This document shows positions 1 to 64,000 of a stretch of 64,000 bases of DNA, piece by piece. The DNA comes from Amyloporia xantha. Lineage: Eukaryota; Basidiomycota; Agaricomycetes; Polyporales; Adustoporiaceae. Each line of letters starts with the position of its first letter. Position 1 is the first letter of the stretch. The stretch lies in contig JAYKKR010000008.1 in NCBI GenBank assembly GCA_036971615.1, positions 868,001-932,000 on the forward strand. The letters are read 5' to 3'. A program made the position numbers and the translations under genes. The notes under the pieces are model-generated. The model had not been told where the DNA came from and ran no database searches. It saw only the letters and a list, made by a program, of their open reading frames with translations.

Positions 1-211
1 GCCCCTGCCCCGTCTGCCCCTGCCACTCTCGGTCCCGCGCCTATGGACGCGATCGAGACCACCACCCTTCATCCGTCCGACCTCCCCCGTCCATTCGTCA
101 TCACCGTTTAAACTGCGCCCTTTGGCCTCCGTCCTGACCGTGCCGGGGCGTTTCGGCATCGTCACTTTCCCCGGGGCGGACCTGTCTGACGGCGCTGTCT
201 TCATTTTTAGG

Positions 212-3200
212 CTCCGAGAAGGACATCGACCGTGCCGTCGCAGCAGCCAGGGCCGCCTTCAAGACGACCTGGGGCAAGAACGTGACCGGCATCGAGCGCT
301 CCCGCCTCATCAACAAGCTCGCCGACCTCATCGAGCGCGACGCCCAGGAGCTCGGTGAGCTCGAGGCCCTCAACAATGGCAAGCCCGTCAAGATCGCCAG
401 GTGCGTGTTCCCGTCGCACGTCGCGTATATGCTCGCCCACATTATGCGGGTATATGCGCTGCAGTGCGCTCTGCTAATGACTATATGCGCGCCGTTCGCG
501 CTGGGGGAACTACCAGGGACTTTGATATCGGCGATAGCATCTCGTGCTTGCGCTACTACGCCGGCTGGGCGGACAAGATCGTGGGTCAGGTGAGCTTTCT
601 CATTTCCGCGGCTCTGGTCTCAGGGCGTGAGTTTGTCTGTTGACGGGGATACGCCGTCTCCTACTTCTCTGCTTCGCTCCGGGCTTGATGGGAATCTGCC
701 TTCATTATCTGCGAACCTGTCTCATTTCCTCCTCGCCCTCGCGGGATGCCGTGCCCATGAAACCCTGTATTGTCCCCCGTTGCGAAAAGCATCGTGCACC
801 GTTTCTAGGGACATGATTCTCGAGTACACACCCGGTGACCGATGAATATGGGAAACATGATGGATCTGTGGGATGGTGTGTACACCAAACACATCGCCTC
901 GTGATATCAGCCCACGTTCTCTGCTTCTCTCTCCCTATCCCGCTGCCACGATGAGGTCGATGCCGTGCCCCTTTCGTGCGCCTCCCTGACGCTCGCTCCG
1001 CGAAACATCTGCGGCAACGAATATATGGACCCACCTACGATGTAGCCGATACAACGGCGCAGCCACATCGATCTTCTCGGGCGGGAGGGCAGCTCACGAT
1101 GCATCTATCCACGGACACCCGCGCGCCTGCACGCGTACACACCCCATTAAATGGCCAGTGGCGATGGGTTGATGGGTTGATGATGCCATCTCGCAGGAGC
1201 ATGCTTCGTGTCATCCGTCGGCAGATTTCTACCTCTTCGCTTCTTCGCGGCGTCGATCGTGCGCGTTCCCGTTCGTCTCCCGTGGCGGCCATCTCCTCTC
1301 ATCGTTGACGGGATCTAGTGAGGGTGTATGGTGTATCTTGTATTTTGCGCGCATATACCCGTTCCCCTGTGCATCGCGGGTTTATCGGTGAATGATACGT
1401 TGTATTTCGTGTGTTTCGCGATGCTGTGTGCGCGATAGAGCAGCGCATACATCTCTATGTCCATCTTTCTCCGTGCACAGAGATTACCCCGCGGCTGTCC
1501 CGAAACTTTGTCCCACCGGACCTCCTAGAGAGCATGTTGATCCGTCCGCACAACTCCGCGTCGAGTCGTTCTCTTTCCGCCCATCTTCCGCGGCGTCCAA
1601 ATAGACTCCAAACCCCCCAGTTTTGATCCATGTGCACGTCGTCTTGGACTGTTGATCCCCATGGGCACGATGATCGTCCGCGTGCCTGTATCTCATTTCC
1701 CTTTCTTTCTCCTACTATAGTTCCGCATTCATGTCTGATCTGAGCTAACACATCGCGTTCGCAGAGCCTCGAGGTCGACAACAAGACGAAGATGGCGTTC
1801 ACGCGGCACGACCCGATTGGCGTGTGCGGCCAGATGTACGTGTGCTTTCTCCCTTGTTCTCTTTTCTCCGAGCGGCGTTTCTGTCAGGTCATCGCCGGGG
1901 CATTTGTTACTTTTATAGTGTCAGTTTGCAGGGCTGTTGGGATGTCGAGTTGCTCGTTCCCTGTGTTTTGGGGACTTTTCGCTTGTTCGTGGAACCCGAT
2001 ACGAATTCATCCGCGTAGTTCTTCGACCGCTCTTCCCGCTTGACACTCTGTCTTTTGTCCTGCTTCGTATTGCAAAGCATGCCTTGTTCACCTGTCGCTA
2101 CTTCTGCCGTGCCTGCGCCCCGCTCATCATCTCTGTATCATTTATTTCGCTGAACACGGCTCTAATGTCTTTTCTTTCCCCACAGCATCCCATGGAACTA
2201 CCCCATCAATATGTGGTGCGTCTCCTCTCCCGCTCGGCATCCCCTGCATGCACGAGCATCCCATCGAGCGTGTCACACGCTGTGAAGATGGCGGTAAGGA
2301 CACTCACGGTGACTCCATAGGTCGTGGAAGGTCGCCCCCGCGCTCGCGGTCGGATGCACGATCGTGATGAAGCCGTCCGAGATCACGCCGTTGACCGCTC
2401 TGGTGAGTAGCGCACGCTCCTGCTTCTCCGCCAGTCTCTCCTTGTTTTCCTTTCCATTTTATTATTATTGCTATTGTTATCATTTTCGCTTTGATTTATC
2501 TCTGCCTCCTTTTCATCGGGCAGCTGGATAGCATCCAGGACCGTCTCGTCTCCCGATCTCAGGGTCCTGCACCGTTCCTGTGTGTTCGATCAAGGGGCGA
2601 GGGCCCCTGGTCCCCCTGCTCTAAGTGCAGGAATTTATGCACTCCATCTCTGGGTGCTTCTTTTTTTCTAACTTGGGCGTGGGGGCGCGTCGCCATAGGG
2701 CCCCTCGTCGGACTCAGTACCGCGCTGCGCGCGGCGATCGGGTGCACCCTCGTGTAAACCGCACTCCGCACTCCCTATTTCAGCACTCCTTCGACTCACT
2801 CGAGTCGGAACGTCCGGTCCTGACAATGAGTGCGTTCGGACGATTTTGTCTCATTTGTTTTCGTACTCCGTCCTTCCCGCTCCTCCCGTGCAACGGCCAC
2901 ATCTACATGAGGTTCGTGCTAGTCGCCAGTCGCCCCACCGGCCCTCCGTGACATCGCGCTGGTGGCATTCTCACACTATCACTATCCACTGATCCCATAT
3001 CCGCCGCGCGTCGATCCTTGTATCCGCTAGTGGAGCCCCTTGGCTTGACATTCCAGCAGTTTCGCCCATCTTCGTCGTTCTCTTGCGTCCCCAATGACCA
3101 GATCCGACCGCGCCACCTGTGCTGCTTTCCCTAAACCGTCGCGATCTTCACGTCTGCCGCCTCTCGCGATTCGCCGCCGGGTGCGTGCGCTCTGCAGCGA

Positions 3201-5950
3201 CGGCGATCTCCCTCGCATGGCATTTCCCCTGGCACTCCTGCGGTCTTCTATCCCCACTGCGCCCGAGACGTCGGGCTGCATCCTCCTGTTCGGCCACATA
3301 GTTCTTTTCCCATTTTGGGCGTCTTAGTGTGTCCGGAACCCACGCCACCGCCGCGTTGGGTCTTCGGCGTCACACTCTGACTGTGCATTATCGCCTCCTG
3401 GGGTCGGCTGCCTTCGTTCCAGCTTCGCGGAGGCTTTTTGCTTTGCGAGGGTAATATGGGTTTCAAATGCCGGTAGGCTGATTCGCCTATCTGGTTACGT
3501 CCGCTGGGACCTGTAGCGAGAGTCACGTCGTCTTCGACTGCTTCCGTGAATCCGTTGCCGGAGAAGCTTCGTGGAGCCTTTCTGTCGGTCGATCCTTGGT
3601 GTTTGCTTCTTATCGAGCGCTTCTATGCCGTACGGAGCGTGTTATTAGACTTGATGTGGCTCCCTTTACTCCATATCGAACGGAGCCCCGCATTCTCTAT
3701 ACCACATTCTCTCACTATGATTGCCCATCGAGCTCCTTCCTGTGGCATGTCCGTCTTGATGATCGCTATACTTACTCTTGTGCTTGTCACAGAAACTTTG
3801 TGAACTTGTCGTAGAAGCCGGGTAGCGTATCCTTCCACTCTCGCGACGGATCAGCCCATTGACCTCGCCTCTTCGCTTGTATCCAGCTTCCCTCCAGGCG
3901 TTATAAACACGGTTCCCTCGCTCGGTTCCATTGGAGGCGCAGCGCTCTCCTTGCATCCTGATGTTGATAAGGTTGCGTTCACCGGAAGCACGGTCACCGG
4001 ACGAAAGATTATGGAAGCGGCGGCCAAGAGCAATCTGAAGAAGGCGAGCGTCCATCTCCGTGTCGTCTCCTGAACGGGCTACTGACCGTCTGCGCTCCGG
4101 TACTCACGACACATGATGGCCCATGCGAATTCTCTCGCCTGCGCATGACTGATGATAGGTTAGCCTGGAGCTCGGGGGCAAGTCTCCGCATATCATCTTC
4201 GAGTCCGCGGACCTTGACCAGGGTGCGTTCTTTCGGAGTGTGTAGTGCAGCTGCACATTGCCTTACGTCCGTGTCCGTGATATGGTGATCCGCCGCACCT
4301 GCTGTGCCTGTTGCAGCCGCCAACTGGGCCGCTCTTGGAATTCTTTACAACACGGGCCAGGACTGCACGGCCGGATCTCGGCTGTTTGTGCAAGATAGCA
4401 TCTACGACAAATTTATGTCGGTACGTCGCTTGCTGCTTGTGTAGGATTCGCTATCGGATAGCCTATGGCTCATGATTTGCTCCGCAGATTCTAGTGTCGA
4501 AGGCTAAGGAATTGGTCGTCGGCGATGGGTTTGACGAAAAGTGTGGTGGTGGCCCCGTAGTAAGTTTCAATGCTTACTCTCTTGTGATTTTGCGAGATAT
4601 CTCTGTGTCTGCCTTTCGGCTTCCGTGTACGTGAGTTTTACGTACGGCGGACCTAAACCTTAACCCCAATTCGGGTCTCGTGGGGTCATCTGCTATAGAC
4701 GCCTAACTAGGGCTGCTCGAGTGGTTTTCGCGCCAATCAAAGCTACCGTATTCGTCGCGCTTTGTTGAACGGTGGCTGACCAAGTATCTACAGGTGTCAA
4801 AGATGCAATATGACAAAATCTTCCGTTATATTGGGTACGGAAAAGAAGACGGAGCTAAGCTTCTGCTAGGCGGTGAGAAGCGATCGAGTAAAGGATACTT
4901 CGTTGATCCAACCAGTTGAGTGTGCATGTTTTCGGACGCCATGAGTAAGGCCCTCGGTGTGTCATGCTGACGACACCCTTACAGTTTTCACGAACGTGTC
5001 GCCGGACATGAGGATCGTGAGTGGTTGTTAATTTATAAGCTGTGTCGACTTTATGTAAGTGCGTGATATAGTTCAAGGACGAGATCTTCGGCCCAGTCCT
5101 TGCAGTCACCAAATTCAAGACCGAAGAAGAAGCCGTTCGGCTCGCCAACGACACCACGTATGGACTGGGTGCTGGTTTGCATTCGAGTGCGTGTTTTCTG
5201 CAGACTCTGTCGTTCACCGGTCATCATCCACGGTACATGGTCTGTCACGGGGTTCGAGATCAGAAATTGCACCGTTTCTCACAACATCCGTGATACCCCG
5301 TCTTACGCAGCTGTGGGCACTTTGCGGGCGTCTAGTCCCAGATCTATGGAACGAGGCTGACGACTTGGTTTTAACAGATGACGCTAATCAATGCATGAGG
5401 GTCTCGAACGCGCTTGAGGCCGGAACGGTACGTTCGTCTACATTATTCGTGGGCACGGGGTATCGCACACGCGTTCTTTTTGTGTTGTCATGCGTCGGCG
5501 TTCCAGTTACGGCGTTTCCAAGCCGTGCTAGTAACATTGCATAATGTTATGGAGCTCATGAGCCGCCATGTCCAATTCATCTGAGTCAGATCAAATTGGA
5601 AGGCCGTGCTCAACATATGACTCCTACAGGTTTGGGTCAATCAATACAATCTGCTCTACAACAACGTACCTTTCGGGGGGAAGAAACAAAGTGGAATTGG
5701 TAAGCGATATACACTCGATTACTCACTTGCCGTGTCAGCAACGGACACTGGTAATTTCGGCATCGATCGAGATGCTATAATGGATTGTTTGGCGCTGTCC
5801 CCCACCGGGGCGTCAATGATCTTCAGGCACTGGTGCTGATTCTGATCTATGTCGACAGGCCGGGAGCTCGGGAGCTACGCGCTCGAGGAATATACCTCCG
5901 TGAAGGCCGTACACTGGAATTTCGGCGAGAAGCTTAGTTGGCCGTTGTAA
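212..5950 (+). CDS. Aldehyde dehydrogenase (NAD(P)+-dependent), 5'-partial
   Basis: Oxidises aldehydes to carboxylic acids in the class 1/2 ALDH family. Exons read at about 212-400, 517-589, 1765-1835, 2186-2215, 2321-2402, 3793-3821, 3887-4043, 4159-4222, 4317-4420, 4488-4559, 4794-4914, 4985-5016, 5072-5186, 5378-5427, 5630-5699 and 5859-5950. The spliced protein runs through [31 protein letters not shown], the catalytic-Glu motif LELGGK, the catalytic-Cys motif [15 protein letters not shown], and [15 protein letters not shown] near the C-terminus, ending in TAA. The first recognisable exon follows an acceptor at 211 and begins mid-family (SEKDIDRAV), so the roughly 50 N-terminal residues lie upstream of the window. 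There is no transit peptide to judge. The introns at 590-1764 and 2403-3792 are very long for this genome, and the intron at 4044-4158 appears to be GC-AG. Confidence 0.95.
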
Positions 5951-8650
5951 GCTGGCGTGGGATAGTAGTGCTCTGACTATCAAGCTAAGGCCGTAAGTTG
6001 TACTTTGATTACATGACGAGATGTACGATACAGATGTCGCAGTCGCTGATCTACTCAATGTGAGAACAATTGTACAAAAGTTGGCTTGGGGTGGATTGAG
6101 ATTGCAGAAAGCAGGTTCAAGGGAGAGCAGGCTACAGGAGATCCTCCATATTTCCCAGCCGAAACTGCCAAGATCATGAGTCAGCACCCGCTATTATTAT
6201 TCGTGAGTCACGGAGAAGCGCAGTGACCGCAGTCAGGCGTGGTTACGAGCTTAAGAACAACAACTACCATTTTCGGAGGCGCATAACTGGCGGGATCGTT
6301 TCCGCCGGCACACTAGTGCGATCTCCTCGTACTTACAACTAGATTGGAATGCGCACTGCAGAAAGCTTACACACAGTCTATGACTCTATGTCGTGCCGTG
6401 CTATCTAACTCTATTCTTCACGATCGCGCGACTCAAATTTGGATCTAAGTACATCATGCCGAAAGCGTGGCACTAGTGTACTTTCTGTACTATCTGTCAT
6501 CACATTCGGGGCCGTACGTGGCTCATAAATTTCAAACTTATTCACTCGGACGGGCATCGATTGTAAAAACTTCCAGTACACAGTCAGGATCGTATACGAG
6601 GTAGGCGAGCGGGTGACCGCAGCTTTAGATCTCTTGAGATCAAACACAACCATAACCGGAAATGAGAACGAGCTGTGCCAGTTTATTCATGATCACCGCC
6701 GTCGATCCCTGCCATGTACAACGCTGCTAATTTACCTCAGCGTATAGAGCGGCCTGCATATTTCGTCCATATTTCCGGCTGTTTTTAAGCTGGCCGTAGC
6801 CTTTTGCGATATGTTTGGCAATTGATAGATGGGGTACGTGATTCAAAGTTTCGGAACCCTCAAGTCTGTTGTTGACGCTCCAGTACTCCATTGAGACATA
6901 GCGTCAACTTTTCACCGCCTATCTTACGCTCTCGAACCCTTGACGATATTACCGCAATATTCACATTGCATTGCCAGGCACGAGCGGTCTACTTGCCCTT
7001 TTCCGCCATTATGCAGCTGACCCTTTCACCTATCTCCGTCTTCTTCTTTTTCTCCGCGGACTCCGGAGCTAATCAAAAAATATGAAACCGCAGCAGGCAT
7101 GTCGTTGAGCAGCTTGTTGTACTGAATTGTTTGACTGAAGACATGTTTTTTTGGAAAACGGATCTGTAGTGCACAATTCCACTCGTTTTGGTGAGTTTTA
7201 CAGGCTTCGTTCACGATACGCATGGGAAGGTCCGGTGATAGATTCAGCCAACCTAGAAGTGAGGACTTGTTGCTAGGTAATATGTGATCTGCACCTATTA
7301 TAACAGCGCGCGGTTGATCTGACGGGGATTTTCTTCAAAGCCGGTTTGGATCCCCCATTAATAATTTGCAGGAAATCATTATTGAATGACCAATTCGGCT
7401 CGGCGATTCAGTGTGATCTACGCAACAAAATCGGCAAAGACTTCTGTCTGGACGCAGGATACGGCGAATAATCTTCTCGCCATCCGTTTCGCACATGGGC
7501 GCAATGCTACTGTCAACCACTCACGAAGTGTGTCCGGTAACAGGTCCTCGGTGACCACGGCTAGGGGGGAAGATTCAAGAATTGGCTTGCTAATGTCATG
7601 CCAAGACAGGATGTATGATCCAGTCCTTTCCAGGAATAGAGCTAATCTGACACATATACTTTACTTACTTCGTTCACCGTGTCATCGCCGCACTTCGAGC
7701 ACCACACAAGCAGCGCCTTCCGCGGAATTGAGCTGTATGAGTCGTTCCCAATTCACTCACTCACGCTTGCGAAGATGTGCCTGGACCTAGCGCTCAGCAG
7801 ATCTGTTTCATGAAAAGCATTTCACCGGCGAAGTTTTCTCGTCGTCATGGCTCTGTTCGTTGAAGCTTCATCTTCCATCACAAGCGTGGGCGCATTGCGC
7901 CAATGTGGCGTCCTGCCATAATAGCTGGCACGGTAGGGCTCAAACGGAACCTGCTGGATCTCGAAACAGATACACTGGCAATAGGCGGCGTGGTTATACC
8001 ATGCGTCTCTTTGTTGCAACGAGCCGGATCTCGGAGCTTGAGGCAAAGAAGCTCAGGCCGGTCAGTCTGAGAATTGCAGATATTTCAATTGTGCACTTAT
8101 CGCACGGTGCGAAAGAATATGGCGATCATCCATGTCGGTGCTTTCATGGAGATTGTCATTGACATCAATGGTGAGCGCTCAATATAGGCGGGCGTTCGAA
8201 AGGGTCTAACCGACGGTGCATGATAGGCTACCGAAGTCATCGGCTTGCGTATAAGCTGGTTGGGCTCGTTCCACTTGTTTTATATATATGAAGACCAGCG
8301 CCTCGCTAAAGACTTCGATTCTGTCTTCTTTGATCACCGTGTACTTTGACCTGTACAAGCAGCACACAGAGGGGATAAAGTATCTCTAGCATTGAAGACT
8401 GCCAGCGTCGACTACGCAAGTCAGACGATAAATTAAATAATACATGCTGTGGTATCGCAAGAACGGACGAAGCTATGCTACAACAATGATGGCAGAAGAA
8501 AAGCTACAAAAATATCATAGCTATGAGCGGGGAGTGCAAAAAATACAATTATCACGCAAGAAGAAAATGTTCGTCGCAGCGTAGGCGGCGCATATTATCT
8601 AAGGGTATGGATGTCCTTGGTACCCTGTGTACGATGGGTCCTACCGTCAC
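5951..8650. other. Intergenic stretch without recognisable gene
   Basis: About 2.7 kb between the aldehyde dehydrogenase stop and the Zn2Cys6 factor stop. Short open frames occur (for example + 7386-7790 and - 6411-6653), but none shows a known motif, a long continuous frame or a convincing intron chain. No terminal repeats were noticed. It may hold UTRs or decayed sequence. Confidence 0.5.
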
Positions 8651-9807
8651 TTATATTTCAATAGTTGCCCAACATGATTCTACCAGAGAACGTACATTGG
8701 GGTCTGCCCAAGATTCGTATGCAGTCTCTGGGACAACTGAGCCGGAAGAAACATCATAAGATGGCTGCTGGCTTTGATAGTACTGCCCCGGGTATGCAGC
8801 TCTAAGAGACGGCAGCGTCAGCGAAGAGACAAACATAATAGATCACACTGACGTTTGACTCGAAGACGACGGCACATGAGACGTCAACATCTGTTGCTCA
8901 ACGTTGGTTGGATAGATATACCCTGTATTGACGTTGGGTGCAACCGCGCTGCCGCCGGATTGTCCGTACGCATCGTAGTTGGAAGCGCTCGAGTACCTAT
9001 ACTCGGGTGGCACAGCGAGTCCTTGCGTGTAATTCTGGCTCGTACCCAGGGCAACCCCTTGCGTATATCCGTGGCTTGCACTCATGACGGGTTGTGCAGC
9101 TTGACCGTAGGACTGACCCGGTTGGTAGGCGATCGGGTAGTTCGTGCCTAAATGTGCCGGAGCAGACTGCGCGGACTGTTGAGTGTATCTTTGTGAAGAA
9201 ACTTGGGGCGAAACATTGTATTGACTCTGCCAATCGCCTTGCGGTGGAGCAGACACGCCTGGAGCGTATTCTTGATACGAATGCCCTCCTTGCGGCCAAG
9301 ACACAGGCGACGTTGGAACTGATCGAGACGGCGTAGTGGGATACCCGTACAGTGGCACGGAACCTTGGGGTGACTGCGAGGCGGAGGTTCCTCCACTGGA
9401 AAGCCTTTGTTGATGTATGGGAATATATTCACACTTGACGCCTTTTTTCTCACAACGTTCGCATTGCGGTGTACCTCCTGTGCACTGACCCGGCCATTAC
9501 CGTTTAGCAATTTGGAGTGCCAAGAATGAGCAGAACGAATACCTTGACTTGTCGTCGGCGACACTCCGTACATGCGATGGGCGTACGCTTGCTCCTCACC
9601 ACAGGTGTCAGTAGAGTTGGGTCAGAAGAGGAACCGCGTTCACGGCCAGAAGCTTCGTGGCGTCCAAACGAACAGCGTCAGATTGCCGCGTGTACGCTAA
9701 GCAAAATAACAATGCTTACGAGGGCTGGGGCGGCGACCACTGCTGGATATTCTAGATCTAGAGGGGCCGGTGCTACTTGACCGTGCACTGAGGTCTGAGG
9801 CATCCAT
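8651..9807 (-). CDS. Zn2Cys6 fungal transcription factor with Gln/Tyr/Ser-rich tail
   Basis: Fungus-specific DNA-binding regulator expected in the nucleus. Start at 9807 gives MDASDLSARSS, a Ser/Arg-rich leader of about 30 residues, then an intron near 9690-9720. The binuclear cluster reads IACTECRRRQVK, intron 9485-9543 (59 bp), then CTGGTPQCERCEKKGVKCEY, giving all six Cys in the C-x2-C-x6-C / C-x2-C-x6-C arrangement. The rest, down to 8853, is low-complexity Pro/Gln/Ser/Tyr sequence with GY and QSYGQ-like repeats, a typical activation-type region. A 51-bp intron (8802-8852) joins the final exon, which ends WATIEI at 8651. No fungal_trans middle domain is present and the protein is short (roughly 330 residues). 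Exact exon limits at the 5' end (9600-9700) are uncertain. Target genes cannot be inferred. Confidence 0.8.
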
Positions 9808-11392
9808 GACTACGCGAAAGGAACACAAAAGGAATTGAGGGGTTAAGAAATGGCGAGAACTGCGGAGAGAGTGGGATCTGCAAGTGGATATCAGGAGAGC
9901 TTATAACGAAACCCTGGTGGGCAAGTAATCCGCCGAGCGCCAAGGCAGCGCATCCAGGAGCCGAACGCAAAAAGGAAAGAAACGCTCCGGGCTTCGCAGA
10001 TAGGATCTGTGAAATCTGTGAAAACATTTCCCTCGTGCTCTGAGGCTTCCACGAGGTTAAACACAGACATAGATCATGGATCATTTGGGATGATCAGAAG
10101 CGCTCAATTGTTTGGAGAAGGCACTGTCAGGGATGCGATGAACGCTAGGAGATGAGCGCTGCGGCGTCGTTGCCGGCTTCAAGCGGAACATGGCGTGAAA
10201 CACACCGATTCAGCCCCGAACAGCAGCGAGGTTTAATGCGTAATATTTACGCTTCCATTGTTGCAGGAGAGCAAAAGTCCGTGTGAGGCGCGATTACAAT
10301 CGAACATTGTGACATTGTCGAGCTCGCACGAGGCCTGTGACCACTTTCATGATTGGTGAAACGGTTGCAACGAATCAAGGGTCGCAGTGTATCGCTTTGC
10401 TTAACTTCTCGAGCTGGCGAGGTGGACACGCAGTCGCGGATTTATGCGGAGAAGACGGTCGAGTTGGCAGATACTCTGAGGAGGACAGACTGAGTCGATC
10501 TGCCTCGGCTAGGTACACCGCCCAAATTGATCAGTCCGGTCGGCAGACGCTGACTGTTAGTCGATTTGTTGAGCCTCTGCGCATGTCTGCTGCCTAATGG
10601 TGGTTTCAACCCCATACAGCTTTGTAAACAAAAACCAGCTTTACACGGCTCTTGCGGCCGCTGGGTCGTCGCAGTAAGCAAAAACGCACACGCGGCGACG
10701 CCGTAGAAAGACGTATCCAGCTGCGATCGGATCCGAGGCTGACCACCCATTCAACTCGGATCAGGATTAGCTCAGGGAGCGCTACGGAGCATGTAGCTTC
10801 GACTTCTCCTGACTCTACCACAGTGAATTACGCAAAAAGGGAGGTCTGCTTTACTACTCTGACGTATCCTTGGCCGACTTGCACGGGGCACAGCCGCGGA
10901 GTCGGACGGATGCGGACGGTCTTTACGTTCGTACTCGCAAAATTGACTGAATATGTGGTGAGCTACCCACAGTGGCCCCGAATGACTCCGCCGTGGATGG
11001 CTACGCGTACAGAAGTCACTATGGAGATGTAGCGCAAGCATAAGCAGATGACAGTCCTGATACGAGTACCTTAACGCAAGGAGATATTTGAGATAAGGGG
11101 TGGGAACGTATGGGAGAAATGCAACGAGTGAATGTTACTAGCCAGTCATATCGCTGAGAAAAAGAGGCAGTGTGCGCTGCGGCGCAACCTTCGGTGACGA
11201 CATGGTCGCTTGTCTAGCCAAGTTCTTCTAACTCGATGAGTCCACAGACTTGTCCGGCAGCAATGGATCAGTCAGGAGGCGCAGAAGCTTTGCAGTTGAT
11301 CCCGGAGCATGGTCTAGAACAGTTCGTGAACCCACTTCTCTGTTAAGGAATAACGTCTCACGACATACACAAGGAAAAAAAGTCCACTTAAT
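9808..11392. other. Intergenic stretch without recognisable gene
   Basis: About 1.6 kb between the divergent end of the Zn2Cys6 factor and the proteasome gene stop. Overlapping short frames exist on both strands around 10440-11040, but none resembles a known family and they break each other up. No repeat structure was seen. Confidence 0.5.
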
Positions 11393-12398
11393 CTACATCG
11401 CAAGATAATCTCGCACCTCCTCCTCAGACAGCTTCCTAAATGTCGGCTTTACGCGTCCTGTCCCTTCGATCTTGCCCGCTTCTAAATCTGCGTCGCTGGG
11501 TACTGTGACAACGCCAATGTCGATGGTCTTTTCTGTCATCAGCCCCTCAAAGCCTTCCTTGAGCGTCAGGAGGGCTGTGTGGATGGCATCCTCCAGGCTG
11601 ATATCATCGTTGTACCTGAGATGATGGTAGCGAGATGGGTCAAGCGAATGGCGCACGTAAGCGCGATAATTATCTCTGGTGATCCGGGGCGACGCACCGT
11701 TTCTCGAGGAACGTTTTCGCATTAACCATGTTCTTGCCGATTGCGCTTGCCTTCCACGCCCAGTACGACCCTGATGGGTCAACCTGGTAGAGACTTGGTC
11801 CCCGATTGATATCCCACCCAGCGACCAGTAGTGAAACGCCATATGGTCGAACACCGCTGTGATCGAAACAGAACTCAGTTACTGATCACAAGCTCACGTC
11901 GGATGGAGACGCACCCTGAGTGCGTGGCCTGTTGCATGATGGTGGCAATCTCCTGGGTAAGCACCTTTGTTGGAGGGTATTCGTTGTAGATCTTCCAGTA
12001 TGCCTGCGCACTCTTTCGCGCTTTCGCAACTAGAATTCGGAAGTCGGGGCCCATGCCAGAGTAGACGATGCCAATGTTGGGACAGATAATGGCGACTTTC
12101 TCGATCATAGAGTCGTCAATGAGAATTGATGAGGACTTCTTCTCTGTAGCGATGACAATGCCATTTGATGCTAGGGGGGAAATTCGTACAACTTGAGTTA
12201 CATGAGAGCACTGTCAGCGTACCTTTGATCCCGAGACTCGTCGTTCCCTGAGACACGGCTGCTAATGCGTGCTCGATCTGAACCAGCTTCCCACTCGGTG
12301 AGAATACTGTGAGAGAGTAACTGTAGCCATATGAGTCCATATCGATGAGCAAAAGTAATGACACTCTACCTGTAAGCTCCGCCTTCCGCGCTGGCCAT
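11393..12398 (-). CDS. PRE8: 20S proteasome subunit alpha-2 (Pre8/PSMA2)
   Basis: Structural alpha-ring subunit of the 20S core proteasome, non-catalytic, cytosol and nucleus. Start ATG at 12398 gives [10 protein letters not shown], then an intron, then [20 protein letters not shown], the proteasome alpha signature (YS.T.FSP.GRL.QIE.A). Next come GTTSLGIK, an intron, [40 protein letters not shown], a further exon with the [19 protein letters not shown] segment, and a C-terminal exon containing [23 protein letters not shown], ending RDYLAM. The length (about 250 residues) fits the family. Introns are about 50-65 bp. It shares its upstream region with a short plus-strand ORF starting at 12550. 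Confidence 0.95.
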
Positions 12399-12549
12399 GA
12401 TGTTTGTTGAATGGTGAGGTCGAGTTTCGGGGATGCAAGACGCGTATAGGAGGGGTACCTGCAGTACACGCGTCGCCGCGTGTGCGGTGCGAGTCACGTG
12501 ACAATGAACTTAGATCTGAGATCCTTCACTTCCCACGTGGAAATATGCA
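12399..12549. promoter_or_regulatory. Short putative bidirectional promoter with two CACGTG boxes
   Basis: The 151 bp upstream of the proteasome subunit start also precede an ATG in the opposite direction at 12550. They contain a perfect 10-bp palindrome GTCACGTGAC (12493-12502) and a second CACGTG (12534-12539). These are E-box sequences of the kind bound by bHLH factors. That they act here is inference. Confidence 0.35.
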
Positions 12550-12669
12550 ATGTCGCGTGGCGTTCTGACCGCCGCCGCTGCCATGAAATTCGGGATCCCA
12601 CTGGCAGCTGAATTCAACAAGGTCGGACGAGTAGTCTCCTCAAAGCTGGGTATGATCACGGTCGATTGA
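12550..12669 (+). CDS. Possible small gene, unidentified
   Basis: ATG at 12550 opens a 39-residue frame beginning MSRGVLTAAAAMKFGIPL, which looks like an amphipathic, Ala-rich leader of a small mitochondrial or membrane protein. A GT donor lies at 12650 (GGTATGAT) after AAGCTG, so the gene may continue by splicing into 12700-12990, where I could not define a convincing second exon. Support is its position divergent from the proteasome gene with E-boxes between. It could equally be a chance ORF. Confidence 0.3.
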   Translation: MSRGVLTAAAAMKFGIPLAAEFNKVGRVVSSKLGMITVD

Positions 12670-12992
12670 TGGCTGTACGATGTACGGCCTGATCTGATGG
12701 TTCTATACTATACGAGGGCATCTTCTACCGGCCACTGGCATGTTCTGCATCAATGTGTGCGTCTCAAATCTACTTGTGCCCAGCACGAGTTTCATGCAGT
12801 GTTCAGATGCACGTACGTGAGACATGCGGTTTCAAAACGTAACCCTGTGCTACACAAGCCGCTCAAAACTCAATGCAGGAGTGATCCGTGCGGTTCCTGT
12901 TTAGATCCTCAACAAAACGTACGATTGACAACAGCTCGCGGAGTATAATACATCAAGATATTGCTTCTGCTGGGACAAACTTCCCACTAAAT

Positions 12993-14101
12993 TTACTCGA
13001 CCTTCAGAGGCGTTGTCCTGATGTAGGGTTGCTACACGCGTACATCAGTACCTGTTCGTCGCGCTACAGATACGTCATTGTGAGAACACCCTTACCTTGT
13101 GGAAAGTAACATCCGGAAAGAGGGTCTTCGCCTCCTCATTGGAAACAGATGGGTGAACGATGACATCGTCGCCCTTCTTCCAGTTGACGGGCGTAGTGAC
13201 ACGATACTTGTCACCAAGTTGAAGCGCTGCGCATATCACAGTCAGTGTGAGACAGGCACATAACAAGATCGCAACCCACAGTCAACCACCCTGTAATTCC
13301 CATGTCAGAACGAGATGATCAGAGAAGGTCACAGGTCGGAGTACACGAACCGCAGGATCTCATCAAAGTTACGCCCAGTTGAGGCAGGGTAGGAGATAGT
13401 GAGACGGATGACCTTCTTGGGGTCAATCACAAAGACGGTGCGGATCTAGACCAGTGGTCGGTACCGTCAGGTCTGTTTGAGCAGAACAGATTCTGACAAA
13501 AGTCGCCTACCGTGAAAGGCAGGCCCTTCGCATCGCGGTTGGTCGCATCCTGTTCGTCCAGCATGTCATACAAAGTTGAGACCTTCCTGTCGCCATCGGC
13601 GATCTATGTGAAGGAGTTGGAGCTGTCATACACCGGAGACGAACTTCCGGTTGACTCACGATGGGGAACTGCACGTTGGTGGGTCCGAGATTCTTGGAGC
13701 CAAAGTCGTTGATATCCTCAACCCACTTGTGGTGGTCCTGGAGGCCATTGGCAGAGAGACCGATTACTTTCACATTCCGCTTTGCAAATTCAGGAGCCCT
13801 AGATGCAATTTTAGCAAGGTAAATATGAGATACGGTGATGTGCTTGGATGAATTTCGATGGACTCACTTCCTGGCGACCTCGGCCAACTCCGTCGTGCAT
13901 ACAGGTGTGAAATCTCCGGGGTGAGAGAACAGGACAGCCTACGGTCCCCACAGTGCCTGTTAATGTCCGCATCGCAGATGATGAAAGGGAGGGGGACACC
14001 CATACCCATGAATCGCCGATCCACTCGTGGAACTTGATGGGACCTTGGGTGGTCTGAGCCTCGAAGTCGGGCGCGGTGTTACCGAGACGGAGATTGGCCA
14101 T
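12993..14101 (-). CDS. 1-Cys peroxiredoxin (Prx6 / mitochondrial Prx1 type)
   Basis: Thiol peroxidase reducing H2O2 and organic hydroperoxides. Start at 14101 gives [27 protein letters not shown], an intron, then [20 protein letters not shown], which contains the peroxidatic Cys motif PxxxT(S)xxC. Following exons give [88 protein letters not shown] and [16 protein letters not shown] final short exon (12993-13031), after a 64-bp intron, gives [12 protein letters not shown] and the stop. The [11 protein letters not shown] and C-terminal PYIRTTP features identify the 1-Cys Prx6 subgroup. There is no obvious transit peptide, so a cytosolic form is more likely. A TATA-like box lies about 90 bp upstream. 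Confidence 0.95.
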
Positions 14102-14190
14102 GTTCAGGACAATGTAGCTGTAGCAGAGGGCGGTAGGGGACGCGAAGGTGTTATCAAAGAGATCACCGCGATGCCCTATTGGGGTTCAGC

Positions 14191-14199
14191 CTTATATAT
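14191..14199 (-). promoter_or_regulatory. TATA-like box of the peroxiredoxin gene
   Basis: On the minus strand the sequence reads CATATATAAG about 90 bp before the peroxiredoxin ATG at 14101, a usual distance for a fungal core promoter. The long-TIR element begins only about 110 bp further upstream. Confidence 0.4.
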
Positions 14200-14307
14200 G
14201 TTCGCGAAATGCTCTCGCCATCGAGAGGTAATGTGACGATGTCATAATAATGGACTCTATCGTTGAGATCAGGATCGCGTCTTCCGTTCTCACGAGCACG
14301 TCTAGAT

Positions 14308-14554
14308 TACGGTTGCCGAGCGGTATCAGGTCTGATTTTGCATTTTGCATTTTCGCATTGTGCTGTCCCACGGCGCCTCCCCGGATCAAATGTCTGATCC
14401 GGGAAATTAGACGCCCTCCCGCCCATCGGCACTACCACTCCATCGCTGTAGACAGTGTCCTCACGCCGTTTATTAGCTTGTAGTACTGCTTAAAAATAAA
14501 GGCTATAAGTAAAAATACATTATACACTTCGTACATAGGACAGTTCCTTTTCTT
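14308..14554 (+). repeat. Left terminal inverted repeat
   Basis: Runs from TACGGTTGCC to about CAGTTCCTTTTCTT and pairs with 14904-15150 in inverted orientation. Only the innermost bases (after GTACATAGGACAGT) differ. It includes the palindromic GGATCAAATGTCTGATCC-like segment near 14390. Confidence 0.85.
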
Positions 14555-14903
14555 ACCGAAGTATGGGAAAAATTAGTCTTTTTAGGGTGGCCGACATTCG
14601 GACGATGAGTTTCCAAATCTGGTAATATCTGCGAGGCATAAAAATCTCCGTGCTTTTGCACATATAATCCTGTTATATGTTTTTGTTAATTGAGAATTAA
14701 TTGATACCATGTTCAGTATAGCCATTTTCTCATTTCCTCTACATAAGTTGATGCTTGATAGACTTCATAGGTGTTGTATATACCTATTCTGAAGCCAATA
14801 GGCGTGAGCGAATGATTATCAGTGTAAGTTACCAAAATAAGTAATTCATCTCGGAGTCCGAATGTGGCGCCACCAAAGAATGATTTTTTGCGACACTGCA
14901 CTA

Positions 14904-15150
14904 AAGAAAAGAGACTGTCCTATGTACGAAGTGTATAATGTATTTTTACTTATAGCCTTTATTTTTAAGCAGTACTACAAGCTAATAAACGGCGTGAGGA
15001 CACTGTCTACAGCGATGGAGTGGTAGTGCCGATGGGCGGGAGGGCGTCTAATTTCCCGGATCAGACATTTGATCCGGGGAGGCGCCGTGGGACAGCACAA
15101 TGCGAAAATGCAAAATGCAAAATCAGACCTGATACCGCTCGGCAACCGTA
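14904..15150 (-). repeat. Right terminal inverted repeat
   Basis: Inverted copy of 14308-14554, ending GGCAACCGTA at 15150. The two arms are essentially identical except at the inner boundary, suggesting recent activity or gene conversion between the arms. Confidence 0.85.
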
Positions 15151-15156
15151 CTAGAT

Positions 15157-15849
15157 TGCATCGTCACCGTGGCGGATCGAAAGTCAGGCGGGACAGAGCG
15201 AGAGCAGCGCGTGAGGCGCGTCGATTGGCCATCGGCAGTTCGCGATCGACCGAAATGTACCGGCAGCCACAACATATCCCGAATCCGATGCAAAAGCCAG
15301 CGACAAGTGCGCATCCATTATATTCGACAGCATCGCGCTTGCTTGCTTTGTACGATTGCAAGTGAAACCGGAGCTCTGATAGGATCACATTGACGTATAG
15401 GGCAAGGCTCAGAGAAGGCCTTCGAACGAGGTCATGAGGATATCTTATCGATACATCGAAAAGTTGCTACTGTCAGAACCGCACTTAGAGAGATCTAGAC
15501 AAAGGAACAACCGAGTAGCGCTAGCCAGAGTACCCTGACAGTAAGGTGTCCTTATTGCAAGCAGAAACCCGACTTGAAAAGCGAGATGACATACAGAGGA
15601 CATTGGGTAATAAAACAAGAACACCATAATACGTGTAGTGGTCCATATAGAGCGCGCAGAGGTGTCCATCCAAAACTAAGCTCACCGACACGAACCGATC
15701 AGGCGTATTAAAATACAGCAGAGTTGACTAGCCTCCTGCACAAAGAGGCGGCCGGACCAGGCTCAAGCATGAGAAACGGCTGTCATACAACGGGCGCCGA
15801 TAGCAAGACAAGAGGAGCCAAGCCCCTGTGGTCGATGCACATGCCAAGG
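15157..15849. other. Intergenic stretch without recognisable gene
   Basis: About 690 bp between the DNA element and the SSU72 stop. Short frames on both strands lack motifs. Nothing recognisable beyond the likely 3' UTR of SSU72 next to 15849. Confidence 0.5.
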
Positions 15850-16978
15850 TCAATAGTAAGCGACTGCATGAAGCAAGCTATGCGGGTGTTTTTCCTGGTG
15901 TGCTTGGAGGATCTTTTCCATGTCTTCGTCTATGTCATCTGACGCCTCAATCTGAATGGGCAGGCATCAAGACGCAGCAACACAATGTGGAAGAAACGTC
16001 GAGGCCTACCGCGGCTGCCAAGTCGACCATAGCTTTCCCAGCGATATGTGCCTCTTCGTGGTTATCCTTGATCTCAACGTTGATGACATGAACCGGTCTG
16101 TTGAAATCTCCCCCTCTGGTGAGCAGGTCTGAGCCGAGGATTAGCCGCTAAGAAATAGGCAAAAATGTGGTTACAACACTAACCGTCACAGACGGCGTCG
16201 AAACAGCGCTCCTCACAGGTAATCACAATGTCTGCAACCGTCTTGCTTTCCTGCCATCGTTCGGGGGCGGTCTTCAACCGCCGGTTCCGATCAAGCATTT
16301 GCAAAAGCCCGTTAGCCGTGTACCTGAAATAAAAAATAAAAATAAGTGGCTATGTCTGCCATCAGAATACGACTACGCACAGTCGAGGATCCTGTGCTTG
16401 CAATTCTTCGTAAATGTCATTATAGGGTGTCCCAAACTGGTAGATATTCGGCTTGTCAATGGCAGGGCCAGGCAAGCGGACTGCGGATCCGGTCCCGTAG
16501 GAAACTACACGGTAACCCGCTTTACTACACAGGCGTGAGGCAATGAAACAAAGAAATGCGGGGATAAGGTATACGTACGCGAGAACGTAGTGTCCTTCCA
16601 TGGACCGGTTCTACGCCGACGTCAGGGAGCCGATAGGTGAAACCAGCTCGGCAGACTTACTTGATTGCTCGCACAGACTACGCAAAACAATGGGCGGGGC
16701 TTGTAGATCGATGATCTGGGAGTCTGAGGCGGTGGTTGGGGAATCGTCGATGCTCCCTGCGCCTCCTCGGCAAGCTGCTGATTCGAGATAGCCGCTCCTG
16801 GATACTGCGGAGGCGTTGCGGTCGGATATGGAGGAACGGAGGTTTGAACTCCTTGGGGCGGGTAGGGAGCGGGCTGCTGTTGCAGCTGTTGTGGATGTGA
16901 TGGTGTGTTCGACTGCGCACGCTGAAGACGTGGATCTGCACGGGCCAATCGAGGATCGCGGGCTCTTCTTGGGTCCAT
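15850..16978 (-). CDS. SSU72: RNA polymerase II CTD Ser5-P phosphatase SSU72
   Basis: Low-molecular-weight PTP-like phosphatase that dephosphorylates the Pol II C-terminal domain and works with the cleavage/polyadenylation factor in 3'-end formation. Start at 16978 gives [20 protein letters not shown], then an unusually long Pro/Gln-rich leader of about 90 residues, then FCVVCASNQ, an intron, and [11 protein letters not shown]. Spliced, this forms the catalytic CX5R loop C-ASNQN-R-S. Further exons give [101 protein letters not shown] and the C-terminal [10 protein letters not shown] stop at 15850. All family landmarks are present. Introns are about 50-65 bp. Confidence 0.95.
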
Positions 16979-17012
16979 TGCAGTAGGTGATTGAGATGGA
17001 TAGCTATTTAAC

Positions 17013-17539
17013 CTACAGAAGCGGAAAAGAGGACAGCAAGTCAGACATACGGCTCAAAATCTTCGTGACAGACTCAATGAAAGCTTCAGCAGTATCTAGA
17101 ACATTTTTAGTCTCCTTTTCGACCCAGCATGGTATTTGGTGCGCCAGTTGCGGGTCGATTGAGATTCCACTCTGAATCATCACTAGCAAGCGGTGTTGAG
17201 AAAAATAATTACCTCTGGAGAGTATTTGAAAGACGTTCGAGTTCACGTTAGGGAGTGTAGGCGCCCGCGGCGAATTTCCCGATCGAGGTAGCGCGATGCC
17301 ATGTGGCACTGAGGTCGATCATAGACGCCGATATGTGAGCACTTTAGTGGCACCATGCCACTGCGGGAGGCTGGTCGAAAATATGTTCACCCCGCCAGGC
17401 ATATCTGACATTCTGTGAAACTTACTGGCATACCAATATCTGACGACAACGCATCCCAGTTGTAATCAACCCCGGAGGCCAAAAGTATAGAATTTTCGGA
17501 GCTCCGAACACGATATGTTCGGAGATTGAACATGCTCGA
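17013..17539 (-). CDS. Probable small intron-containing gene, unidentified
   Basis: Between SSU72 and the F-box gene the minus strand shows a plausible exon chain. ATG near 17539 gives MLSSSMFNLRTYRVRSSENS, continuing to NWDALSSDIGMP before a GTAAGT donor at about 17427. A later segment ends VFQILSR with donor GTAATT, a 30-bp gap to an acceptor, then IQSGISIDPQLAHQIPCWVE and NVLDTAEAFIESVTKILSR before a GTATGT donor. The helical, charged C-terminal part looks like real coding sequence, but I do not recognise the family, and the middle exons (17270-17420) are unclear. It might also be 5' exons of a longer SSU72 transcript, though the junction I can build is out of frame. Confidence 0.35.
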
Positions 17540-17664
17540 TGACAGCATTGTAGACTGCGCTCTGACCCTGACACACATCTTCCTCGAGCTGTGCGACCAG
17601 CGACCGGAGGTGCACCAACCTCTTGTCCTCTCACCGCTTAACGTTACTGTATCCACCCGCACTG

Positions 17665-19594
17665 ATGTCTTTTGACAGAGCGCTTTACCGGTACGAGCCG
17701 TCTCCGGAGGACGTCCTCGCCGCGAACGAGGAGATCCAGAAACATGAGCTCGCCATCGCGAACATCCAAGGCCGCATCGCCGCCCTCCAACTAGAAGCAC
17801 AGCGCCTGCGCACCGAGCAAGACAAACACAAGGCCGCCATCCGCGACTGCCAGGGCATCATCACCCTCGCGCGCCGCATCCCCGAGGAGCTGCTCAGCAA
17901 GATCTTCGAGCACTGCGTCGAGGACGGCTGGACGCGCGCGCCGATCGTCGTCTCGCACGTCTGCTCCGCCTGGCGCAGGGCGGCTCACGCGCCCCGCGTG
18001 TGGTCGCACGCGTACGTGAACTGCAGCTCGCCCCACGTCATGTGGCGCACCCGCTTCTGGCTCGCGATGTCCCGCCAGGCCCCGCTCGACATCACCCTCG
18101 TGTCGACGTGGAACCCCGACTGGCAGCTCGTGGAGGTCATGGACCTCCTCCTGCAGCACGCCCACCGCTGGCGCACGCTCGCGATCGAGGCGTCCAGCGT
18201 GTCGCGCGTGAACCACCTCCTCGCGCGGCTCGTCCGCGCGTCCGCGTCCACCCCGGCCCTGCGCGAGGTCACCATCAGCACCGAGGTGCACTTTCGACGA
18301 GATCATGGACGAGGGCGAGACGGACGTCCGGGGCTTCGCGGAGGCGTTCACGCCGGAGAGCGCGCCCAGGCTCTCCACCGTGCGGTACACCTCCAACGTC
18401 GTCCCCCTCGCGCCTCTCTTCCCTCCACACCTCCCCGAGCTCGAGCTCACCATCGCCGAGAGCCCGTTCGCCCGCCCGCTCTCCTGCGGGGCACTCATCA
18501 ACCTCCTCGAAGATGTCCCCGCCCTCCGGAGCCTCACGCTCTCCATGCCCCTCTCCTACGAACACCCGTTCGTCCCGCTGCCCGACCCCGCGCGCACCGT
18601 CGCCCTCCCCGCACTCGAGTCCATGACCCTCTACGGCCCGACGGACCTCAACGAGCTCCTCCCGCGCCTGCGCACGCCCGCCCTCCGGCGGCTGCACCTC
18701 CGCTCGCTCGAGGACCTCGGCTACCGGCAGCAGCCGCTCGCCCCGAGCCTCCTCCACTTTCTCTCCGCCTCGCACTCGCAGGGCAGCACGGACGCCGACG
18801 CCGACGCCGATGCCGACCCCAACTCTGACCCCAACACACGCGCCGCGCCCCCGATCGAGCTCCTCGAGCTGCACGACATCGACCTCGCGCCAGAGGCCTT
18901 CGCAGCGGCCTTTACCGCGCTGCCGAACTTGCGCGAGCTGCGCCTACACGAGTCCTCCCTCTCGGACGCGACGCTCCGGCTGCTGCACGGGCCCGATGCC
19001 GATGCCGACGCTGACACTGGCGACGGAGACAGGGCTGGCGACGGCCCGCGCGGCGGGCTCTGTCCACGGCTGACGAAGCTCGATTTGCGCTGGTGCGGCC
19101 ATCTCAGCGGCAGGGCGCTCGTGGACCTCGTGCGCAGCCGCAACTGCCCCGTCGACGTCGCCGCACTCGTTCGTCATCATCATCACGAAGAAGAAGGCGG
19201 GGCGCCGGAGTCCAGTGCCGAGGCCGCGAAGCGGGGCGCAGCAGGTGCGTCCCGCGCAGACGCAGACGGGGACGCGGACCCGATCGCGGAGGTGGCCGCG
19301 ATCAATTGCTGTTTCGTGGAGGAGCAGGACGTGCTCGCCCTCGCGGAAATGACGGTGTGCAGGGTCGTGATGCGGGAGGCGGACGACTATTGCCGTGAGT
19401 TGCCAATTTGCGATGCGATGCGGTCGATCATCGGCTGTGTACCGGTGTGGATTGGTGGTTGTTGACTTTGAGCTTTGTGTATGCTAGGCACGCGCGATTG
19501 CTGCGGGAACACGCGTTATAGGACTCGGTTGCGTTTGCGGCATATGGCGAGTCTTTCTGGGGAGGATCGAAAGCGGATACGGTTGATTGTGTAG
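17665..19594 (+). CDS. F-box / leucine-rich-repeat protein, one apparent frameshift
   Basis: Typical expanded-family basidiomycete F-box protein, expected substrate adaptor of an SCF ubiquitin ligase. Start at 17665 (MSFDRALYRYEPSPEDVL) leads to a coiled coil (about residues 20-60), then an F-box-like domain IPEELLSKIFEHCV...IVVSHVCSAWRRAAHAPRVWS (about residues 70-115), then degenerate LRRs such as LPNLRELRLHESSLSDATLRLL and LTKLDLRWCGHLSGRALVDLV. At 18289-18294 (CACTTTCGAC) the frame moves by +1. Removing one T restores a continuous protein through IMDEGETDVRGF. A possible terminal intron starts at GTGAGT (about 19395) with acceptor TGCTAG near 19488, adding a basic C-terminus that ends at 19594. 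Two Asp-Ala runs (near 18790-18820 and 19000-19020) come from GACGCC/GATGCC repeats. Confidence 0.8.
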
Positions 19595-20024
19595 TAGGGG
19601 GCGTTGTTTCCTTATCCTCTCGCTTCGTCTAAGATGGGACTATCAGGTAAAAGGTCTTTACAAAATCAGTTTCGGAGTGTGATCGTGACTGACAATGACG
19701 CTGCAGCTGAGACCGTGGTCCGATATTGCTATTCTTATTGTTATTCAGAAATGTACCGAACAGGTTGCTATCCCATCCCGACTGTATCCTGCCTGTAGCT
19801 GGCCTGTAGATTGACGGACTCACTACGCTATGTCAATCCATATGTGCACTCCCCGTTGCTTGCTTACCACAGCTTCGAATTCCTTCAACGGTGTATTTTT
19901 GCCTTGGTACATAAACGCGATTCTCATTAGGTGATACCTTCCACGAGATCCTGCAGTGAGTTATATACTGTACAGTAGACTAATTGTCAAGAGCCATTCC
20001 GCCTGTCTGCCGTCGCTCTCAGCT
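19595..20024. other. Convergent 3' intergenic region
   Basis: About 430 bp between two convergent genes (F-box protein and short-chain dehydrogenase). It holds their presumed 3' UTRs and a TTATTCTTATTGTTATTC pyrimidine/AT-rich run near 19730. No gene was seen. Confidence 0.5.
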
Positions 20025-21249
20025 TCATTGTAGCCTCTCGCCCAGCAATTCCTGCGAGAGATTCGCACACAGCTCCCAGAAATTGTTCGAGATTGTCTCG
20101 TCCCTCGCCAGCTTGCTCTCCTTGCCCGGCTCGCCATACGCCTCTGAGAAGTACTTGCCCTACGATACCACAACCGTCAACCACTGTCCACCCTCCATCA
20201 GCAAACCGCACTCACCTGGTAGTCCTTCCAATTCCCTTCAAATATATCCGTGCTCGTCGCGGCCCACAGGCTCGCCTCGGCGCCTTCCTCGGCGCTCTTG
20301 CTCACCACGCGGGTGACGACCTCGACGAGCTTGCCCAGCGCGCCGTACGACTCCTGCCACTGCTTCTGCACCTCGGTGTCGACCGTCCCGGGGTGCACGG
20401 CGAGCGCGCAAGGATCGGCCGGTCCGGCGGGAGGTCGGCGAAGTGGCGCTTGACGAGCTCGCGCGCGAAGTAGATCAGGCCGAGCTTCGTGCGGCCGTAC
20501 CTGTACGTTGCCGAAGGGCGGAAAGAGGAGGGGAGGGGAATCAGGTGAGTGCGAGAGTGAGTGGTATGCGGGGGTGGGGGACGTACAGCATGGCGCCGTC
20601 GCCGTCCTGGTTTATCTCTGCTTTTGAGGCGAACTTGGTCGTGCTGGGCGCCATGCGGTGCATCTCGGAGCTCTGCATGACGATGCGGACCGTCGTGGGC
20701 GGCGCGATCGTCGCGGTCTTCTTTATGAGCGGGAGGAGGCGGAGGACAAAGACGTAGTGCGCGAGGTTGTTTACCTAGGCAGGCCGCGTCGGTTCTCAGA
20801 TGCAGGGCAGATGCATACCCTGTAATGCTTACCTCGAAATGGCGCTCCAGGCCGTCGCTGGTGAGGCCATACGGCGCCTGGGCGATCCCTGCATTGCAGA
20901 TGAGGATGTCGAGCCTGTCTTCGCTCTGTGCAAGCCGCTGTGCGAGGGCGTCCACGTCCCTGAGCTTGCCAAAGTCGACGGGGAACCACTGGACTGAGCC
21001 GATAGAGCGCGCCTCTCTGAGGGCGTCGTTGATGGCGGCCTCTGCCTGCTTGCCGTGCTCCTCGTTGGCGGAGACGATGAGGACGCGGGCGTTGGCGCGG
21101 GCGAGGGCAAGGGCGTCGTAGTAGCCGATGCCGGCGGAGCCGCCAGTGACGATGGCGACGCGGCCGGAGAGGTCGGGGATGTTCTCTGGGCGGAAACGTC
21201 TGCTGAGGAGGGTGGCGGGGTTGGCGGTGTCGGGGAGGAGGGAAGTCAT
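20025..21249 (-). CDS. Short-chain dehydrogenase/reductase, one apparent frameshift
   Basis: NAD(P)-dependent classical/extended SDR of the retinol-dehydrogenase/WWOX-like group; substrate unknown. Start at 21249 gives MTSLLPDTANPATLLSRRF, then the cofactor loop VAIVTGGSAGIG (TGxxxGIG), DILICNAGIAQAPYG (NNAG-equivalent), an intron, VNNLAHYVFVLRLLPLIKK, RIVMQSSEMHRM, an intron, and YGRTKLGLIYFARELVK, which carries the catalytic YxxxK. Next comes HPGTVDTEVQKQW, an intron, and a C-terminal exon ending LLGERLQ at 20025. Between PPDRPI and AVHPGTV (about 20405-20415) the frame is off by two bases within a GCGCGC run. Losing one GC restores the family sequence. A TATA-like TATATAT lies about 60 bp upstream of the start. 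Confidence 0.88.
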
Positions 21250-21306
21250 GGCGTGTTCGTGCAAGGGTATAGTTGTGATGGCACGAATGCTGGTGAGGGC
21301 GTTGGG

Positions 21307-21313
21307 ATATATA
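21307..21313 (-). promoter_or_regulatory. TATA-like box of the short-chain dehydrogenase gene
   Basis: ATATATA about 60 bp before the ATG at 21249, read on the minus strand as GGTATATATCCC. The position is reasonable for a fungal core promoter. No experimental support can be seen. Confidence 0.35.
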
Positions 21314-21319
21314 CCATGC

Positions 21320-22189
21320 GCGGGCACCCAGGAGCCAGATGACGCGCCCAACGTCATTGATGTCTCCTCGACCATTCATTTGGCTCCGCTCCTCTTTCCA
21401 TATCGGGCATCTATACACTACTGCTTTTGGAAATCAAGTGCGGCTCCGAGTGATTTCAATTCAGGGTGTTCTGGGCGAGGCATGATACGTACGTGGAAAT
21501 AAGATTCACTGCCATTCAGACTCATGGCACGCATATATTGATTTGTCTCATGATTCAAAACGACGTCGTGTGATGTTAGTTTATTTAGTCTAAATGTGTA
21601 CCACTTTGAGTAAAATGAAGAAAATATGTGTGACATTTATACATCTTGGACAAATGCCTTCCATTTGCATGTATTCAAATGGTGTTAGGCTTACTTGTTT
21701 CCCAAAAAATTGACATCTGTTGACTGTTGGCACAGATAGCCACAAGTCAAAGTAGAGTAAATTATCCAACTGCGCAGGCAAGCAGGCGCGAGCCTGAGAA
21801 GCATCGGGGCGGGCAGTGTCGAGAAAGTACCTTTGCAAATGAAAATTCAAAGGAGCATAGATTCTCTACGTCCCTGAAGTCGTTCGTTTTGTCAACTTCT
21901 CAAGAAGGTGCAAACTTTACAAATTTGAAACAGTATACCGCCCATACAAACGAATACAGGTAAGTAAATCAACTTTCACAGCAACAGCGACATGGACTAG
22001 CGACAACATTTGAGAATAGACAATTTGATATTACATCCGATCTCTATACTAGTAGCTCATCTGCGCACAGCCTACAGCAGCCTAAAATCATAGGCACCTG
22101 CAGAGTGCATATTATACTGGCCATCGTATAAGATGTACTCTGGGAAGATCACTCAGGTCCTTACAATGGTATCATCAATAATGAGTCAA
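21320..22189. other. AT-rich intergenic region
   Basis: About 870 bp, clearly richer in A/T than the flanking genes, between the dehydrogenase upstream region and the stop of the first tandem paralogue. Short frames only. No terminal repeats or RNA gene were recognised. Confidence 0.5.
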
Positions 22190-24202
22190 TCAATGCACAG
22201 TCTCCAACAAACTCTCATAAGGACGGAGGTCGTCTGCCGTGATCATCGTCGCGCCGACCTTCTCCTGCAATGCTTGTAACAGACTTTCTAGCTTCCTCAC
22301 AGCATCTTCGCTTGCCCGTGGTCTTCCGTCTTCGTACAGAATATTGAGGAACGACGACAAGTCATGCACGTCAGGGACACGTCGTGGTGGCCGCTCGGGT
22401 GACGGGGTAGCAGCGGGCACTCTTCTGTGCCCAATCAAAGCCTTCTTCGTTTTTTCGCGCTTCTTCGCCAATTGTGACCACGAATCCACCTGCGGCGCCT
22501 TCGCCTTCACCCCAGACGTCGTGTCGAGCTGTCGCCATCGCACGAAGCCCCACTTGTACTTCGTAGCACCATCTGGCCCGTCCACTTGATTCAGCAGCGC
22601 GAATAGCCAGCCCTCGCCTTTGAACGCCGCCCCGTGCAGATGGGGCAGCGTGACGACGCTGCGCTCACCCCAGCTCCGGCCCTCCCGCCGCATCCCCGTG
22701 AACGCCGCATAGCACGCGTACGCGCTGTCCGCCGCCGTCTCCAGCCGCCGCGGGTCCTGCATCATCGCTGCGAAGTAATCCGTCAGACACTGCACGATCC
22801 GCTGTGGCGTGCTCACCGCGAGCGAGCACCCTCTATACTCGTATGCCACGGCCCCGGGTGCCCGCGCGGGGCTGCGGTTCGTGTGTGCCCGCAGGAACGT
22901 GAACGCGTTCGGGCGCAGCCGCAACTCCTTGCTCGCGCGCCCGGTGAAGGACGCGTGTATGATGGCGTCCAGGGCCTTGAACAGCCCTGGCCGGTGGAGC
23001 ATCATGTGATGCAGGGCTGCGGCGGGGGCGGGGCACGGGAGGAGCACCAGACGCTTCAGGCTGGGGACAAGGGGGAGACATTGCTCCATGTCCTCGTACT
23101 CGAGCACACATTTGGACATATTGAGCACTTCAAGATGTGCGCATGAGGAGAGCACCTCCAGAATCTGCTTTGCGGGGAGGCATGAGTCACTCAGATCTAG
23201 CGTGTCGCCCGACATCGCCATCGCTTTGCACAGTAGTAGCTCGGGTTCGTAGGAGTCCGGGGGTGATGGTTGGTTCTTCGTGATGATACCTCTGATGCGC
23301 GCGGTGCCCCCGGGCAGGGAGACCATCTCCTGCATACTCTGCACGCAGCCGTCCTCAACAGCCTGCGTGACGGCAGGCTCCCAACACAGCTCGGCCAGGG
23401 TCGGGATGGCAGGCTCAGGTTTGGAGGATCTTGTATCCTCGCTAGACGCGCGACGGCTACGCTTGCCTTGCCGGAAGCGAGACGGCCAGGCTTCCCGCAG
23501 CATCTCGGGGGTCACCAAGCGCTTGGATGGGAAGTTATGGACAAACGAGCGAACAGATTCACCTGTTGGCGCTGTTCCGTCTTGGGGTCTAGAACCAAAT
23601 GATAAAAGGTCTGGGTGGAACGCAGTGAGGTATTGGGCGGCGTTGAGGGGCCGTAGCCCTGACGGGTCACTTGTGGCGAGCGGCAGAAAGCAGTATGCTG
23701 GATGTTCCGGATCGGTCATGTCAAATACGCTTATATGGTCGCCTATGACTGTACGTCTCGCGTGAGCGAACGTTCAAACCCTCGTACAGAAATTATGGGA
23801 AGGGAGAGCTAAAAATCACGTACGTTCTTTATCGACGTCGCGCGCAGGATCCTGGTACTGGTCCCGCCCTCCACTAATGTATGTCTGCTCAGGGTCTTCG
23901 CTGAGGTCCGCGTACCAACACATCGTGAGCAGGAACGAGAGGTACGGACACGGAGTGGGCAGCAAGGCCCGCGGAGACGGAGTCCTGTACATCCTCTGCC
24001 CGAACGTGATGTCGGACAGTTCCCAGCGGATGATCTCAGCATTTTCGGGCTGCCGTGCGAGGGTTATGAATCTTTGTGCGGCACGGAGGGGAAGCAAGCC
24101 GCTGCAGTGTGGATGGCGGATGGCGGCGATGCAGCAGTATTGCGGCCTTTTGCATTGGGAGAGGCGTGCGATGATATAGGCATAGTGCTCGTCCGGATTC
24201 AT
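22190..24202 (-). CDS. Unnamed LRR-like family protein, tandem paralogue A
   Basis: Two exons, 23824-24202 and 22190-23748, separated by a 75-bp intron, give about 645 residues. Start MNPDEHYAYIIARLS leads to a first domain of about 130 residues (AAQRFITLARQPENAEIIRW, YLSFLLTMCWYADLS). Across the splice junction (phase 1) comes GDHISVFDMTDPEHPAYCF. The centre has LRR-like segments (LEVLNMSKCVLEYEDME, LKRLVLLP). The second half carries NAFTFLRAHTN, YRGCSLAVSTPQRIVQCLTDYF, YACYAAFTGMRREG, VVTLPHLHGAAFKGEGWLF and KYKWGFVRWRQ, which are the stretches most conserved with paralogue B at 42569-44588. I do not recognise a named domain or function. No signal peptide or membrane segment is seen. Confidence 0.75.
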
Positions 24203-24697
24203 TGTTGCCTGATTTCCGCGACAATGGTGTTGATGTTGGGTGAATTGGAGAGTTACTCACCAGTACTACGTTCCGTCTACGAGCACAGTGGCCCGCCTTT
24301 CCACAGTTCAACAATGTTCTCTGTGGACGTGCTAGTCTCTCATTAGGATATGGTTCGGGCAGCGTGAGAGTAATGGATTACGTAGCGCGCATTGCCACAG
24401 AGTCCGACAAGATAGTACAATTGATTACTAGACGTAGATAGACTAAGGAGATCAGTAACGGAATAAAGGAAAGAAATAGCGTGGAAACGAAAAAGCAATG
24501 AAGGGTGCGACTAAGAAGGAAAACGAGAGAAGTGGGCGAAAGCCCGCTAGGGCTATCCGACATGATGAGCGCCTCTCGCGCGCTATGGGGAAAGACGGAG
24601 GTGAGCAGCGATTCCCAAACATTAGGAGGGGCAGCGACGCATCCGCGAGCCGTGGATTCCCCATTAGGTTAGGAGCTGGCGGGAGGACTTACCAGAT
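24203..24697. other. Junction between paralogue A and the DIRS-like element
   Basis: About 500 bp holding the upstream region of paralogue A and the unresolved 3' terminus of the DIRS-like element. No clear inverted or split direct repeat matching 42140-42568 could be found by eye, so the element boundary is not defined. Confidence 0.4.
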
Positions 24698-26053
24698 TCA
24701 ACGTACACGCGGCATGGTGTACCGAACGAAAGAATCGTGTACGACTGGCGTGGCTTGCATGTACGGAGCCATCACTTGTGCGTGTTTGCGGAGATACAGC
24801 GTGAAGGCTTCACTGGCCCACCGTCCTTTGGACTTGACAACGTCGAAAGGAACTCCCCGTAGCAGGTACTCGAGGGTGCCGCCGATTCGAATACCATGGC
24901 CTTGCAGCGGGTCAATGCCTGCTGCGCGCGATGCTTTTGCGATGCGTGCCAGGAAAGCTGGTTTCGTTAGAGGGCGGGGACTTCCTTTTACCATGTGGGA
25001 GAACAATGGGCCATTCGCTGGTGGCGCGTTGACCTGTAGATGGTTGGCGAAGGCAGCAGTCGGGTCTGATGGTCCACTTTGGGTTGCCCAGAAGACATCC
25101 TCGCCGCCAGGAGCTGACTTCGTCCTGGGAATAAAGAAGACAGTTTCGGATAGATTGTTGCGGTCACGCGCTAAGCGGACGTCAGAGGGCTTGACGTGTA
25201 TGGCCGGGTCGAAGGATCGTAAAGTCGGAATTGTGAGCTCGCCGACACGCGCGACCGCATAGAACGCGGTCGTGAGGCACGCCCAGACTGCGGCATCTAG
25301 CGGGGTGTCGAGCGAAAGATGGTCGCGCAGGGTGCAAAGGTACTCTACAGTGTACGGACGTCTCTTCTTGCGCTTCGAAGACTTCGGTTCAATGTTCTCC
25401 GCAGCCCGTAGCAGAGCTTCTGTCTCCATGGGGTTGATGAGCCACGGGATGCCGTGCAGTATGTGCCACGCCCGGATACCATAGAAATAGTTACTGATAG
25501 TACTGCTTATGTAAGAGCCGGCGAGCGAAGCTATGAAACTTAGAATTAAAATGTTACTTGCCGGGGCCCTCTCAGATTCAGGTATGCACTTCAGGTCACA
25601 CATGACGTGGTATGCGAGGAGACCCGACCCATAGGTCTCAGCGGTGCTGACCGCCCATGCACGCGCGGTTACGGCGTTGATGCGCGCGATGTCCTCGTCG
25701 GAAATGGATACCGGGGAGCCATCTGCAGCGACAGCTCGGCGAGAAGTCGGCGGTTTCCATAGTCGGAGACGATCTCTCGCTAGGCAGTGTGGGCGCAGCG
25801 ATGAGACGGCAGGGGTGAGGCCAGGGAGATATGGGCGTGGGCGGGTCGCTGGATCGTCAGGTGCTGGTATGACAGTGTCGAAACGCGATTCAGTCGTCCC
25901 AGTATGAGAACTCCCAAAGGTAGTCCTCGGAACGCCCGTCGAGGCGATGATTGCTGACGGCGCGCTCTGCTGCGGGGAGCTGGACCTTTTCGGCAGCTGG
26001 CATGGGGGCTGCACCGTGGTCAAAAGGAACTGCTGAGGGACGGGGTGAATCAT
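24698..26053 (-). CDS. DIRS-like element tyrosine recombinase
   Basis: Site-specific recombinase expected to integrate the circular cDNA of the element. A likely start at 26053 (MIHPVPQQ) overlaps the end of the RT/RNase H gene by 164 nt in another frame. The N-terminal SAM-like domain includes TARAWAVSTAETYGSGLLAYH. The catalytic domain shows AVARVGELTIPTL (first Arg), GHGIRIGGTLEYLLRG (HxxR), GRW, and YLRKHAQVMAPYM (Tyr nucleophile), completing the R-H-R-Y set. It ends TMPRVR at 24698. The frame is uninterrupted, so the protein may be functional. Resemblance to Crypton recombinases is possible, but the RT context makes DIRS the better call. Confidence 0.85.
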   Translation of the reverse strand: MIHPVPQQFLLTTVQPPCQLPKRSSSPQQSAPSAIIASTGVPRTTFGSSHTGTTESRFDTVIPAPDDPATRPRPYLPGLTPAVSSLRPHCLARDRLRLWKPPTSRRAVAADGSPVSISDEDIARINAVTARAWAVSTAETYGSGLLAYHVMCDLKCIPESERAPASNILILSFIASLAGSYISSTISNYFYGIRAWHILHGIPWLINPMETEALLRAAENIEPKSSKRKKRRPYTVEYLCTLRDHLSLDTPLDAAVWACLTTAFYAVARVGELTIPTLRSFDPAIHVKPSDVRLARDRNNLSETVFFIPRTKSAPGGEDVFWATQSGPSDPTAAFANHLQVNAPPANGPLFSHMVKGSPRPLTKPAFLARIAKASRAAGIDPLQGHGIRIGGTLEYLLRGVPFDVVKSKGRWASEAFTLYLRKHAQVMAPYMQATPVVHDSFVRYTMPRVR

Positions 26054-27052
26054 AGTCGACGACGAAACGTTGGACGTCGGAGGGAATCGTGATGGGAGGA
26101 AGCAGGAGGCTGGAAGGGGGATAGAGTCCGCGCGAGGGATGATCGGCCGGGTTGCGGGCGCTCTCGACATATCGGGCATGAACGCGGCAGCCGGTAGGTT
26201 CAAGAAAGGTGTGTAAGCGTTTGAAGACTTCGTTGACGAAACGGTTTCGGCTCCGCCCGTTTCGCCAACCTTCAACGACTCCCATGTTGTCTCCGAAGAC
26301 CAGGACATCGGGATATGGAGAGGAGCTGCGCAGGAGGAAGCGGACGAGGAGCTCGAAACCGATTGCTTCTGCCCAGCCAATGTCACGGCCGTCGTTCTGC
26401 CAGCCTGGAAGGAGCCGCCACGCCCTCCAACGGGTGCCGATGACGATTCCAATGCCGACGCCTGAGCTGGCGTCGGAGAAGGCACTGACATCAAAGACCT
26501 CACAGGGACCAGGGATTGGCCGACTGATGTCTGGTTTTGCGAGAACACTGGCCCACCATTGGAGGTCTCGGGGGGTTCCAGATGGCGGAGTGCGGGGAAG
26601 GAAAGGGTTACTGTGGAAAATACTGAGCATAGATTCCAAGTTGGTGAGGTAAGCACGGCCCGCAGGGACCACCAAACTAGCATGAAGGAGTTTACCATAC
26701 AGCCGTTGGACTTCGTCCAGGGTGTGCGTACGCGACTTCCGCCATTCCTCGATGGCACGCAAATACTTCGCAGCCTTGAGTGGCGGAATAGCGACCGTCT
26801 TGGCGTCCAGGTTCCAAGAGAAACCGGTAAACGGGAATACTGGCTGGAAAGGGACATCTTTTTCTTCTTGCCAAGGGATGCCGAGGTAGGAGGATATTTT
26901 GTCAATGTCGGCGAAACAATAGGTGAAGCGTGCATCAGCCAGGGATCTGGGCGAGGAAGCGGAGAGGTCGCGCAGGGGCGAAGCCATATCCTCAACGAAT
27001 TCATCAGTGCGCCCGTCGGGTAGGGGATCCCCTCCGAACCATAGACGTCCGC
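25890..27052 (-). CDS. DIRS-like reverse transcriptase/RNase H, 3' half
   Basis: Continuation of the RT gene interrupted at 27052. It includes DKISSYLGIPWQEEKD and FTGFSWNLDAKTVAIPP (RT motifs after the active site), the thumb/connection region (LDEVQRLYGKLLHASLVVPAGR), and an RNase H domain with acidic residues in FSDASSGVGIGIVIG, GWAEAIGFELL and VFGDNMGVVEGW. The HARYVESARNPADHPSRG segment matches the C-terminal RNase H motif. The stop is at 25890. In the present genome this half is fused in frame to antisense LTR sequence and lacks its RT core, so it cannot be made as a full protein. Confidence 0.85.
26054..27052 (-). pseudogene. RT/RNase H gene disrupted by LTR-element insertion (left half)
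   Basis: This part of the RT/RNase H gene has lost its upstream half to the insertion at 27053. The reading frame continues without change on the other side at 39446 once the insertion and one target duplication are ignored, so the gene was intact here when the LTR element arrived. Confidence 0.75.
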
Positions 27053-27437
27053 TGTAAGGCCTGGTGCTCCTCCCGCTGTGCGATAAGCACACCTGGAAGG
27101 AACAGATCAATGAGTCGAAGGGGAAGGGGAGTGAAGACGTTCGCAGCGTCTGGCACGGAGGATGAGCAAGAGAGAAAAGAATTGATTGAGCTAGAGACTC
27201 GTAGGTATATGGGGGATGCTCTATGTGTGCTATCCCAGTCAAGTCGCAGTCGCAGTCCTAAGTACGCAGTAGATATCCCGAATCGCAGTAAAATGGGTCA
27301 AGCCGCTTGCTCGCCCTCTCGTAGAAGTAAAACGCAGTGTAGCTCCGCTGAGCAATAAAACCCGGTCGCGTGAAAATCAAAGTCCCAGTCGCAGCTCGTA
27401 CCAGATGGTAGATCCCCTTCCGCCTCGTCCCCCTTCC

Positions 27438-27446
27438 TCATATATA
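27438..27446 (+). promoter_or_regulatory. TATA-like box for the antisense LTR gene
   Basis: CATATATAC about 135 bp before the plus-strand ATG at 27581, oriented to drive transcription opposite to the retrotransposon. The same sequence is present in the second LTR (about 38345). A role is inferred from position only. Confidence 0.35.
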
Positions 27447-27580
27447 CCTCGTCCCGCGTGCGCTGCCACGTCACTTTCCCTCCCGCTTCCTCCCGCTACC
27501 TCCCGCTGCCTCCCCTCCGACTCTTCCCCTGACTTACTTATCCTCCTTCCGCGCTCTTCCCTCCCTTCGCCTCATTCGCC

Positions 27581-28380
27581 ATGTCTGAGCCTGCCGAACC
27601 CACCGACCCCATCGGTTCCCTCCACGTCCGCCGCTACCTCCTCCTCGTAGACGTGCTTCGCGCTGAATGCGTTGTGGAGCCTTCATTCCGCCCTTCCGAT
27701 CCGGCTGCTTGGCTTGCCTGGGCGCACGGAGTGCGCTGGCTCCTGGTTTGTCCACCTTCTCTTTCACTTCTCTTCCCTTCCCCTCACGTCCCGTCCCGCA
27801 GCGCCTTGCCTATGAGGCTCGAGCCCAAGCCATAGCCGCGGGGAACCTCACGCTCCCTCCGCTCACTGCCTTCGTCACCCTCCGCGAGCTCGTCCACTAC
27901 ATCGACTCGATCTTCCGCTCCTCCCTGAGCCATCGCGGTGCAGTCCCTTATCCTGGGATCGCCTGGAGCCCCGACGAGGTCCGCTCTAATGCGCAGCGGG
28001 ACGAAGCTGGCACTCCGCCTCCCCTCCCGTTGTACACGGAAGAGGCCTTCTGGACCCCTCCCCGCGTCACCGAGGAACGTACCGATGAGGCTTTGGAACG
28101 GCTCGAACTTATTGCCCGCCAGTTCTCGGACACTTTGGACCGTATGCGTCCCTATCCGCGGGCGTTCGAAGACTTAGAGCACTCGATCCGTGTCGCCGCT
28201 CATGCTCTGGGAGGGAGGGGAGGACGTCGGGAGGGAGGTCCCTCGCGGGCCCGTACCCCTGCGGAGGAGGATTTCCGTTACCACCGGGAGACTATTTATC
28301 GTCCCCCGCGCCACCGCTCGTTCTCTGACGTCGGCGGGGAAGGGCCCGACGCTCCCATCGACTTGTCGACCGTAGATTAG
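27581..28380 (+). CDS. Antisense LTR-encoded protein A (unidentified), intact
   Basis: Encoded on the strand opposite to the retrotransposon, wholly inside the LTR. Exon 1 is 27581-27745 (55 codons, MSEPAEPTDPIGSLHVRRYL...SDPAAWLAWAHGVRWLL). A 56-bp intron follows (27746-27801, GTTTGT...CCCGCAG), then exon 2, 27802-28380. The product is 247 residues ending PIDLSTVD. Without the splice the frame closes after about 84 codons, whereas the two exons join in phase 0. Exon 2 starts RLAYEARAQAIAAGN, has a helical region (TLRELVHYIDSIFRSSL, ALERLELIARQFSDTLDRM), then an Arg/Gly-rich tail. It shares the DPAA-W-x-A-W-x-H-x-V helix and the intron position with the ORFs at 28852 and 30959. Function unknown. 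Confidence 0.6.
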
Positions 28381-28540
28381 CGTTCCGTCCTGTAGTCGTT
28401 CCGTCCCGTAGTCGTTCCATTCGAATGCCATGCTTGCTTCCGCCGAGCTCCCTTGTCCCGCGTGACCACCTCTCCTTCGTTCCACTGTCTCGTCCTGCCC
28501 TACCGTCCGTTCATAGGGTAGCGCGTACCCATTCCTTACA

Positions 28541-28554
28541 CCCCCTACCCACTT
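28541..28554 (-). other. Polypurine tract of the LTR retrotransposon
   Basis: On the minus strand AAGTGGGTAGGGGG directly abuts the 3' LTR (TGTAAGG...). A purine-rich run immediately before the 3' LTR is the usual plus-strand primer site of LTR elements. Confidence 0.6.
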
Positions 28555-28851
28555 AAATTCCGACCGTCCTTGGTCGGTCCGCCGTCCTAATCCCCGAGCA
28601 AATCCCCGAGCCTTCAGGTCGTCCGATCATCGCAGATGCACGCGATCGGGCCGCGATCGCGTCAAGATCGATAGCGCTGGGGCACGCGCCCACCTCGAGG
28701 CGCTCCTGCCGCGCATCCCGCTGCTCCCACAGAGGCTGCCAAACGAGGGAAACGGCACCCGCTGGTTCATCCCTAACGTCCTCCCTTCCCCTCCGACCTC
28801 GCCCTTACCCCCACTCTCCCTTCCCGACCTCGACTCGCTCCCTCCACAACC

Positions 28852-29670
28852 ATGTCCGTCGACCTCACCAACCCCGCCGCTGCTCGCCGCTCCCTCCCTA
28901 TCATCGAACAGCGCCTCGACACGCTACGCGGCGCGGAACCAGAGCTCGGCGACGACCCTCGCCGCGGGACCTACAGGAGTGGCTACGGTGGGTGAACTCC
29001 TTGGGCCAGGCCTGGGTAAGTGGCTCGTTCGCGATTCCCGCCGCGCCGTCGCTCCCTAACCTTGACGTTCCTGCTAGGTGGCGCTGGCGGCGCCCACGCA
29101 GTGGCCAGCCACGAAACCACGCCGCGCAGTGCCCCGGCCCTGGAGCTGCAAACCTGGCTCGCAGCCACGCGCGGCCGACTCATGGCCTACCGCGACGAAT
29201 TCCCCGTCGCGGATCAGTACTACGACTCCCTCCTGCAGCGCCTCTCTCCCGCCCACAGCGCCACCTTCCTCGCCGGCACTCAAAACTTCACCTGGAATCG
29301 CCACTCGCGCACCCTCCACAACCTATGGCCCCCAGCCCCATTCCCTCCCACCGACGCCGATACGTCCGCCTCGGGGTCCCGCTACACCTCCCCGTCAGAA
29401 ACGGATGAAGTAAGTCGCAACGCCTCTTCAGGCGGAAGCGTGCCGCTAACGCCGTCGACCGTGGAGTTGGACGATGACGAAGGCGAAGATGAAGTAGAAC
29501 CCTCGTCCGACCTCGCCCCGCCGTCCCCGCCGCCCCCGCGCACCGTGGGTGGGAAGAAGCGGCAGACGAAAGGTAGAACGGCCGCCCCGAAACCTCCCAA
29601 GGCCCCCGCCTCTCTATCAAGGTTCCCCCTCGCCTCGCCACCGCCGCCAATGCCAAAAGACTCTCGCTGA
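28852..29670 (+). pseudogene. Antisense internal ORF B, N-terminal part, frame-disrupted
   Basis: ATG at 28852 (MSVDLTNPAAARRSLPIIEQ) opens a frame that closes at TGA 28996. The related helix DLQEWLRWVNSLGQAW appears in another frame at 28968-29015, directly before a GTAAGT donor. An acceptor CTGCTAG ends at 29077. Downstream, frame 29080-29670 encodes ALELQTWLAATRGRLMAYRD, an acidic/Pro-rich stretch and a basic KKRQTKGRTAAPKPPK segment, ending in TGA at 29668. The layout (W-helix, then intron, then a second helical segment) parallels ORFs A and C. At least two frame changes are needed to join the parts, so it is called broken; sequencing indels could explain this. Confidence 0.4.
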
Positions 29671-30634
29671 TCGCCCGAACCGCGATCGGCGAGGTCCCAT
29701 CGTATACCTCAACCACCCCCGTGCGCGTACTGCACCAAGAAGGGGTATCGCTGCGCGGGAGACGGCACTCGCCGCCATGTTTGCGAAGTCGTGCATGATC
29801 GCGCGGGCGAAGTGCACCATCCGCGACGATCCCCCGCCAATCGTAAGTCCTTCCCCCGCTCTTCCTCCCGCAGGTACGTTTCATCGCACTTCCCCAGAGC
29901 ACATCGAGTTCGTCGGCCCGCAATCTGACGAGGACGACGACGAGCCGCCATACCCTCCCGAATTCCCGCTCACCAACCGCGCCCGTCCCGTCGTCCTCAT
30001 CCCGCCCCGTCCGCGCGCCACCACTATCCGTCCACCCGCCGCCGCCCCTGCAGCCACGCCCGTCACTCCCCCTCCGCGTCCATCCGTACCCCCGTTCGAG
30101 ATCCTTCCAGCCGCTGAGGAACCGTTGTTCCTTCCCGGGACCCCCGACCGCCCGATCTCCCCTCCATGGGTGCCCTCAAGTCTCCTTCCCGCCTTTTCTC
30201 CCCTTCCGCTCCATCCCCCTCCCGTCGTCATTCGCCGTCCTCGCAACCTCGACCTCCTGGACGTCGCCGCAGAGCCGCCGTGCGAGCCGCAGACCGAGCT
30301 CGAGATGTGGCTCGTCGCTCGGTTAGCGGCCACCACCGACTTCCTTTTCCAGATGGCCGATCGAGCGCGGGACCTCGGGTACGCAGAGCAATTCGGGATC
30401 GCTGACTACCCCGACAACACGCTCGACCCCGCTCGCTCCGACAGCCCTGCCCCCGACTTCATCGAAGGGTCCTCTAGCGGCCCCGCTCCTCATCCGGCTC
30501 CCGACAGCGACGACGCCGTGGCTGAGCTCCTGGCCGCTGAGCTCGACTCCCCTACGCTGCCGCCGCTGTCGCCCACCGACGAGGACATGTTAGACCTCAC
30601 CGGGGCGTCCAAAGGGAAAGGACGCGAAACGTAG
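29671..30634 (+). pseudogene. Antisense internal ORF B, C-terminal part with Zn2Cys6-like motif
   Basis: In the same frame as the preceding ORF, after its TGA, the plus strand encodes PCAYCTKKGYRC (Cys codons 29722, 29731, 29752) and a fourth Cys at 29782. One base out of frame come Cys codons 29792 and 29813 in KSCMIARAKC. The spacing is C-x2-C-x6-C-x9-C-(x2 plus one base)-C-x6-C, that of a fungal Zn2Cys6 cluster. The second frame then stays open to 30634, with a Pro-rich linker, a helical segment TELEMWLVARLAATTDFLFQ, an acidic Asp/Ser/Pro region and the end KGKGRET. I read this as one protein, N-terminal W-helix plus zinc cluster plus helical tail, now frame-disrupted. Role unknown. Confidence 0.45.
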
Positions 30635-30958
30635 CGCGGGCCTCCCCTGGGTTCGCGTAGTGTACGAAATGTACTTTTATCTCGTAGTTGACGTAGTCGT
30701 CCGTCTGCCGTTGTATGCCGTCGATCTTGTATGTACGCGCCGCCCCCCGCCGTTGATCGGCTAAAATCAATGCATGTCAGTTTACTCGTCCCGCAGCCCC
30801 CTTCCGCCCCGTGTGCCCCTGCCGCGTGCCCCATCGCGTTCTTCGTAGAAGCCGCCTCGCGGCAAGCGCGTGTTGCGCCCCTCGGTATAACTACCGCCGC
30901 CCATCCCCGATCTCACTGAGTTTCTTTCCCTCGCCCCTCTATCTTCGTACCCCGTCTC

Positions 30959-31759
30959 ATGAGCGCGACGCCCCCGGTGTTTTCCCCTGAGGAGGCCCGC
31001 GAAAGGTACCTGCAAGTCCTCTGTGACAACCCCATCCCCTCCGATCCGGCCGCACGCATCGCGTGGGTCCACGCCGTAGACACCGCCGAGGTACGTGCTC
31101 CCCTTCCGCCCACACTATACGTTGTCCTCGAACCCCCGCCTAGGCCATCCTTCATTCCACGCTTCCGGAGGACTACGACCCTTCGTCCCCGTCGGAGCCC
31201 GTCCCCGGGATCGATGTCCTTGCCCGCCGCGCTGTGGTGGACTCCTTCCGCCTGCGTTACCTACCGCATCCGCCGCCAGTCCCCATCCGCCTCACCGCGT
31301 TAGAACTCCAAAACGTCCAACTCCAAGCGCGCATCGACCAACTCGAACCCGCCCTCGCTCAGATCCTTCAAGTGCAAATGGACCCGCTGCGCTCTGACGT
31401 CATTGCCCGCGCCCTCGAGATCCTCGCGGAAGTAGATCACCGTTTGTCTCTCCAAGACACGGCCCTTTCTTCCGCGCTGGAGTACGTCCATGTCCCTCCT
31501 TCGTGCCGAGGTCCACGCGCGCGCCCGGGATTCCTCGTCTGCCTTGCGTATCCTCCAAGACCAGGTCGCCCACGGATTCGACCGCGCCGCCTTCTCCCTC
31601 TCCACCCACAACACCGTAATCCAGTCCCTTCTCCGCCGCGTCCTCGCCCTGGAAGCCCGCTTCCCTTCCCCCGACCCTCCTCCCGTTCCCTACTCTTCCC
31701 CCCCGTCGTCCGATCCTTCCTCCCCGCTCGATCCTTCCCCTTCCGTTTCCTCCCCATAA
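30959..31759 (+). pseudogene. Antisense internal ORF C, coiled-coil protein, one frame shift
   Basis: Exon 1 30959-31090 encodes MSATPPVFSPEEARERYLQV...SDPAARIAWVHAVDTAE. An intron (GTACGT...CGCCTAG, ending 31143) follows. Exon 2 from 31144 gives AILHSTLPEDYDPSSPSEPV and a coiled coil (LTALELQNVQLQARIDQLEP, ALEILAEVDHRLSLQDTALS). Near 31483-31490 the coiled coil jumps by one base into SLLRAEVHARARDSSSALRI, ending VSSP at 31759. The exon-1 W/H helix and intron position match ORF A. The last 320 bp overlap the open tail of the integrase on the other strand, a tail-to-tail arrangement. Function unknown. Confidence 0.45.
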
Positions 31760-32168
31760 TTCTTTTGCTCACTGTCCCGACCCACATCTTCCTCCCCCGC
31801 TTCCATTTCGTCCAATACCCCCTTTGCGCTTCTTCCGCTTCTTCGACGATCTTGCGCACGTCTAGTGCAACCTCCTTTCGCGCCTTATACGGTACCACAC
31901 GGAACGCCGCGTACCGTAGTCTCGACACCGCTCCTGTTAGTTCCGCGAGTATGTAGGCTCCTCCTTTTGTACGCCGTATGACAACCATAGGCCCGAAATA
32001 CCGGGGTTTTGACTTCCTGCTATGTTCCGTCTCAATTTGTGAGTTCCGCACCAGCACCAGATCCCCCGCCGTAAACACAAAATCCTTGATTGTCCGCGCG
32101 AACCGCCGCTCAAAATCCTTGACCGACGCGTATCGAGCCGCTAGCACCCTCCGCCGTACGTCCCGCAA
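31437..32168 (-). CDS. Retrotransposon integrase C-terminal region
   Basis: Continues the integrase in another frame. It contains DFERRFARTIKDFVFTAGDL, VLVRNSQIETEHSRKSKP and RYFGPMVVIRRTKGGAYILAEL, the GPF/Y-like module of Ty3/Gypsy integrases (RYFGPMVV here). After WTKWKRGRK the frame stays open to 31437 but becomes low-complexity Arg/Gly sequence overlapping antisense ORF C, so the true C-terminus is probably near 31800. Confidence 0.75.
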   Translation of the reverse strand: MRDVRRRVLAARYASVKDFERRFARTIKDFVFTAGDLVLVRNSQIETEHSRKSKPRYFGPMVVIRRTKGGAYILAELTGAVSRLRYAAFRVVPYKARKEVALDVRKIVEEAEEAQRGYWTKWKRGRKMWVGTVSKRIMGRKRKGKDRAGRKDRTTGGKSREREEGRGKGSGLPGRGRGGEGTGLRCCGWRGRRRRGRIRGRPGLGGYARQTRNPGRARGPRHEGGTWTYSSAEERAVSWRDKR

Positions 32169-33394
32169 ATCCTCCGTTCGTTTGAGCAGTTGCCGCCCCG
32201 GATTTCAAGTAGGTCCACCTCGCTGATCTCCTTCCGGTCGGGCGGCACCAAGTAAGTAGCTTCCGCCAGGTCGAAAGGGAAAACTGGCTCGATCCCGTGC
32301 GCGATAAAGAAGGGCGAAGTGCCCGTCGATTTCTGAATCGTCACCCGTTCCGCCCAAAACACAGCATGCATCACCTTAGGCCACCCCTTCTCGTTCCCTC
32401 CACAGAGCTTAACCGCTGCTTCCCGTACGTCCCGGTGCCTCCGTTCCACGATCCCGTTCGCCTGTGAGTTGTACGCTGAGATTCGAATATGGTTGATTTT
32501 GTACCGTTCCCGCAGGTGTTCCAACGCCGCGACAAACGGTGTCCCGTTATCCGTAACAATCTCCTCCACCGCTCCCCACCGACACAGCAGCTCCTCGTAG
32601 ATGAAGTTTCCAATCGTCACTCCTGTCTCCTTCCGCAGCATCCGCCATTCTGGGTAAGACGACAGGGAACAACGCGCTTGGACGATATGCGTGTACCCGT
32701 ATGCTGTTGGCATGTGCATCGAATCCATGTGCACTTTCGAAAACAGCCCCCCCGGCATAGGTACCGTCGGTGGGATGTGGTACTTGTGCGCCTTGCGGAG
32801 CTGACACTCATGGCAGCTTCCCACGTACCATTTTACGTCGTGATCGAGACTAACCCACCAGAATCGTTCGAGGAGCCGGGCGCGCACCGTGAAGATCCCT
32901 TTGTGCCCGAGGGAATCGTGCGCCTCTTTCATCAGGCCGTACCGCTTCCCTTTCTCCACCACCACCTTGTGCTTCCCTCCTTTATCTTTCTTCCAGAGCC
33001 TCCCCCCTTTGACAAAGAACTTGCTGGCGTAACGGACGAACGAGGTGAACTGCCTTTCGTCCATTCCTTCCGGCCGCCTCGGGTCTCGTAAAAATTCGTC
33101 TACCTTCCGCACCCTTTCCTCCCGCGCCCCTCCGTTGCTGACCTCTGGGATCTCTACCCCCTCTCCCGCGTCCAGCGACCACACCATGAGTCCCTCTTCG
33201 TCCCTCTTCCCTCCCGGCGTATTCAAGACCTCCATGGTGAACGCGTAGGCCTCGTCAATCCACTCTTCGAAGTCATCTTCCTCTTCCGGGTCTTCCTCCG
33301 CTGCTCCCCGCCGCGAAAGCCCGTCCGCCCCCGCATGCCGTTCCCCGGCACATGTACCAGCTTGAAGTCGAATAGGAGGATCCCAGCGATCCAT
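32141..33394 (-). CDS. Retrotransposon integrase (zinc-binding and DDE domains)
   Basis: Inserts cDNA into the genome. The HHCC zinc module is visible as AHDSLGHKGIFTVRARL...CHECQLRK. The catalytic core shows MDSMHMP (first Asp), VTDNGTPF (second Asp) and NGIVERRHRDVREAAVKL (Glu), giving D,D-35-E. The N-terminal part overlaps RNase H in a different frame. The frame changes to the following C-terminal segment near 32160. The order RNase H then integrase places the element with Ty3/Gypsy. Confidence 0.9.
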   Translation of the reverse strand: MDRWDPPIRLQAGTCAGERHAGADGLSRRGAAEEDPEEEDDFEEWIDEAYAFTMEVLNTPGGKRDEEGLMVWSLDAGEGVEIPEVSNGGAREERVRKVDEFLRDPRRPEGMDERQFTSFVRYASKFFVKGGRLWKKDKGGKHKVVVEKGKRYGLMKEAHDSLGHKGIFTVRARLLERFWWVSLDHDVKWYVGSCHECQLRKAHKYHIPPTVPMPGGLFSKVHMDSMHMPTAYGYTHIVQARCSLSSYPEWRMLRKETGVTIGNFIYEELLCRWGAVEEIVTDNGTPFVAALEHLRERYKINHIRISAYNSQANGIVERRHRDVREAAVKLCGGNEKGWPKVMHAVFWAERVTIQKSTGTSPFFIAHGIEPVFPFDLAEATYLVPPDRKEISEVDLLEIRGGNCSNERRICGTYGGGC

Positions 33395-34080
33395 CTGTTG
33401 ATAGTGGCGTTTGGTTGGATGTCTGGGTTATTTAGCATCCCCTTAATATATTTGGCGTCGACTTCGACGACCAGCTTCTTCACTCCGATAATGTAGATCC
33501 GGCACGCTCGCAGTGCCCGGAACAACCCAAACAGCTCCAGCTTGGCTTGCGAGTATCGGGATTCGTGTTCGTTCCACGTTATGGACCCGAACCGGTTTGG
33601 CCTTCTCTTCCCGTCCTCCCCTTTCTGTAAGATCACGAACCCCACCCCAATCCACGATGAATCCACCGCCAGAATTACCTCCCGTTCGGACCCATAGTCA
33701 ATCGGGACGAGCGCGGGAGAGTTGATTACTGCGTCCTTCAGCTTCCGCATAGCGTCCTCCTGCGCCTCCTCCCACACGAAGTCGGCTCCCTTCCGAAGCA
33801 AGTCGTTGAGTGGGCGCGCCATTTTTCCGAAGTCCTTTACAAACATCCGCACTAGCCCGCAGGTCCCCAAAAATCCTCGCACGTTTGTTACCGTCTCACA
33901 CCGCGGCCAATCCTTGATCTTCTGCACTCGGGACTCCTCCGGGACCCTCCCTCGTACGTGCATCGGTGCCCTACCACCACCACCTCTGGAACGCACAAAT
34001 ACGCCTTCTTCCCCGAGAACGTCCCTCCCACGTTCCCGATCCGTTGCAACACCCGATTTACGTTCTGTAGGTGTTCCCAC
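33223..34080 (-). CDS. Retrotransposon RT connection and RNase H domain
   Basis: Starts after a frame change near 33950. It contains RGFLGTCGLVRMFVKDFGKM and ARPLNDLLRKGADFVWEEAQ (RT thumb/tether, typical Ty3/Gypsy), then an RNase H domain with ILAVDSSWIGVGFVILQ (first Asp), YSQAKLELFGLFRALRA (Glu), and VEVDAKYIKGMLNNPDIQPN (Asp). It ends in FDFKLVHVPGNGMRGRTG, where family members have the HxPGxxN(xx)AD motif. The frame changes again to integrase near 33300. Confidence 0.88.
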   Translation of the reverse strand: MGTPTERKSGVATDRERGRDVLGEEGVFVRSRGGGGRAPMHVRGRVPEESRVQKIKDWPRCETVTNVRGFLGTCGLVRMFVKDFGKMARPLNDLLRKGADFVWEEAQEDAMRKLKDAVINSPALVPIDYGSEREVILAVDSSWIGVGFVILQKGEDGKRRPNRFGSITWNEHESRYSQAKLELFGLFRALRACRIYIIGVKKLVVEVDAKYIKGMLNNPDIQPNATINRWIAGILLFDFKLVHVPGNGMRGRTGFRGGEQRRKTRKRKMTSKSGLTRPTRSPWRS

Positions 34081-35573
34081 ACGAATCGCCTTATCCCTGG
34101 GTTCCCCTCGATTGTCTCATACCCCCCTTCCAGCTCGTACCGGGTCTTTGGCCCTTTAATTGGCACGTCGTCGATGAACGGGACCGTGACATGCGGAATC
34201 TCGTCCTGCAGGATGAAGGTCACATCCCCATGCATAATTTGCGCAGAATTGGTATACCCCATCGGAATCGAGGTCAGCCGAAATGCCCCCAGCGGCGTCT
34301 GGAACGAGGTGATGTCCCGAGACCGGGCGTCCAGGGTCCGCTGGTCGAAAGCTACGTATAGGTCCAGGATCCCATAACATCCCCTTCCCCCGAAGGACTC
34401 CGCCAGATGTTCTACCAGTGGGGGAACCGCCGCGTCCTTGATAGCTACGCCGTTTAAGGGTTGTAGATCGTGCACCAACCGGAGGGACTTCCCGTCTTTC
34501 TTTACCACGCAGAACCACCTGGACCGGTACGACGAGTTTGAAGGCTCGTACACTCCCGAAGCGATCTTGTCCTTGATGATTTGTACGACCTGATCAAAGA
34601 TTCCCGGCGGGATAGGGATGTTCTTCAGCACCCACGGGACGTGTTCCACCGTCGGAATCATGACCGGGTCGAAGTATTCGTCCGAGAACCTTCCCTTCTC
34701 CGTCTCGTCCCAGGCGAACACCCGCTCGTGCTGTCCCACTAAAAAGTCCACCAACTTCACTTCTTCCGGCCACAGGAATCCCCCTCCCCCTACGTCCAAC
34801 GCCTTCCTCCGCTCGTCCGTATAACGCCCCTGCGGGTGGAACTCGGGCGGCCGACGAGGCAGTTCCGGTAGGTTCCTCAGGGGGTCCCCTGGCGCTCTTC
34901 GCACGATTCGAAATTCTTCAGGTAGCGTCGTCGCCACCGGCCTTACCTTGTTCGCTACCTTCTTGTAGGCGTACGCATGTACCACCTCGTCTTCTTCTAC
35001 CCAGAATCCTTCCTTCCCGCTCCTTCCGCTCCCTTCCGGCACTATAAGTCCTCCCTCCCGCGTTAAGTGTATCCTCTTCTTCCCTGCTCGCACCACCGGT
35101 GGTCGTTCGTTTATCTTGGGTTCGCGCGGCAAATACGAGGAAACAGAAATGCATTGAGACTGAATATCCTTGCCGATACATGATATGTGCGAATTGTCCA
35201 GACGAGACGACGACACCCGGGTGCGATTACCCCTCTCTTCTTCCCCCCGCGCAGTGCTCCTCTCCGCCGATTTGCCTGCTCTATCTATCGGGTCGGAAGG
35301 GGTATACAGAGAGTATAAACGTACGAGTGCGTCTCCGCGAGCGTTGCCCGCATCCTCGACTATTGAAAACCCGCCGCGGATGGCTTCCGTCGACCGTTCC
35401 GCGGTTTCGTCGCCACCATTACCCGTTCCCCTGTCTCCGGGTCTGTAAGAGTGATTTGTTGTTCGCCGGAGGGGAAGTCCCGCGTTCGCAAGCGGTAAGA
35501 GCAAAGAAGGGCCGTCCCAGGAGAACCTCGAACGGCGCGTCGTCCAGCACCTGCAGCTGGAGGTACAGGTCAA
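33888..35573 (-). CDS. Retrotransposon reverse transcriptase
   Basis: RNA-dependent DNA polymerase. Recognisable parts: IKDKIASGVYEPSNSSYRSR and WFCVVKKDGKSLRLVHDLQP (fingers), GRGCYGILDLYVAFDQRTLD (motif A Asp), TSFQTPLGAFRLTSIPMGYT (motif B), TVPFIDDVPIKGP (motif C; FIDD where YxDD is usual, and both Asp are present). Upstream is a linker with FDPVMIPTVEHVPWVLKNIP. The frame shifts to the next segment near 33950, where one base appears to be missing. Confidence 0.92.
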   Translation of the reverse strand: MTCTSSCRCWTTRRSRFSWDGPSLLLPLANAGLPLRRTTNHSYRPGDRGTGNGGDETAERSTEAIRGGFSIVEDAGNARGDALVRLYSLYTPSDPIDRAGKSAERSTARGEEERGNRTRVSSSRLDNSHISCIGKDIQSQCISVSSYLPREPKINERPPVVRAGKKRIHLTREGGLIVPEGSGRSGKEGFWVEEDEVVHAYAYKKVANKVRPVATTLPEEFRIVRRAPGDPLRNLPELPRRPPEFHPQGRYTDERRKALDVGGGGFLWPEEVKLVDFLVGQHERVFAWDETEKGRFSDEYFDPVMIPTVEHVPWVLKNIPIPPGIFDQVVQIIKDKIASGVYEPSNSSYRSRWFCVVKKDGKSLRLVHDLQPLNGVAIKDAAVPPLVEHLAESFGGRGCYGILDLYVAFDQRTLDARSRDITSFQTPLGAFRLTSIPMGYTNSAQIMHGDVTFILQDEIPHVTVPFIDDVPIKGPKTRYELEGGYETIEGNPGIRRFVWEHLQNVNRVLQRIGNVGGTFSGKKAYLCVPEVVVVGHRCTYEGGSRRSPECRRSRIGRGVRR

Positions 35574-36622
35574 CGCTCCCGAACGTGGAAACGTACGTTC
35601 TGTGCCTTCCCGACCGTTTTCACTTGGGCGCTGTTGGCCGTCTCCATCGTAATGGCTTCGTCAGGCTTCAGGACGATCCCTGTCTTCTCCCAGATGTCCT
35701 TCCGCATGGCCACGATCTGCGCCCCGCCGTCAAGCACACACTCGCATGTGAACTTCCCTTCGATAACTGGTTCCACCGCTCGCAGCGCCAGGGAGTCGTG
35801 CCCGATACTCGCCCCTCCTTCCGTAACCTGGAAGGTTTCCTTCGCGTCCTCCCAATGGTCCTCGTCGTCGACTTCTACCATACCGGCGGTGGCTACCCGC
35901 GATGTCGTCACGTCCCCCTTTACTTCCTTCCGCACCCCTGCCGAGATCGCCAGGACCTCCCCCACCGTCATCTCCACCTTCGTCCCGTAGAGCTTCTTCT
36001 GTCGCTTCCGCCACCGAGTACCGTTGTTCGATCTCCGTCTGGTACTTGTATTGCCCCGTGGTTCCTCCCGCCCCTTTCCTTCGCTTCCCTTAGCCTTTTC
36101 CTCGCTCGTCCGTGGTATATTGGCCGCAGGTATCCCCGGCGGTTTCCCTCCTGGGCCCCGCAATGCCGCCCCCGTCCTTGCCCCTGTCTTCTTCACTTCT
36201 TCGAACCGCACTTCCTTCTTCTTCGCCCGCGCCAACTCTGCTTGGAGAACCCGGACCCTTTCCGACGGATCTTCCTCATCCGACGATCCTTCTTCCCTTG
36301 TCTCCACCATGTTCACGCCCTCGTATATCTGGAAAAGGTTCGCGGCCAAGTGCGGAGGGGCCTGTCGCTCGTTCCCCGCGACTCGTACCAGTTGCCCCGG
36401 GTTCTGGGCGTGCCACGAGTCCACTCGATCCTTCATGTACTCTCCAGGCAGACCGCGCGGAACGAACATGCTGTTCGGGAGCCGTACTTTCCCCGTCTCG
36501 TCCCGGTAGATCTTCCGGTCAAGGATATACTGGAGGATAATCCCGCAGTTCCGCATGAAGTGCTCCGGGTCCCCACAGAAATTGCACAGGAAGTTGCCCG
36601 GCGCTCCTCCCGCTCCTTGCAC
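35570..36622 (-). CDS. Retrotransposon zinc knuckle and aspartic protease region
   Basis: Begins in the nucleocapsid with the CCHC knuckle CNFCGDPEHFMRNC (C-x2-C-x4-H-x4-C). After a linker comes a retropepsin-like domain with VIEGKFTCECVLDGGAQIVAM. The catalytic triplet is Asp-Gly-Gly rather than the usual Asp-Ser/Thr-Gly. Downstream MRKDIWEKTG and AITMETANSAQVKTVGKAQN match the flap side of related fungal proteases. It overlaps gag upstream and RT downstream in different frames. Confidence 0.8.
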   Translation of the reverse strand: MQGAGGAPGNFLCNFCGDPEHFMRNCGIILQYILDRKIYRDETGKVRLPNSMFVPRGLPGEYMKDRVDSWHAQNPGQLVRVAGNERQAPPHLAANLFQIYEGVNMVETREEGSSDEEDPSERVRVLQAELARAKKKEVRFEEVKKTGARTGAALRGPGGKPPGIPAANIPRTSEEKAKGSEGKGREEPRGNTSTRRRSNNGTRWRKRQKKLYGTKVEMTVGEVLAISAGVRKEVKGDVTTSRVATAGMVEVDDEDHWEDAKETFQVTEGGASIGHDSLALRAVEPVIEGKFTCECVLDGGAQIVAMRKDIWEKTGIVLKPDEAITMETANSAQVKTVGKAQNVRFHVRER

Positions 36623-37900
36623 GACCCCTCCCCGGTCCGCGGCGCCCTCCCGCTCCTCCGCTGCGTCCTGCCAAGAACGCCTGCATCATCTGTATCGTCT
36701 GGTTGAAGAGCGCCAAGTCCACGCCCTCCGTCTTTACCACCGCGGTCGCTGCTGGAGGCGCTGTCGTCCCACTCGTCCCTGCTGTGTCTCTTCCGCCCTC
36801 CCACGGCTCCTCCTCCTACTCCCGGGAGGCACTTCTGCGCCACCTTGTGCATTACGTCCATCCCCCACGGGTCGTCCGGGTCGTGGTCGGGTTCTGCGAT
36901 CTCCGCCCTCCGGGTAATCGTCCGCAGTTCTTCCTCCCCAAACCCGCGCATGTACACTTCGTCCCTGTGCCGCGCCGCTATCTTGCTCTTCGATATCAGG
37001 AAGGCTGCAACCGGGGAATACTCTTCGATAATATGCGGCCTCCTCCCCCTCGTCCGCACCCCCTTGTCTCGCGCCGACTGTGCTATGCGATCGAGGTCTG
37101 CCGCGGTGTACCTCTTGTCTCCGTCCGCCCCCGGGTACAAGGCCTTCACCCCTCGCTTAAACACCAGATACACCCGCCCAGCGGCCCCATCCGCCGTCTT
37201 CCATAGTTCCTCTTGTTCCACCGTTAGGTACTTCAGCGCGTATCGTATCTTTTCTTCTTCCGTCGTAATCCCTGCTGCCGCGCACAGGTCCTCTAGGTCC
37301 TCGAAGTATCGCAGTAGATTGCGCGGTTCCCCGTCGAAGGTCGGCGTCGTCTTCGCCCTCGCACGGGCATGGATGAAGTAGGCATGGCACGCGCGGGTAC
37401 TGTAGCACTTGTCGATTGGATAGGTGCGGGACGGGCGAGCTCGCTCGTGATGGAGGGAGTGGTATGCTCGCGGGATCTACGTATGTCGACAGGATGGTAG
37501 GCTCAACGACCTCGCGTTTGACTTGTACTGAGGGTGGTGCCGAAATCGTTCGTCGGCGTGGACGTTCGGGAGGAACTGGAGATGAGCGGGTTGACGGGGT
37601 CACGGAAGATTCGGTGATTGATGAGATCGTGGATGTTTCTTCGGTACTCCTTCCTTCCGCCGGTGGCTCGTGGTTTACTGGGGAATGGAGCGGAGGCGAA
37701 GGATGTTCGAGGGATACGGAGCGCGTGTTGCTTTGTGACCGGAAGGGAGGGATTCTGACGTCGAAAGGGTTATCCGAGTCTGAGTCGTCGAACGCGGCCG
37801 GTCGGAGGGGAAAGTGAGGAAGGTCGAGATCTAGTCGGGGGAGATAGGACTGTTCTGGGCTAAGAGAAGTTCTTGCTGTAGGGTACGGTCCGGCACGGCG
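36433..37900 (-). CDS. Retrotransposon gag
   Basis: Structural protein. A Ser/Pro/Arg-rich N-terminus (about 37500-37900) is followed by TPTFDGEPRNLLRYFEDLED, the canonical fungal gag opening, then KIRYALKYLTVEQEELWKTA, VFKRGVKALYPGADGDKRYT and IEEYSPVAAFLISKSKIAAR. The first half and the core are in different frames (junction about 37400). A further two frame changes lie between the Asp/Ser-rich hinge and the CCHC knuckle near 36660-36760, with VVKTEGVDLALFNQTIQMMQ in between. The exact start is not defined. Confidence 0.75.
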
Positions 37901-37936
37901 ATGGTGCGCGAACGAAGTCTTCGAACTATAAGATTC

Positions 37937-37954
37937 CCCTCGCGGTGGGCTCCA
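37937..37954 (-). other. Putative tRNA primer-binding site
   Basis: Two bases inside the 5' LTR (element orientation) the minus strand reads TGGAGCCCACCGCGAGGG. TGG at this place would pair with the CCA end of a tRNA primer. I could not assign the tRNA species. Confidence 0.45.
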
Positions 37955-37956
37955 CT

Positions 37957-39445
37957 TGTAAGGCCTGGTGCTCCTCCCGCTGTGCGATAAGCACACCTGG
38001 AAGGAACAGATCAATGAGTCGAAGGGGAAGGGGAGTGAAGACGTTCGCAGCGTCTGGCACGGAGGATGAGCAAGAGAGAAAAGAATTGATTGAGCTAGAG
38101 ACTCGTAGGTATATGGGGGATGCTCTATGTGTGCTATCCCAGTCAAGTCGCAGTCGCAGTCCTAAGTACGCAGTAGATATCCCGAATCGCAGTAAAATGG
38201 GTCAAGCCGCTTGCTCGCCCTCTCGTAGAAGTAAAACGCAGTGTAGCTCCGCTGAGCAATAAAACCCGGTCGCGTGAAAATCAAAGTCCCAGTCGCAGCT
38301 CGTACCAGATGGTAGATCCCCTTCCGCCTCGTCCCCCTTCCTCATATATACCTCGTCCCGCGTGCGCTGCCACGTCACTTTCCCTCCCGCTTCCTCCCGC
38401 TACCTCCCGCTGCCTCCCCTCCGACTCTTCCCCTGACTTACTTATCCTCCTTCCGCGCGCTCTTCCCTCCCTTCGCCTCATTCGCCATGTCTGAGCCTGC
38501 CGAACCCACCGACCCCATCGGTTCCCTCCACGTCCGCCGCTACCTCCTCCTCGTAGACGTGCTTCGCGCTGAATGCGTTGTGGAGCCTTCATTCCGCCCT
38601 TCCGATCCGGCTGCTTGGCTTGCCTGGGCGCACGGAGTGCGCTGGCTCCTGGTTTGTCCACCTTCTCTTTCACTTCTCTTCCCTTCCCCTCACGTCCCGT
38701 CCCGCAGCGCCTTGCCTATGAGGCTCGAGCCCAAGCCATAGCCGCGGGGAACCTCACGCTCCCTCCGCTCACTGCCTTCGTCACCCTCCGCGAGCTCGTC
38801 CACTACATCGACTCGATCTTCCGCTCCTCCCTGAGCCATCGCGGTGCAGTCCCTTATCCTGGGATCGCCTGGAGCCCCGACGAGGTCCGCTCTAATGCGC
38901 AGCGGGACGAAGCTGGCACTCCGCCTCCCCTCCCGTTGTACACGGAAGAGGCCTTCTGGACCCCTCCCCGCGTCACCGAGGAACGTACCGATGAGGCTTT
39001 GGAACGGCTCGAACTTATTGCCCGCCAGTTCTCGGACACTTTGGACCGTATGCGTCCCTATCCGCGGGCGTTCGAAGACTTAGAGCACTCGATCCGTGTC
39101 GCCGCTCATGCTCTGGGAGGGAGGGGAGGACGTCGGGAGGGAGGTCCCTCGCGGGCCCGTACCCTGCGGAGGAGGATTTCCGTTACCACCGGGAGACTAT
39201 TTATCGTCCCCCGCGCCACCGCTCGTTCTCTGACGTCGGCGGGGAAGGGCCCGACGCTCCCATCGACTTGTCGACCGTAGATTAGCGTTCCGTCCTGTAG
39301 TCGTTCCGTCCCGTAGTCGTTCCATTCGAATGCCATGCTTGCTTCCGCCGAGCTCCCTTGTCCCGCGTGACCACCTCTCCTTCGTTCCACTGTCTCGTCC
39401 TGCCCTACCGTCCGTTCATAGGGTAGCGCGTACCCATTCCTTACA
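37957..39445 (-). repeat. LTR (5' LTR in element orientation)
   Basis: 1489-bp copy of the LTR, from TGTAAGGCC to CTTACA, followed by target duplication CCGC. It differs from the left LTR only by an added GC dinucleotide (near 38457) and a lost C (near 39163). Confidence 0.93.
38487..39280 (+). pseudogene. Antisense LTR-encoded protein A, second copy with 3' frameshift
   Basis: Same spliced gene as at 27581-28380. Exon 1 is 38487-38651 and exon 2 begins at 38708. A one-base loss in a CCCC run at about 39163 moves the last part of the frame, replacing the normal tail (TPAEEDF...STVD) by RRRISVTTGRLFIVP... and a stop near 39280. Everything upstream is identical in sequence to the intact copy. 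Confidence 0.6.
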
Positions 39446-40250
39446 CCGCGTTCATGATGTTGTCCCCCCCGTCGTTCGATTTGTCGTCGCCATGAATCGC
39501 GGCGCTGATTGTAATCTGCGAGATGGGTAAGTAAGATGCGTAGGAAGGTATGATCGTCAACCCATTTTGCAATGGGGCCCAAGCCTTCGGAGCGCATGAT
39601 GTCCGTACCTGCATCGGCCACTCGACCATAAACTCCGCCGTTGGATGCCACTCCGAACGCGGCGTTGGTGTCGATAATGAATTCGTCGCCTTCGGAGTAC
39701 CGAAGGACCGCGCCTGGCCACTGCGATGGGTCCAGCGGGACTGTGCGATAGGCTTCGGCCACGTCACGCACGGCACCTTGCGATCCTGGTGGCAGTCGGT
39801 GGCAGAGGAGTGCGAACGCGGTGAAGGTACCCCACGTACACGGGTAATTGTCAGATGAGATAGAGTAATTAATAGATGAGTATTCGAGAGAAGGAAGGTA
39901 TGGAAACGAAAAGTTCTGTACAGGTCGGTAAGTGTTCGGTTTGTGAGGCTTGGGGACCAACGAAAGGGGAGAGGTTTGGAAAGGTCCAATGAGGGATTCG
40001 ATAACTGCCTTCGGCGCGGGGCCCAGATATCGCCCTCGTTGTACTTCGTGCTGGATGATATGTTCGAATTCGGTGCGGTGCGCGATGAGAGACGGGTGAT
40101 TTGGAGGGGTGTGGGTGGACAGGATCGATGGGATCCCCACGTGGAAACCTTGCCTGAAAGAACGCACGAGTTCGGGATATCGGGCTGTGAGATTAGAGTT
40201 TGATAAAGCAGCCTCCCATGCGGTTGCGTCGTATGGCGTGAGAGGCTTAG
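39446..40250 (-). CDS. DIRS-like reverse transcriptase, 5' half
   Basis: RT core of the DIRS-like element. It contains KPLTPYDATAWEAALSNSNL, YPELVRSFRQGFHVGIP, EVQRGRYLGPAPKAVIESL, IGPFQTSPLSLVPKPHKPN, then motif A AVRDVAEAYRTVPLDPSQW, AAFGVASNGGVYGRVAD, and motif C IAKWVDDHTFLRIL (WVDD with both catalytic Asp). It ends abruptly at the insertion (GGQHHERG) and resumes in frame at 27052. A single extra G near 40245-40250 separates it from the zinc-finger ORF, with which it is probably a single protein in intact relatives. Confidence 0.88.
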
Positions 40251-40758
40251 ACCTTCTCTGCGAGATTGCAGCGATGAGCTCCGTGTGTGCCACTCCCGCA
40301 TCCGGAGCATTCGTGGACGTGGTTGGAGGCGCCACAGCCCGCCGGGCGTTGCCAATCGAGACACAAGATGGCGTGGTCTGGGTTGACGATCTTGCCCGAG
40401 CGGTTTCGTGAGCATCGTGCAATTCCTCCGCTCCATAGGGTTCGGGATCTGCACTTTGCGATCTCGTCGCGGATGTGGCGGCCCAAGCAGATGGCGCAGA
40501 CCATGCGGCCGGACGAGTCTGCGCCCTTGGGAAAAAACCCATCGCGATCCTTTTGACCCGAGCCCTTGGTAGAGTTTGGGCGGTAATCGTCGTTTTTCCA
40601 CTTAGAAGAACTTACTCGAGATTGCTCTCCCCGGCCTCGCCTCGGCGGGGAGGCGGATCGGCGAGTGCGACTGGAGCTGCCTGTCTGTGCATTTCGGCGG
40701 CCTCTGTGCCCGTCTTGGTTCTGACCAGACAAGCTATCCAACTTAAGGAAGTTCATTT
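40247..40758 (-). CDS. DIRS-like element Cys/His-rich protein
   Basis: Start at 40758 (MNFLKLDSLSGQNQDG), a basic Ser/Arg-rich leader, then several Cys/His clusters: CAICLGRHIRDEIAKC, ARCSRNRSGKIVNPDHAILC, LDWQRPAGCGASNHVHECSG and CGSGTHGAHRC. This pattern is familiar from basidiomycete DIRS-like elements and presumably binds nucleic acid. It ends NLAEKV at 40247. One inserted base there appears to have detached it from the RT frame. Confidence 0.75.
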
Positions 40759-40836
40759 TTTTAAGCATAGATGATGCGCGTGTTACGGAGACAAAGCCAG
40801 CCCAGGTATGTTAAGCGTATCGCAGACGCAACGCGA

Positions 40837-41024
40837 GAGGGGTCACGCCGACCAAAGGAGAAAAAAGGGGGGGGAGAGAAAACGCAAAGAACGCGAGGGG
40901 GGGGTCCCGCCGACCGCACAGAGAACGCAAGGGGCGGAGGTTTACAACCAACGCCGGCCGGAAAACCATCACCGGGTGGGAACGCAACGCGAAAAGAGGA
41001 GGGGGGGGGGGTCACGCCGACCAG
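40837..41024. repeat. Three imperfect G-rich direct repeats between the gag and zinc-finger ORFs
   Basis: Units at 40831-40854, 40891-40915 and about 40981-41024 share ACGCGA(GA/AAA), a G run of 4-11 bases and GTC(A/C)CGCCGACC. They lie in the roughly 450-bp gap between the gag-like frame and the zinc-finger ORF, which may be an intron of the element. G runs could form quadruplexes on the plus strand. Confidence 0.6.
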
Positions 41025-41200
41025 GGGGTAGAGACACGGAAGGTAACCGTTAGTTCGATTTTTCCCCCGGCCACGCCGGCCCGCGCAAGAGAGACGAGAA
41101 AAGGACCCCGCAGTGGGTGTACGCCGCGATTTTTGCAAGATGCAGAGGGGAAAAGGACGAGTGGGGAACGAGGATGGATTGGGGTATATTCGGGAAAAGG

Positions 41201-42139
41201 TTAGATTATTGGGGAAAAAACAGGGGAAGGGAGAAAAGGACGTGCCTTGTGAATGGCCGCGGTTTGCGCTGCGTGCATAACCTCCTGTAGGCAAGACTGC
41301 AAGGTGATATCATTGAGCTTTCCGATGTTGAAAGCTTCTTGGTCCTCCGCTGAGGACAGTAAGCGTTCGTGCCAATGGCGGCGGACACGCTCTTGGTACA
41401 GTAGTAACGCCGTTGTGCCGTGCTCGCGTCTATGGAAAGGGTGCGTGGTTAGCGAGTAAAAGAAGGTGTTTAAGGCGTTGTAGTGCGACGCCGGCCATAG
41501 CGGCATGGCCCGTATTTCGGTGAGTAGCACCGGGAAAGCTTTGAGGACTTGAGGCCAGGAGAGGTCTCGATCTTTCACAGCATTTCTGGAAGCCTTGTGC
41601 GCCGCGAGGGGCTTGAACGATAATACGTCGTCAATGCTGGTTAGGCCGAACGATTCCTCCGCAGTCGTACGCTGGTTGTTGGAGGAGTCCGAGCAGCCTT
41701 CTGGAGTGAAATACCACAATTCGACGAAATCGAAGTTTCTTAGCTTATTGGTTGCGTAGGCTGGGGTCTTCGCTTCGATGACGTCTGGAGGGGCGAGGCT
41801 GTCGTTGAGGACGGACAACTTAGGTCGTTTCTTCTCGGCAGCCTTGCGGTCGGCTTCGGCTTCTTTCTCTGCTGCTGCCAATTGTTCTGCTAGCTCTTGA
41901 CGGTGGTGCTCCTCGGCGGCTTCTGCGATTTCGCGGTCGTGTTGTTGCTGGTCCGCCCATGCTATGAGGCGCTCAGCTTGGTTGTTGTTCCACGCAGTTC
42001 TTAACGATGCGAGGGCATTTTCTTCTGTGAGTCCGGATGCGATGAGTACTGTACGGATGTTGTCGAAAGCGGGGCGAGTGTAATCGGGGCAAATTTCGAG
42101 TGCTGGGTCCGATGCTAAGCGGGCTGGGAATTCAGCCAT
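41201..42139 (-). CDS. DIRS-like element gag-like protein
   Basis: Start at 42139 (MAEFPARLASDPALEICPDY) and 312 codons. An N-terminal helical region is followed by a coiled coil rich in Ala/Glu (HHRQELAEQLAAAEKEAEAD), then FVELWYFTPEGCSD, SFKPLAAHKASRNAVKDRDL, NALNTFFYSLTTHPFHRREH, and a C-terminal helical part. The ELWYFTPEGC and DRDLSW segments are typical of the first ORF in basidiomycete DIRS-like elements. The last residues after AAIHK may be intronic, with a splice to the zinc-finger ORF. Function as particle protein is inferred from position. Confidence 0.8.
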   Translation of the reverse strand: MAEFPARLASDPALEICPDYTRPAFDNIRTVLIASGLTEENALASLRTAWNNNQAERLIAWADQQQHDREIAEAAEEHHRQELAEQLAAAEKEAEADRKAAEKKRPKLSVLNDSLAPPDVIEAKTPAYATNKLRNFDFVELWYFTPEGCSDSSNNQRTTAEESFGLTSIDDVLSFKPLAAHKASRNAVKDRDLSWPQVLKAFPVLLTEIRAMPLWPASHYNALNTFFYSLTTHPFHRREHGTTALLLYQERVRRHWHERLLSSAEDQEAFNIGKLNDITLQSCLQEVMHAAQTAAIHKARPFLPSPVFSPII

Positions 42140-42568
42140 GGGGAACTATTAAGGAGAGACTTATGCTAGGCGATAATTATAGACTCGTATGCGAGGAGAG
42201 TAAACGACGAGATGCTTTTTTAGAGATGTTTTTCGGACTCTTGGACGAAAATCGATACTAGCAAGGTGGCAGCGAGAGGAAAGAATACTTAGACGCTCGT
42301 CGCCGCGTGTACACAGACTAGGCTCTAAGTTCCGCTCGTGCCTCGCTACTCCCTAGAGCATTTCAAACAACCTTTGACTAGCGCCTTCATTCAAGCTCCG
42401 CGGCACTGAAGCCACATGACATCAGTGTTTGGACTTCGCTACTGGGAACGAGACGAGACTGACCAGTCGCTAGCATGGCAAGAAGTGCAGTTGCAAGTAG
42501 GTAGTACATGTCGCTCAAAGATACGATGACTGGTTCACAGATTCAAGGACTACCGAGGCACAAGTCGT
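42140..42568. other. 5' flank of the DIRS-like element and 3' flank of paralogue B
   Basis: About 430 bp containing the unresolved element terminus and the 3' region of the tandem paralogue. No clear terminal repeat matching the other end was recognised. Confidence 0.4.
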
Positions 42569-44588
42569 TCACAGCACAAATGCGAGCATGTAGTGGTAAG
42601 GGCGGAGATCATCTGCCTCGACCATCGCCGCTCCAGCCTTTTCCTGCAAGATGAGTAATATGGTTTCCAATTCCCGGACAGCGTCTTCGCTTGCTCGTGA
42701 TCGACCGGCATCGTACAGAATGTTGAGAAACGAAGGCAGATCATGGATTTCGGGGATGAGCTCCGAATATTTGGAACAATCCTGACCTCCCCAGCTAGAG
42801 TAGGAATACGAAGTCCCATTTTCGGTCCATGGGACCTTCGACTTGCTTTTGCTTGCAGCGCCTTCGTTGGATATGTCTAGTACAATCTCGCCGCTTGCCT
42901 TCTGTTTGTCTTGTGTGAAGGGGGCTACCCAACGGACAAAGCCCCACTTATATTTTGTCGGCCCGGATGAAATGTCATTTTCATTCAGCAGAATGAACAG
43001 CCAGCCCTCCCCCCGAAACGCTCCTCCATGGAGGTGTGGCAAGGTAACAACACTCCGCGTCGCCCAGCTCTGGCCTTCTCGCCGGACACCCCCGGTGAAA
43101 GCAGCATAGCACGCATACGAGCTGTCGACTGGAGTCTCCAGCCTACGGGTGTCCTGGGCCAAGGGTGCTAGATAGTCCGTGAGACATTGAACGATTTGAA
43201 GCGGTGTGCTGACCGACAGAGAGCACCCCTTGTATTCATGTTTCTCGGGATTACAATGAGCGTGTGCTCGCAAGAAGGTGAAGCTGTTGGGCCTCTGGCA
43301 TACATGACTGCGCTGAAGAAACGATGGATGAACGAACCCGTGCAGGCTATCGAGAAGTGTCGGCTCAGTTTCAGCGATCTGTCGCAGTACATTCGGATCA
43401 AATTTGTACTTCAGAAGTACTAGTCGCCTGAGGTGAGGGGCGGCTTCCAAGATTGCTTTCAGCTTTTCGAGTGTCATGGCCCAGGTTCCTCCGGATAAAG
43501 TGAGCCACTCCAGATTCTGCCATGCCGAGATGACCTGGAGGGTCTGCTTCCAATCGAAATGATATTCGCCAGTAGGAAGGTCAAGCATTCCATCAGAAAT
43601 AGCAATCGCCTTCAGCAGCAGTAGCCAGGCATCAAAACAGAAAGGCCTTTTGTTCCGGACTATCCTCTTAACGCGTAAGAGCATGCCGGGAAGGAAGAGA
43701 ATCTCCCGAAGGTCCTGGACGCTATGCGTGTCGATGGCACGTGCGACAGCTACCCTTAGAGACAATTCGACGAGTGTCGGCACAAAGGCAACATGATCAG
43801 CCTTGATCGCGGTGTTGGTGGACAGACCTCGTCGGTGATGGCCACCCACGAAGTGCGATGGCCAAACTTCTTGAAGCATTGCTTGGTCTACCAAATTCTG
43901 GAATGAGAACCAAGTAAGGATACTCTGGGCTGTGTCGTCTGTCTCATACTTGCAGCTGCTTTCACCGGGCAACCTTTGGGATAGTGCATCCCAACCGAGA
44001 GCAGAGAAATACTGCGTGGCAGTCAAAGGTACGTTCTGGGGAGCTGCGCCAGCAACGCGCGACACGAAGCCGTAGGTGGGATGTTTAGGGTCTGTGATAT
44101 CGAAGACTGTAATACGATCGCCAGCAACTACCGGCCTCGCATTAGCTGATATTGGCAGGCATAGATAGGGCCGAAGATTACTTACGGCCTTTCTCTACAT
44201 CGCATACATCGTCCACGTAGTGCCCTCGACCGCCGCTGATATATACGTGCCCGGGATCCTTGCTGAGATCGACATGCCAGCTGATCGCCAACAGAAAGGC
44301 AAGATACGGACAAGGGACAGGCAACAAAGCGGAAGGAGACATGAGGTACATTCTCTTTCCGAATTTGATGGTGCGTACTTCCCAACGAATTATCTCAGCG
44401 TTCTCGGGCTGCCTAGCTAGCGTCATAAAGCGCTGTGCCGCTTGGAGAGGAAGTATACCGTCACATTTTGCATGGCGAATAGCAGCAATGCATCGATAAT
44501 GCGGCTCTGGCCTATGGTCCGGAGAAAGACGAGCAATCACATAGGCATGGTGTTCGTTTTGCGCATCGTTCATGACTAGAGTGGTCAA
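42569..44588 (-). CDS. Unnamed LRR-like family protein, tandem paralogue B
   Basis: Exons 44186-44588 and 42569-44127, intron 58 bp in phase 1 at the same codon position as in paralogue A, giving about 653 residues. Exon 2 is 1559 nt in both copies. N-terminus MTTLVMNDAQNEHHAYV, then RCIAAIRHAKCDGILPLQAA, RQPENAEIIRWEVRTIKFGK, and across the splice GDRITVFDITDPKHPTYGF. An LRR-like centre (NLEWLTLSGGTWAMTLEKLK, HLRRLVLLKYKFD) follows. Conserved second half: FTFLRAHAHCNPEKHEYKGC, SLSVSTPLQIVQCLTDYLAP, SSYACYAAFTGGVRREGQSW, VVTLPHLHGGAFRGEGWLFI. Divergence from A is moderate, so the duplication is older than the transposon nest now between them. Function unknown. Confidence 0.75.
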
Positions 44589-44784
44589 TTCGTCGTAAAA
44601 CAGCTCGATATATGCGTTTTAGACTTATGTAAAGGCCAAGTTAAAGCTGAAGACTGAACTTTGAAGTGCTCGACTTAAATATCACCCTTGACGGAATCCG
44701 GCGGGCCGAGAGTAAAAAGAGACGCTCGCTGTAACCCTACTGTACACCCTAACCCTATTCTGCTGTAACCCAGGGCGAACGTCC

Positions 44785-47679
44785 ATGTCCTTCCGCCCGT
44801 TCATCACCAAGTCCAACCGTGTTTCTCATTCTTTTATCCACCGGACCACCTGCCTTTCAACATCACGCTTAAATGCGCGCAGATTGTATGCGACGGAGGC
44901 CCCTCTGCACGCAGAGACATGCATGAAGCCGTCCGTCTATGGGCAACCACTGTTCCCATCTCACCCGCACCTTTGTCAGTGTCTGGTTCCCCCCAGAGCT
45001 GAGGGACGTACTGATTTCATATATCAATGTTTTAGTGAAAGAAGGAGAGCTCACTCCAGGCATACCTGCCGAGGAGTATGAACGTAGACGGAGGGCGCTC
45101 GTGGACAGTCTACCGCCGAATAGCGCCGTCGTGTGCGTCGCTGCTCCGGTCAAATATATGAGTGGGCGTAAGTCCATGCTTCCGTTCTACTGTTGATATA
45201 CATAGTTATGTTGCATCCATGACATTGCTTACACCGTCGTGCATCTTATTCTCCAGAGATATTGTAAGCAGGTCCGTCAAGCCCTCCCTACCAGTGCCTT
45301 ACATATGTCTCCTCCCCAGTTACAAATACCGCCAATCATCCGACTTTCTATATCTTACGGGGCTCCTTGAGTCCTCTGCTGCCGTTGTCCTACGGCCCGC
45401 TCCCTCTTCTCGGCGCGGTTACACATACACGCTTTTCCACCCACCGCCATCGCCTTCACAGGCTTTGTGGGACGGCGCGCGCACTAGCCCGGACGACATG
45501 GAAAGAATCTTTGGCGTAGACCATGCGAGGGCTGTGGACGAGTTCCCTGCAGCGCTGAAGGAAGTCTTGCGCGACACGACTCTTGATTGGGTGTATGTGG
45601 ATTTACCACCGGGCCAGAGCGGTACAAGGAGAACGAGGACTGGGGGATGGAAGACATTGTTACAGGTATGTTAGAGTGTTTGGGCATGGTAGTCATGCAG
45701 CTAACGGTATTTGAGCCAGTATCTCTCTTCCTCGTCGTCCAATCCCGACCCGCTTTTGGATGCCTTGAGCAGCAGCAGCGCAGGCGCAAAACGTCGTCCG
45801 CTCGCGCCAGAGGTAGGACGCCTCAGGGCTATCAAGAGTGAGGCCGAGCAAAGGGTCATGCGACAGGCGGCAGACATCAGTGCACGGGCGCATGCAAAGG
45901 TAAGTGTTGCAGGGTGATGCGAGTAGCCAAGGACAGCTTCTGGGCTCTTGGAGCCATATCCATTATTTGACGGGGCAGGCTCAAAACCTATCTGGTTGGA
46001 CGTGGCGCTGGTCGAGTATCAGAGGCTTTTTGCACATGTATAGCACGGAGTCATGACCGTGGTGCTCGTCAGGAGCCCAAATTGCTGCGAGCAGTGCCAA
46101 TACAGGATATAAGTTTGTTATGCAGTTGTCGGCGCGTCCCAAGGCTTTGTATAGCAGAGGCATGACACGGAAGCGACCTGTGCAACTATTATTCGTTGGC
46201 GTCATGTGCTGTGTTTACGACATATCTCAAGCGTTATCTTGTCCATCATGTCAATTCATGTTCCTCGTCTCACGTGTCATTTTGTGCTTGTCATGTTTCT
46301 TGATCCAATCTGACTTTTCACGCAGACGATGCGATTCACCCGCCCGGGTCTATCTGAGCATGTCCTTGCCGCTCACTTCGAGTATCTATGTGCGCGAGAA
46401 GGAGCTCAGCGACCGGCATATGTACCTGTCGTCGCATCCGGGTGCGCTGTCTATTATCCTTCCTCCCTTCTATGCGCTCATATAGCTTTTGACGTGTCTT
46501 GGACAATGGTTGGTCTTGAAGGCCGAATGCTCTGACAATACACTATACAGCCAATGACCAAGTGGTGCGTGAGGATGAGCTGGTGTTGGTCGACGCAGGT
46601 TGTGAATACAAGTGAGTCCTGTACGGTCAGCGCTTGTATCTAAACCGGATGCTGATATGTATTCTGACAAAGTGGGTATGCCTCGGATATAAGTGTGTTG
46701 CCTTGTGTCTATTCTTCTACTTCGCGAAATTTGACCAACCATCACTAGCACGTACCTGGCCGGCGTCAGGACATTTCACCGGGCCTCAAGCGGATCTGTA
46801 CTCCGCCTTGCTTTCTGCTCAAAAGTCACTTGTTGCGCTCTGTAGTTGCCAGTCAGGCCTCAGTCTATCTGATCTCCATCGGAAGTCGGTGGAACTCATC
46901 AAGAAGGAGCTTAAGGGAATTGGGTTTGACTTCCCCATGGGTTTTGGAGATGGAAGACTGGCTGAGCTATATCCGCATTTCGTGGGTCATCCAGTAGGCA
47001 TCGGTAAGCAGCTCGAGCGAGAAAATTCATCACAGCATTGACGACGCATCTAGACCTGCACGAGTCAAGTCATTTTGAGCGGCACGTGCCGTACGTATTT
47101 TGATTTCTGCAATCTGCAGCTTAGCTGGCTGTGATTGAGTATTGAACGTATTTTCTATGTAGGCTAAAGGCAGGCATGGTGATCACCGTTGAGCCAGGTA
47201 TGTATTTCTTCTGCGTATCAAAGTCAGTCGTTTTCGCTGATCAACTACGTCCGGTTCTGTCGATATCAGGCGTGTATGTTCCACCATTGCCTCATTACCC
47301 TAAGCACTTCCACAATATTGGCATCCGGATCGAGGTTAGTTATCACCAATGTTATGTTTTCTTGTGGCCTATCAACTGAAAATTCACTCACTCGTTCACT
47401 CACTCACCATATGCTTGTTTTGTATTTGCTGAACGGTGACATTTGCTTCTGGACGCTCCTGTTTCCGTCCCACTTTCCACGTCCTATTTGCGTTGATACA
47501 GGATGAAGTGCTCGTGGGAGAGGAGCACCCAGTGGTACTCAGTGTGAATGCGCCGAAGGAGGTTAGTGTCTCACGCGTTCCAGACATTGGATAAGGAAAC
47601 TAAGTGGGCTTGACTTGATCTGTAGATCGCAGATGTTGAGGGTGCATGCCAAGGGCTACTAGGGTTGGAGCCTTTCTAA
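44785..47679 (+). CDS. ICP55: Mitochondrial Xaa-Pro aminopeptidase (Icp55/XPNPEP3 type)
   Basis: M24B metallopeptidase that trims N-terminal residues from imported mitochondrial proteins. Start at 44785 gives a Ser/Arg-rich presequence (MSFRPFITKSNRVSHSF...RLYATE), then YGQPLFPSHPHL, an intron, KEGELTPGIPAEEYERRRRA, and an AMP_N domain (YRQSSDFLYLTGLLESSAAV). The pita-bread catalytic domain follows: LVDAGCEYNGYASDITRTWP supplies two Asp ligands (joined over two short introns), FVGHPVGIDLHE the His, VITVEPGVY and IRIEDEVLV the Glu ligands. It ends GLLGLEPF at 47679. Many small introns. One near 47210-47270 separates VITVEPG from VYVPPLPHYPKHFHNIG. Confidence 0.92.
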
Positions 47680-47958
47680 ATTTCCTGCGACATCATAGAT
47701 GTGGCATGAATCTGTCTGGATAAGTAAGCCTACGCCATTTAATTCACGGCAGGAATCATGAGTCCAGCCATTCGACATGCTGTACTCTGTCACCGAATAG
47801 GTGCTGCTGTCGACCTGTCTTCCTACCGACCTAGCGACCGAGAGTAAAAGGATTTAATTTAGCTTCTACGAAGTTGAACTAGGCGCGATACAGTGTCATA
47901 TACATTCATACTGAATGCACGCTAGCATCTAATCAGAACGAACTAATTACATTTACCA

Positions 47959-48399
47959 GTGCGACGTAGGTACGAATCTTTCCAGTACTTGCAATCAGAG
48001 TACGGAATCTGGCAGCTTATCATAATGGGGTACAATTGGTCCCATTACTGCTGGAAAGAGAAGCGAGAATACCCCAGTGATGTAAACGAGCTTTTAGCAG
48101 AACACTCACGAGAAGGACCGTTGTTTCGCGCAATACCATCCATATCCCTCGCCATTGCAAAGGCGAGCTTCCTAAATTATCAGAAGAGTCAAAATACTGA
48201 AGATTACTTATGGGTAGGCACGGTAAGTGCAGTGAATGAAGGGTCAGAAATCATTAATCGTGCTGCCACGTATAGACATTGGCTCGAGACTGGATTCAAC
48301 TTGAAGCCTGCTAGGCTAAGCCATCACCAACCCTTCCGAACGCAAATCATCCTCATGTTTAAAGCCGATACAGCGTACATATATATATACACTCTTTGA
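47959..48399 (+). CDS. Orphan ORF, unidentified
   Basis: A single 146-codon frame starting MRRRYESFQYLQSEYGIW with an ordinary amino-acid mix (IIMGYNWSHYCWKEKREYPS, EDYLWVGTVSAVNEGSEIIN), ending in a TA-repeat-encoded YIYIYTL. No family resemblance recognised and no upstream signal seen. Could be a lineage-specific gene or chance. The rest of 47680-48676 holds nothing I can support. Confidence 0.25.
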   Translation: MRRRYESFQYLQSEYGIWQLIIMGYNWSHYCWKEKREYPSDVNELLAEHSREGPLFRAIPSISLAIAKASFLNYQKSQNTEDYLWVGTVSAVNEGSEIINRAATYRHWLETGFNLKPARLSHHQPFRTQIILMFKADTAYIYIYTL

Positions 48400-48676
48400 G
48401 GGTTTATTGCGCGCACAACAATGAGTTGACAATAGTCTCGTTTTTGTTTCGTTATTGTATTTCATCGATATGCTATAGCTAAATTTCCACGTATTACTAG
48501 AACACGATCGCATTACAGTGTCCCGATCAATGCCACGATACTCAGGCTGTACATCACTCCTACCGATCAGGCCATCTGGAAAGTATTCCTAGGTAGCGTT
48601 ATCCGTATACATGGGTCATGTATCTACATTATTAATCCAAGACATTTGTACATAGGACAGAGAGAACATCGCACGA

Positions 48677-50999
48677 TCAGAGGTCTGAGACGGGTAAGGC
48701 GTCGAAGACGGGACACAAGTTGTCCCAGGCCACTGGAAGGAAGAAATCAGAATCGCTTAACGTACCAGGCAGCGCCAACACTGAATACTGACCAGAAGGG
48801 ACGTTCGCCGCAGCAGTGCCATTGATGTTCTCCGCCATGACGACAGCAAATCCTGTATTCAGATGAAAGTCAATGTGGCAATGAAGGATCCACGGTCCTG
48901 AGTTGTCGGTCTACGTTTCCGAAATATCAGCGCAGTAAACTTCACATAACATGTATCTGACTGACCCTGAAACGGAAGGTCACCTCGTCTCCTTGTAGAC
49001 CAATATTCACAGTATCTCGCCGAACCGGGTTCACATAGTTATAGGACGAGTTACCGGCACTCCTGACGACGGAGAAGGCGTGCTGTGGTCCATCGGTCAG
49101 TATGTAGCAGGAGTTTCGGGAAGAGTACTCACGCCGTGCAGATGGAGAGGATGCGTGATATTCAAGACGCCGCCAGGTATGGTGATCTGGACCGTTTTGT
49201 TAGGCGGCAGGCCGTAGACACTGCCCTCAGGAAGGAGTTGCTGCGGAGCATAAGTGCCGTTCAGGATCTGAAGCAGCACAGGTACCGGCGGGGGACTGTA
49301 GCTAGCATTGTTAACATAGAATAATCCATCCGTGAAATTCTAGATATGCCAGACGTTAGTTACTACGATCCAAGCAGTCACTGAGCTGAAAAGTGCGCAC
49401 GAAGGTGACGTTTAGGACGATATCAACATCGCCGTCCTCTGGGTTGAAAGGCGGCTATACGTCAACGAGCGGTGAGTCGATGCATATCAGGGAACTGAGG
49501 AAAGCACAAACAGCTGCAGGATTAGTGAGCGCGTGGAGGTTTGTTTCTACTAGCGGATTACGTGGTGTCGGGATTACACTCGAGTTCGCTTTAGGCAACT
49601 CATGTGGTGCACCAGCATAGTGCAGAATCGCAAGACCAGGGGTCGCCGTGAAACCGACTTCGGGAGTGGCATGAATCCAGTAGTTGTCGATGGGTTGATT
49701 AGCTTCCAACTGGAACATGCGCAGCAGTTGTTAGTATGTGATACGCCTATCTGATAGTCACCGGGCCACTTACTATGAAAGAGTACCGTTGGGCTGCCCA
49801 AATCTGAATGGAATCGATCCCGGGCAGAGCTTCGGTGTTCTGGGCGTCAGCCTCGATTATGGTCACATTATGGTCATCAATAGAGAACGTGAAGTTAGGG
49901 TCACAAGAAATTGAGATGAGTCGGAATCGGTAGCTGCAGGAAACTTGTTACGAGACAGTTTTACTCAGAATCTATATCACTAACCGATATCCAGAGACGA
50001 CCCTGATTACGGCTAGTGGAGAAGTAGTGTCATTAGCTTGCCGACCTAAGCCATTGATCAAGACAGATTGCGGTTGCCTAAGGAAAAGCACAATGTGTCA
50101 GCTAATGATGGGTTGCAATTCAGTAAACATACGCAGGGATAGGCACTTGTCTCGCTGGAAGATGATACCAGTCGGCAAGAGTGATGATCGTGCTCTCTAT
50201 ATGAGATCAGCTTATCAGCATGGTACTTCGACGACCTGAATAAGATGATATGAGAATTTACCATCGTCAACATCGTACAAGTCAGCATGAGGATCCTCTG
50301 GGTCATATATTACCAACGGTCCCCTCAGGCCGTCGCAGTACTGTAGACCCTCATGACTGTGATACCAATATGTGCCTAGCCGATGCAAGTAAAAATAGAT
50401 ACCCTGCATTATACACATAGGGACTCACCCGCTTGGTCGCGGACATTGAAATTATAGAGGAATGACTGGTTCGAGGCAATGGGGCACTGAGTGACCATGG
50501 ACACTCCGTCGGCCCAATTTGTCCTGTGCTGGAATATGCCGTGCCAATGCTGAGAAATTGCAATGTCAGTAACCACATCAAGCCGTCATATGAGAAGGAA
50601 ATCAGTTTAATGCTCACAATGGTGGTGGTCTTGTTCATGGAAGAATTAGTTAAACGATCATGAACATGTATGCGGAAGTTGTCTCCCTGTCGATCATGCA
50701 CATCAATATATTTAGAAGCACTGCTATGATGTGACGACGTACCTTCCAACCCATAATCACCGGGCCCGGAAGGTGCCACCAGCAAGGACTGCTTGCCGAT
50801 TAAAACCATCAGGAGCGATGTCGGCGTTCACGATGTCAAGGTCGTATATATCGGCATCAGGCCAACCACCAAGGATAGTTTGACTCATGGACCCATAATT
50901 AGGCGTAAAAAGGCCTATGTCGTTTGCGCCATCCAATGCGGAAGCAGAAATGGAGAGACTAATCGCCGTAGCGATTGTGAAGAGGAGAAAGGAGGTCAT
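48677..50999 (-). CDS. Secreted laccase (multicopper oxidase)
   Basis: Extracellular phenol oxidase, EC 1.10.3.2 family, used in lignin/humus turnover or development. Start at 50999 gives a signal peptide [20 protein letters not shown]. The four copper-ligand segments are visible across many short introns: HWHGIFQ (L1), [20 protein letters not shown] (L2), ITHPLHLHG (L3) and [20 protein letters not shown] (L4, with the type-1 Cys). Potential N-glycosylation sites are frequent. A substrate-side segment [20 protein letters not shown] precedes L3. The C-terminus is [10 protein letters not shown] at 48677. Roughly 520 residues, normal for fungal laccases. A TATA-like box lies about 75 bp upstream of the start. 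Confidence 0.93.
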
Positions 51000-51072
51000 C
51001 TAGGTCACGATACGGCGACCTAACAGAGGAAGAGGGAATTCAATTGAGGATCGAACAACGAGCAGGATCAAA

Positions 51073-51079
51073 TATTTAT
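51073..51079 (-). promoter_or_regulatory. TATA-like box of the laccase gene
   Basis: ATAAATA on the minus strand about 75 bp upstream of the laccase ATG. The position fits a fungal core promoter. No metal- or xenobiotic-response motif could be assigned with confidence. Confidence 0.35.
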
Positions 51080-54000
51080 TCCCTTTGAGATCCCACTCTT
51101 TATATGAAAATTCCGGGACGCAGCATAGCTCCACGTCGGAATATTTCATCCCGGCAGCGAGTCGGAGAACGGTGTGACGATGAGAGCGGACACACGAGGC
51201 CGAACACCAGAGGCAGTACTCATCTGACAATGAGCGCGAGAAGTGCGGGGCGCCCCATATACAGGCGCTCTGAGCCTGGACATTTCGACCGTTACCATTA
51301 TGCGGGATGCAGTGACCAATGATATTTATTCGCGGCTCGTGCCTGATATTCCAACGAGACGCATGGTTAGTATGCAGAGTGTGTCACATACTGGTGGATT
51401 ATACGTACATCAGATGCGAACATTCATTTGCAGTAATATGAATTTCTGCCACAGGGTCAAATCTGATACAGTCTGGTTTACGTGCTCACTGTACGAGGCC
51501 ACTGAGGCGGCTGAGAGTGGAATGTCGTGATTGCGGCGATCAGATAATCTCAAGGGATGTAAATGAAAGCCATGAACACATGATTGGGTGACGGACGAGT
51601 CACGGTCAAAGTTCACGCCCGAGACATACCAGCCTTTAGACAAGGTTCAGCTAGCTCGCGTTGCTGAGACGGGTGATATGAATCAAACTCCTGTCAGCGA
51701 AACAATCAAATGGACTATAGGATAATTTGTGTGATCTGCTCATCTGAGGGATTCATTCTACTGTTGGGAGAAACGCCAGTGAGTTGACGACAACCAACCA
51801 GTCTGTCACAGATGATAGCTTGGAGAAAAATGTTCCTGTAAGGCATACATCACCAGTTCCAAATGAAGCCATTCCACTTCCAATGAACTAACCTGTACAA
51901 ATATCGCGTCGATTTTGTCTCGCTGCATCTGGGCTCGGGAGTTGCGTTCGTTTGTTGAAGGCAACTTGAAGCGCGTTGGCCTCGTTGCACGAGTCCCGAA
52001 CCCCGGAATTTGAACCCCGCTCCCGATCTGTTGCTTTGACACGCTGTGTTGATCTCCGTGAACATTCGGAGTAACTGAGTGTCAATATCTTGGTGGCTCC
52101 GCCTCTCTTCATTCGTATACGTATCTTTTGAGTCCTTAATTACAAGTTGCACACTGCGTTAACCATTGTCATCTGCATCCAATATTATTTATGGTATGCA
52201 AGAGAAACAGCGACACGTTTTTGGTAATGGTTCACTGACGGTCTCTTGACGTTGACATATCACGTTTCATCTAGACTACCAGTGGCGCCGTGCACTGTAC
52301 CCGCCACAGCACGCTGGCTAGTAGCTGCGCTCGTCAGTCGCCACCATCTGCCCGTGTATCACCCTGATACTCACTCAACCATACCAAATTCTGTCTAGGT
52401 CGTTTCATTCTTTTGTAAAGCGTCTGTACAGGATCAAAGCGGTGTCCGCTGCGCAATATGAGCGGATTGAAGGTCTATGAGTGGCCGAGCTCTAGCGTTT
52501 AGTGAACGCTCAAACGCCACTTTGTCCCTATGACTTGATTCCGGGCCTACTCTCAATGACCATGAGGCCTATGAAGTCTTTGTACAATGTGCTCCGAGTC
52601 GGAAGAGTCGGGTGCTTATTGCCTAGCGCGCAGCTCTAATTGCGGAATTCGTCATATCTAGTCAAAGGAGTGCTCACCGTTGTCCGACGGGAACCAACCA
52701 CTGCGCATGCTCCTCAATATGAGGGTACATTCAACGATTCCCTTCAAGTTCTCTCAAGCTACATGTTGGCCAATTCCTCCTATACGACATTTCACTACCT
52801 CCAGCACCTTCTTGTGTCCTGTTCATCATCTCCTCGTGCCGACAGACAGCGCTGGCTTTGAGCTTCAATAAAGTCGGATTCGTTCCGGATGCACCATGGC
52901 TGGCGCTCTGGGTCAACATGAAAATCACGCCGTTGGACACCTGCGTTATTTTTGCCGCACAAAGACCTCAGGCAAGTCGTCACGGTATTTTGCAATTGAC
53001 TTGCCAGAACACCGCCTGCACCTCGAAACGCCGTTCGACGCAGACGTTCTCACGATTGGTATGTTTTGAACCTTGACCGCCAATGTGGATAAACTTGTGC
53101 CCGACCCGATTGTCTGAGCTAGGATGCGGCTCCGAATATTGGACGCTCTCAGGGGGGAAACTCTATTGGGCGCTCACAGATGCTGTTCGTGCTGAGCGCG
53201 CCCCCTGCCAAGTATCCCGAGTTCATGAGAAGTCCGAGGGGACCCGTGCTGCGAAAATTCCCTTCGCCGGATCAATGAGATTCTGGCGCAAATAAGAATG
53301 ATGAGTTAGTGCAGGCCCATAGCCTGGGTAGAATCAGGTCGAATCTCGATGCTCCTAGCCTTCCATTCAGATATCGATGTGAGGCCCTTCTCGCTCGAGT
53401 TGTGCTTCTGGACTTCTTCACGATCGTGGCGGTTATCTATTATTGGGTCAAGATCGAAAACGTCGTCATTTTGCAGGAAATGCCGATCTAGCATATCGGA
53501 AGGTACTGCTAACAGCAAAGCTTACAGTAGCACGCGACGTCCACCGGCAACGATCAGCTCATTGGCAGTTATGTGGAGAACTCCTGGAGAGCGCAGATGA
53601 TCTGTCCGCGGCGTCGCTGCTTTTGTCAGCAAGGGAAGAACAAATTTGAAGAAGAGATTAAATGACAGATGCACCATGCGTCTCGAATGGTGAGTGTTAC
53701 GAAATCCCGCCTCTTAACGTTGATTGGAAAGTAAAGAGGATATTTGTTGGTCCAGATATGAAATCCAGCTATTATCGATGGTCATCATTGCACTGGTTCA
53801 GGGGATTAGTACCGCCCGAAGACGAGTCCATTCTAGAGATCGTCTACTCCCAGAAGCGTCCTGTGAATGAAGAGGAGAGAAACTCCTTATTAGTATGCAT
53901 CTTTCGGCCCCCGATAATCTAAGGGCCAACTGATCCTATTAGTTTATTTGTTTGAAGTGTCACAGGGTTCGTTTGTTCTCCGCTAAATATTCCTGTCGAT

Positions 54001-54564
54001 GGCGCCGCTCTCCTCCAACTTTCCCGTTATGGTGCCCTCCGCTGTGCACTATTCGCGATCGCACGGCCATTTTTACCAGTCTCACTTGATTCGCCCGAGT
54101 GAATCGCACGTCAAGACCATCTTCTCTGACGTCCCACTGAGCGATCCTGTCGCCCTCCCTCTGTTTACCTCAGGCACATCAGCGATCCATCACGTCCTGT
54201 TCGAGCACTATTTGCCGCTTCCAAGAAAGGCCCACTCCAATGACTCGTCTATATGAGACTACAACTACGCATAATCGTCATGGTCCGGCGGGCAGCGACG
54301 GTCGTCTAGTATTACACCAGAAACCCCAAATCTCTCCGTTGTCAGTTCTCCCATCTTCAGTTCACGTGCGCATATCAACTGGATAGTCGGATCTTATTTC
54401 GGTAGGCATCTAATAGTTCAAAATACAAATAATGAAGAACAATAGTCTGCACAACATTTTCTTGATCTTCCATTATTTCCTTCAAGGTCAAGGGACACCC
54501 CTGTCGGTCTGCACCTCTAGACAGGAGCATTCCTCTGATGACCATCCAAGAAGGCCGTGATCCG
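51080..54564. other. Gene-poor region with orphan frames
   Basis: About 3.5 kb between laccase and the permease. Plus-strand frames at 52858-53076, 53662-53922 (MTDAPCVSNGECYEIPPLNV...) and 53999-54256 (MAPLSSNFPVMVPSAVHYSR...) have reasonable composition but no recognisable domain, and I cannot link them by splicing. They may be remnants of a decayed gene. A tRNA-like T-loop near 51990-52020 was examined and rejected. Confidence 0.35.
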
Positions 54565-57126
54565 TTATTTGCGATCAACATCAGGAACAGTCTCCTTGGG
54601 CGGGGAATGTCGGCGGAGGTGCGAAGACTGGCTGATATCGACACCAGCAATAGGGATAGTGGGGTTATCCATAGCCATGGGTTCTTCATCTGCCGCTTGG
54701 AGAGCACGTAGGATCTGCTCACGGCGGAGCCACTTCTCTTCAGGGATGAAATACCAGCTGAGGATGCCGAAGATGCTTACGGCACCAAATATCACACAGG
54801 CCTATTGGAAATTATCTTATTATGACAGAGGCACAAGGGAGCATGAAACTTACGAAATTGAACGTCTCAGCATTGACCGGGAAGTAGAAGGGAGATATCT
54901 CCGTCTGATATCAACAACACTCAACATTAGCGGACTCCACAATGGTAATCAAGCCGACATACCGCAAACACGAGACCGTTGAAAAGCACGGCCGCGATAT
55001 AGAATGGCTTCCGCCACTTGCCCAAATAGAAGTGCGACGACTTGAAATCGTTTGGGGTCACGGTGAGGCGCAGTAGCGCAATGAGGCCATACGCCGCGAT
55101 CGTGGGGACAGCGCCAGCGGACGTCAGGGAGGTGAATGCAACCTCGCTAGGCAGAATCGTGCAGAGAAGCGCAGCGCCAAAGATGAACATGACCGTCACC
55201 GCGTTCCGCGGCTGGTGCTGCGAGTCGACGCGCCCGATCCAGCCGGAAAATGGGAGCACACCATCGCGCGCTACAGCGAAGATTAGCCGGGAAGCCGCGA
55301 CGACACATACGCTCGTATTCTGCAGTACACGAGGTTACATATCGGCGTTTGCAGATCGGCAGAAAGACGTACGAGAATAAGCCCTATGGCGGCGATTATC
55401 ACCATGAAGATGCTGCCGCCCCTTCCCAGCGCCAACGCGTATATTTGGACGAAGGGCTGGGGTGCATCAAGCGCGAACAGCGTATTGAGATCCGGTGTAC
55501 AAAAAAGGAACAAGATAGTCGTTGCAAATCCGAGTACTCCTGTGGCAATGGCACTTGACAGAATGCCACGGGCGGCGATAACGCTTTGAATCGTAATACG
55601 ATAAGAAGCGGGATGAAAGCGACAATTCTCAGGAACGTACCTGGCGTTTTTCGTCTCTTCCGCGACGTGTCCAGATGCATCGAATCCAGTCATAGTTCCG
55701 GAAGTAAACAGGCTAGACGTGTGCGATCAATAAATAAGTGACATAACGCAACGGAACTGTACCTACAAACACAAGAGCCAGTTCCACCCTGCAGGAGCAC
55801 CGGTGCCATTGTCTGCAGATCGAAACTCATCAGCTCGCTTTTGGAGTAGTGAACAGGAAACGCACAAGTGGTCGTGAACACCTCCTTCGCGGAACGGAAC
55901 CCGTACGTATTCGAGACGCCGATCGGTAACCAAATAACACATAGGAAGAAATCGAGCATATATAGCGCGATGGAAATTTTGAAGACCGCGGAGTACATCC
56001 TCGGGGGTAAGTAGTTGATGGCGATGCCTACAATGAAGCAGCCCTCCGCCACGGCCCAGACGAGCGCTCGCCATTGGATGCTATCGTTCCCGGCACCACC
56101 TGGGTAGTAGACATTATACACCATAAGCTCTGAAACTATGTAATTCGCGGCAGTCTTTCGATTGATGAAGTGAGTCTACGTTGACATTTGCGAGAAACCG
56201 GCAAAAACACACCAAGCAATTTGAAGCGGAGAATGTCATCCAAGCAGTGCATGACCACCATGCCACGATAAAGCCGAAGAATCTGGCGTACTTGGGTCCC
56301 GCGCTCTCGGCGGTCCAAATGTATATGGACCCACTCAGCGGGATCGCGGAACATATTTCCGCCATAACGGCCGCGGTAATGAACATGAAGATCATTGAAA
56401 TGACGTAGGACGACCTATGGCAATCTGAGGAGAGACGCTTAACCTGTAAAAGAGTACCATACCATACTGCAGCAGGACCTCCAGCTTCAAGGCCAAGAAA
56501 AATACCGGCACTATGATAAGTCGTCAGTTTGACACTTCTAAAGGTGGTCAAACAAGTGTCAGCCTTACCGGACGGATCCAATAAAGTTCAGAGCAACAAA
56601 ACTAGCAGCAAAATTTTCAATGAAGTGCCAGCTGCGGTGGAGTTGCTATAAGAGGTAGAATGTTGGTCCGATCATGTATGTGTAAGAAATATGCGAGAGT
56701 GGGTACCTGCTTGTAACCGAGCTTTTTCTGGCGAAAAGAACAAATGAGATAGATTAGTACATTCTGTCGGGTTCCTCTGCAATAGCAGAGGAGTGAACAA
56801 AAAAGGGCGACACTGGGGCTTCCCTACGCAGGTCTGAGCGCTGTTCAGGTTCGGACGGTATGATCTCAACCCTTGCCCGGTCATTCGCATTCCTCGAGCC
56901 CGTCATCTCTCAGACAAAGAGCAAGTCGAGAAGTAGCATCACGGCAAGGATACCCGTAGCCATTCCAGTTCACGACCGAAAACCGACGTTACCGATGGTA
57001 CAGTGACAGCAGCCTCCTCCCTTGCATGGTTCTTCCCAGATGCACCCGCGCTATTACCAGCTGAATCTCGTCTTCGTCGGCAAATGAATCGCCTTCGGCG
57101 TCTGGACTTGTCAATGACCTCGCCAT
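54565..57126 (-). CDS. Amino-acid / GABA permease (APC superfamily)
   Basis: Plasma- or vacuolar-membrane proton-coupled transporter of the fungal amino acid/choline (UGA4-like) group. Start at 57126 gives [20 protein letters not shown], a short exon KKLGYKQ, then [40 protein letters not shown] (TM1-2 region), [37 protein letters not shown], then [56 protein letters not shown] (hallmark segment), [36 protein letters not shown] and [20 protein letters not shown], ending TVPDVDRK at 54565. About 12 membrane segments are spread over many small introns. Substrate specificity cannot be read from sequence. Confidence 0.9.
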
Positions 57127-59031
57127 GGTACGTTTCCGGAAAGGATATCAAGTTTCCTCAGTGAGAACTGCGGGGGCAAGTATGAAGGGTTGATGAACAA
57201 TGTGTCCGAAATTTCAGAGAAAGACTCAGGACGCAGCCATTAATTTTCAGATCATTATAATCGAAGATTTCCAGAATCTCGGGAAACGCCGACTCGGACG
57301 CTCGTGACTTAGAAGTGGCGAATTGATCTTACTTGACCGAAGTCTACCGTGACCGAACAACGGTAACTCTCACTTTATGTACAACCGACTGGGCTTCTTG
57401 CTATTCTCTCACCCTCCTTGAGATATGGACCCAAAGATCTCAATTCCAAGATGATGAACTCGTGCAGTGACGGGAATGCAGACGATCATGTACACTGGAT
57501 ACAGTATAACACTTGATCGCTTCAAGTTCGACTAGTATCCGGCGAAGAGGAAGCTAACGTGTGCAGAGGTGAGGAACGCGGAGATGAACGGTGTGTCTCT
57601 GACTTCATGATTTCGATGACACCCTCAATGACTCTGAGTGGCCCATCGAACGTAGACACCTACATCGCAGACATCGCTGGTCCCGTCACATCTGCCTTGA
57701 GAGATAACTTGGAAGGTGTTTGTGGTTATGTCGGTGGCTGGTATTGAAGAGTGAGATGATCATATAGAACCGAGGTAACGTCTGCTTCTGAGAAAACGAC
57801 TCTGAAGCAGGCCTGATCACACCTTTGGATGCGGCGACGAATAGTTCAATGTTCCGGACTGTGAATTTCACTACGCCAAATCCACACTACTTGAATACAT
57901 GTCCTAGACGGACGGAGAAAGTACCATTACTCACAGGTTGATCATGGTGCAGCGATGATTCGCTGTGGAAAGTTCAGGCAGTGGGCGCAGAGACTGAAAT
58001 GCCAGCTACCATATCACAGGCGGATCATATTACAGAACACCCCGGAGACACCATGAGCTTCAATGGAGACAACGTAAGTGAACGTGCAGATTGGAACTAG
58101 TACTTGCGCGATGCGGGTCCAGTCTGCAATAGAATGGAGGAAGGCTGGTGATTTCGGGCGTGTTCTGGACGAGCGTTGAGGACATGTTTTCTATGCCCAC
58201 GCATGGCTAACATCGGTTCTAACATCGCTTTCCCGATTGCGCCGATACAGGTGAATCGCGATAGTGGTTTGTGGCGAAGAAAGTGTCCACCTCGTCGTTC
58301 AACCGCCCATTTGGAGTCATGCGATCCTATTCTCCTTCGACGATACCGTCTACCTATGGAAATCTCCCTGTTTTTCAAAAAGGTAATTTTCCTTCCTCTA
58401 TATTGATGGGCGACCCGTCTCACCTTAATGAGCCCCCTTCACTCAGAGTCGTTGCTTTTCCGAAACCTTTGTTCATCTTTTCCTTCAAGAATCATCCTGC
58501 AAACACCCTGAATGGCCCCACTCTAGTGGAGGGTCCTTTCGGAAGGTCTACATGGCGTGTCGACATGGCCGTTGATTCAATCGGACGCAAGCGAAGGCAT
58601 ACTTACTGACTACCAGTAGCTGTAGAAGGAGTTAACGACAACTTTAATCCACACGTCTCAACGTGTGTTATGTATCTGCTGTGGCGTCCGTAGATTGGCT
58701 GTCGGGTACTTAAATCTGCTTAAGATAGAAGAACGCGGTCGTCCACAAGCTTGTTTGTCTGAGATATCCCTGATCGATACCAGGTACGGCTACATGAAGA
58801 TAGCAGCTTAGGAGGGCGTCATAATCACGACGACGAACGGAAGACGATTGAAGGAACGAAGCGAATAAATAGCAACAATTCTCCGCGAAGTGTCGTAACA
58901 AATATGCGAGTTCAGAAGCATATATACCTGCCAGTGACCGGACACATTAGATAATATATGCGTGAGGCATCTAGGACTTACCAAGAAATTCCTCTATCCC
59001 TATGTCAGCATTCCCTAATATCACTCTGAGT
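57127..59031. other. Intergenic stretch with one orphan frame
   Basis: About 1.9 kb between the permease start and the DUF6533-type gene stop. A plus-strand frame 58271-58609 (MAKKVSTSSFNRPFGVMRSY...) has no recognised domain. No repeats or RNA genes were seen. Confidence 0.4.
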
Positions 59032-60822
59032 TTACACCGCCGGGCTCCGGTACATGTGATTTATGCCTTCACATAGTACTTCGAGTTCAATACCGTGTTC
59101 CTGGCCTTCCTCGTCTCTGACATCCTGATCAACCATGCTCACAAGTCCCTCTCCATCTACAGAGTCTGTAGCTATCTCATCCTCATCTGCTTCTCGTCCG
59201 CTCGATGCGGCTACAAAACTGGGTGCAAATTCGACACTGGACATCCAAGAGCGTGTTGGCACAATAGCACCTGACCGAACGAACGAGGGTGTTCGAGATC
59301 CAAAGTGCACATTACGGTCCGCGGCTTTGCGGACACGTAACAGGAAACGAGAGGTGAGGATGGATGAAATCCTGATCAACGTGTTAGTGACGACGAGTGA
59401 TAAGTTTGGTGAAGAACAGACGAGGAGATACTGGTTTCAAATGCAATATTAACATCCGTCTGCTTTCAGTTATACTATGAGTTCCAAATAGCGCCAGGTA
59501 TGGTGGTCAACATACATAGATGGTCATGAGAATATCCGTGATATTGAGTAATGTTAGCACTCTGCACAAAGCATTAGCCAAATATACACAACAAATGACT
59601 CGCTTCAATCCTTACACAAAGTATAGAGTGCCTGTGTTGAAGAGTGGTCAGCTGTGATCAACGTCTGTTACAGCAAGTCGTTACGCATGCATCTCACCAT
59701 CTTCGAGCATTACGCTTGTCAGCGTGGACTTCATGTTACAGAATCCCGTGAAGGCCGGACGGAGAAAGGGTATCATGTACCACCAAGTCGTAACAACGAC
59801 CAGAATATCAGATGCTATCACGGCCCCACGTGTGATTAACAATACTAGGAAGAAACCGTAAGTCAGTCTCGAAGGCAACAGTTACGATATAGCGTCAACA
59901 CACATCTATGAAGTGTAGAGTAATAGTATCAATCATGAGTAGATAATAAAATGATCGCCAAGAAACTTGAAGTACACATGAAAAGACGCAGCAGATCCAT
60001 TTAGGTTTCCCAAGCACAAATCTCCTGGTTGACTCAGGCCGGTGGAGACTCGAAAAAAAGTCAACCGACTATATTTGAACTGTTAGAGTGATCGTTCAGC
60101 ACATATGTCATGTTTGGTGATAATAGAAGAATGCGAACCACATCGGTACCGAAAGGTACCAGCCCCAGTCCCAGTGTAGGGACTACCAGACACCAATTAC
60201 TCCTGCTTACGGCATGTACACGAAGGGTGGCAACCACTGACTCATGATGATGAGCTTGTTATACTGGTGATTTTCATAAGACTCACCGGCAGATATACAT
60301 ATAGACATCAGGTAACTGATCTCAGTAACGTAAGCAATAATTTGACAGCTGGCCAGCGAAATGTAGGTTAGTGCAACAGCAGCAGTTCACAAGCACAAAC
60401 CTCTTCAAGTTTTTGAGGATAAACAGATTGACAATTAGTAAGATGAAATCTCCTATAAGCAGAGCTCCGTACCGGGCCATTGTTAATTGGAAAACATCCC
60501 AGGATATTCAGAATAATAGACGCAGTCAAGACCAGCCGATTGAGGGAAAGCAAGACCGAGGAGGTCGATTTGCGACCCCAGATCGACTCAAACTCGTCCC
60601 CAATATTAAGCATGAGGTCATACATGACCAGTGCTATGAGGACACAAAGATTCATCAGTTGTTGACAGTCAAATGTAGAGATAATTACCGCAATCTGCCA
60701 CTGCTATGTAATCTACTATGACGCTTGATACCGATATCAACGTTGAGCATACCCTGACCGCTGAACTATTGGTCTCACCTCTGCTGGATAATTGTGACGG
60801 CCAGCGCTGAGGTGTCGGACAT
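59032..60822 (-). CDS. DUF6533-type seven-helix membrane protein 1
   Basis: Member of a large agaricomycete family of small multi-pass proteins with an N-terminal DUF6533 region; function unknown. Start at 60822 gives MSDTSALAVTIIQQ, then an exon with ALVMYDLMLNIGDEFESIWG, a family-typical segment, and FINNGP-like loops. Later come exons with LVLLITRGAVIASDILVVVT and TLYFVVLTLLNITDILMTIY, formed across a phase-2 junction with a GTAAGG donor. The last exon, from about 59379, ends SRFLLRVRKAADRNVHF..., an acidic tail DEEGQEHGIELEVLCEGINH and RSPAV at 59032. Several internal exons (59880-60370) could not be defined exactly. The C-terminal exon is paralogous to that at 63340. Confidence 0.65.
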
Positions 60823-62115
60823 TATGCACGAACCACTCGGAGAGACGTACGAGGACCTCTGGACGTAAGGGCAGTCTTCTTATATACAAATTGGGACATG
60901 GAAAATGAACATGCCGAATACATTGTTTATAGAAGCAATGCACTGATCTCCCGGTCCTTCAATCAAGGACAGACTGAGGGATGTGTACATCACTATGATT
61001 AGTATGATATGCGTGCAGTGCACGCTGTGTGTGCTGTGATCGGTGCTATGAAGAGGACCGTGCTCTGAAATGACCTTCCCGAACTGCGTAAGTCGACCGC
61101 GGTTGAGCGCTCTGAAATTTTCAGACACGGGGAGAGGAAGGAGGTGGCTGGCGCGACCCGGTAGATAGGAAGGAAAAGACAAGCGAAGCCATGAGGTGGA
61201 ATGATTGTGGTTTGATGAAGCCAACGTCGGCAACATCAGCGGCTGTGGCATCAAGGAACCAGCAGATGAAATGAACGGATGCAGGCAAATGTGAGCGACG
61301 AGACACAACAAGCGCGCGCTGTCCATGCAGTTGCATGACAAACATGCAAAGTTGATCTCGTCTTCATGTGCCTTCCATTCAGAATCTATGTAAGGGAAGT
61401 TGTCGGCGAATGGTGAAACAGTGAGACGCAAGGGCGATGCACACGTGCCGCGCGAAGGAGGCGTCCTTGCCGTCCAACATACGCAAGCTAGACATGCTAG
61501 GAGCGCCAGTGGGACGCACCGTGACGCAACCGGGACGCAAGCCAGGCGCAAGCCGGACATCACTGAGACGCAACGGAGACGCACCCGAGACCCAGGCACA
61601 ATGCAGACAATGTCACAAAACGGATCGTGAACGCAAACCACTCATCCCGCTGAGGAAGAAGCGGCTCTGTAGTCAGCTCATTTGTATCCTTCTGAAGCAC
61701 GATATAGGCTACAAGAAGGAGGAATCCAGGGCGGAAAAAAGGGAAAGGGAAGCCAATAGATAGGCCAGTATAATTTAGCAGCGCCGCGGCACGGAACATG
61801 ATCTCACCAAGACCATAAAGGGGTTACTACCAGGATGAGAGCCGCCAAGGTCCGTATGCTCGTATTTCAGCCCTGCTAAATAGCGCCAGGACTACAAGCA
61901 TGCTTACAGGATGCCGTGTTGCAGGAATGAATGATTGAACCCACTGCCAAGATGACTCGCACAGCACTCGTAAGTAGGAGCCGAAATGTGAGTAATGCGA
62001 TAAGGAAATTACGACACAAGACTCCATCAAGACTCCGTAAGAAATAGACCTATAAGACCTATTGGAATGGCGAAGCGGCGGGCCAGGCAAGTGCGTCTTG
62101 TAGGTGTTTAAGTTG
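60823..62115. other. Intergenic stretch with GACGCA-rich segment
   Basis: About 1.3 kb. The segment 61505-61600 holds irregular copies of GACGCA(A/C) and GCGCAAGCC. A long minus-strand frame (60880-61641, 253 codons) covers it, but its composition (Cys/Leu/Ser-rich, no motif) and dependence on the repeat argue against a gene. Nothing else recognised. Confidence 0.4.
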
Positions 62116-62123
62116 GACATAGG

Positions 62124-62543
62124 AGGACCCCGGCTAATCCCCCAGGAGCCTCGATCCCTGGAGACCCACTTTCGGACCTAGAGATGTTGCCTGATTCGGA
62201 CAAAAAAGATCGAACCTCAAGCGTTTGGTTCGATTTTCGGACCCAGAAAGGATCGAACGTCGCCCGAATTTCCCGGCGCCTACGGCGCCGGCACTGCCCG
62301 GAAGTTCAGTCCATTTGCGGGCAATCCACGTGGGATACCGTCCGATACCCCCCTAAACGGACGTTTCGGACGCCTTCCGGATCGGACCTCAGCCTGGAAG
62401 GGGTCTTTTCGGGCCAAAATAGCATCTAACATGCCGCCCCTTTGACCCCCTTTTCGGACATTTTGTATCGAACATTTTGGGTCCTCGACCCCCATTTTCG
62501 GACTTTTAGGCATCGAGGCTCCTGGGGGATTAGCCGGGGTCCT
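62124..62543. mobile_element. MITE with 32-bp TIRs and 8-bp target duplication (hAT-like)
   Basis: A 420-bp element. Perfect 32-bp inverted repeats begin AGGACCCCGGCTAATCCCCC (62124-62155) and end with the complement (62512-62543). Both sides carry the direct repeat GACATAGG (62116-62123, 62544-62551). An 8-bp duplication points to hAT-superfamily transposition. No coding capacity. The interior repeats TTCGGAC at least six times and contains a short GC palindrome (GGCGCCTACGGCGCC, about 62275). Confidence 0.9.
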
Positions 62544-62551
62544 GACATAGG

Positions 62552-63339
62552 CTGTGGGATGCATCTGCTAAGCGCCAAAGCCCTGTGGCGCAGCGTTTCT
62601 CTGGCATCTGCTGGCGCCGCCCAGGCTGGCCCCGTCCGCGAGTGGCACTTTTCCTGTGCCCGCCAAATTCCTACTCACCAATACACTGGCTCATCGACGT
62701 GATGATCTTAAAAACAAGTCCCATATTTCCATTTGTCAAACTATACTGGTAGAAATCGGAGCTGGTCTTGAAAAGTGACTGGCTCGCCCAATGCTCGCGC
62801 ACATTGACGATTCCCAGACTTGATTCTAGAATCCATTTAGGGATTATAGCGAGAACGATTTATGCGAATCGTGTTCTTTTGTGTGTTGAATGGGTGTTAT
62901 AGATCTCATGTGCTCTCTGCCGCGAACGCGGCACCGTTGATAACAATCGGAAATATCTGCGGAAGGGAGCTCCTCTTTTTCACAAATATCGCGCGGGCGA
63001 TGATAGATCTCTCACGATCCACAACGAATGGAATGCTTCATATTGAGGAAGGGACTGCTAAGCTTTGAGAGACTGCATCGAAGTTGTAGAGGTCCAGCGC
63101 GTTCTGTGGACGCATATTCACATTATTATCAAGACAAAAGAATAAAGTAAGCGATGAAATAGCAGGACTTTTCGCGAGAGGCAGAGCGAACGAGCTTTAT
63201 ACAAAGACATAAGAGAACAGAGCAAATAAATACCTGGCCAGGCAGATTAGATGGCGCATGTGTGAGGCGTTTAAGACTTACCAAGAAATGAGGTCCCAAG
63301 AACTATTCCATGTCAGCATCCCCTGATATCACTCCAGCA
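62552..63339. other. Intergenic stretch without recognisable gene
   Basis: About 790 bp between the MITE and the second DUF6533-type gene stop. The last 120 bp resemble the 3' flank of DUF6533-type gene 1 (58915-59031), including a shared minus-strand CTTG-GTAAGT splice-like site, so the duplication covers 3' non-coding DNA too. Confidence 0.5.
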
Positions 63340-64000
63340 TCACACTGCTGGGCTCCGATCCGTGTGATGTACGCCTTCACCTAGCACCTCGAGTTCAATA
63401 GCACGTTCCTGGCCTTCCTCGTCTCTGATATCGCCATCAACCATGTTCGTGTGTTCCTCTCCGTCTACACATTGTGCGGCTGCGTCACCCTCATCTGCTT
63501 CTTGTTCGCTAGAAGGGACTGCAACATTGGGCGCAAATTCGATACTAGATATCCAAGACCGCGCTGGCACGACTCGGATATCATCTGACTGAACGAATGA
63601 CAGTGTTTGAGATGCAATATCCATGTTACGATCCGCAGCTTTGCGGATGTGTAAAAGGAAATGAGAGGTGAGGACGGATGAAATTCTGATGGCTCTGGGT
63701 TAGTTACGAAGAGTGATTTCGGCGAGGAACAGACGGGGAGATCATATATGAAAGGTCCAGATTCCCCTGTGTTCACTCATCTATGAGCTCCACACAGCGC
63801 AAGATGGTGAGGTCAACGTACAGGGATTATCATACGAACAACAACATCCATGATATTGAGCACCGTTAGCACCCTGGGCAAAGCGTCAGCCTGAGCCTAA
63901 CGTACACAGAACAGAGCTCGCTAGTATCCTCACACAAAATAAAGGGTACCTGCATTTGACAGCAGATGGTCATGTGTGGTCAGTTACTATTGTAATGAGA
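63340..64000 (-). CDS. DUF6533-type seven-helix membrane protein 2, 5'-partial
   Basis: Paralogue of the gene at 59032-60822, cut by the right window edge. Visible exons give TLYFV, a phase-2 intron, and VLTVLNIMDVVVRMII, matching TLYFVVLTLLNITDILMTIY of copy 1. The C-terminal exon contains MDIASQTLSFVQSDDIRVVP, the shared RSWISSIEFAPN and DGDIRDEEGQERAIELEVLG motifs, and RSPAV at 63340. The acidic tail is better conserved than the preceding loop. The N-terminal DUF6533 region lies outside the window. Function unknown. Confidence 0.65.

Follow-up and report, generated by a model that had tools for sequence, protein, structure and literature searches.

Comparison of genomic copies shows that a fungal Ty3/Gypsy LTR retrotransposon carries, on the strand opposite to gag-pol, three genes (A, B and C) which, judged from their sequence, are spliced, protein-coding, kept as proteins by purifying selection, and alike in their first exon and its common intron position. 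Since selection keeps these antisense spliced genes working, accessory proteins of its own, perhaps with a regulatory role, seem to come with the element.

Structure of the element

All coordinates are positions in the window, the 64-kb stretch of DNA that was analyzed (Table 1). The element spans 27053-39445, with gag-pol on the minus strand and A, B and C on the plus strand. Its 5' and 3' LTRs differ by no substitution and three gap positions, CCGC flanks the element at both outer ends as a 4-bp target-site duplication, and a purine tract is present ahead of the 3' LTR. Exact copies of the primer-binding-like site (PBS) number 86 in the genome, and those of its reversed control 0. On the minus strand the Pfam domains follow the Gypsy order PR-RT-RH-IN; RNase H and integrase H2C2 exceed the Pfam cut-off, and the PR, RT and rve matches fall under the curated one. 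The paired LTRs, target-site duplication, PBS-like site, purine tract and domain order fit a Ty3/Gypsy LTR retrotransposon.

Table 1. Features of the element, in window coordinates
Feature	Position	Strand	Remarks
3' LTR	27053..28540	-	1488 bp; TGTAAGG...CCTTACA when written plus-strand
Gene A exon 1	27581..27745	+	55 codons, phase-0 end; within 3' LTR
Gene A intron	27746..27801	+	56 bp, GTTTGT..CAG
Gene A exon 2	27802..28380	+	192 codons + stop
Gene B exon 1	28852..29015	+	window copy frameshifted
Gene B intron 1	29016..29077	+	62 bp; GT-AG in 25/25 rows
Gene B exon 2	29078..29842	+	Cys cluster; window copy frameshifted
Gene B intron 2	29843..29897	+	55 bp, phase 1; GT-AG in 25/25 rows
Gene B exon 3	29898..30634	+	dN/dS 0.167
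Gene C exon 1	30959..31090	+	44 codons, phase-0 end
Gene C intron	31091..31143	+	53 bp, GTACGT..CTAG; GT-AG in 36/36 rows
Gene C exon 2	31144..31759	+	window copy with one frameshift
gag-pol pieces (aspartyl protease, reverse transcriptase, RNase H, integrase)	31437..36685	-	Pfam; several frames
PBS-like site	37937..37955	-	plus-strand letters CCCCTCGCGGTGGGCTCCA; two bases past 5' LTR
5' LTR	37957..39445	-	1489 bp
Gene A, second copy	38487..39285	+	in 5' LTR; exon 2 with one-base frameshift in assembly

An earlier note on this DNA had described three plus-strand ORFs opposite gag-pol whose short first exon closes with a similar Trp/His helix and runs directly into a GT-AG intron. This architecture, with a Trp motif at the exon end and introns of 53-62 bp, was confirmed. 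It had read all three as two-exon frames, which is correct for A (247 aa) and C (248 aa), whereas B is one gene of about 550 aa with three exons (28852-30634), whose structure was read from other copies. Gene A is open over its 247 codons, as had been proposed, and one copy lies within each LTR. The layout of two gene A copies per element thus stands, but the right-hand LTR copy of the window is frameshifted by one base in exon 2.

Selection and splicing of the antisense genes

Between element copies, dN/dS is 0.115 for gene A (38 distinct sequences from 51 LTR places), 0.175 for gene B (25 rows) and 0.157 for gene C (13 intact of 36 rows), none of them near 1; exon 1 of gene A alone gives 0.064. 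Frames +2 and +3 of gene A give 1.46 and 3.47, and over the three genes the forward and reverse off-frames with a different wobble position range from 1.18 to 4.80. Two spacers, read in six frames each, give 0.65-1.53. The reverse wobble mate frames show 0.217 (A), 0.252 (B) and 0.177 (C), so that, among whole-gene values, that of the gene C mate is the single one under 0.2 outside the annotated frames. Furthermore, every reverse frame of gene A exon 2 has at least one stop in 51/51 copies, and in gene C exon 2 no reverse frame is free of stops in any of the 13 intact copies.

In GC-rich DNA long open frames are frequent, and positions 20000-36000 are overlapped by 66 frames that run for 100 codons or more from stop to stop; the antisense frames could be a by-product of GC-rich sense coding, or chance. 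However, pol reaches only the end of gene C, A and B face no known sense gene, the reverse frames contain stops and the low dN/dS is tied to the annotated frames. We give this reading practically no credence, chance frames being ruled out by the frame-specific dN/dS and the stops in the reverse frames.

The intron of gene A keeps GT-AG in 50 of 51 copies, the remaining one ending in AC. Introns evolve faster than exons in the two genes where this was measured: the pairwise difference in gene A is 0.046 for the intron vs 0.020-0.022 for the exons, and in gene B it reaches 0.239 in intron 1 vs 0.10-0.12 in the exons. The spliced frame of gene A is wholly uninterrupted in 29/51 copies. Its unspliced frame is open in 5/51, because the intron of those copies is a stop-free multiple of three, and most copies need splicing to keep the frame. 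Gene C is uninterrupted across 248 codons in 13/36 rows and gene B, as it stands, in 4/25, the copy of the window having several small indels.

A further alternative is that the antisense transcription itself is functional, either as dsRNA for RNAi or by interference with gag-pol, with the ORFs as passengers. The ends of pol and of gene C exon 2 overlap convergently, and antisense-RNA roles have been discussed for plant elements, according to excerpts of a review (PMC7264820). Nevertheless, a non-coding RNA would not predict the codon-phase constraint in A, B and C, the retained splice sites, or the faster introns and spacers. We judge this alternative very improbable, and non-coding antisense RNA alone was rejected, as dN/dS disfavors it.

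The first exons of A, B and C share a similar Trp motif, with the Trp eight residues ahead of the phase-0 intron, and the summed score of their intron-anchored similarity was reached in 0 of 200,000 shuffles. The earlier proposal of a small antisense family encoded by the element is supported by the in-frame selection, the conserved introns, the exon-1 similarity with its shared intron position and the fixed spacing to the PBS (see below); paralogy is shown only for exon 1.

The cysteine cluster of gene B

The cysteines of gene B exon 2 follow the spacing C-x2-C-x6-C-x9-C-x2-C-x6-C, with all six present in 25/25 rows. Gene B shares this six-Cys spacing with the Zn(II)2Cys6 domain (PF00172, Gal4 type), but scores under the Pfam cut-off: its sole Pfam match is Zn_clus, at E 0.12-0.14 and 12.7-12.8 bits vs a cut-off of 21, with 7 of 11 members matching, and gene B is absent from the 58 matches of a whole-genome Zn_clus search. 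At the position of the second DNA-contacting lysine of Gal4, gene B has a glycine. AlphaFold models were poor both for exon 2 (pLDDT 46) and for the 55-residue Cys region (pLDDT 58). A Foldseek search with the latter model gave no match at E <6, the best PDB match being at E 6, and searching PDB sequences with the profile of exon 2 returned just two proline-rich matches at E >5.

With respect to the other genes, the only Pfam match of gene C is HTH_Mga (E 0.091, 13.2 bits vs a cut-off of 23), and gene A matches no Pfam family even when E values up to 10 are allowed. TRP28 (PF04195) was not matched at E up to 10 in A, C, or exons 2 and 3 of B, nor did Pfam find SMC or other plant antisense-ORF domains in these sequences.

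Placement in the element and the sibling family

Downstream of gene C, a PBS in the element orientation lies within 20 kb in 34/40 scored copies, and in the opposite orientation in 0/40; the distance between both is 6,970-7,010 bp in 28 of the 40. A whole gene B adjoins gene C in 23/28 divergent loci. By their placement and protein conservation, B and C fit the antisense accessory genes located between pol and the 3' LTR (aORF-3R kind). Gene A departs from this kind, as it sits in the LTR itself.

A sibling Gypsy family has a spliced, multi-exon antisense Cys-cluster gene at the equivalent place. This gene has 23 genome matches (46-100% identity); a PBS in the element orientation lies no more than 20 kb away from 18 of them (9 at 7.2-7.4 kb), and one in the opposite orientation from none. 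Its three exons show dN/dS of 0.20-0.25 with dS >1 in the four of 23 matches that were read (L089, L092-L094). A looser pattern (first loop of 5-10 residues) caught the sibling Cys cluster in 4/4 loci; with the strict zinc-cluster pattern, L089-L091 gave no hit, and a Pfam scan of three sibling Cys exons gave no match. Profile comparison between the Cys regions of gene B and the sibling gene was weak (P 0.036, probability 1.4%), and sibling exon 1, compared from the intron, was no more similar to gene C than expected by chance. Among three other loci sharing the PBS, two (L090 and L091), each read over about 5.5 kb, had no recognizable antisense gene set. L090 appears rearranged or nested. L091 contains a long repetitive frame, and a match to gene B exon 2 (35% over 48 residues, E 1.6e-4, low-complexity filter off) lies there in a basic, proline-rich stretch.

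Many copies, including that of the window and other young ones, have a frameshifted B or C, which points either to assembly indel errors or to B and C not being needed in cis by each copy. The frequency of frameshifts, present in B and C of the window as well, would also suit genes of host or other mobile-element origin that were captured and now decay as passengers. Against this, gene B combines a dS of 0.31 with its low dN/dS over the element copies, the sibling gene keeps a low dN/dS at the dS mentioned above, and 40 of the 44 gene B places have a scored gene C within 11 kb. Two of the other four (C2 and C23:1311685) lie near a gene A copy, and C34:2392171 and C23:386430 might still represent a host copy. 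We consider such a capture improbable.

Comparison with known antisense genes

In plant Gypsy elements (Grande gene23, RIRE2, Retand, PvRetro13), the excerpts cited describe antisense extra ORFs between pol and the 3' LTR in most copies, for whose proteins a nuclear or DNA-binding role was suggested (PMC7264820, PMC11963269). Position and presence in most copies are as in the element studied here; the difference lies in its three intron-bearing genes, one of them wholly in the LTR. The earlier note had regarded antisense ORFs as known in some plant LTR elements, which holds for plants, but they are not restricted to them: according to excerpts, brtn is an additional antisense gene of the fungal Gypsy element Boty / BcGypsy1 of Botrytis cinerea (PMC7264820, PMC8365987, PMC4227169), and Boty of both Botrytis and Sclerotinia figures in the review among the elements with antisense genes (PMC7264820). 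Both cases present a fungal Gypsy element with an antisense gene, with one extra gene described for Boty in these excerpts vs three here. The original paper on brtn of Boty is said to be that of Zhao et al. 2011.

HBZ of HTLV-type retroviruses, as described in excerpts of PMC10186651, is an antisense gene whose promoter lies in the 3' LTR; it comes in spliced as well as unspliced forms, and its product acts as a transcription factor lowering viral expression. The likeness, which is one of description, is the antisense gene itself; here the element is fungal and one gene lies entirely within the LTR. Plants and Boty already offered examples of antisense genes at this place, between pol and the 3' LTR. 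For the spliced set with an LTR-internal member, which had seemed unfamiliar from the start, we found no precedent: a literature search over titles and abstract openings, with thin coverage of subscription journals, returned neither a spliced antisense set nor an antisense gene wholly in the LTR for fungal Gypsy elements. Catalogues of antisense genes in LTR elements have so far dealt chiefly with plants and left function open; the present case adds codon-level selection over tens of copies and a sibling family.

Proposed function

By established logic, introns can survive in an antisense gene of a reverse-transcribed element, because its splice signals go unread on the genomic RNA of gag-pol, the template of reverse transcription; antisense placement is a natural route for intron survival in an element copied through RNA. 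As gene A lies wholly within the LTR, its DNA serves as promoter and coding region in a single sequence under selection, and a gene comes with each complete LTR.

In the mechanism that we propose, gene A would be transcribed from an antisense promoter on the U5 side of the LTR, and hence would be active in solo LTRs too, and B and C from antisense promoters in the two spacers, each gene giving a separate mRNA. The proteins would act in the nucleus, where that of gene B would bind nucleic acid or chromatin as a zinc-cluster-like factor, with those of A and C as helical partners, and might tune element transcription or copy number, comparable to HBZ in HTLV-1. The regulatory role is suggested by analogy, the circumstantial pointers being the zinc-cluster-like cysteines of gene B, under the Pfam cut-off, and the likeness to HBZ and to TRP28 of Retand. 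Taken as a whole, an LTR retrotransposon carrying its own antisense accessory genes, this nuclear mechanism included, is the explanation that we consider likely.

It should be noted that A, B and C could be real genes with a role other than transcriptional control, as helpers in particle structure or nuclear import, or in anti-silencing against host RNAi or methylation. Selection and splicing show protein function and leave its kind unspecified; gene A is without Pfam match, gene C has just HTH_Mga under the cut-off, and for retroviral accessory proteins the review, in the excerpts cited, gives regulation and RNA transport as roles (PMC7264820). On the other hand, the six-Cys cluster of gene B has zinc-cluster spacing and the sibling gene is also Cys-clustered. 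We regard a different role as quite possible, although it is not the one that we favor.

A bolder form of the regulatory explanation would derive the antisense set from one ancestral spliced gene in a fungal Gypsy lineage, giving a zinc-cluster-like factor, a helical partner and an LTR-internal third paralogue; each solo LTR would then be a complete selected regulatory gene, with which the host genome fills. This extension is tentative, and we hold it to be rather unlikely. The element offers a direct system to test if retrotransposons encode their own regulators. Homologue searches of a large protein set returned 1, 1 and 3 proteins, and a relative of gene A, P0004, shows 63% identity across 83% of exon 2.

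Structure of the element and its antisense genes

The Ty3/Gypsy element lies in a genome of 46.8 Mb, and its LTRs differ from each other by 0 substitutions and 3 gap positions. CCGC was found on each outer flank, with a site resembling a primer-binding site (PBS) after the 5' LTR and a purine tract ahead of the 3' LTR. The domain order is that of Gypsy elements (protease, RT, RNase H, integrase), spread over several frames; in Pfam, RNase H and H2C2 scored above their cut-offs and the remaining domain matches below. A minus-strand ORF (24698-27106) adjoins the element, and its initial codons extend into the LTR. The Pfam scan of its 802 residues gave 0 matches; by eye it resembles a tyrosine recombinase, with an overlapping RT/RNase H-like frame (25890-27257), as in DIRS-type elements.

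LTRs of the element and its antisense genes A, B and C (window coordinates)
Feature	Position	Strand	Remarks
5' LTR	39445-37957	minus	1489 bp
3' LTR	28540-27053	minus	1488 bp
Gene A	exons 27581-27745, 27802-28380	plus	247 aa, entirely within LTR
Gene A, second copy, other LTR	38487-39285		one-base frameshift in this assembly
Gene B	exons 28852-29015, 29078-29842, 29898-30634	plus	three exons in other copies
Gene C	exons 30959-31090, 31144-31759	plus	248 aa

The earlier note had described the middle ORF as a two-exon gene, a structure not borne out by the other copies, which carry a single gene B of 543-560 codons depending on the copy. The 3' end of gene C and the end of the pol frame overlap convergently. 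Uninterrupted copies amounted to 29/51 for A, 4/25 for B and 13/36 for C, and the GT-AG intron ends were kept in 50/51, 25/25 and 36/36, respectively.

B and C of the window itself are frameshifted, and its gag-pol is also broken across frames although the LTRs are free of substitutions. In gene C, seven copies differ from the window by 0-3 substitutions over about 900 bp and by 2-3 small indels each (raw gap counts also take in about five flanking columns). Real decay may account for the frameshifts in these young copies; however, since the indels about equal or outnumber the substitutions, the sequences suggest homopolymer assembly error.

Sampling of copies

For gene C, 40 of 44 candidates were scored, and the alignment of 36 rows comprised the window and the genome loci L002-L008 and L041-L068, four near-identical matches being left out. 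Of the 28 divergent loci, L055-L058 and L061 were excluded from the gene B alignment because B is not whole beside C; the other 23, with the window and L040, made up its 25 rows. For gene A (118 candidates, 40 of them scored), 53 rows were aligned: the window, 29 LTR loci, L040, L055, L056 and 20 further LTRs. Two rows repeat a genome place already represented, leaving 51 places with 38 distinct exon sequences, among which both LTRs of one element are non-independent samples. Allelism among some of the aligned copies is possible: the assembly contains matches that occur in pairs, equal in score and in frame length.

At L055 and L056 gene A directly adjoins gene C in opposite orientation, as if a second element copy had inserted. 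Of the gene C copies that were scored, 7 of 40 lie on contig C16 (673 kb), each listed as 100% identical to that of the window, which could reflect either a recent burst or a region rich in repeats.

Selection on A, B and C

The earlier note had named a dN/dS near 1 as one sign against its antisense genes, and its claim withstood this test. By the Nei-Gojobori method, summed over sequence pairs, dN/dS was 0.115 for A (dS 0.061), 0.175 for B (dS 0.308) and 0.157 for C (dS 0.141; 13 intact copies only). As dead copies raise dN/dS, the copies still active are presumably under tighter constraint than these ratios indicate. The remaining two forward frames gave 1.46-3.56, and a reverse frame was low only where the wobble position coincides (A 0.217, B 0.252, C 0.177), as expected of a mirror of the forward constraint. 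This mirror exceeded the forward ratio for each whole gene; in the final stretch of C exon 2, with pol opposite, it was slightly lower (0.136 vs 0.154). Every reverse frame contains stops in C exon 2 (13/13 intact copies) and in A exon 2 (51/51 copies).

Variable columns at codon positions 1/2/3 numbered 26/15/67 in A, 116/89/299 in B and 22/14/82 in C. The spacers gave dN/dS of 0.66-1.53 between A and B (25 rows) and 0.65-1.00 between B and C (27 rows), in six frames each. Introns diverged about twice as much as exons: pair differences were 0.046 against 0.020-0.022 in A, 0.22-0.24 against 0.10-0.12 in B, and 0.12 against 0.04-0.05 in C. From these sequence comparisons we are highly confident that A, B and C are real spliced antisense proteins.

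Compared with the window, divergent loci show 83-94% identity in B, against 93-99% for the region of the LTR gene and 92-99% for C, and dS is 0.31 in B vs 0.06 in A and 0.14 in C, on partly different rows. Given this divergence of B, an exchange of modules between subfamilies is possible.

Kinship and protein features

The three genes have a Trp at position minus eight from a phase-0 intron, and A and B a second one at minus eleven. The final 20 residues encoded by exon 1 were anchored at the intron, without search, and compared with BLOSUM62 against 200,000 shuffles: the scores of AB (22), AC (43) and BC (27) were reached in 45, 0 and 14 shuffles, respectively, and the sum of the three in 0. 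BLASTP of the N-terminal parts gave E 3e-5 for A vs C and 0.035 for A vs B. Past exon 1 inspection revealed no clear similarity, and therefore the sequences support paralogy for the first exon only.

Exon 2 of B contains C-x2-C-x6-C-x9-C-x2-C-x6-C, with all six Cys in 25/25 rows. Its sole Pfam match, Zn_clus, appeared in 7 of 11 members scanned (E 0.12-0.14; 12.7-12.8 bits, short of the 21-bit cut-off), and B copies were absent from the 58 matches (36 above cut-off) of a whole-genome Zn_clus search. For these reasons, and because B has glycine at the place of Gal4's second lysine, we call the cluster zinc-cluster-like, outside PF00172. A Zn_clus match above the Pfam cut-off (25.6 bits) lies outside the element, at 9407-9487 on the minus strand (G000:C59:877407-877487, G000 being this genome). 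The Pfam scan of gene A gave no match; on the single sub-threshold match of gene C (HTH_Mga, E 0.091, 13.2 bits vs a cut-off of 23) we place no weight. A large protein set contains relatives of C (P0001), B (P0002, 80%) and A (P0003-P0005), P0004 having 63% identity across 83% of A exon 2.

Placement and a sibling element

Genome-wide, the 19-base PBS was found 86 times and its reversed control 0 times. Within 20 kb, it lies downstream of gene C in element orientation in 34/40 scored copies, at 6,970-7,010 bp in 28 of the 40, and in the opposite orientation in 0/40. The 80 matches of gene B, grouped by hand, represent 44 places. In 40 of these a scored C copy lies no more than 11 kb away; among the remaining four, two are near a gene A copy and two are C34:2392171 and C23:386430.

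Three further PBS loci (L089-L091) were read in part. L089 is a sibling element with a 660-codon frame between stops, in which RNase H and integrase H2C2 matches exceed the cut-off; behind it stands an antisense gene of several exons, one of them coiled-coil-like, which also encodes a Cys cluster (C-x2-C-x8-C-x8-C-x2-C-x6-C). In the parts of L090 and L091 that were read no such gene was found. L091 (2-4243, plus) has, next to the shared PBS, a 1414-codon open frame of degenerate repeat (PSSTxVLE-like).

The last exon of the sibling gene has 23 genome matches of 46-100% identity. For 18 of these the PBS lies no more than 20 kb away in element orientation (for 9, at a distance of 7.2-7.4 kb), and for 0 in the opposite one; at longer distances the PBS may belong to another element. 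Over three exons and four loci (L089, L092-L094) dN/dS was 0.20-0.25, with dS of 1.26-1.39, which is near saturation, and one pair not computable. By reading, exon 1 ends in 4/4 loci with a Trp at minus eight from a GTAAGT in phase 0. Its anchored similarity, compared for L089 and L092, was modest: best for L092 vs A (26/50,000 shuffles), about 900-1,200/50,000 for L089 vs A and both loci vs B, and chance-like vs C. The profile comparison of the Cys regions of B and the sibling was weak. Therefore, the sibling gene resembles the antisense genes in place and design, and shared descent with B is plausible. Three of its exon matches (G000:C6:292528, 302231 and 311936) are spaced 9.70 kb apart and encode 100% identical protein, as would fit a head-to-tail Gypsy array.

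Proposed working and precedents

Coding, splicing signals, selection and placement of A, B and C are observed; their working is proposed as follows. On established principles, introns antisense to gag-pol stay unremoved in genomic RNA, and for this reason an intron-bearing gene outlasts retrotransposition when it is antisense. Gene A would have its promoter in the 528 bp that separate its start from the LTR edge, and solo LTRs would thus retain the full gene; B and C would be driven from the spacers of about 310-325 bp preceding them. A precedent for such spacer promoters is Grande gene23, which is described as having its own promoter (passages of PMC7264820). The proteins would act in the nucleus on transcription of the element. 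As models we consider HBZ, a bZIP factor encoded antisense in HTLV-1, which occurs in spliced and unspliced forms and lowers expression of that virus (passages of PMC10186651), and TRP28 of Retand, for which DNA-binding residues are predicted (passages of PMC11963269). It is an evenly balanced question whether A, B and C are transcriptional regulators.

Plants, as well as Boty of Botrytis and Sclerotinia, provide known cases of antisense genes located between pol and the 3' LTR (passages of PMC7264820; see also those of PMC8365987 and PMC4227169). Among the titles and abstract openings searched, we found for fungal Gypsy elements neither a spliced antisense gene set with a common intron position nor an antisense gene wholly inside an LTR, and these two features may therefore be new.

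Other repeats in the window are an inverted one (14308-14554 and 14904-15150; 247-nt arms, 99% complementary, 349 nt in between) and a direct one (59002-59262 and 63310-63570; 261 nt, 78% identical, 4.3 kb apart).
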